The notes beneath the pieces were generated by a model. The model was given only the letters and a program-made list of their open reading frames with translations. It made no database searches and was not told the origin of the DNA. Made by a program: the position numbers and the translations under genes. 30,169 nucleotides of DNA from a virus: the IMG/VR virus record IMGVR_UViG_3300017962_002799, positions 1 to 30,169 of that record, one strand, 5' to 3'. Below are positions 1 to 30,169 of this stretch, in pieces. Each line of letters opens with the position of its first letter. Position 1 is the first letter of the stretch.

Positions 1-1299
1 AGACAAGTTGCTAATATTATTAGAGAAAATTCTGAAAACAAATTACCAAGCGCACCACGTATGTCAGTGTATATTACTGCACTTGAATTAGACAAAGATC
101 GCTTAACAGATGCATCTTACACACGTTCCGTTAATATTAGAGAACGTGCATACGATGATTTAAACCAAGAATACCTTAATTTCCAAGGTCCAAATTATAC
201 AGTTGAAAGACTAATACCAACTCCGTATATGATGCGAGCAAATGTAGATATATGGACTTCAAACACAGATCAAAAGTTACAAATTCTAGAGCAAATATTA
301 GTACTGTTTAATCCAAGTTTAGAAATACAAACCACTGATAACTTTATTGATTGGACTAGTATTACAGTTGTTAACTTAGAAAGTGTACAATGGTCTAATA
401 GAAGTGTTCCTGTTGGTGTAGACTCAGAAATTGATATTGCTACTCTAACATTTAGTGTACCAATATATATTAGTCCACCTGTTAAAGTTAAAAAGATGGG
501 TGTTATTACAAATGTTATTACTAGCATGTTTGATGAAAATAGAGGTACCATAGAAACAGGAGTAAGTACACCAGAAGTTAATGCATATGATGATTATACT
601 CAGTCGGGTATTACTGAAAATGAGTTTGGTAGACGTCCTGCAACTGATTTAACAGATCAAATGGCTAATGTTAACTACAAAGGTTACGGTGTATACATAG
701 AAGGATTTACTGCTAAACTTATAGCAAATGGTATTGTAGGTGGAATAAATTGGGATGAAATATTTGAAGCACTTCCAGGAAATTATCTTGCAGATGTTAG
801 TAGAATTTATTTAACTAGCATTGACGATTCAAATAATACTGTTACCGGAACAATTAGTGTAAATCCATTTGATCCAAAAGCATTACAAATTAATTGGGAC
901 ACAGACAGTTTCCCTTCTGATAGTATTATTACTAGTTCATTAGGAGACAGAACAAGTATAGATTATATTATAGATCCTACAAGATTTAACCCCGAAGGAG
1001 TTCGTGCTTCGGGTGTTAGACTATTGCTATTAGATGATGTAGGGAATGAAGATGCCCAAGAAGTATCTAAGGCATGGCGAAATAATGATGGTTCTGGTCT
1101 AATTGCTAGTGGTAATGATATTGTAGAATGGGATGGTTCTAAATGGAACATTATATTCAATGCTAGTGAAATTACCGAAACTACTTATACAACAAACTTA
1201 AACACAGGTATACAGTATAGATATTCAAATGGATCCTGGTTAATGAGCGTTGAAGGTGATTATCCAGTTGGCACATGGAGAATTGACCTCTACGGATAA
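1..1299 (+). CDS. gp15: Tail sheath stabiliser / tail terminator, T4 gp15-like (5' truncated by window edge)
   Basis: In T4, gp15 caps the contractile tail, holding the sheath to the last tube ring and making the joint with the head. The reading frame is open from base 1 without a stop, so the methionine at 61 is probably internal and the true start lies before the window. The peptide encoded by 43-60 runs straight into the conserved core. Core cues that match T4 gp15 are a stretch resembling its QIVEQILPYFQPH segment (QILEQILVLFNPSLEIQ, codons about 285-335) and a following ISPPV motif like its YPPV. About 250 residues follow that core, so the protein is well over 430 residues against 272 in T4. 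The C-terminal extension, rich in Ser, Asn and Gly, has no function I can name. The family assignment comes from motif memory and is fairly firm; the start is unseen. Confidence 0.75.
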   Translation, partial: RQVANIIRENSENKLPSAPRMSVYITALELDKDRLTDASYTRSVNIRERAYDDLNQEYLNFQGPNYTVERLIPTPYMMRANVDIWTSNTDQKLQILEQILVLFNPSLEIQTTDNFIDWTSITVVNLESVQWSNRSVPVGVDSEIDIATLTFSVPIYISPPVKVKKMGVITNVITSMFDENRGTIETGVSTPEVNAYDDYTQSGITENEFGRRPATDLTDQMANVNYKGYGVYIEGFTAKLIANGIVGGINWDEIFEALPGNYLADVSRIYLTSIDDSNNTVTGTISVNPFDPKALQINWDTDSFPSDSIITSSLGDRTSIDYIIDPTRFNPEGVRASGVRLLLLDDVGNEDAQEVSKAWRNNDGSGLIASGNDIVEWDGSKWNIIFNASEITETTYTTNLNTGIQYRYSNGSWLMSVEGDYPVGTWRIDLYG

Positions 1300-1307
1300 T
1301 TATTTGT

Positions 1308-1742
1308 ATGGACAATATTATTTGTAGTGGTGCATTGTTTTACACACTAGATACTAAAAGATTTTTATTTTTATATAGAAACAACGGAAAGCGTTCAAAC
1401 GTTTGGGGTCTTGTAGGCGGCACTAATGAAGAACGCGAAACCCCGTGGGAAGGTTTACAAAGAGAAATTCAAGAAGAAGTAGGCCAGGTTCCTACAATTG
1501 AAAAAACAATTCCATTAGAAACCTTTATAAGTACAGATCAACATTTTCAATTTCACACATATTTGTGTGTAATACGCGAAGAATTTATTCCAGTACTTAA
1601 CAACGAGCATACAGGTTATGCATGGGCTAGTTACAATAATTGGCCAATGCCGTTGCACAAAGGCCTACGTAATACCCTTCAAAGTAAAATAAATCGTGCT
1701 AAGTTAGAAACAGTGTTTAGCATGGCAGATTTACTTGACTAA
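1308..1742 (+). CDS. Nudix hydrolase
   Basis: A 144-residue Nudix-fold protein. It carries a complete Nudix box near residues 38-60: Gly, five residues, Glu, seven residues, then REIQEEVG. This supplies the acidic residues that bind Mg2+ for hydrolysis of a nucleoside-diphosphate-linked bond. The substrate cannot be read from the sequence; (d)NTPs, nucleotide sugars, NADH and RNA caps are all possible. The gene starts 9 bases after gp15 stops and has no clear Shine-Dalgarno sequence. A GATAATTA element at 1295-1302 lies just upstream. The ATG at 1308 is preferred because the first beta strand (ALFYTL, FLFLYR) begins soon after it. Its position ahead of nucleotide-sugar genes makes a role with nucleotide-linked sugars conceivable, but T4-like phages carry Nudix genes in many contexts. 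Confidence 0.85.
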   Translation: MDNIICSGALFYTLDTKRFLFLYRNNGKRSNVWGLVGGTNEERETPWEGLQREIQEEVGQVPTIEKTIPLETFISTDQHFQFHTYLCVIREEFIPVLNNEHTGYAWASYNNWPMPLHKGLRNTLQSKINRAKLETVFSMADLLD

Positions 1743-1763
1743 TAATAACTGATGTAGTATAAT
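1735..1763 (+). promoter_or_regulatory. Sigma-70-like promoter ahead of hldE-like gene
   Basis: TTGACT at 1735-1740 and a perfect TATAAT at 1758-1763 are separated by exactly 17 bases. The -35 box overlaps the end of the Nudix gene. The predicted transcription start, about 6-7 bases past the -10 box, falls on or next to the ATG at 1769. There is no Shine-Dalgarno sequence before that ATG, so the message may be leaderless. Chance matches are common in AT-rich DNA, but both boxes and the spacer are close to ideal. Confidence 0.5.
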
Positions 1764-1768
1764 AAAGC

Positions 1769-2908
1769 ATGAAAGTCTTAGTTATTGGCGACATTATTAT
1801 TGACAAATATATCACAGGAACATCAACACGATTGAGTCCTGAAGCTCCTGTGCCTGTTGTTAGTCAGCAAGATAGTTGGGAGCAATGGGGTGGTGCATAC
1901 CTCGTATATCTTAATCTATTGAACTTAGGTGTAGATGTAGAAATGTTAGACTTATCGTCGCCTAAATGTATTAAGACTCGTGTGCTGTGTGATGGTCATT
2001 ACGTTACACGTATAGATCAAGATTTTGAAACTAATAGTAAAGAAGCACTTAATACTATAAAAGAGAAAAATTTTAGTGAGTATGATGTTGTAATACTAAG
2101 TGATTATAATAAAGGTGTACTAGAATATTCACAACAAATTATAGAACACATCAACAAATATGATTGTAAAATTATTGTAGATCCTAAACGTCATTATAGT
2201 TTTTATCAAGGTGCTTGGTTAGTTAAACCTAACAAAAAAGAATATCATACATTTGAATTTGCAGCATGGAAAAATAATTTAATTATTACTTCTGCAGGCG
2301 AAGATATAATTGCAGACATAGACGGAATATATTACAAAATTAAACCAGATCCTGTCGAAGTAAATGATGTTACAGGTGCAGGTGATTGTTTTCTTGCTAC
2401 ATTTGTTTACGGAATGAGTCGAGGAAAAAGTTACAGCGACTGTCTTAAACTAGCTGCAAAAGGTGCAACAGAATCAGTTAAGCATGTTGGCACATATGTA
2501 GTTAAACCTGAAGATTTACAAGAACGTGTTATTTTTACAAACGGTGTATTTGATATATTACATAGAGGTCATTTTACTTTATTAAAAGAAGCTCGTGCGT
2601 TAGGAGAAAAACTTGTAGTAGGTATTAATAGTGATGCTAGTACAAAACGTCTTAAAGGAAATAGTCGTCCTATAAACACAGAACAAACACGCAAAGAACA
2701 ATTAGAATTGTTGTCTTGGGTAGATGAAGTTGTTGTCTTTGACGAAGATACACCATACGAACTAATTAAAAAACTAAATCCTGACATGATTGTCAAGGGT
2801 GGAGATTACACTGTAGAACAAGTAGTTGGGCATGACATTGTGCCTGTAAAAATTATTCCTACAGTAAAAGGATTTAGTACAACAAGTATTATAGAGAAGA
2901 GCAAATGA
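1769..2908 (+). CDS. hldE: Compact HldE-like bifunctional heptose-7-phosphate kinase / heptose-1-phosphate adenylyltransferase
   Basis: Predicted to phosphorylate D-glycero-D-manno-heptose 7-phosphate at C1, and after dephosphorylation to adenylylate heptose 1-phosphate to ADP-heptose. Residues 1-245 form a PfkB/ribokinase domain with GDIIIDKY at the N-terminus, RLSPEAPVPV at 21-30 and VTGAGDCF at 201-208, whose Asp206 is the expected catalytic base. Residues 252-379 form a cytidylyltransferase-fold domain with TNGVFDILHRGH at 257-268 (an HxGH variant) and INSDASTKRLKG at 286-297. It is about 100 residues shorter than the 477-residue E. coli enzyme. The loss is mainly in the kinase half, and the usual GGAANVA stretch reads GGAYLVY. 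The stop overlaps the next start as ATGA. Family assignment is strong; whether the compact kinase half works on the classical substrate is open. Confidence 0.88.
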   Translation: MKVLVIGDIIIDKYITGTSTRLSPEAPVPVVSQQDSWEQWGGAYLVYLNLLNLGVDVEMLDLSSPKCIKTRVLCDGHYVTRIDQDFETNSKEALNTIKEKNFSEYDVVILSDYNKGVLEYSQQIIEHINKYDCKIIVDPKRHYSFYQGAWLVKPNKKEYHTFEFAAWKNNLIITSAGEDIIADIDGIYYKIKPDPVEVNDVTGAGDCFLATFVYGMSRGKSYSDCLKLAAKGATESVKHVGTYVVKPEDLQERVIFTNGVFDILHRGHFTLLKEARALGEKLVVGINSDASTKRLKGNSRPINTEQTRKEQLELLSWVDEVVVFDEDTPYELIKKLNPDMIVKGGDYTVEQVVGHDIVPVKIIPTVKGFSTTSIIEKSK

Positions 2909-3732
2909 GAATATTAGTTACAGGATATAAAGGATTTATCGGATCAAATCTTGCATTGTATTTACAAGAGCAAGGTCATGAAGTTGAAGGATGGGAATAT
3001 GTTCCTAACACAATACCAGATCCGTCTAGTTATGATTGGGTAATACATTTAGGTGCTATTAGTAGTACAACTGAAACTAATGTAGATAAAATATTAGAAC
3101 AAAACTTTGAATACAGCGTGAGGTTGGTACAGGCATGTGATATGATGGGGACTAATTTTCAATATGCTTCAAGTGCAAGCGTTTATGGCGGCTATAGGCC
3201 AACACATTTTAAAGAAGACGGTCCGCTATTGCCGCAGTCACCGTATGCTTGGTCAAAATATTTGTTTGATAGATTTATATCACAACATAGTCAAGATTTT
3301 GAAATACTTGTACAAGGTTTTAGATATTTTAATGTATATGGTCCTAGAGAAGATCACAAAGGTGATCAAGCATCACCGGTAACTAAATTTACACAACAGG
3401 CAAAAGAAAACGGTTTTATTACATTATTTGAAAATAGTGAAAAATACAAGCGTGATTTTGTTTGCGTAGAGGACGTTGCTAAAGTACATGAAAAAATGCT
3501 CGGTGTCGATGAATCAGGGATTTGGAATGTTGGTACTGGCAATAGTGTTAGTTTTTATCAAATTGCAAACAAAATTGCAAACAAATACAATGCAGAAATT
3601 AGATATGTGCCAATTCCAGAAAATTTAAAAACACAATATCAAGACTTTACTTGTGCAAATTTAGACAAGTTAAATTCTGTAATTGATATCGATTGGATTA
3701 AAGTAGAGGATTATATAAATGCAAACGTCTAA
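2905..3732 (+). CDS. hldD: ADP-glyceromanno-heptose 6-epimerase (HldD-like)
   Basis: A 275-residue extended short-chain dehydrogenase. It should invert C6 of ADP-D-glycero-D-manno-heptose to the L,D form using tightly bound NADP+. The N-terminal Rossmann glycine motif is GYKGFIG (residues 7-13). SSTTE near 53-57, the Ser/Tyr/Lys set (Ser90/91, Tyr114, Lys118 in YAWSK) and FNVYGPREDHKG at 142-152 match E. coli HldD closely. So does the EKYKRDFV stretch near 179-186, which holds the second lysine of this family. These signatures separate HldD from general sugar epimerases. At 275 residues it is slightly shorter than the 310 of E. coli. It starts inside the stop of the HldE-like gene, and its end overlaps the cupin gene by 14 bases, which suggests translational coupling. 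Confidence 0.9.
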   Translation: MRILVTGYKGFIGSNLALYLQEQGHEVEGWEYVPNTIPDPSSYDWVIHLGAISSTTETNVDKILEQNFEYSVRLVQACDMMGTNFQYASSASVYGGYRPTHFKEDGPLLPQSPYAWSKYLFDRFISQHSQDFEILVQGFRYFNVYGPREDHKGDQASPVTKFTQQAKENGFITLFENSEKYKRDFVCVEDVAKVHEKMLGVDESGIWNVGTGNSVSFYQIANKIANKYNAEIRYVPIPENLKTQYQDFTCANLDKLNSVIDIDWIKVEDYINANV

Positions 3733-4105
3733 CCAAACTGAAAGATTATCTGGTGTTGTACAAAAGGGTTGGGGTTATGAATTAATCTGGGCAACTAACG
3801 ACAAGTATTGTGGTAAAATTATGGTCTTTAAAAATATAGGATCAAAGTTTAGTATGCACTTTCATCGAGAAAAAGATGAAACATGGTTTGTTAACAATGG
3901 ACGATTTAAATTGCGTTGGATTGATACAAATACTGCAACACTTATGGAGGCTGAATTAAAAGAAGGTGATACATGGCATAATCCTCCATTACAACCTCAT
4001 CAACTAGAAGCACTTGAAGAAAATTCTAGTATTACTGAAGTAAGTACAGCAGACAGTGTTGAAGATAATTTTAGAATTATACCTGGAGATAGTCAAAGTG
4101 GATAA
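3719..4105 (+). CDS. Single-domain cupin, phosphomannose-isomerase-like or sugar-modifying
   Basis: A 128-residue cupin. Motif 1 is an exact match to G-x5-H-x-H-x4-E-x6-G (core MHFHREKDETW), which supplies two His and a Glu for a divalent metal. Motif 2 follows with GDTWHNPP and a later PHQ that gives the third His. The overall look (KGWGYELIW near the start, WHNPPLQPHQLEA) resembles mannose-6-phosphate isomerase type II and related sugar-nucleotide cupins. No cupin belongs to the classical ADP-heptose pathway, so this may add a ketose/aldose isomerisation or a side branch. A Shine-Dalgarno-like AGAGGA at 3705-3710 sits 8 bases before the ATG. The gene overlaps hldD by 14 bases and gmhB by 8, placing it inside the operon. 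The fold is sure; the substrate is not. Confidence 0.8.
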   Translation: MQTSNQTERLSGVVQKGWGYELIWATNDKYCGKIMVFKNIGSKFSMHFHREKDETWFVNNGRFKLRWIDTNTATLMEAELKEGDTWHNPPLQPHQLEALEENSSITEVSTADSVEDNFRIIPGDSQSG

Positions 4106-4667
4106 AAGAATAGTCATTGGTTTAGATAGAGACGGAACAATTAATGAAGATACAGGAACTTATATTTCTAAAAAAGAGCAGTTTAAACCCATTCCTAGAA
4201 GTTTAGAAGCCATAAAAGAAATTAAAGACTTAGGTTATGCTACAATTGTTCTTACTAATCAAGCAGGTGTTAGTAAAGGTCATATGGACGACTTTAGTGT
4301 TCATACTGTACACCAGTATTTAGAAAAACTGTTGTTTGATGAAACTGGGTGTAAACTAGATGGACTCTTGTATAGTACCGGAAGTGACGAATTTGACAAC
4401 TTTAGAAAACCAAACATAGGTATGTTTTTACAAGCACAAAGAGATTATTTAATATCATTTTACAAAGGATACTATGTTGGAGACAAAATAAGCGACCTTG
4501 AATTTGCATCAAGGTTTGACGTTAAGCCTGTTTTAGTTAGAACAGGATACGGTAAAATAACTGAAAAAAAATTAGAAGAATCTAAATACCAACAACTAAA
4601 AGATAAAACAATTATCTTCGATGATTTGTATTCATTTAGCCAGTGGCTTAAAGATGAAGCGCATTAA
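4098..4667 (+). CDS. gmhB: D-glycero-D-manno-heptose 1,7-bisphosphate phosphatase (GmhB-like, HAD family)
   Basis: A HAD-superfamily phosphatase expected to remove the 7-phosphate between the two HldE reactions. I place the start at GTG 4098 rather than the ATG at 4056. GTG 4098 has GGAG at 4085-4088 with 9 bases of spacing and gives MDKRIVIGLDRDGT, the normal GmhB N-terminus; the earlier ATG lies deep in the cupin gene. From that start, the nucleophile and acid/base are Asp10 and Asp12, motif II is TNQ at 53-55, and motif IV is VGDKISDLE. The Cys/His zinc loop that precedes RKP in E. coli GmhB is missing here: the region reads STGSDEFDNFRKPN with no cysteine. The gene ends convergently with the 2201-residue gene, sharing the four bases TTAA. 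Confidence 0.85.
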   Translation: MDKRIVIGLDRDGTINEDTGTYISKKEQFKPIPRSLEAIKEIKDLGYATIVLTNQAGVSKGHMDDFSVHTVHQYLEKLLFDETGCKLDGLLYSTGSDEFDNFRKPNIGMFLQAQRDYLISFYKGYYVGDKISDLEFASRFDVKPVLVRTGYGKITEKKLEESKYQQLKDKTIIFDDLYSFSQWLKDEAH

Positions 4668-7600
4668 GCCTGCGCTTCACCCCATCTTAGAATAAGGTTT
4701 GCATTTGTAGCTGCACCCGAAACCTTATACACGTTAATTGCAAGAACATCTGGACCATTTGGGAATGTTCCTCTACCACCTAATGTGGTATTTGTAAGTT
4801 CTTTCAATTCGCTAAAGTCCACAGTCGATCTTTCACCTGGTACCGCAATGAACGAGAATACAGTTTCTCCTGGTTGTGCATAAGGCGGTTGAACAAACTC
4901 AAATTCGATTGTTCCTGTGCCTTGTACTAGTGTTCCGTTAAAGTTATTGTTAAATGTAATCCTATAGTAATCAACAGTACCGTGTTCATACGCAGTGATA
5001 CTAGAAACAAGTGTACTAGCAGGAAACGACACAGAGCCGCCGCTAGTAACAGCAGTACCGTTGGCTATACCTGCTGAATCAACACTTGCTTTAGTTAGGA
5101 ATGCAAAGTTTCTGTTTGTTAAGTCTGCCCCTACACTAAATCTAAAAGTAGAACCTTGACCAATCCATTGAATCCAGTTCTGACTCAATCTAATTCTTAC
5201 ATCGTTGTTTCGAATATTAACTGCTGTAACTGTAGTGTTGCCGAGTATGTATCCTGTACCGCCATTGTTGTTAACTAGTGTCACTGTTGAGCCTATAGCT
5301 ACAGGTCCAAGGGTTTCATACTCACTTACAGAAACTCTAACTTCACTACTATACCACCCGCCTGCAATAGAGGTTAGATCAACGTTTGTAGTAGCTTGTG
5401 CTGTTGCTTGTGCTGTTGTCGCAGCCTGTCCTGTTGACCATAATACCGAACCGCCGGCAGCAACTTGCGCAAAGCTAGGCTGTCCACCTTGTGCTAGTGA
5501 ACTAAGTCCCGACCAACCAACGTCACTTGGATTGAGAGGATAGTTTTGCGGGTTAAGAATACCTTCAACAACAATACCACCTGTAATACTATTATTTGAT
5601 TGGTCAACACCGTCTGATGTAATTTCAAGACCTTGTAGTAGTAACTGCGCACGGTTTAGCAGTTCACGTTCGCCTAAGTCACCTACAATAGCATTTGATA
5701 CACTAGGTGCTAATCGAATCATAAATGCTGTTTGTTTTGTTGTAGTAACTTCAACACCCGATTCAGCGTATGAGAAAATATAACCACGATCTTCATCAAA
5801 TCCGCCATCTGTTAGGAATGCACTACCCCAGTGACTAATAAGCGGTGTAATAGTGTTACTAATTAATACTACACCTGTACCAGAGCTGTGTATTGCGGCA
5901 GCACCTGCTTGATAATCCCTTGAAGCACCAGCTTGGAAGTTTGTTAGTGTTGCTGCTCTTTGTAATCCGCTTAAAGTATTTGTAGTGTCATTCTTAGCAC
6001 TGTAACTTATTATTTCATTGTCAATATATATAAATCCAGTTTCTGGAAAGAAACTAGTATCTTCAAGAACTAGTGAAGTTTGTGTCGCATCCATTGCTTC
6101 TACTAGTTTGCCTGGAGGTCCTTCGTTAGTAACTTCATAACGCACAGGCAAGTTACCTGAACGCATAAACGCTTCTGTGTTTATGTTTGAGTTACGCATT
6201 CTGTGCGCAAATACAAAGTTACCATCTGAACCACGTGCCATAAAGTCAATAAAACCAGCACCATACCATGAATACTGAATACCAATCATTTGCATTTTAG
6301 CAATGTCTACATTATATCCACTTGGTCCGGTTCCATCTAAACGATCTAAGTTAAAGTTTTCTTGTTTAACTTTTTTATCTGATACTAGATTTGCCTTTGC
6401 AGCAGTAACATTTGATACACCTCTAAAGTCTGGTGTAACAGTTAATGTTGTTTGATCAATTACATGGCTTACAACGTGTGTCATACCTTTGATAATAAAT
6501 CTATCACCTGCAACAACTTGATCTCTAAATCTAGTATTAGTTCCTACAACTAAGTTATTATCAACATCAATTGATACTGTTCCAGCAAGTTGTTTAGTTC
6601 CTGTACGTTGATTAACACTTAGGTTTGTGCCGTCATATTCCCAGAAAATACCATTTTGATCATCAAAGATACCCGAGCGTACTGTAGCGCCGTGCCAACT
6701 AACTACTGACATTTGTGCAGAAAATCCTAGTTTAGCATTAGTACTTCCTAAACGTCTCTTAGCTAAAACGTTAAATGTTCTTTCGTCAAGAACATTAACA
6801 ACTTCATAATCAAATGTTGGCGGTGATGCTGTTTCGTTTCCACTGTTGTATCCCGGAGTTTCAATTCCTAATAAACGAATTACACCGCCTACTTGAACTC
6901 CGTGATCATTATCATCAGTCTCTACTGTAATTACAGAGCCAACTTCGGTCCCATTTGACGTTACAGATTTTAAATCATAACTTGGTGCAAATAGCGCACC
7001 AGTTGTATACATAATGCCTTTACCTGATTGGTAACGAATATACTTTTTACTTTGACGTATTGCTTGCGCACCGTGTTGTGGGCCACCTGTACCTAGCTGT
7101 ACACCACCGTCATAAGGTCTATGAATAAAGAATGAATCTGGTCTCGGATAAACGACACCGCTAATACTATCTGCTGAAGTATCGATATTTCCTACAGCTC
7201 TTGCTACGTATCTTAGTTTGTTTGTATCAGGTATAACTGTTGCTAAAAATGCACCAGATGCAAGAGAATGGTTATTTACACCGTCGCCGCTATTAATATC
7301 AACAATAAATGTGTTTCCAGGAACTAGGCCATGTGCGTTATCAAAGGTAACTTCTAAAGTAGCCAATGCTGTAAATGTAATGTTTTGTCCAATTCCTATC
7401 GATGCTGTTGATAAATCAGATATTGTTATTGTAGATATGAACGGAACACTGTCTCCAGAGACACCGGTTGCAGCATCTTGTGTTATACTATCAATGCTAT
7501 TACTTGCTCCGATAGTTGCTACTCTTAATAACAAATCATTAACACCGTCTACGCCGTCTAATTGTGATCCTAAAATTAATATTCTATTCCCAATTTGATA

Positions 7601-10600
7601 ATCTTGTCCTGCTAGTGCAACAGCAGCAGTATATGAATTATTGCTTCTAATTATATCAAATGTTGCTCCGTTACCTAGAGCAAATTCGTTTGTAGCAGTA
7701 CTATTATTAAATGTACCACTTCCTGAAACGGCAGTACCTGATGCAGAAACGCTAGTAATTGTTCCTGCGACATCAACCGAAACAATTTCAATTGTTAAGT
7801 CGTTTGCAGTTGTACTACCGTACAGATCGGTACCTAATACAGTAAATGTTTGGCCGACACCGTAATCTAAACCACCGCTTGTTACATTTGCAGTATATGT
7901 ACTACTTGCAATATCAATACTAAATTCTGCTCCGCTACCTACTATATTTGTAGGGGCTTGGTTTGGATAATTTGCTGTATTGACTGCTACCCCACTTTCT
8001 GACCAAGCAGTGATTCCACCAACGCCATCTACAGCATCAACATTTATAGTCACATCGTTTGCAGGTGTCGCACCACCAAGAATATTACCTGCTACAGTAA
8101 TAGTATCATTTACAACATAACCAGTACCAGGTGTTGGAATATTAACAGCATAAATTGTTCCAATTCTTGAAACATCTACTTGAGCATTTACGCCGGCGCC
8201 AGTAGTAGAAAAAGATACGTTTGTATAATCTACACTAGCATCGGGTGCAGTACCTGATGCAGTAATACCAGTAATTTCACCGTTTACTCCAACGCCTGTT
8301 ATAACTAAAATTACATCATTAGTTGGAGTTACACCGCCTAATACGTCACCGGTAATCTTTAATCTATCTTGTACAACATAATCTACAGATGTATCGAGTG
8401 TAGCAACAGATGCACTATAAACATTGTTAGTATATGTAATATCAATAATTGCATCAGCGCCGATTCCACCATTAACATTTGGTGATACTCCTGATATCGT
8501 TCCTGTGCCAGTGAAGCCTGCACCTGTAAAGGTAAATGTTAAAATTTCTCCGCTTCCGCCTACTGTTTGTACTGTTATTTTTATATCATTAGTTGGACTG
8601 TCACCTTCTAAAAATGCGCCGGCAATTGTTAATCTGTCACCTATTTGATATCCGGTACCAGCAGTATTTAATGCTACAGAATAAACGCCTCCAGTATTAG
8701 TAACATCAAAAGTTGCATTCGTTCCTACGCCTTGTTGTATTACTCCAACAACACCTTGATATAATTCATAATTTCCAACAATTGGTGATGTTGTCGTACC
8801 GTCAAAATTAATAGTTGTTCCGTTAACTGATGCAACGTGAATTGCTTGCCCATCGCCCCTGTCTATCGATAAGTTAGGAACAATACCAGCGGCACTTGCT
8901 ACTTCTATAGAAGACACGCCTGCTCCGTAAGAGCCTACAACTGTCGGTGTTACTACAGTACCACCCGATCCAGCTACACCAGTTACCTGTGTACCAGTGT
9001 TTAAACTAGGATGAGTTAGCGGAGCGCCAATTTCTGGAACGTCACCACTAAATGCAATTTTATTGGATCCGGAAGCTGTGATTAATTCTGTTGTCGCTGT
9101 ACCGTTGTAACCATTAGAAATCACAGTAAATGTTGGTTTACCAATTGCTGCACCTGTATAAAATCCAGCTTGTCTTAATTGTGTATATGTAGTTGATAAT
9201 ACTTCACCTGATGTTAATCCTACTTTTGCTTTTGCATAGTAAGTAAAAGTATTAGAACTTGGTACTGTAATTATTACAAACGATCCTTCGGCTCTTGCTG
9301 CACCAGATACACTATTTTCAAGTGCTTTAATAGTGATCGGAGTTCCTGCATCAAATCCATGAGCACCTGCAGTTGTAACTGTAATTAATGATTGTCCTAC
9401 ACCGTTTGTTCCTGTAGAAGCGTCAGTTACTACGCTAGATACTGAAGTGTCTGTACCCGGAATTTCATAAACACTCGGATATCCACGCATTGTTGCAATA
9501 GCACTCCATTTGGTAGGCTGTAATCCGTACTCAAAGTCAGCATCAAGCATACTTAACGGAGGTGCAATACGCATACGTTCAATTGCATCTGTTCCAAAAT
9601 CGTATGGGCGTGTTCTTACTTCCTGTTCTTCTACAAAGATTTGAATATCATCGGTTGCGCTATGGGTAGAAGTATTGTAAACTAATTCTATTGTAGTTAC
9701 ACCATCAGTAGTTTGCAAATATTTTACAAAATCATCATCATCACCATAATCTTTTATAGTAACAGAGGCTCCTAAATCACTGTTACTAAAGTTGTAAATG
9801 ACTTCATTTTTAGTAGTATTTGTAATTAACAGCAATGTATTGCTTTGATATTTGCCTTGAATCTTAACATAACCTACACCAGTTTCTTCTTCTGCTGGCA
9901 TACTGCTTAAACCGTTAGTAATAACGGCAACTGTTGAGCCGACTAATGAAGTTATTTTAGTAATAGCTCCTGATTCTGTTGTTTTAGATACATCAACTGT
10001 TTGCGGAATCAATCCTACATTTGCCCAAGATGTGTTTGTAAAAATATAATCTAAGATTAAATCACCAATAAAATTATGTGTATCAATTTCAGGAATTCTA
10101 TTTCCGTCTACTTGTGCTACATCTTCTTCCCAATAATACTTAATTGTGTTTAATAGTTTATGATTGCCGCCATATCTAAGATCATAAAGATATGCATCAA
10201 CAACGTAACCCATATCTCGTTCACATTTTTCTTGGTTATATGTATATGTTGGTGACCAAGTAACAGCATCTATAATATCTGTTTTGTCAGTAAGAATTTG
10301 GTTATATGCTGTTTGCTCGCCAGCAGTAGATAATGTGATTGTTGGTGCAGTTCTTATACCGGGTAATGCTCCTGTTCCATTTTCTACAACATCTGCAACA
10401 ATATCTATTAGATTAGAAACTTCGGTACCTGTTGCAGAGTTTGCTGTTAACCCAGCTGTTACTTGTGGAGTTGAATTTCCAGTTGAAGGACTAACAGATA
10501 TTCCTTGTACTACATCAGAAATTATTGTTTGTAAATGTCTGTATGCTGCAACTGTTTGTGCTTGATGTTCGGCTGTAATTCCTGTATTTCCAGCAGCGGC

Positions 10601-11269
10601 ATAATTATTAAAAAACTTTGCACTGTCGTAACTTGCACTATTTCCTTGATAAAGGACATCATATGCTGCTGCTAATAATGCATATTTTACATCTCGTGTA
10701 CATTTGTCAACATCGTGATCGTGCAAAGGATAATTTACATCTACCCAGGCATTAACTTCTGCAGCCATAAAATTTAAATTTTCTATAATTTTAGTATGAG
10801 CTGCTTGTCTATCTGGTGCAACACCTCCTGGAATGGTATATGTTACTGGATTAGCAGCATCTCTACCATTCTGCATAATATTTAGAATTTCATCAATAGA
10901 ACTTCCGATACGTGCATTAAAAGTTGCTTCACTTAATACTTCTGGAATAGCTTGTATTTCTGATTTTGTACGCTCAATTGTTCTAATAACTGTTTTAGAA
11001 ATGTCTAAGCTATTATATTCTGCTAAACCTAAAAAGTATGCATTATAACTAGTTCCTAGTACTGCATCTGCTGCTACACCATCAATAATATATCCAATAT
11101 CTCGTTGACACTTTGTAGCATCAATTACTTCTTGGGCAATGTATTGAGTTGCTTCTGAAATAATAAAGTCTCTATTACTACTTAAAAGACTGTATGCATC
11201 TGGATAAACATAATCGTTTGAGCCTATCCCTGGTTTAAATACGTAATTTTTAATTTGCTTTTTTGCCAT
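4664..11269 (-). CDS. Giant virion structural / fibre protein (2201 residues)
   Basis: Probably a baseplate-attached or fibre component; no enzyme motif seen. The N-terminal third holds three copies of a helical module with the signature CxRD (CQRDIGYIID, CTRDVKYALL, CERDMGYVVD), each preceded by a helix ending near a Trp or Tyr and followed about 20 residues later by a GN or similar turn. This module recurs in the 1688-residue fibre. The middle (nucleotides about 7434-8731) consists of five tandem beta-rich repeats of about 86 residues. Further on are FFIHRPYDGG, IRQSKKYIRYQSGKG and DNEIISY, segments I associate with marine T4-like structural proteins. The last gene of its operon, it starts 3 bases after the 320-residue gene stops. 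Virion role is likely from architecture and company; exact position in the particle is unknown. Confidence 0.75.
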   Translation of the reverse strand: MAKKQIKNYVFKPGIGSNDYVYPDAYSLLSSNRDFIISEATQYIAQEVIDATKCQRDIGYIIDGVAADAVLGTSYNAYFLGLAEYNSLDISKTVIRTIERTKSEIQAIPEVLSEATFNARIGSSIDEILNIMQNGRDAANPVTYTIPGGVAPDRQAAHTKIIENLNFMAAEVNAWVDVNYPLHDHDVDKCTRDVKYALLAAAYDVLYQGNSASYDSAKFFNNYAAAGNTGITAEHQAQTVAAYRHLQTIISDVVQGISVSPSTGNSTPQVTAGLTANSATGTEVSNLIDIVADVVENGTGALPGIRTAPTITLSTAGEQTAYNQILTDKTDIIDAVTWSPTYTYNQEKCERDMGYVVDAYLYDLRYGGNHKLLNTIKYYWEEDVAQVDGNRIPEIDTHNFIGDLILDYIFTNTSWANVGLIPQTVDVSKTTESGAITKITSLVGSTVAVITNGLSSMPAEEETGVGYVKIQGKYQSNTLLLITNTTKNEVIYNFSNSDLGASVTIKDYGDDDDFVKYLQTTDGVTTIELVYNTSTHSATDDIQIFVEEQEVRTRPYDFGTDAIERMRIAPPLSMLDADFEYGLQPTKWSAIATMRGYPSVYEIPGTDTSVSSVVTDASTGTNGVGQSLITVTTAGAHGFDAGTPITIKALENSVSGAARAEGSFVIITVPSSNTFTYYAKAKVGLTSGEVLSTTYTQLRQAGFYTGAAIGKPTFTVISNGYNGTATTELITASGSNKIAFSGDVPEIGAPLTHPSLNTGTQVTGVAGSGGTVVTPTVVGSYGAGVSSIEVASAAGIVPNLSIDRGDGQAIHVASVNGTTINFDGTTTSPIVGNYELYQGVVGVIQQGVGTNATFDVTNTGGVYSVALNTAGTGYQIGDRLTIAGAFLEGDSPTNDIKITVQTVGGSGEILTFTFTGAGFTGTGTISGVSPNVNGGIGADAIIDITYTNNVYSASVATLDTSVDYVVQDRLKITGDVLGGVTPTNDVILVITGVGVNGEITGITASGTAPDASVDYTNVSFSTTGAGVNAQVDVSRIGTIYAVNIPTPGTGYVVNDTITVAGNILGGATPANDVTINVDAVDGVGGITAWSESGVAVNTANYPNQAPTNIVGSGAEFSIDIASSTYTANVTSGGLDYGVGQTFTVLGTDLYGSTTANDLTIEIVSVDVAGTITSVSASGTAVSGSGTFNNSTATNEFALGNGATFDIIRSNNSYTAAVALAGQDYQIGNRILILGSQLDGVDGVNDLLLRVATIGASNSIDSITQDAATGVSGDSVPFISTITISDLSTASIGIGQNITFTALATLEVTFDNAHGLVPGNTFIVDINSGDGVNNHSLASGAFLATVIPDTNKLRYVARAVGNIDTSADSISGVVYPRPDSFFIHRPYDGGVQLGTGGPQHGAQAIRQSKKYIRYQSGKGIMYTTGALFAPSYDLKSVTSNGTEVGSVITVETDDNDHGVQVGGVIRLLGIETPGYNSGNETASPPTFDYEVVNVLDERTFNVLAKRRLGSTNAKLGFSAQMSVVSWHGATVRSGIFDDQNGIFWEYDGTNLSVNQRTGTKQLAGTVSIDVDNNLVVGTNTRFRDQVVAGDRFIIKGMTHVVSHVIDQTTLTVTPDFRGVSNVTAAKANLVSDKKVKQENFNLDRLDGTGPSGYNVDIAKMQMIGIQYSWYGAGFIDFMARGSDGNFVFAHRMRNSNINTEAFMRSGNLPVRYEVTNEGPPGKLVEAMDATQTSLVLEDTSFFPETGFIYIDNEIISYSAKNDTTNTLSGLQRAATLTNFQAGASRDYQAGAAAIHSSGTGVVLISNTITPLISHWGSAFLTDGGFDEDRGYIFSYAESGVEVTTTKQTAFMIRLAPSVSNAIVGDLGERELLNRAQLLLQGLEITSDGVDQSNNSITGGIVVEGILNPQNYPLNPSDVGWSGLSSLAQGGQPSFAQVAAGGSVLWSTGQAATTAQATAQATTNVDLTSIAGGWYSSEVRVSVSEYETLGPVAIGSTVTLVNNNGGTGYILGNTTVTAVNIRNNDVRIRLSQNWIQWIGQGSTFRFSVGADLTNRNFAFLTKASVDSAGIANGTAVTSGGSVSFPASTLVSSITAYEHGTVDYYRITFNNNFNGTLVQGTGTIEFEFVQPPYAQPGETVFSFIAVPGERSTVDFSELKELTNTTLGGRGTFPNGPDVLAINVYKVSGAATNANLILRWGEAQA
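7434..8731 (-). repeat. Five tandem ~86-residue beta-rich repeats within the 2201-residue virion protein
   Basis: Each unit follows the pattern G-x-G/N-A-x-F/V-D-(I/V), then Y-(S/T)-A/V, then GxxY-x-(V/I)-G/N-(D/N)-x-(L/I/F)-x-(I/V)-x-G, then a (P/A)-x-ND-(I/V/L) turn and a T/G-rich strand. Units begin at GTNATFDV, GADAIIDI, GVNAQVDV, GSGAEFSI and GNGATFDI. Boundaries are approximate. The repetition is at protein level and diverged in DNA, so it is an old duplication rather than a fresh tandem array. Confidence 0.8.
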
Positions 11270-11271
11270 TT

Positions 11272-12234
11272 TTATATTCCAAATGCTACTGCTAGTGCAG
11301 TTGCGCTACTATCAACGTAACTTTTAGTTGCTGCACTCTTAGGCGAAGTTGTAACGTCATTTATTAACACAGATTCAAATGTTGCTGTAGACGGCGTTAT
11401 ATCTCCGATTACTGTATCGTTTATTGTACTACTATTTATTGTAGAATTAGAGATAGAAACATTTTCAAATCCGTTACTAGTTAAATTAGCTATTCTGACA
11501 TCAGCAACTTTTATTATTATCCTGTTTCCTGCAACTAATTCTAAGTTAGTACCTGTTTCTAATTTTGCAATTCCGATACCATCAACATTTACTTCTTGGG
11601 CAGTTAATGCCCCGCCAACATCTGCATTACCTAGTATATTTGCATTTTCGCCTACTGTTAAACTTTTTTCTAATCCAATACCGCCTGCAACAGTTAATGC
11701 TCCAGTTGTTGCAGATGTTGAATCTATAGTGCTGTTAATGTCAACAGTACTAAAAAGACCTTCAGGATCTTCTACAGTAATTTCTCCGTAAACTGTTCCT
11801 GTGGCGTCTGCGTAATATAATGTGTTCGGAGCATTTAATGCAACATCAATATACAAAATACCGGTGTCTTTTCCTTGAGCATTTGATCCAGCAGTACCAT
11901 CTGTATGACGTAATCCTGTATTATATAACGTTGTTAAATCATCTCTAAAAATATTAAATGTTAATGTTGAAAAACTAGTTAACTCAAAAGAATATGTTTT
12001 ATTTCTTTTCAGTGTAATTGATGGATTATTTCCTGGAGTAGTAACAAATCTAAAATTTCCAGCTTGCTCTGTAAATCTAAAATCACTGGCAGAAGTAGTA
12101 GGATCTTCAGGATCAACTGGTCCTGTGTTAGATACCGTAATACTAGTTGCTATAATATTGCCGTCACTGTCAACAGTAAAATTAGGGCTTTTGAAGCCGT
12201 ACTGTGATCTAAAAGGTCCATTAATTACTGACAT
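11272..12234 (-). CDS. Fibre-like virion structural protein (320 residues)
   Basis: No named family recognised with certainty. The N-terminus (SPNFTVDSDGNIIATSITV) and middle (GALTVAGGIGLEKSLTVG) have the look of fibre shaft and trimeric beta structure seen in marine T4-like fibres. The C-terminus has the fibre motif SAATKSYVDSS, typical of proteins whose ends pack against a coiled coil or a chaperone site. Residues about 45-150 look like an inserted beta-sandwich domain (FRFVTTPGNNPSITL). It has its own late-type GATAAATA element and an excellent GGAGGAG Shine-Dalgarno sequence at 12239-12245. The next gene follows after only 2 bases, so the two are probably made and assembled together. Confidence 0.7.
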   Translation of the reverse strand: MSVINGPFRSQYGFKSPNFTVDSDGNIIATSITVSNTGPVDPEDPTTSASDFRFTEQAGNFRFVTTPGNNPSITLKRNKTYSFELTSFSTLTFNIFRDDLTTLYNTGLRHTDGTAGSNAQGKDTGILYIDVALNAPNTLYYADATGTVYGEITVEDPEGLFSTVDINSTIDSTSATTGALTVAGGIGLEKSLTVGENANILGNADVGGALTAQEVNVDGIGIAKLETGTNLELVAGNRIIIKVADVRIANLTSNGFENVSISNSTINSSTINDTVIGDITPSTATFESVLINDVTTSPKSAATKSYVDSSATALAVAFGI

Positions 12235-12252
12235 TTAACTCCTCCGCTATTG

Positions 12253-12260
12253 TATTTATC
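12253..12260 (-). promoter_or_regulatory. Late-type promoter element GATAAATA
   Basis: On the minus strand this reads GATAAATACAATAG, close to the T4 late promoter TATAAATACTATT. It sits 18 bases before the ATG of the 320-residue fibre-like gene. It is one of four exact copies found ahead of structural genes in this window. Confidence 0.6.
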
Positions 12261-12660
12261 ATGGAGTTAATGGTTTCTGATTTCCAAAAAACGATCCTGT
12301 ATGTATAAATCTTGTTCCTGCATAAACCTCAGAAGTTGGACTAGCAAGTAATTCGACACTTGACCCGTTTACAGTAACTGATAGATTTATTAAGTCTACA
12401 CCAAAATTACTTCTAGCATAGATAACTACGTTTGCTACATCAATGCCAGCTGTAACTAGACATTTAAGTATTTCTTTGTGAGTATTGTCATAATCAGCTG
12501 ATATAGTAAATTCTGCGCTAGAAAAATCTCCAAGATACCATTTTTCAACTAATGTATTATTGTATAATTGTTTCCAAGGTCCTTCGTAACTAAACCCCGA
12601 ATTGTTGTTTAATTTTACTGTATTGTTTATACCTGTACTAAACGTAAAATTGTTTGCCAT
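12259..12660 (-). CDS. Small virion protein (133 residues)
   Basis: A small beta-rich protein with no signal peptide, membrane segment or catalytic motif. Features include GPWKQLYNN and KWYLGDFSSAEFTI near residues 27-53, followed by a YARSNFGVDL segment and a Pro-rich end (GNQKPLTP). I associate this style with small structural proteins of marine T4-like phages but cannot name the location in the particle. A late-type GATAAATA element lies 20 bases upstream and an AAAAGGG Shine-Dalgarno sequence about 10 bases upstream. It is the first gene of the minus-strand structural block and follows the halogenase genes directly, so it may also be reached by read-through from them. Confidence 0.6.
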   Translation of the reverse strand: MANNFTFSTGINNTVKLNNNSGFSYEGPWKQLYNNTLVEKWYLGDFSSAEFTISADYDNTHKEILKCLVTAGIDVANVVIYARSNFGVDLINLSVTVNGSSVELLASPTSEVYAGTRFIHTGSFFGNQKPLTP

Positions 12661-12675
12661 AATAGTGATACCCTT

Positions 12676-14175
12676 TTATATATTTATCTTACTAAGAATA
12701 GATCGAATAAGCAAGGTATGATCAACTGCACTGTTAAAAATCTTTGTTTTGTTTTTTGTAACTATTGTATCAGCTTCTAAACACCTGTTGTATAAGTGTT
12801 TGTTTTCGAGATACTTTCTAACAGCGGTAGGATTAAATTTGTTATGATAATATCCAATATTAATAAAACTAAGACTACTAAACATTATTGCAAGGCTGTT
12901 TGAAAAATGAATATCATTTATGAACCCATTAGATAATTGTTTATTTAAATTTTTTAACCACTGGGGTCGATTGTTAGTCATGTATTTCCAAAATTCGCTG
13001 TCAGTCCTGTTTGTATCGTAAAAAAATCTAATATATTGAAATGCATTTTCATAGAAGTTTCTTATTTCTGTGTTAAATACTTCTTGATTAAAGTTTTCCT
13101 CTTCAGAATTTAAATTATACAACTTTGCAAATATTTCTAATTGTATAACTACTAAATGAATTGACGTTGCTTCTAATGGTTCTATAAATCCAGAGCTTAA
13201 CCCAATAGACAAACAATTATTAACCCAAGATTTTTTATGATATCCGTTTTTAAATTTTATAACTCTGTCTGATTGTAATTCTGTATTGTAGTTTTTTAAT
13301 AACCAACTATTAAATTCTTTTTTAGCTTCGTCGTCTGATGTAAACTTAGAAGAATATACATAACCAGTACCGTGTCTATTTGATAAAGGTACATCCAGTA
13401 TCCATCCGTCTTTTGTTGCTTCAGCAGTTGTATAAACAGGTATTGTGTCGAACTCTTTAAACAACGGATTTGGTATTGTCCTATCTGTAGGCAAGTCTTT
13501 TGAAATATCTACCCAATCAGACGTTAACTTGCTTATTAACAACCGTTGGTAACCTGAACAGTCAATAAACAAATCACCAGTTATAGTGTTTCCATTTTTT
13601 AATATTAAAGAATCTATTTTATTATTTTTAAAATTAACAGTTTCAACTACTCCGTCTACTATGTTTAAATAGTCTTTAAATCTCCATTCAATATATCTTC
13701 CTAATTTATTTGCATCTACATGCAATGCATGTCTAAAACTACTGAGATCGTTACTAGGAATTTTATTTGTTTCAAAAAATAAATCATTATAAGATATACC
13801 TTGTTGAAAATTATTGTTTAATATTTCACCTGCTTCTGGTAGATAAAAATCTAAATCTATGTTAGTTAAATCTTCTATATTTTGATTTAAAGGAAAGCTG
13901 TGATATCCAGTAGAATTTTTAGTCCAATTTTTAAACTTTAATCCTAACTTAATAGTAGCGTGGCAGTTTTCTATTAAATCTTGGGTAGTTATTCCGACTC
14001 TTTTTAGATATGTATCAAATATAGGTGTTAAACTTTCTCCGACTCCGATTCCTGGAGAGCTATGATCATAAACAACAGTAACGTCGACTAAATTTCCCCA
14101 GTATGCTTTAAAATATGTTGCAGACATTATACCTGCTGTGCCGCCACCGACGACAATAATTTTATGTGGAGTCAT
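12676..14175 (-). CDS. Flavin-dependent tryptophan-halogenase-like protein (copy A)
   Basis: A 499-residue member of the tryptophan halogenase family. These enzymes use FADH2, O2 and chloride or bromide to make hypohalous acid, which is passed to a catalytic Lys for aromatic halogenation. The FAD-binding GGGTAG motif is at residues 10-15 and GVGES at 44-48. The catalytic Lys equivalent is Lys76 in ATIKLGLKF. The active-site Glu/halide region FIEPLEATS is at 330-338, with Glu335 matching PrnA Glu346. The family hallmark WxWxIP is altered to WILDVP at 258-263, losing the second Trp, so substrate choice or even the reaction may differ. It begins 1 base into the stop of copy B (TAATG), a coupled arrangement. 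It could be a halogenase or a monooxygenase of the same fold. Confidence 0.85.
   Translation of the reverse strand: MTPHKIIVVGGGTAGIMSATYFKAYWGNLVDVTVVYDHSSPGIGVGESLTPIFDTYLKRVGITTQDLIENCHATIKLGLKFKNWTKNSTGYHSFPLNQNIEDLTNIDLDFYLPEAGEILNNNFQQGISYNDLFFETNKIPSNDLSSFRHALHVDANKLGRYIEWRFKDYLNIVDGVVETVNFKNNKIDSLILKNGNTITGDLFIDCSGYQRLLISKLTSDWVDISKDLPTDRTIPNPLFKEFDTIPVYTTAEATKDGWILDVPLSNRHGTGYVYSSKFTSDDEAKKEFNSWLLKNYNTELQSDRVIKFKNGYHKKSWVNNCLSIGLSSGFIEPLEATSIHLVVIQLEIFAKLYNLNSEEENFNQEVFNTEIRNFYENAFQYIRFFYDTNRTDSEFWKYMTNNRPQWLKNLNKQLSNGFINDIHFSNSLAIMFSSLSFINIGYYHNKFNPTAVRKYLENKHLYNRCLEADTIVTKNKTKIFNSAVDHTLLIRSILSKINI
12681..12688 (-). promoter_or_regulatory. Late-type promoter element GATAAATA
   Basis: On the minus strand this reads GATAAATATATAAA. 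It lies over the 3' end of halogenase copy A and 20 bases ahead of the 133-residue virion gene. It would give the structural block its own late start, independent of the halogenase operon. Confidence 0.6.
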
Positions 14176-15629
14176 TAGCTTTCTCTTATAAGTTTTAAAA
14201 ATTCTTTATGTGTAATAAAATCTTCATTAGGATCATATTCTTTTTTTAAATTTGTCCAAACATTGTTTGCATCAAATTTAATATCATTAGGTAATGAGTC
14301 AAACTCTTCTTTAATTTTAGAAATATTAAAATGTTCAACACCGTGTGCAACCATCAAAAAATGTAATGCTTTAAATAACACATATTTTGAATCTAAGTCA
14401 AAATCCATTTCACAAGGAAGTCTATTTTTCCATAAATCCATTTTTTGTTGTAAACTATTTGGAACAGGCAAATTAGCAACCTTTTTCCAAAACTCTGTAT
14501 CTCTACGTTTACATTGGAAATGAAAAACAATAAAGTCTCGGATGTTTTCTACTACAGATCTATAAGACTTATTATATTGGTCGATTGCTTCTTGATCATA
14601 ATTTGGTATTGAATTAATGAGCATAAAAACCTGTTGTATTGTAGCACCAATGCTTGACGCTTCTAGAGGTTCTATAAAACTAGAACTAAGACCAACAGCA
14701 CAACAATTATTGATCCATGTTTTATCTAATGCACCAGGATCAAACTTTATGTGTTTTCCGATAGTTATTTCATATCCCAGTGTTTCCTCAATTTCTTGTT
14801 TTGCCTGATCCGGTGTTAAAAACTCACCGTCATAAATGTATCCGTTACCCCAGCGTCCGTATGTTGGTGTCCTAAACATCCAGCCATATTTCATACCTTT
14901 AGCCAGTGACCACATGTTATAATTTTCAGTGTCTGGTGTTTGAAAAACTATTGCATTATTAGTTGGTAAAAATTCTTTATGCGACACCCATTTAGCACCA
15001 AGCGAAGTAATTAGTAGTTTTTTAAATCCTGTGCTATCAATGTAAAAATCATATCTATACGCAGAATCTTTGCTACGTAATTCTACTATATTACCAGACT
15101 TGTCATGTGTTATATCAGTAATTTCGTCATCAATAATTTTAACACCTTTTTCTAATGCTTTTTTTGTTAAAAACTGATTTAATTTAAATGTGTTAAAGTG
15201 GTATTGTGCAACTGGGGATACATTATTTTTAACATACCAAGTATTAATTTTATTTTCCCAAAACGATTTACTTGATAAATTATCCGAATGTACATTTTCT
15301 TTTATAATATTACCGTAAATGTATGGATATTCATTTTGTAATTGAAGATTATAACCATCTTGTATACTGTGCATATATGTTGGAACTCCCCAGTCTTCAA
15401 ACATAATTCCAATTTTAAAAGTTGCATCAGTTTCTTTAATAAGTTCTTCGTTAGATATTCCTACGTAATCTGCAAAAGTTTGCCAGTGTTCTGTTGATCC
15501 TTCACCTACACCTATAATTCCAATTTTGTCTGATTTTACAAGATCAACATCACTATACGGAAATCTAGTTTTTATAATCAAAGCAGAGACTAATCCTGCT
15601 GTGCCGCCACCGACTATACAAAAGTTCAT
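14175..15629 (-). CDS. Flavin-dependent tryptophan-halogenase-like protein (copy B)
   Basis: A 484-residue paralogue of copies A and C. I choose ATG 15629 over the in-frame TTG at 15641. GGAGGAAGAA directly precedes the ATG with ideal spacing, and the FAD motif then starts at the normal place (VGGGTAG, residues 6-12). GVGEGS is at 40-45. The Lys72 in ATFKIGIMF corresponds to the catalytic Lys of PrnA, and FIEPLEASS at 318-326 includes the conserved Glu323. The WxWxIP hallmark is replaced by WMFRTP at 250-255, even further from consensus than copy A. Its start overlaps the stop of the 2OG oxygenase gene as ATGA, and its stop touches copy A. Halogenation is possible but unproven; a flavin-dependent oxidation is an alternative. 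Confidence 0.85.
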   Translation of the reverse strand: MNFCIVGGGTAGLVSALIIKTRFPYSDVDLVKSDKIGIIGVGEGSTEHWQTFADYVGISNEELIKETDATFKIGIMFEDWGVPTYMHSIQDGYNLQLQNEYPYIYGNIIKENVHSDNLSSKSFWENKINTWYVKNNVSPVAQYHFNTFKLNQFLTKKALEKGVKIIDDEITDITHDKSGNIVELRSKDSAYRYDFYIDSTGFKKLLITSLGAKWVSHKEFLPTNNAIVFQTPDTENYNMWSLAKGMKYGWMFRTPTYGRWGNGYIYDGEFLTPDQAKQEIEETLGYEITIGKHIKFDPGALDKTWINNCCAVGLSSSFIEPLEASSIGATIQQVFMLINSIPNYDQEAIDQYNKSYRSVVENIRDFIVFHFQCKRRDTEFWKKVANLPVPNSLQQKMDLWKNRLPCEMDFDLDSKYVLFKALHFLMVAHGVEHFNISKIKEEFDSLPNDIKFDANNVWTNLKKEYDPNEDFITHKEFLKLIRES

Positions 15630-16300
15630 TTCTTCCTCCAAATAGATTCGACATTGGGTTTTATTTGTAAATTACCAGCTACACTTATTCTATAATCATC
15701 TGAAGTGTAAAACGGATTAACACTATGATTTAATTTTGACGGAAAGAAAACTAAATGTCCTTCGAGATCTCGGTCTGCAGGAATACTGTAAAGACCTAAA
15801 TTTCCTAAAATATCTGTATAATGAAATGTAAACTTTGATGTTCTATTTTCTCCGTTTACTATAGGGTATATTGCTTCTTCATCTTTATGATTAAAAGGCA
15901 AATTTAACCAAATAACAAAACTGTAAACACCAGCATGATGGTGCATAGGATTAAACTCGTGTTTTTTTTGGAAATTAACCCAATATCCGTCTAAAGTTAA
16001 ATCAAAACCTATTTTACCGCTCATAACGCCACTTACAGTTGAAACATAGTTATATCTATTATTATACTGCTGGCCTATTTCTAAAAGGAACGGTTCTAGA
16101 AAAGGTTTGCTTTTTTCTAAAGTATACTCGTTATTAATATGTCCAACTAAATTATGTCGGTTATCAACTGCTTTTTCAAAGTCTTCTTGTACTTCTTGTA
16201 CTTCTTTTTTAATTTCATTGAGTATTTCTGTCGGCACTTTACAAACAACAAATCCTAAGTTTGCTGGTTCATGAAAATTTATTTCAACTTCTTCTTCCAT
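15626..16300 (-). CDS. 2-oxoglutarate/Fe(II)-dependent oxygenase
   Basis: A 224-residue protein with the double-stranded beta-helix fold of 2OG oxygenases, of the sort placed in the PF13759/TIGR02466-like group. The iron facial triad is likely His120 and His122 in NPMHHHAG, plus His192 in KLNHS. Arg204 in DDYRISVAGN is placed to bind 2-oxoglutarate. The long segment between them (VIWLNLPF, then FFPSKLNHS) is typical. It is the first gene of the minus-strand tailoring operon, with a Shine-Dalgarno AGAGGAA at 16306-16312. Its stop overlaps the start of halogenase copy B, so the two products are made together and may act on the same target. Substrate is unknown; protein side chains, sugars and small aromatics are all possible for this group. 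Confidence 0.8.
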   Translation of the reverse strand: MEEEVEINFHEPANLGFVVCKVPTEILNEIKKEVQEVQEDFEKAVDNRHNLVGHINNEYTLEKSKPFLEPFLLEIGQQYNNRYNYVSTVSGVMSGKIGFDLTLDGYWVNFQKKHEFNPMHHHAGVYSFVIWLNLPFNHKDEEAIYPIVNGENRTSKFTFHYTDILGNLGLYSIPADRDLEGHLVFFPSKLNHSVNPFYTSDDYRISVAGNLQIKPNVESIWRKK

Positions 16301-16321
16301 TTAGATTCCTCTTATACAAAT

Positions 16322-16329
16322 TATATATC
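16322..16329 (-). promoter_or_regulatory. Degenerate late-type element GATATATA for the 2OG/halogenase B/A operon
   Basis: It differs from GATAAATA by one base and lies 21 bases before the ATG at 16300, the same distance as the four exact copies. A TATAAT on the minus strand (16325-16320) overlaps it, so a sigma-70 reading is also possible. Confidence 0.35.
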
Positions 16330-16334
16330 AGATC

Positions 16335-16366
16335 TTGATATTAAAGAACAATGATACTGATAATTA
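16335..16366 (+). promoter_or_regulatory. Candidate promoter for the plus-strand tailoring operon
   Basis: Two readings overlap. TTGATA (16335-16340), an 18-base gap and GATAAT (16359-16364) make a fair sigma-70 pair. Alternatively GATAATTA at 16359-16366, one base from GATAAATA, lies 18 bases before the ATG at 16385, the late-promoter distance. TAGGAGT just before the ATG is the ribosome site. Confidence 0.35.
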
Positions 16367-16384
16367 TTAATATTAGGAGTACAT

Positions 16385-17983
16385 ATGCCAGAAATTAAAA
16401 AAATAACAGTAGTAGGAGGAGGAAGTGCAGGATGGATGACTGCTGCAACTCTTATTAAATTTTTTCCAGAAAAAGAAATTACGGTAATCGAAAGTTCTAA
16501 TATACCAACTGTTGGCGTTGGCGAAAGCACACTAGGTGGCATACGTTACTGGATGTCTGCTCTTGATATTGATGAAGAAGATTTTATGAAACATACAAAT
16601 GCTTCTTACAAGTTAAGTATTAAATTTACCGACTTTTATGAAAAAGATTATGGTTCATTTCATTACCCATTTGGAACTCCTTGCACCGATGACACACCTG
16701 CAGGTTTAACTGACTGGCAAGCTAAAAAAGCATTGTATCCGGAAACACCTGTCGAGGATTATTGTAAAACTTATTATCCTTCAATGCCATTTGTTGAAAA
16801 CAATAAGTTTCCAACTGATTGGTCTGACTTAGAACCTTTTAGAAAAGATACTGATGTTGCTTATCACATGGACGCTGCACTATTCGGAAAATGGCTTAAA
16901 GAAAACTATTGTATACCTAAAGGTGTAAAACATATAGATGACGAAGTTGTTTCTATAGAAACAAGTAATCACGGCATTGATAACTTAACATTAAAAACAC
17001 TAGGCAAACACAATGCTGACTTATATATCGACTGTACTGGATGGAAAAGTTTACTATTAGGAGAAGCATTAAGTGAGCCTTTTGAATCGTTTAATCATAT
17101 TATTCCTAATAACAAAGCATGGGCAACCCAATTGCCTTATGTTGATAAAGAAAAAGAAATTGAGCCGTACACTAATTGTACAGCAATAAACAACGGTTGG
17201 GTTTGGAATATCCCTTTATGGAGTAGATTAGGAACAGGATATGTTTATAGCGATAAGCACATCTCTCAAGAAGATGCATTAGAAGAATTTAAACAACATC
17301 TTATGAGTGACAAAATGACTGTACCACGCACACCCGACGAAGTTGAAGCTCTTACATTTAGACCTATTAATATGCGTATTGGTATACATGAACGCACCTG
17401 GGTTAAAAACGTTGTAGCAATAGGTTTAAGTGCAGGATTTATCGAGCCGTTAGAATCAAACGGATTATTTACTGTACACGAATTTTTATTAATGTTAGTA
17501 AGCGTATTACAGCGAGGTTATGGCACACAGTGGGATCGTGATGTTTATAATACCGCAACTAGAAACCTTTATGAAAACTTTGCAGAATTTGTAGCACTAC
17601 ACTATGCGTTGTCTATAAGAGAAGATACCCCCTATTGGCAAGATGTTAAAAACAAAAGTTTCAGTCCTAATATGGTTAAACAAATACCAACAATTAACAA
17701 AGGATTTGCATATCTAGCAAACAAAAAAATGTTTGATTTTAAACACGATATAGAAGGTGGCACGCATTGTGTTGCTACTGGAATGAACTATTTTGTGTTT
17801 AATATTCTTAACGTATTACATGCAGAAAAAACTTATGGCATTAGTGTTAAAGATACTGTAGATACTTTTGTTAATCAGCGTCAAGAAAGAATTAATTTAT
17901 GGGAGAAAAGAGCTAACAGTTCACCAATACTTTCTAACTATTTAAAAGAGAATATCTATAATGACACAACAGATTCCGACTGA
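16385..17983 (+). CDS. Flavin-dependent tryptophan halogenase (copy C, canonical motifs)
   Basis: A 532-residue protein and the only one of the three with every halogenase hallmark. GGGSAG is at residues 11-16 and GVGEST at 44-49. NASYKLSIKF holds Lys76 (catalytic Lys in the family), the WVWNIP motif is at 272-277, and GFIEPLESNG at 351-360 includes Glu357 next to the halide site. In known enzymes a separate flavin reductase provides FADH2 and the product is a chlorinated or brominated aromatic ring. No flavin reductase is in the window, so one would have to come from the host or from elsewhere in the phage. Residues about 85-150 form an insertion with PFGTPCTDDTP, likely near the substrate pocket. 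It opens the plus-strand operon and overlaps the next gene by 23 bases. Confidence 0.9.
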   Translation: MPEIKKITVVGGGSAGWMTAATLIKFFPEKEITVIESSNIPTVGVGESTLGGIRYWMSALDIDEEDFMKHTNASYKLSIKFTDFYEKDYGSFHYPFGTPCTDDTPAGLTDWQAKKALYPETPVEDYCKTYYPSMPFVENNKFPTDWSDLEPFRKDTDVAYHMDAALFGKWLKENYCIPKGVKHIDDEVVSIETSNHGIDNLTLKTLGKHNADLYIDCTGWKSLLLGEALSEPFESFNHIIPNNKAWATQLPYVDKEKEIEPYTNCTAINNGWVWNIPLWSRLGTGYVYSDKHISQEDALEEFKQHLMSDKMTVPRTPDEVEALTFRPINMRIGIHERTWVKNVVAIGLSAGFIEPLESNGLFTVHEFLLMLVSVLQRGYGTQWDRDVYNTATRNLYENFAEFVALHYALSIREDTPYWQDVKNKSFSPNMVKQIPTINKGFAYLANKKMFDFKHDIEGGTHCVATGMNYFVFNILNVLHAEKTYGISVKDTVDTFVNQRQERINLWEKRANSSPILSNYLKENIYNDTTDSD

Positions 17984-18575
17984 GATTTACCCTTTATTTT
18001 CGCAGCCTGTGTTTGTCGTTAATAACGACAAAACTCCGCATCAAGATGCTATTGATTTTTTAAAGTCGTTAGACAGTCGTAAAAATTCAGGTGGCAATTT
18101 TTCAACCTGGGAAGATAACATACTTGAATTGCCAGAATTTTCTGAAATTAAAAGTCAAATTGTCACAGCGGTAACAGAGTTTACAAATCATATTATGGGG
18201 TGGACTACTACTGATTTTTATATTACACAATCGTGGGGTAATGTAAATCCAAAAGATACAACACATCACATACACTATCATTATAACAGTGTTGTTAGTG
18301 GAACATTTTATTTACAAACAGGAACAGAAGATCATATTGTATTTTATAACGATCCTAAGCCAATGTTAGACTTTGAAAAGACACATTTCAATATATACAA
18401 TGCATCCAGTTATAAAGTGCCTGTAAGTACAAACACTATTGCAGTGTTTCCTTCTACTTTAATGCACAGCGTAGATCAAAATAAAGATGATTGGGAGCGA
18501 ATTAGTATAGCATTTAATGTCTTTGTTAAAGGACCAATAGGATCAAGAGAAGCATTAACATATTTAGAGTTATAA
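17961..18575 (+). CDS. 2-oxoglutarate/Fe(II)-dependent oxygenase, TIGR02466-like
   Basis: A 204-residue 2OG oxygenase. PLFSQPVFV near the N-terminus and SWGNVNPKDTTHHIHYH around residues 91-107 are typical of the TIGR02466/PF13759 group. The iron ligands are likely His105 and His107, followed by SGTFYL, with His169 in STLMHSVDQ as the distal ligand and Arg180 in WERISIAFN for 2-oxoglutarate. It starts at ATG 17961, which has an AAAAGAG stretch upstream, and overlaps the halogenase copy C gene by 23 bases in another frame. Pairing of a halogenase with a 2OG oxygenase is thus repeated on both sides of the divergent promoter region. The distal segment differs clearly from the 2OG protein at 15626-16300, so this is not a recent duplicate. 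Confidence 0.85.
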   Translation: MTQQIPTEIYPLFSQPVFVVNNDKTPHQDAIDFLKSLDSRKNSGGNFSTWEDNILELPEFSEIKSQIVTAVTEFTNHIMGWTTTDFYITQSWGNVNPKDTTHHIHYHYNSVVSGTFYLQTGTEDHIVFYNDPKPMLDFEKTHFNIYNASSYKVPVSTNTIAVFPSTLMHSVDQNKDDWERISIAFNVFVKGPIGSREALTYLEL

Positions 18576-18581
18576 TTGATA

Positions 18582-19517
18582 ATGATAAAATTTGATACAG
18601 CATTTAATATTAATGGCGGGGCAGGAAGGGTATTGTGTTCAATACCTGCACTAGAACAGTACGAACAAGAAAATCCAGACGATAATTTTATTGTAGTAGT
18701 TGATTACGGAACTGAACTTTTTATTTCTCATCCTACACTTCACAAAAGAGTGTACGACTGGCGACATAAAAATTTATTTACAGATATTATTGAAGATATG
18801 AATTATTTGCAGCCTGAACCATATCACGTAAGAGAGTATTATACACAACAATGTTCTATTTCTCAAGCGTTTGATATTGCTATTAATAAAAAAGGTATAA
18901 GAAATTTGCCTCCGGCAAATTTAATACTTACAAGAGACGAAGATCAAAGTGCAAAAGAAACAATAAAAAATATTAAATCTGATCGTAAAAATAAAAAAAC
19001 AATTGTTTTTCAGCCTTTTGGAAGGGGTTCTGATTTAGAACCAGATAGAGTAAATCTCGACCCTTACGGAAAATCCTTCTCAATAAATGATGCTGTTAAG
19101 ATTATCAACAAGTTACAAGAAAAATATACAGTAATTGTTATGGTCGAAAAACAGTTAGATTTTAATGAGTTAGGATGTAAAGACGTACCAGCACAAATAC
19201 CAAATTTAAATCTACGTCAATGGGCAGGTATAATAAAACATGCCGACTATTTTTTAGGATGCGACAGCGTAGGTCAACACATAGCACACAGTATGAATAA
19301 AAAATCAACTGTTATACTAGGAAGTACATTTGCAATTAATGTTACTTACCCAGAATACAAAACATTTGATATAATTGATTTTGGCGAAGGTAAAAAAATG
19401 TATAGTCCATTAAGAATGTGTTATGACGAAGTTGCTGATATTAATAATGAACGATTAATGGATTTAGATAACGATAAGTTGTTGTTAATTGTAGATTCAG
19501 TTAGTAAAAATATCTGA
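18582..19517 (+). CDS. GT9-like glycosyltransferase (heptosyltransferase-like, ADP-heptose family)
   Basis: A 311-residue GT-B fold protein similar in outline to LPS heptosyltransferases. The N-terminal GAGRVLCSIPAL (residues 14-24) corresponds to the GDVLxTLPAL stretch of WaaC. The C-terminal domain has WAGIIKHADYFLGCDSVGQ followed by HIAH and TVILGSTF (about 214-250), the nucleotide-binding GT9 signature. The residue matching the catalytic Asp13 of WaaC appears to be Arg16. I choose ATG 18582 over the in-frame TTG 18576. The heptose genes at 1769-4667 could supply its donor, which is the main link between the two ends of the window. The acceptor could be LPS or a protein, as for the bacterial adhesin heptosyltransferases. 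Family placement is good; donor and acceptor are inferred. Confidence 0.75.
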   Translation: MIKFDTAFNINGGAGRVLCSIPALEQYEQENPDDNFIVVVDYGTELFISHPTLHKRVYDWRHKNLFTDIIEDMNYLQPEPYHVREYYTQQCSISQAFDIAINKKGIRNLPPANLILTRDEDQSAKETIKNIKSDRKNKKTIVFQPFGRGSDLEPDRVNLDPYGKSFSINDAVKIINKLQEKYTVIVMVEKQLDFNELGCKDVPAQIPNLNLRQWAGIIKHADYFLGCDSVGQHIAHSMNKKSTVILGSTFAINVTYPEYKTFDIIDFGEGKKMYSPLRMCYDEVADINNERLMDLDNDKLLLIVDSVSKNI

Positions 19518-19525
19518 GGTAATTT

Positions 19526-21346
19526 ATGAAAACAGGTTGGATAGCAGCAATTGCTAGAGGACATAATTCGGGTGTATGCTTACTTAAAGACGGAAAAGTA
19601 ATTTTTTCTATTGAAGAAGAACGCCTAAGTCGAATTAAGTACGACGGCGGTCCTTATGCATCTATGGTTAAAATTTTAGAATATACAGACAAAATTGATT
19701 ATTTGTTTATAGCACACACTCAGTCGTTAAAGGACACAGCAGGACAAGTTGATTTTACTGGCGATGACGTTTATACTGGATTAGCAAGAAAATTAGGACT
19801 TATCGAACAAAGAGATGTTCCGTATGAGCATCCTCAAGTCATTGATTTAAGCCACATGCACCATAAATTACATTCTGCTTGTGCGTTTTATCGATCAGGA
19901 TTTGATAAAGCAGTAAGTGTCATTGTAGACGGTGCTGGAACATTTATTCCTATGAATATTAATGGCGAAGACCATATGACATGGGAACTTGAAAGTATTA
20001 TTAATTGTAATTATCCTGCAAAATTTACTACTCTTTATAAACACCAAGGAGGCAGAGGTCCTTACCTTAGTAAACATATACCTAACATGGCATCTGATGA
20101 TTTTAACGAACAAGATAGTACACACGAATTATTTTTAGATGATAGTGCAGGCATAGTTAAAGCATACGAAGCAGTAACACAATATTGCGGATGGCAACCA
20201 ATTGAAGCTGGAAAAACTATGGGGCTATTTCCATATGGTAAACCTAATGATAGAATTCCTCAAATTTACACAGACGGCAATGGTGGTAAATGGAGGACTT
20301 CTGATCGTAATGTAATTATTCCTACATACCCTAATGGTGCATTAGTTAACGAAGGAAGATATGAAGAACTGACAACAGACGAATCTGTAAATGACTTAAC
20401 TTTATTACAAAATAGACGAGATTTAGCATATGCTGTACAAACTCAAAGTCAAGCAGAAGTACTAAGACTTATTCGAAAAGCTGTTGCTATGTCAGGATGT
20501 AAAAATGTAGTACTTAGCGGAGGATATGGACTAAACTGTGTTGCTAATTATTGGTATTTAGGACAATTAAAAGACGAAGGTATTAATTTTTATGTAGAAC
20601 CAATATCTAACGATGCAGGTACAGCAATGGGTGCAGCATTACTAGGATATCATTCACTAACTGACGACAATAACGTTAGAGAGTATGCAGATAGTTTATA
20701 TTTAGGACCACAATACACTTATACTAATGACGAAATTGTTCTAACAGCAAAAAAATATAATGCAGAAATTCAAACCGTTACTAAGAAAGATGTAGTTGAA
20801 CTTATGACAGGTAAAGTAACCGGTAATAGAAATATTGTTACTATGTTTCAAGGACGTTCAGAAAACGGGCCTAGAGCACTAGGTAACAGAAGTATTATGT
20901 ATGATGCAACTGATCCGGATGGCAAAGACTTTGTAAACAAAGTAAAACGCCGTGAATATTTCCGTCCATTTGCAGGTAGTATCCTACATGAGTTTGCACA
21001 CGAATGGTTTGACATGAGGGGTATGGATCAAAGCCCGCACATGATGTACGCTATGAACTGTCAGCCAGGTGTTGCTGAAAAGATTCCTAGTATTATTCAT
21101 GTAGATGGTACATGTCGTATTCAAACAGTAAAGCGTGAACAAAATCCTCATTACTATGATATAATTAAAGAATTATATGAGCAAACCGGTGTACCTATTG
21201 TGTTTAATACTTCGTTTAATCTAGGGGGAGAACCGTTAGTTGAAACCTTAGACGATGCTATACGTACACTTGCTAATAGCGACATTGAGTATCTATATTT
21301 GCCAGAATATAACAAACTAATAACAGTTAGGAATATTAATGATTAA
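19526..21346 (+). CDS. Carbamoyltransferase, NodU/CmcH/TobZ family
   Basis: A 606-residue O-carbamoyltransferase. These proteins couple a Kae1-like N-terminal domain, which transfers carbamoyl from carbamoyl-adenylate, to a YrdC-like C-terminal domain that makes that intermediate from carbamoyl phosphate and ATP. SGVCLLKDGKVIFSIEEERL opens the N-terminal domain. The metal site is His112/His116 in MHHKLHSA and Asp135 in VDGAG. GRSENGPRALGNRSI (about 445-460) and RREYFRPFAGSI follow, and FNTSFNLGGEPLV lies near the end. Known substrates are hydroxyl groups on sugars or antibiotics (Nod factors, tobramycin, cephamycin). Carbamoylation of the sugar moved by the adjacent GT9 protein is a reasonable but untested guess. 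GAGGT precedes the ATG, and its end overlaps the next gene by 8 bases. Confidence 0.9.
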   Translation: MKTGWIAAIARGHNSGVCLLKDGKVIFSIEEERLSRIKYDGGPYASMVKILEYTDKIDYLFIAHTQSLKDTAGQVDFTGDDVYTGLARKLGLIEQRDVPYEHPQVIDLSHMHHKLHSACAFYRSGFDKAVSVIVDGAGTFIPMNINGEDHMTWELESIINCNYPAKFTTLYKHQGGRGPYLSKHIPNMASDDFNEQDSTHELFLDDSAGIVKAYEAVTQYCGWQPIEAGKTMGLFPYGKPNDRIPQIYTDGNGGKWRTSDRNVIIPTYPNGALVNEGRYEELTTDESVNDLTLLQNRRDLAYAVQTQSQAEVLRLIRKAVAMSGCKNVVLSGGYGLNCVANYWYLGQLKDEGINFYVEPISNDAGTAMGAALLGYHSLTDDNNVREYADSLYLGPQYTYTNDEIVLTAKKYNAEIQTVTKKDVVELMTGKVTGNRNIVTMFQGRSENGPRALGNRSIMYDATDPDGKDFVNKVKRREYFRPFAGSILHEFAHEWFDMRGMDQSPHMMYAMNCQPGVAEKIPSIIHVDGTCRIQTVKREQNPHYYDIIKELYEQTGVPIVFNTSFNLGGEPLVETLDDAIRTLANSDIEYLYLPEYNKLITVRNIND

Positions 21347-21848
21347 ACATTTTGAAAACTTTGCACCTACATGGTTACATAATAGAGCAAAGAATCAATT
21401 GTTGTCTCCATTAATTGATTGGCATTATCCAGGTTTTGGTGGACATAATATTACACTAGACAAAGCATGTTTTGCTAAACAACCTTTTAATATTGCAACT
21501 AACTACGAAGATTGGTCAAATGTAGATTCTTTAATGTATATGTTAGACTGGTGGATTGATGATAACAAAGAATGGTTTCAGTTTGAAGGGTTAAATCGTT
21601 GTTTAATTAATTTTTATACCCCTGGGCAAAGTACAGGCTGGCATACAGATCACGAGTCTAGTAATTTTTTTAGTTTATTATACTATGTAAATGAAAGCGA
21701 CGGTGGCACAATGTTTGAAGATAAAAAAATAATGCATAAAGAAAACAGTGCAATATTATTCAATTCCACTACTCCACATTCTCCTATATTATCTAAAGCG
21801 CCAAGGCGCATTAATGTAAATTGGATTATGGGAGGAAAATTGTTATGA
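21339..21848 (+). CDS. 2OG/Fe(II) oxygenase, prolyl-4-hydroxylase-like
   Basis: A 169-residue compact 2OG oxygenase. The triad is a canonical HxD...H: His102 and Asp104 in GWHTDHE, His147 in TTPHSPI, with Arg156/157 in PRRINVNW for 2-oxoglutarate. LLYYVNESDGGTMF between them is typical of prolyl hydroxylase/AlkB-like families (PF13640-like). It uses HxD where the other two 2OG proteins in the window use HxH, so it is a separate lineage. It starts 8 bases inside the carbamoyltransferase gene and is the last gene before the bidirectional terminator. Substrate is unknown; protein, sugar or nucleobase targets are all possible. Confidence 0.82.
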   Translation: MIKHFENFAPTWLHNRAKNQLLSPLIDWHYPGFGGHNITLDKACFAKQPFNIATNYEDWSNVDSLMYMLDWWIDDNKEWFQFEGLNRCLINFYTPGQSTGWHTDHESSNFFSLLYYVNESDGGTMFEDKKIMHKENSAILFNSTTPHSPILSKAPRRINVNWIMGGKLL

Positions 21849-21887
21849 TAGAAAGATAACTGCCATTAAAATTTAAAAGGAAAGATT

Positions 21888-21914
21888 AAAAAAACCCGCT
21901 TAACGCGGGTTTTT
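21888..21914. terminator. Bidirectional Rho-independent terminator
   Basis: A perfect 10-base-pair stem AAAAACCCGC (21890-21899), loop TTAAC, GCGGGTTTTT (21905-21914). The plus-strand reading ends in five Ts and the minus-strand reading in seven (21888-21894). It lies between the converging tailoring operon and tail-fibre operon and serves both. It is the only strong terminator I found in the window. Confidence 0.92.
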
Positions 21915-21915
21915 A

Positions 21916-22446
21916 TTATTCAGGATCTGGTGCTGGGGCTTGTTCCCACTTACCACCAATACCGGAACCATCTAATGGACCCGGCGGTGTTGGCCAATCA
22001 ATTTCTTCTGGGCTTGACATGTTTGCTAGATCATTATCATCTGTTATAGATCTTAAAGCAGCTCTATAAGTAGCCCATGCTGCTTTATCTTCATCAGATA
22101 ACGGACTGTCGTTCATTTGAGTCCAATCTGTTTTAAATAAACGTTGTTCTCTTGGGCCAAGAATCCAACGGCGAACTTTTTCAGCAACATCAATAGTTTC
22201 TACAATCCACTCTCTTTCATATGTACCGTCATCATTTTTAATAATGTTGTCAGTACCTTCCCAGTTTTTATCTGTACCTGTTCCAATAACGTCTGGATCT
22301 GGACCATGTGGATGCAGTACTTCAGCATATCCATTTTCTGTTAAAAGTTCAGAAGTGATCTCTTTTGTACCTAAAATATATTCTAGATTTTCAGGAAGTA
22401 TCATTCCGCTTATTGGATCACCGTTTTCGTCAATTTTTACATACAT
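21916..22446 (-). CDS. Tail-assembly chaperone-like protein (Phage_tail_APC type)
   Basis: A 176-residue protein. Its C-terminal part (REQRLFKTDWTQMNDSPL, about residues 100-117, then AAWATYRAALRSI and EIDWPTPPG) matches the phage tail-assembly chaperone domain I know as PF16778. These proteins help fibre or adhesin subunits fold and trimerise. It is encoded just downstream of the glycine-rich adhesin, as T4 gene 38 lies downstream of fibre gene 37, which supports pairing with that adhesin. The N-terminal half (MYVKIDENGDPISGM) is variable in such proteins. The C-terminus is Pro-rich and acidic. The gene is the last of its operon, directly before the terminator. Confidence 0.75.
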   Translation of the reverse strand: MYVKIDENGDPISGMILPENLEYILGTKEITSELLTENGYAEVLHPHGPDPDVIGTGTDKNWEGTDNIIKNDDGTYEREWIVETIDVAEKVRRWILGPREQRLFKTDWTQMNDSPLSDEDKAAWATYRAALRSITDDNDLANMSSPEEIDWPTPPGPLDGSGIGGKWEQAPAPDPE

Positions 22447-22463
22447 GTTATAATCTTCCTATA

Positions 22464-24248
22464 TTATTGATCAGCTGTACCTGTTGATGGCCATTCTCGG
22501 TTTGGACCCCAAATAATACGGACAGCACCTTTACCACCCCAGCCGCCGCCGTGCGATGTGCCGCCACCGCCGCCACCGCCGCCAAAGCAGCCGCCGCAGC
22601 TATATCCGTTTCCTCGCCCGTTTGACCACGGTTCGCCTGGCCTACCACAAGTACCACCAGAACCGCCTTGGCCGCCTGATCCAGTTTGGTGTGAGTATCC
22701 TGGGTTACCACATGCTCCGTTAGCTCCTTGACCATAAATGCCGGTGCCGCCACCGCCACCTGTTCCATAAGTCGAACTATGGTGACTTGTAGCACTGCCG
22801 CCACCACCATAACAGCCTGTATAACCTGAATTGTTTGTATTTCCTCGGTTGGGGCCGTAGCCAGCGCCGCCGCCTCCGCCTCCAGCGGTGTTTGGATATG
22901 CGACTGTGCCGCAGCCGCCGCCTGCATTACCATTAATACTTGCAGTAACAACACAACAACCCGGACAACAACCACATCTGCCGCCACCGCCTATTACACC
23001 TGGAAAACAACTATAACCTCCGCCGTTGGCGTTCCAACAGCCACCGCGGCCTACTTTAATTGTATAGCTTTGACCTGGTGTTACAGGAATTCCGTTAGCC
23101 CATGCTAATCCTCCTCCGGCTCCGCCGCAAGCTGCCCAGTCATAACGACCGCCGGATCCTGCGCCAATTGCAGCTACGCCTACAGATGTTACACCTGAAG
23201 GTGCTGTCCATGTATAAGTATCTTCGCCACCGTTTGTACTACTATTTGATCCAGTATACAATTGTTGACCAATTGGAGGTGTAATTGTTAACTGGTAAGT
23301 AAATGTTCTATCAACACTAAATGTATTAGCTGTTGCTCTAATAGTAAAGTTATAGTTATATGTTTGATCTGGAGTATCGCTTGAATTACCTGTAATTGCA
23401 CCAGTATTGGCATTTAAGGTTGTACCTCCTGGCAAGCTACCAGATACTAAACTATATGTAATTGCTCCTGATCCAACTGTAGCTGTTACTTGTAAACTAA
23501 TACTGGTCCCGGAAGATATTGTTGCAGATCCTAAATTTGTTGCTGTACTCCAGGTTGGGACAGAGTTTGTTAATGAAACTCCTAGTACAAAGTTAATCTT
23601 TTTAATTCCGCTGCCATCGTCTACTTGGATTGGTATAGTATAAGATGATTCTGTAGCAGTCGACAACGAACCGCTTAAAACACCTGCAGAAGTTAATGAT
23701 AAGCCAATTGGAAGAGTTTCTAGTGCTGTAAAGGTTAATGGAGCACTGGATGCAGAAGTTGCATAACCTTCAGCAACAAGGTCAATATTAATTGAAGAGT
23801 TTTTATTATATGTTCCTAAATCGTTATTAGTAGCAATATTTGTTGAACCCCAATATAATCCACCGGTATAACCATCTGATGTTAAAACAGTTCCATCTGA
23901 TCCAGTTTTATCTGGCAGATTTTCCCAAACTGCATAATAATTAGTTCCGTCTGACTGAACTCCGAGTGTAAACCCGTCTTCAATAACAACCGTATTTGTA
24001 TCGTTTCCACTAGGACCTTTAAAAAATCCTGATGGTGTTTGCACTGTAACATCACCGCCGGTGTTATTCCAATAGTATGAATTAACTGCAACAAACGAAG
24101 CTGGATTTGGTAATATAACTGTGTACGGTGCTGCGCCTGTAAGTTGCACAACCTGTCCACTTTGTAAGTATGTTTCAGTTGTAGCGCCGGTTATTTTTCT
24201 AGGTGTGCCGGAACCTGCTCCTGAACTGTTGTTTAACCTTCTTCCCAT
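22464..24248 (-). CDS. Glycine/cysteine-rich receptor-binding adhesin
   Basis: A 594-residue fibre-tip protein. Residues about 20-150 form a beta-rich attachment region. About 165-325 look like two putative Ig-like domains of the He_PIG type (PLTFTALETLPIGLSL and, later, TYSLVSGSLPGGTTLN). From about residue 345 to the end is a Gly-rich domain that begins YTWTAPSGVTSVGVAAIGAG and includes VTPGQSYTIKVGRGG. It resembles the Gly_rich_2 type (PF21722) and, in general, the polyglycine-rich tips of phage adhesins. It carries about 14 cysteines, unusual for a phage fibre, which may form disulfides or bind metal. The Gly-rich part (about 22500-23225) is much richer in GC than the rest of the window because GGC codons are common. 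A late-type promoter element precedes the gene and the chaperone gene follows. Confidence 0.78.
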   Translation of the reverse strand: MGRRLNNSSGAGSGTPRKITGATTETYLQSGQVVQLTGAAPYTVILPNPASFVAVNSYYWNNTGGDVTVQTPSGFFKGPSGNDTNTVVIEDGFTLGVQSDGTNYYAVWENLPDKTGSDGTVLTSDGYTGGLYWGSTNIATNNDLGTYNKNSSINIDLVAEGYATSASSAPLTFTALETLPIGLSLTSAGVLSGSLSTATESSYTIPIQVDDGSGIKKINFVLGVSLTNSVPTWSTATNLGSATISSGTSISLQVTATVGSGAITYSLVSGSLPGGTTLNANTGAITGNSSDTPDQTYNYNFTIRATANTFSVDRTFTYQLTITPPIGQQLYTGSNSSTNGGEDTYTWTAPSGVTSVGVAAIGAGSGGRYDWAACGGAGGGLAWANGIPVTPGQSYTIKVGRGGCWNANGGGYSCFPGVIGGGGRCGCCPGCCVVTASINGNAGGGCGTVAYPNTAGGGGGGAGYGPNRGNTNNSGYTGCYGGGGSATSHHSSTYGTGGGGGTGIYGQGANGACGNPGYSHQTGSGGQGGSGGTCGRPGEPWSNGRGNGYSCGGCFGGGGGGGGTSHGGGWGGKGAVRIIWGPNREWPSTGTADQ

Positions 24249-24274
24249 TTGTGTACTCTCCTAATACTTAATGT

Positions 24275-24282
24275 TATTTATC
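24275..24282 (-). promoter_or_regulatory. Late-type promoter element GATAAATA
   Basis: On the minus strand this reads GATAAATAACATTA. It lies 26 bases before the ATG of the adhesin gene, with an AGGAG Shine-Dalgarno sequence between. Confidence 0.6.
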
Positions 24283-24285
24283 TAC

Positions 24286-24606
24286 TTAAACTGAACTAGT
24301 TTCAATGCCCATTGCAACTGCAGAGCATGAAGTTGCACTAGATCTAACTACTAAAAGTTTTCCAGCTTGCATTACTATGCCGGTTCTTTCTAATACGTTT
24401 TTAGGAAGTATTGTAGCTTCAAATTCAATAAATTCATCGTTAGTAGGTGTTGCTGCGTCACACACTGCAACTCTAACTGTTATAGGGTCAGTACCTCTGT
24501 TAACCATGTTAACAGCGGCTACTGTAAATGTATCGACAGGGCAAGTATATAATGTTGTATCTGCGCCTGCACTAAGGTCTGATGTACCTAAAATTCCTGT
24601 TGCCAT
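24286..24606 (-). CDS. Small virion-associated protein (106 residues)
   Basis: A 106-residue beta-rich protein. No domain recognised. It opens ATGILGTSDLSAGADTTLY and contains VNMVNRGTDPITVRVAV, which looks like a decoration or fibre-collar fold of beta strands; three cysteines are present. Its position between the long fibre gene and the adhesin, both structural and on the same strand, argues for a structural role, perhaps linking the two. GGAGAG precedes the ATG. No late-type element lies directly upstream, so it probably shares the transcript of the 1688-residue gene. Confidence 0.6.
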   Translation of the reverse strand: MATGILGTSDLSAGADTTLYTCPVDTFTVAAVNMVNRGTDPITVRVAVCDAATPTNDEFIEFEATILPKNVLERTGIVMQAGKLLVVRSSATSCSAVAMGIETSSV

Positions 24607-24621
24607 TTTAAATTCTCTCCA

Positions 24622-27600
24622 TTATTTTAAGAAATAGTTCCATGCTTGCGGATATCCATTAATACCCACATTAAAGTTCATCGGTGCAGTAACATCTATT
24701 GTAACCCCTGTTGGAGTTGTGATTTCTGTTCCTATTAACTTTACTTGGCCTGCTGTAATACTATTTACATTTAGTGTTGCAGCACCGCCACCAATTTGAG
24801 ATGTGATATACGTTTTTATCGCTTTCTGCGTTGGAACAACGTTGTCACTATCTGCAGCAAACGTACCGTCTGCTGAGAATTCAGTAATTAAAGCACTTGT
24901 GCCTCCTAACTGTACTGAACCTAATTGTAACTCTTGTAGACCGCTGATGTTAAATGCATCAGCATCTAGTGTTGCAATACCTGTTGATTGCTCAACACTA
25001 AACAAATCACCAACTCTAAAGTTACCATCTTGGTCTGTTGATGTATAGAATACTCTACCACCACCAGATTCAACAGTTTCTTTAGTTGGATCAGGATCTA
25101 TTAGAGGTATCCCTGGATAATTTGTATTAGTGAAGTTTCCAGTACCGATGTCTAAGAAGTCGTGTCCTGTTAGACGTACTTGCGAATAACGGAATCTAAT
25201 ATCAAAACTATCACCATGATCCGGTGCATCTGCAATTGTTATGTTTGGACTTACTTGTAGTAGCGCACTATAAGGTCCTGATCCTCTTAGAGTTCTTACA
25301 GTTACTAATTTGAAATAAACTCCTGGAATGCTTGCAAATTCTACGTTAGAACCTGGTAGCGGAACATCATCAAGATTTTCAACTTGTATATAAGCGCCAG
25401 GTTGATATCTATCAGCATAACCGTCTCCTGTAATACTTACAGCTACAACACTATATGTACTTCCTCTATTAGTCCAAGTAGGCTGTGCTAATACACCGTC
25501 ACCAATACGTACAGTATGCGGAACATCTATAGTATTACTAGGATCTACTACAGTCATAGTAGGAGGTGTTACATAACCTGATCCTGGATCTGTAATTCTA
25601 ATTTCAACTATACTTCCGTCTTCAACTCTTGCTCTTGCTTTTGCAAGATTTGCATAGCCGCCCGATGGTGAAGCAGCGAACACAATTCTTGGTTCAATTG
25701 AATATGCAGTACTATCATCTAATGTTGACGATATTGCTGCGTTAGTTAAATGATCCCATCCTTGTGAATCGTCGCTCATTTTACGTACAGTTGCAACTTT
25801 AGTACCAGAATTGTATGTATCAATATAACCGTATTGTCCAACTCCTAAGCCACTAGTAATATAAATTGCCATTCCTATAAATGCTGCACTTGTATTAGTG
25901 TCAGTATTCGAAATTGTAATCGATGTGCTATTACCTGTTTGTGCATAGTTACTTGCAGCTACATATCCAGCACCTCCAAAGTCTCCTTCGCCATCTGCGT
26001 CAACATCAGTATTTAAAAGTCTGACTTCGTAAACACCGCCGTTAACTATATTAGCATTATCAACTTCTGCATTAATTCCGTCTCCGGTGACATCAAATAC
26101 TGTAGCATCGCCTACAACTTGTACATCAAATGTTAAGTTAGCTGCTCCGCCACCGCCAAGATCTGAATCTTGAATTGTAATAGTATCTCCTGGCGAATGT
26201 CCTGTACCTCCCTTAACAATTGTAAGGGTGTTTACAAGCCCGCCTGCTTCGATAGTAATATCAAATTCTTGTAGTGTGCCACCACCTGATGAAGTACCTA
26301 CTACTCCGTTATAGCTTCCAACTGTACGCAATGCATCAGCTGCACCAATATTAGTTACAGTCTTAATTGCCGAAGTTGATGTTGTATAGTTAACGCCAGC
26401 ATTTAAATACTCTAGTTGAAGTATTTGATCACCGTCTGTAAATACATTTTGTACAATTGCATCAGTTGAGAAGTTATCAACAACACCTGTAATTGGAGTT
26501 TCGGTTACATCTACACCTTCAGCTACAGTTCCGTGTTCACCATAAGATGAGTTACCGTTTGTAGCACGAATTTTACCACCTTCTTCTGCTAGATAACCAA
26601 TATGTCCGTAATACGAGAACACTGATACAAGTTCTGTTCTTGCTAGATTAGTACACCATACACCAATACCGTCACTTAGGACTTGTGTAAAGTCGTTAGC
26701 AACAATAGAGTCGTTGCCTCCGGCGTGTAAGTCTCCGTCAATTTTACAACCTACACATCCTGTACCAAATGTTGTTACGTTTTGTACGTACGGAGATTTA
26801 TTTGTAATCCATGCACGATTGTCATTTGGTCCCCAGCCAGGATCAAGTGATACATAAGCGCCTGCTGTTGGACGTTTGGTTCCGTAACTATTAGCTGCTC
26901 CTAATGTACCATTTAAACTAGTAACAGTACAGTTACGCAAGCCTGTTCCGTTTCTCATATAGAACATATCTTCTAGTTCTGAGCCATTGACTGCATTTAC
27001 ATAATATCTTGCTGCTAATTTTGCTTTATAATTACCTGTATAAATTAAATCGTATTGTAATGCATCGATATATCTGTTAACGTCTCTTTCACATGCTGCA
27101 CTATCGTAATTAGTATTTCCTGGTTGGTTATCTGCAATATATGCTGTAATTTCTGCAACTAAAAATACTCTGTTTGCTTCAATTGCTTCAATTGCTTGTG
27201 TATAACCTGTGTCGGTATTTGGCGTATTTGTTCCTGCTAGTGTAGGCGCTGCGCCGTTTGCATTAATATCAAAATCAATTTGGTCATATATATCTTGTAT
27301 GATGCCGGCTGCGGCTGTTCCAGCGGCTGCACTACCTGCAGGAGTACTAGTTACTTGTACTTCTGTATTACTTACAGATTTTGTAATTCCAATATTTTGT
27401 GTAACATCGCTAATAATTGCTTGTAGTCTTGAAATAGCATCTAAGCTAAATGGAACATCTGTTCCTGCAACAAAACTTCCGCCTGCATTAATTCTAGTTG
27501 AACGCAATTCGTCGCCAACTACTGCTGTATTTTTTGGAACAATAATTGGAAGTACTTCGTCAAACGAACCAGTTTTAACAAATATTGTACTGTTAACTTG

Positions 27601-29688
27601 TATTTCTGCAGGAATGCCGGCTGAACTTGCTGCATCTAATGCATTAGTAATAATAGGCACCAATAACTCTATTTGTGCTTGTGCATCTGATTCTTCTATG
27701 TAATCTGTATCTTTATATTGAGCAACTGGGGACGGCACACTATTAGTTGTTTGATAGTTAACTGCTGGATCAAAGTTACTTAATACAGCATCCATTACTT
27801 CAATCGAATATGTGATTGCTGCTGAAGTTTCACCGTCTTCATCGGCTATTGCTGCAATAAGTGCCCCAGCATTGTCAAAATAAGTTAGAGCTGCTGCTCT
27901 TGTTTTTTCATTTCCACCGTGTGTTAAATCCCATATTAATGCATCTACAATTTGCCCAACATCTCTATAACATGTAGCTTTGTTGTATGTAAATGCTCCT
28001 GTAAATGGTGCTAAACTGTTAGCAATTTGATAATCAACCCATTCTGTAACCTCTGCTTGAATAAATGTTTTATTCATTTTTAAAAGATATGCTGCATTTG
28101 GTCTTAAAGCACCTTTATCAACCTGCTCTGCTGCATATCTTACAGTTTTAAATGGCTGGTCAATAGTTGTACCATATGTAGGTGACGGACTGTCAACACC
28201 TTGGTTTGTGTCAACATAGTAGATATGATTTATGCTTCCTAAGTATGTCCACTCCGGAGCATTAGCATCGGAGTTGACTTTTAATACTTGTCCAGGAGTT
28301 CCTACAGGTAACCTAGTAGGACCTGCTCCACCATAGAAAACAATATCACCTTCGGTAGTCAATACAGAAACTTCAGGACCGCCCGACATAATATTCCAGT
28401 ATAGTCCGTTTGTATCTTGATCTGGTCTATTTTGTGCAGCTATTTCGTCCGATGTATGTCCGTCAATACAAACATATGAGTTAACACCATAACTTACTAC
28501 ATCTCCTAATTGATATATAGTTGAGTCGGCCCAAGCCCCTTTCCAAAAGAAACCACTGTTTAACCTTTCCCAGTAAAGTGTATTTGGTGGTTGTTGTCCA
28601 AAATGTTCTTGTATACATACATATGTATAACCGTTAAGTCTAACAACATCACCAACTTCGTAGTTTTGAGCAGAGCTGTCATCTCCCCAATCGCCTAAAA
28701 ATTTAAATCCTGTATTAAATAAGTCCCATTCTACTGGACTTACATTTGGCTTCATTGCTTTATGGTTTGTTTTAGCAACATAGGTGTAACCGCCATAGCT
28801 TACTAAATCGCCTGGTTGATAAACTACATCAATATCCCACGAATCTTCAAATTCTAAACCAGGAACAAATATAGCAAATTTACTATCATCAAAAGAATTA
28901 TAACCGCCACTAGTATGATAATCAGTACATATCCATAGTCCGCCGCCATTTTTTACAACATCATTTACTTTATATCTTGTATCTCTTGCCCAGTCACCTT
29001 TGTATTCTATGCCTTTGTGTAAATATTCCCAAGCTGATTGGTTAGCTTCTAAACCTTCTGTTTCAGACACTGCAGAAGTGTGACCTGTGATACAAACATA
29101 AAGTTGTCCGCCGTAGCGAGTAACATCGTTTGGCTTATATCTTGTAGATATAGTCCAACTATCTTTCCAATCAAAGCTAGATGAAAATACTTCCCATTTT
29201 GCTAAATCTATTTCTAATCCGTCAGTTAAATTATTAGCACTTGTATGTCCTTCTAAACACAAATATACTACTGCACCATACTTAACAAGATCATTTACTT
29301 TATATCTTGTAGATACAGTCCAATTTGACTTATAGTCAAATCCTTCTGCAAACAAATCCCATTTCTCTTGGTCATTTTCTAAACCTGATGTTAAACTAGA
29401 TGCTGATGTATGTTCTAAATTACAAATATAAAGATATCCGCCATACTTAACAATATCGTCTACATAGTACAGTGTATCAATAGCCCAATCGCCTCTCCAC
29501 TCTTGACCGTCTGACATTTTTTGCCAATTATCAGAACTTTGAGCAAATTGAGCTTGGCTTGTATGTCCTGCTATACAAATGTATGTTGTGCCGCCAGCGC
29601 GAACAATATCATCTTTATAGTAAATTGTATTGGTGAGCCAATTGCCCTTCCATACAAATCTAATTCTACCTAATTTAAATTCAGCCAT
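24622..29688 (-). CDS. Long tail fibre with carbohydrate-binding-like repeats and beta-helix (1688 residues)
   Basis: Residues 10-434 are eight tandem repeats of about 50 residues with the pattern W-(x)-Y-x-(V/K)-x-D-V-V-x-Y-G-x-Y-(V/I)-C-x-x-H-T-S, close to CBM5/12-type carbohydrate-binding modules. A pectin-lyase-like beta-helix begins about residue 489 (YYVDTNQGVDS, PFKTVRYAA). It is interrupted by two helical modules with the CxRD signature at Cys573 and Cys866, then continues (GTGLRNCTVTSLNG, GCKIDGDLHAGGND). The C-terminal part has a fibre-end motif, FNISGLQELQLGSVQLGG, and VPTQKAIKTYI. The design resembles long structural fibres of marine T4-like phages. Binding of host glycan by the repeats is inferred from the family, not shown. 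A late-type promoter and AAAGGGAG ribosome site precede the ATG. Confidence 0.8.
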   Translation of the reverse strand: MAEFKLGRIRFVWKGNWLTNTIYYKDDIVRAGGTTYICIAGHTSQAQFAQSSDNWQKMSDGQEWRGDWAIDTLYYVDDIVKYGGYLYICNLEHTSASSLTSGLENDQEKWDLFAEGFDYKSNWTVSTRYKVNDLVKYGAVVYLCLEGHTSANNLTDGLEIDLAKWEVFSSSFDWKDSWTISTRYKPNDVTRYGGQLYVCITGHTSAVSETEGLEANQSAWEYLHKGIEYKGDWARDTRYKVNDVVKNGGGLWICTDYHTSGGYNSFDDSKFAIFVPGLEFEDSWDIDVVYQPGDLVSYGGYTYVAKTNHKAMKPNVSPVEWDLFNTGFKFLGDWGDDSSAQNYEVGDVVRLNGYTYVCIQEHFGQQPPNTLYWERLNSGFFWKGAWADSTIYQLGDVVSYGVNSYVCIDGHTSDEIAAQNRPDQDTNGLYWNIMSGGPEVSVLTTEGDIVFYGGAGPTRLPVGTPGQVLKVNSDANAPEWTYLGSINHIYYVDTNQGVDSPSPTYGTTIDQPFKTVRYAAEQVDKGALRPNAAYLLKMNKTFIQAEVTEWVDYQIANSLAPFTGAFTYNKATCYRDVGQIVDALIWDLTHGGNEKTRAAALTYFDNAGALIAAIADEDGETSAAITYSIEVMDAVLSNFDPAVNYQTTNSVPSPVAQYKDTDYIEESDAQAQIELLVPIITNALDAASSAGIPAEIQVNSTIFVKTGSFDEVLPIIVPKNTAVVGDELRSTRINAGGSFVAGTDVPFSLDAISRLQAIISDVTQNIGITKSVSNTEVQVTSTPAGSAAAGTAAAGIIQDIYDQIDFDINANGAAPTLAGTNTPNTDTGYTQAIEAIEANRVFLVAEITAYIADNQPGNTNYDSAACERDVNRYIDALQYDLIYTGNYKAKLAARYYVNAVNGSELEDMFYMRNGTGLRNCTVTSLNGTLGAANSYGTKRPTAGAYVSLDPGWGPNDNRAWITNKSPYVQNVTTFGTGCVGCKIDGDLHAGGNDSIVANDFTQVLSDGIGVWCTNLARTELVSVFSYYGHIGYLAEEGGKIRATNGNSSYGEHGTVAEGVDVTETPITGVVDNFSTDAIVQNVFTDGDQILQLEYLNAGVNYTTSTSAIKTVTNIGAADALRTVGSYNGVVGTSSGGGTLQEFDITIEAGGLVNTLTIVKGGTGHSPGDTITIQDSDLGGGGAANLTFDVQVVGDATVFDVTGDGINAEVDNANIVNGGVYEVRLLNTDVDADGEGDFGGAGYVAASNYAQTGNSTSITISNTDTNTSAAFIGMAIYITSGLGVGQYGYIDTYNSGTKVATVRKMSDDSQGWDHLTNAAISSTLDDSTAYSIEPRIVFAASPSGGYANLAKARARVEDGSIVEIRITDPGSGYVTPPTMTVVDPSNTIDVPHTVRIGDGVLAQPTWTNRGSTYSVVAVSITGDGYADRYQPGAYIQVENLDDVPLPGSNVEFASIPGVYFKLVTVRTLRGSGPYSALLQVSPNITIADAPDHGDSFDIRFRYSQVRLTGHDFLDIGTGNFTNTNYPGIPLIDPDPTKETVESGGGRVFYTSTDQDGNFRVGDLFSVEQSTGIATLDADAFNISGLQELQLGSVQLGGTSALITEFSADGTFAADSDNVVPTQKAIKTYITSQIGGGAATLNVNSITAGQVKLIGTEITTPTGVTIDVTAPMNFNVGINGYPQAWNYFLK
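25007..25059. repeat. 53-base exact direct repeat, copy 1 (inside long fibre)
   Basis: Identical to 30117-30169. It encodes the fibre-end peptide GRVFYTSTDQDGNFRVG. Sequence on the other side diverges quickly, and copy 2 runs to the window edge so the repeat may be longer. Confidence 0.9.
28387..29655 (-). repeat. Eight tandem CBM5/12-like repeats in the long fibre
   Basis: Units start near residues 13, 64, 119, 174, 229, 280, 330 and 382. Most keep a leading W, a YxxxDxV turn, YGGxxYxC and HTS. Units 6 and 7 are the most divergent: unit 6 lacks the Cys and its HTS reads HKA. Repetition is at protein level, not a DNA microsatellite. Confidence 0.8.
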
Positions 29689-29706
29689 TTGGCACTCCCT
29701 TTAGTG

Positions 29707-29714
29707 TATTTATC
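29707..29714 (-). promoter_or_regulatory. Late-type promoter element GATAAATA
   Basis: On the minus strand this reads GATAAATACACTAA. It lies 18 bases before the ATG of the long fibre gene, between it and the stop of the paralogous fibre gene. Confidence 0.6.
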
Positions 29715-29719
29715 ACCCG

Positions 29720-30169
29720 TTAAATATTTCCATGTAATGTAAACATTGCATTGGCTAACATAGATCCTGCAACCCCTGTTCTAAAGTTTACAGTTCGATT
29801 TACATTAATTGTGCTGCCGCCGCCGGTGCCAATAGTACTGCCTGTAACAACAATTTCACCTGCTATTAATGTATTTGTAGACACATTAGATGTTCCGCCG
29901 CCAAGTCTACTTTCAATATATGTTTTAATTGCTCTCTGTGTAGGAACAATATTATTACTGTTAGCAATAAATGATCCATCTTTAGAAAATTCTCTAATAA
30001 CAACTTCTGATCCGCCAACAACAATTCCGCCTAATCTTAATTCAGTTAATCCTTCTAATTCAAAATAACTTGCATTGATACTAACAACACCAGTTCTTTG
30101 TTGTACTTCAAACAGCTCACCAACTCTAAAGTTACCATCTTGGTCTGTTGATGTATAGAATACTCTACC
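29720..30169 (-). CDS. C-terminal part of a second tail fibre, paralogous to the 1688-residue protein (5' end beyond window)
   Basis: The minus-strand frame is open from base 30169 to a TAA at 29720-29722 and encodes 149 residues with no need for a local start. It opens GRVFYTSTDQDGNFRVG, then ELRLGGIVVGG, IREFSKDGS and VPTQRAIKTYIESRLGGG. It therefore matches the last ~150 residues of the long fibre at 24622-29688 motif for motif, while the final strands differ. The first 53 bases are identical in DNA to the paralogue. It is cut by the window edge, so its full length and domains are not known. Confidence 0.85.
   Translation of the reverse strand, partial: GRVFYTSTDQDGNFRVGELFEVQQRTGVVSINASYFELEGLTELRLGGIVVGGSEVVIREFSKDGSFIANSNNIVPTQRAIKTYIESRLGGGTSNVSTNTLIAGEIVVTGSTIGTGGGSTINVNRTVNFRTGVAGSMLANAMFTLHGNI
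30117..30169. repeat. 53-base exact direct repeat, copy 2 (edge fibre)
   Basis: Identical to 25007-25059 and in the same orientation, within the paralogous fibre gene at the window end. It ends only because the window does. Confidence 0.9.

Follow-up and report, generated by a model that had tools for sequence, protein, structure and literature searches.

The window analysed here, the whole 30,169 nucleotides of IMG/VR virus record IMGVR_UViG_3300017962_002799, from a jumbo phage of aquatic origin, carries an island of eight enzyme genes (12676-21848) that is probably, at a probability we place near 0.58, a set of fibre-tailoring enzymes, apparently co-transcribed with tail-fibre genes and modifying the fibre proteins post-translationally. 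Heptosylation and carbamoylation are the best supported parts of this reading, to which halogenation of fibre residues would be added. The kind of cluster is not wholly new: one cyanophage cluster has already been described by Iyer et al. 2021 (PMC7824862).

Results

Layout of the island

The initial annotation had recognised three flavin halogenases, three 2OG oxygenases, a GT9 glycosyltransferase and a carbamoyltransferase (CT), and all eight are open reading frames at the places given to them, with Pfam or PHROG matches. They form, as described there, two divergent units with overlapping junctions (-23 to +8 bp), and fibre genes lie on both flanks.

12676..14175, minus strand: flavin-dependent halogenase 1 (P0001); PF04820 4.7e-89; WxWxIP reads WILDVP
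14175..15641, minus strand: flavin-dependent halogenase 2 (P0002); PF04820 3.6e-92; WxWxIP reads WMFRTP
15626..16300, minus strand: 2OG-Fe(II) oxygenase P0003, Oxy_5/phrog_81 type; PF13759 2.3e-9, phrog_81 6e-28; HxH...H...R
16385..17983, plus strand: flavin-dependent halogenase 3 (P0004), VirX1-like; PF04820 4.1e-107, PDB 6qgm VirX1 4.6e-107; WxWxIP intact
17961..18575, plus strand: 2OG-Fe(II) oxygenase P0005, Oxy_5/phrog_81 type; PF13759 4.9e-18, phrog_81 1.3e-40
18576..19517, plus strand: virus-restricted glycosyltransferase of predicted GT9 fold (P0006); phrog_8954 1.4e-117, a family previously of unknown function
19526..21346, plus strand: O-carbamoyltransferase of NodU/CmcH/TobZ type; PF02543, PF16861; PDB 7xb6 6.6e-54, TobZ 3e-42
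21339..21848, plus strand: 2OG-Fe(II) oxygenase P0008, Oxy_3 type; PF13640 9.4e-7, phrog_274 7e-22; canonical HxD...H...R
21890..21914, no strand: likely bidirectional terminator separating the island from the operon of the fibre tip; the GC-rich stem is symmetrical and has runs of A/T on either side

The minus-strand unit, which had been taken to end at 12676, runs on through gaps of 15, 24 and 2 bp into the fibre genes P0015, P0014 and P0016 (fibA), and within the resulting unit (2OG oxygenase, two halogenases, P0015, P0014, fibA) the junctions range from -16 to +24 bp. The eight genes are real as a set, but an HldE-HldD-cupin-GmhB run of the same pathway, at 1769-4667, had been overlooked. 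The flanking fibre genes are the following.

4664..11269, minus strand: 2201-aa virion/tail fibre protein fibA (P0016), proposed substrate; 45-48% identity to the S-CAM1 / AG-345-P14 virion structural protein
11272..12234, minus strand: fibre protein P0014; no family match; position next to both P0015 and fibA conserved in many loci
12259..12660, minus strand: fibre-associated protein P0015; position conserved, adjoining carbamoyltransferase or fibre genes
21916..22446, minus strand: tail fibre assembly chaperone; PF16778 4e-13, phrog_4912 1.9e-14
22464..24248, minus strand: glycine-rich fibre tip/adhesin, proposed substrate of the halogenase/2OG arm; He_PIG 3e-13, phrog_4474 1.6e-32
24286..24606, minus strand: short tail fibre protein; phrog_11338 1.3e-9
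24622..29688, minus strand: 1688-aa fibre with seven CBM5/12 repeats; PF02839 1.3e-41

T4 late promoters (TATAAATA) number 0 in the window against 6.1 expected and so cannot support late expression, and a generic promoter scan returned 98 candidates against 81 in the shuffled expectation, which is near chance. When the island was searched as DNA against 50,697 phage records, nothing matched; the same arrangement is found in two further assemblies (99.9% identity over the island stretch, from samples that may be related), and the island is therefore not an assembly accident.

Backbone of the phage

Two genes at the left end of the window belong to the backbone.

61..1299, plus strand: gp15-like tail sheath stabiliser, backbone marker, its 5' part cut by the window start; PF16724 1.5e-17, phrog_11196 2e-53
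1308..1742, plus strand: NUDIX hydrolase, a backbone gene outside the island; PF00293 1.9e-14

The gp15-NUDIX pair is of jumbo-phage type, as in PA5oct, whose NUDIX gene adjoining gp15 is 43% identical to that of the window; the NUDIX gene was dropped as a pathway member because it belongs to this backbone. The best tblastn matches of gp15 are the jumbo phages Phosso, Atu_ph07 and PA5oct, and its best 20 matches all come from jumbo phages that infect other hosts, with no cyanophages among the groups named. Sheath and tube genes in the left extension of the window are also jumbo-type, and the idea of an ordinary cyanophage was abandoned on the strength of gp15 and these left neighbours. Fibres and tailoring genes, on the other hand, match Kyanoviridae cyanophages. 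Since gp15, sheath and tube are here of jumbo type and fibA, GT9 and CT of cyanophage type, the pairing of cassette with fibre is found on backbones that are unrelated.

Halogenases and 2OG oxygenases

All three halogenases have the FAD motif GxGxxG and match the PF04820 profile. The catalytic lysine (PrnA K79) is present in 126 of 127 aligned halogenases, with one gap, and the catalytic glutamate (E346) in all 127, the window copies included. WxWxIP is degenerate in both minus-strand enzymes, P0001 and P0002, where the second W is missing. The three represent separate lineages that are retained together in divergent phages: orthologues of P0001, P0002 and P0004 occur together in two loci (L098 and L344) and those of P0001 and P0004 in a third (L097). 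In related islands the number of halogenases reaches four and that of 2OG-like genes about eleven; one divergent halogenase sits outside the island in the compared genomes. Halogenases are found in only 5 of 80 GT9 loci, so that the halogenase and GT9 arms are separable, and the notion that every fibre island carries halogenases was rejected: they are optional.

P0004 gives weak matches to QhpG and LodB, enzymes that act on protein tryptophans. It is a relative, with the same motifs, of VirX1 from cyanophage Syn10 (PDB 6QGM), whose gene has as neighbours one more halogenase, some nine 2OG-like genes and a fibre family; the Syn10 stretch is without GT9 or heptose genes, whereas the window adds two halogenase lineages with altered WxWxIP. 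A review of VirX1 (PMC8407142) gives no native substrate for viral halogenases, and earlier ideas on their role range from antibiotic protection to secondary metabolites.

P0003 and P0005 carry an invariant HxH...H...R in place of HxD/E...H...R, HxH being the rule in their family, and the metal-ligand positions of P0003 are invariant in 122 relatives. Several 2OG genes sit elsewhere in the compared genomes, for which reason no claim is made that the island is enriched in them relative to the remaining genome.

Heptose supply, glycosyltransferase and carbamoyltransferase

The overlooked run encodes most of a putative ADP-heptose pathway.

1769..2908, plus strand: HldE-like bifunctional heptose-7-P kinase / heptose-1-P nucleotidyltransferase; NF008454 5e-88, TIGR02199 9e-50, both under curated cut-offs
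2905..3732, plus strand: HldD-like ADP-heptose 6-epimerase; TIGR02197 3e-72, under cut-off; PDB 1eq2 1.4e-45; YxxxK visible
3719..4105, plus strand: cupin matching phrog_7851, conserved in cyanophage heptose clusters
4101..4667 (reading frame listed from a GTG at 4056), plus strand: GmhB-like HAD heptose-bisphosphate phosphatase; NF006506 1.6e-39, under cut-off

The matches of the HldE, GmhB and HldD types are strong (5e-88, 1.6e-39 and 3e-72) yet under the NCBIfam cut-offs; TGAGD and HxGH motifs are visible in the HldE-like protein, and the cupin is 36-38% identical to the copies of S-SSM7, Sf-FS3, P-SSM2 and S-CAM3. Profile scans of the window proteins revealed no GmhA isomerase, and its supply by the host is assumed. 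PA5oct gp323, considered as a GmhB-like homologue, was rejected for want of homology. In the 345-kb G003 the heptose genes are distant from the island, and G009, a carrier of GT9, CT and fibA, gave no HldE match.

The Pfam GT9 match of P0006 (19.8 bits, 5.4e-4) is under the cut-off of 22, but its predicted fold matches GT9 enzymes. Fold comparison was used because a PDB sequence search with the GT9 profile gave no match. The predicted model (pLDDT 91.6) matches the GT9 structures 3tov (1.2e-9), TibC, WaaC and WaaF, with TM scores of 0.61 to TibC and 0.53 to WaaC, both ADP-heptosyltransferases; P0006 is thus modelled with the GT-B fold of ADP-heptosyltransferases, among them the protein-heptosylating TibC. 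LPS heptosyltransferases also have the GT9 fold, a point that counts against the fibre reading. Protein heptosyltransferases of the TibC/AAH type share with the window the predicted fold and the context of ADP-heptose genes, but P0006 is only about 9% identical to them and shows no visible CxxC-type cysteine pairs; the TibC type is an iron-containing dodecamer acting on protein, and the likeness of P0006 appears to be one of fold only.

In the carbamoyltransferase the N and C domains match Pfam at 7e-27 and 2e-57, and the metal-binding HHxxH and D135 are invariant in the alignment (A2).

Linkage to fibre genes

The search for the same genes beside fibre genes elsewhere was positive both for GT9 with CT and for the halogenase trio. 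Many compared loci come from related phages, and the following counts are therefore not independent. GT9 and CT are present in 48 of 49 loci picked by fibA alone, where only loci with at least 3 kb upstream were taken; a strong fibA match is accompanied by GT9 in 12 of 12 phage records, and the next eight fibA records are without it. The labelled gene just upstream of P0015 on the same strand is a carbamoyltransferase in 66 of 98 instances. FibA, GT9 and CT have their matches in S-CAM1/S-CAM3, whose own copies likewise lie side by side. Full-length tip loci show a halogenase and/or a carbamoyltransferase beyond the chaperone where enough sequence continues, the halogenases being of four distinct lineages. 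The gene sets in the fibre slot differ between phages. The GT9 family (phrog_8954 type) has at least 548 viral matches against seven in 84,980 species genomes, and six of these seven loci carry phage fibre families, the seventh being short.

Discussion

The initial annotation had suggested a dedicated pathway from the concentration of genes. There is good support for such a pathway and for its tie to fibre genes, but a concentration of this kind is shared with isolated cyanophages, which have comparable clusters. Of the four targets that it listed, namely virion, host glycan, DNA and small molecule, the virion fibres fit the evidence best, short of proof. In the order of steps that we propose, the phage would make most of the ADP-heptose pathway (HldE, GmhB and HldD types) with GmhA from the host, the GT9-fold transferase would put heptose on the fibre protein and the carbamoyltransferase would cap a sugar hydroxyl. 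The 2OG oxygenases would hydroxylate fibre residues, some perhaps as attachment points, and the three non-redundant halogenases would halogenate aromatic residues of fibres or tip. The likely gain would be a change in adhesion or stability, or a way to escape when the host surface varies.

It is unlikely that ADP-heptose, GT9 and CT instead add carbamoylated heptose to LPS or capsule, for example in superinfection exclusion. The GT9 family does include the LPS heptosyltransferases WaaC and WaaF, whose fold P0006 matches; the cyanophage heptose genes were named LPS genes by Sullivan et al. 2010 (PMC3037559), and capsule decoration was offered by Iyer et al. 2021 (PMC7824862). Against this, the family is nearly absent from cellular genomes, it is tied to one fibre family and in many loci seems to belong to a fibre operon, and the halogenases and multiple 2OG oxygenases would be left unexplained. 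The cyanophage LPS cluster itself (T4-GC 304/305/307/308) resembles 1769-4105 in heptose kinase, nucleotidyltransferase, cupin and epimerase; its function was left open by Sullivan et al. 2010, whereas in the window these genes are tied to GT9 and fibres.

Distinctly improbable is a diffusible halogenated, carbamoylated sugar or amino-acid metabolite, a toxin or antibiotic, although it is the explicit published prediction for the S-SSM6a cluster (PMC7824862) and antibiotic pathways typically use enzymes of the carbamoyltransferase and halogenase families. The window proteins scanned include no ligase, assembly line, resistance or transporter gene, the fibre linkage is tight on two backbones, and a halogenase trio with up to 11 2OG-like enzymes resembles site-specific protein modification. 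The 10-gene S-SSM6a/S-SSM7 cluster, for which secondary metabolite or capsule decoration was proposed (PMC7824862), shares carbamoyltransferase, halogenase, 2OG oxygenases, cupin, HAD phosphatase and the same GT9 and heptose genes, and sits between tail-fibre and neck genes. It has one halogenase, two carbamoyltransferases and one methylase against three halogenases here, and no HemK-like methylase was found among the window reading frames scanned; unlike it, the window set is split by fibre genes, has HldE as one reading frame and stands on a jumbo-type backbone.

Fibre linkage could mislead, since a hypervariable fibre hotspot may collect cargo. Further points against the fibre reading are the scarcity of halogenases among GT9 loci, the distant heptose genes of G003 and the missing HldE match in G009, the halogenase and 2OG genes that sit outside the island in the compared genomes, and the scores of HldE, HldD, GmhB and GT9 under their cut-offs. 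That the enzymes are independent cargo, their position uninformative on substrate, is given still less weight: slot contents vary among phages and 2OG and heptose genes are found at other places in the genomes too, but the linkage of fibA, GT9 and CT is near-obligate across two backbones with conserved order, the halogenase trio is conserved in divergent phages, and reading frames overlap. Glycosyltransferases and 2OG oxygenases hypermodify DNA in other phages, and the window has one of the former and three of the latter, yet such a role is very improbable here, as the window proteins scanned include no modified-base synthesis gene, the genes adjoin fibre genes, and we know of no DNA-modification route for GT9 with ADP-heptose.

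To our knowledge, neither halogenation nor carbamoylation is known in the virion glycosylation of mycobacteriophages. That system (Freeman et al. 2023, as cited in PMC12619734) offers, so far as that citation describes it, the mode proposed here, a phage-encoded transferase decorating virion proteins, with enzymes that differ from the window's.

Tentatively, aquatic jumbo phages and cyanophages may share mobile cassettes of fibre and tailoring genes that yield halogenated, hydroxylated, carbamoyl-heptosylated fibres. These would be the first proteins of a virion to be halogenated, and in arrays that reach four halogenases and about 11 2OG-like oxygenases each enzyme would act on different fibre sites; VirX1-type viral halogenases could have their natural role here. 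The linkage to fibre genes on unrelated backbones makes the question of their substrate directly testable on virion fibre peptides. If fibre tailoring is true, phrog_8954, so far without an assigned function, would gain a likely activity, and phages would diversify their host-recognition proteins by chemistry as well as by sequence.

Gene content and operon layout

The eight ORFs of the initial annotation (three flavin halogenases, three 2OG-Fe(II) oxygenases, a GT9-fold glycosyltransferase and a carbamoyltransferase) are real, full-length and correctly typed, as judged by ORF check and family matches. The halogenases match PF04820 at 4.7e-89, 3.6e-92 and 4.1e-107, and the nearest solved structures are VirX1 of cyanophage Syn10 for the plus-strand P0004 (4.6e-107) and PrnA for the minus-strand P0001. 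The glycosyltransferase P0006 matches Pfam GT9 weakly (19.8 bits, cut-off 22) and belongs over its full length to phrog_8954, a family annotated as of unknown function; the carbamoyltransferase P0007 has two domains. The stretch recurs at 99.9% identity in two further assemblies, and its left part is common to additional contigs. Several PHROG names seem to mislead (window:21339-21848; L004:21960-22514; L004:26055-26390). 2OG oxygenases with HxD...H...R are filed under phrog_274, 'DNA endonuclease V', some genes tagged 'ferrochelatase' or 'minor coat protein' are likewise 2OG-like, and what is called 'phosphoheptose isomerase' in cyanophages is short and HAD-like.

The eight-gene set stands, but an upstream heptose run and a stem had been missed:

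1769-4667 (+): HldE-like kinase/nucleotidyltransferase (one ORF), HldD-like epimerase, cupin, GmhB-like phosphatase
21890-21914: symmetrical terminator-like stem between the plus-strand unit and the converging fibre tip operon

The heptose-gene matches are strong yet under NCBIfam cut-offs. GmhA is the sole step of the ADP-heptose route missing from the window, and its supply would have to fall to the host. The minus-strand unit described earlier was recovered; it does not end at the halogenases, since the fibre or fibre-associated genes P0015 and P0014 and the 2201-aa fibre gene fibA continue it in an operon-like layout. Because the junctions in oxygenase-halogenase-halogenase-P0015-P0014-fibA are short (-16, -1, 15, 24 and 2 bp), the three fibre genes probably share a transcript with the oxygenase and halogenases. 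No copy of the T4 late promoter octamer TATAAATA occurs in window:1-30169 (0 against 6.1 expected from shuffles).

The glycosyltransferase and carbamoyltransferase are linked to fibA

Profiles built from the window and cyanophage seeds were run across the fetched loci. With fibA as the sole selection criterion and a minimum of 3 kb of sequence upstream, 48 of 49 loci had both GT9 and carbamoyltransferase; among those picked by GT9, carbamoyltransferase and a fibre family were each found in 77/80, the three loci lacking a fibre family being short contigs. Jumbo phage markers occur in 18 GT9 loci and the cyanophage-type heptose order in 18, the two together in none. Among isolates, the GT9 list includes all 12 records with a strong fibA match and 0 of the next 8. 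Directly upstream of P0015 on the same strand, the first labelled gene is the carbamoyltransferase in 66/98 instances, some contigs being counted twice. The GT9 family occurs seven times in 84,980 species genomes, always on marine MAG contigs; fibre families are present in six of these loci, and the seventh (6.5 kb) holds only GT9, carbamoyltransferase and 2OG genes. Loci L352-L358, one of 335 kb, lie in marine bins of Neomarinimicrobiota, Euryarchaeota, Rhodobacteraceae and Flavobacteriales, and are apparently phage contigs binned into MAGs.

TibC heptosylates a protein, and WaaC and WaaF act on LPS acceptors. An AlphaFold2 model of P0006 (pLDDT 91.6, 43 sequences) matched 3tov (1.2e-9), TibC both free and with ADP-heptose bound (TM 0.61), and WaaC/WaaF (TM about 0.52), which are all GT9-type folds. 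As these span protein- and LPS-acting enzymes, the modelled fold fits an ADP-heptosyltransferase and is compatible with either acceptor.

Halogenases and oxygenases form a second arm

The window halogenases belong to three separate, well-supported lineages; partners of all three occur in L098 and L344, of P0001 and P0002 in L345, and of P0001 and P0004 in L097. The trio is an inherited set and not recent duplicates. The catalytic Lys and Glu are invariant across 127 halogenase sequences, one gap excepted, and in the P0001 and P0002 clades the second W of WxWxIP is replaced by L or F.

Between the NUDIX gene and the fibre block, islands hold as many as four halogenases together with eleven 2OG-like genes (L063). 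In a Pfam scan of 48 ORFs, drawn from three islands of this type and the surroundings of VirX1 and including three fibre genes, most matched 2OG-type families (17 Oxy_5, 14 Oxy_3, also JmjC, Cupin_8, PhyH and DUF6445). In Syn10, VirX1 lies in one run with another halogenase and roughly nine 2OG-like genes, adjoining a fibre family. In full-length tip loci a halogenase, of four distinct lineages, follows the fibre assembly chaperone wherever sequence runs far enough; among GT9 loci the tip-halogenase association gives Fisher p 0.0025, from small numbers and related phages.

Six IMG/VR loci (L056, L063, L064, L030, L035, L075) hold 3-4 halogenases and 7-11 2OG-like oxygenases in a single slot adjoining fibre genes, and their sequenced stretches lack GT9 and carbamoyltransferase. 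DUF6445/phrog_7084 proteins recur amid the halogenase and 2OG genes of L030-L064.

Jumbo-type backbone and Kyanoviridae-like cassette

The gp15 gene matches the jumbo phages Phosso, Atu_ph07, PA5oct and SCTP-2; PA5oct likewise has a NUDIX gene adjoining gp15 (43% identical to that of the window). Leftward extension reaches a pair of tube proteins and a sheath of 1105 aa, laid out as in Phosso and Atu_ph07, and a relative 345,369 bp in length has an island of this type. Unlike this backbone, fibA (S-CAM1, 45%), GT9 (S-CAM3, 50%) and carbamoyltransferase (Sf-FS3 and S-SSM7, 69-70%) match Kyanoviridae. The three genes adjoin one another in S-CAM1 and S-CAM3 too; GT9-carbamoyltransferase accompanies heptose genes between the fibre block and gp13-15 in S-SSM7 and Sf-FS3, and next to fibre genes in P-SSM2.

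Past the window, L095:5247-16158 encodes a pair of similar gp7-like baseplate wedge proteins followed by a 1572-aa fibre; the wedge protein searched has cyanophage matches despite a jumbo-type tail core. The corresponding tail region of Agrobacterium phage Atu_ph07 (L092:31909-38070) has three radical SAM genes nearby, perhaps another modification system.

Proposed function

The enzymes can be divided into two arms, heptose-GT9-carbamoyltransferase linked to fibA and halogenase-2OG linked to the tip and carbohydrate-binding (CBM) fibre side, and both are in the window. The heptose arm does not occur throughout, as no HldE match was found in the 223-kb phage genome G009 and the heptose genes of G003 are distant from the island. 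What the data establish is the identity of the genes, their conserved residues, an operon-like arrangement, the linkages and the modelled fold; the chemistry that follows is inferred. In the first arm ADP-heptose would be the donor and the fibre protein the acceptor, with carbamoylation coming after glycosylation; in the second, 2OG enzymes may hydroxylate fibre residues and halogenases may halogenate them. Adsorption may benefit.

Co-occurring LPS genes, with carbamoyltransferase and prnA in a table, were reported by Sullivan et al. 2010 (PMC3037559); a 2010 review regards a prnA role in antibiotic protection as speculative (PMC2984593), and Iyer et al. 2021 described the S-SSM6a cluster and predicted that it makes a secondary metabolite or decorates the capsule (PMC7824862). 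The accessible literature, which excludes most subscription papers, yielded no tail-fibre tie for these genes; the kind of cluster is thus already known, and the reading given here of what its genes do is a different and testable one.
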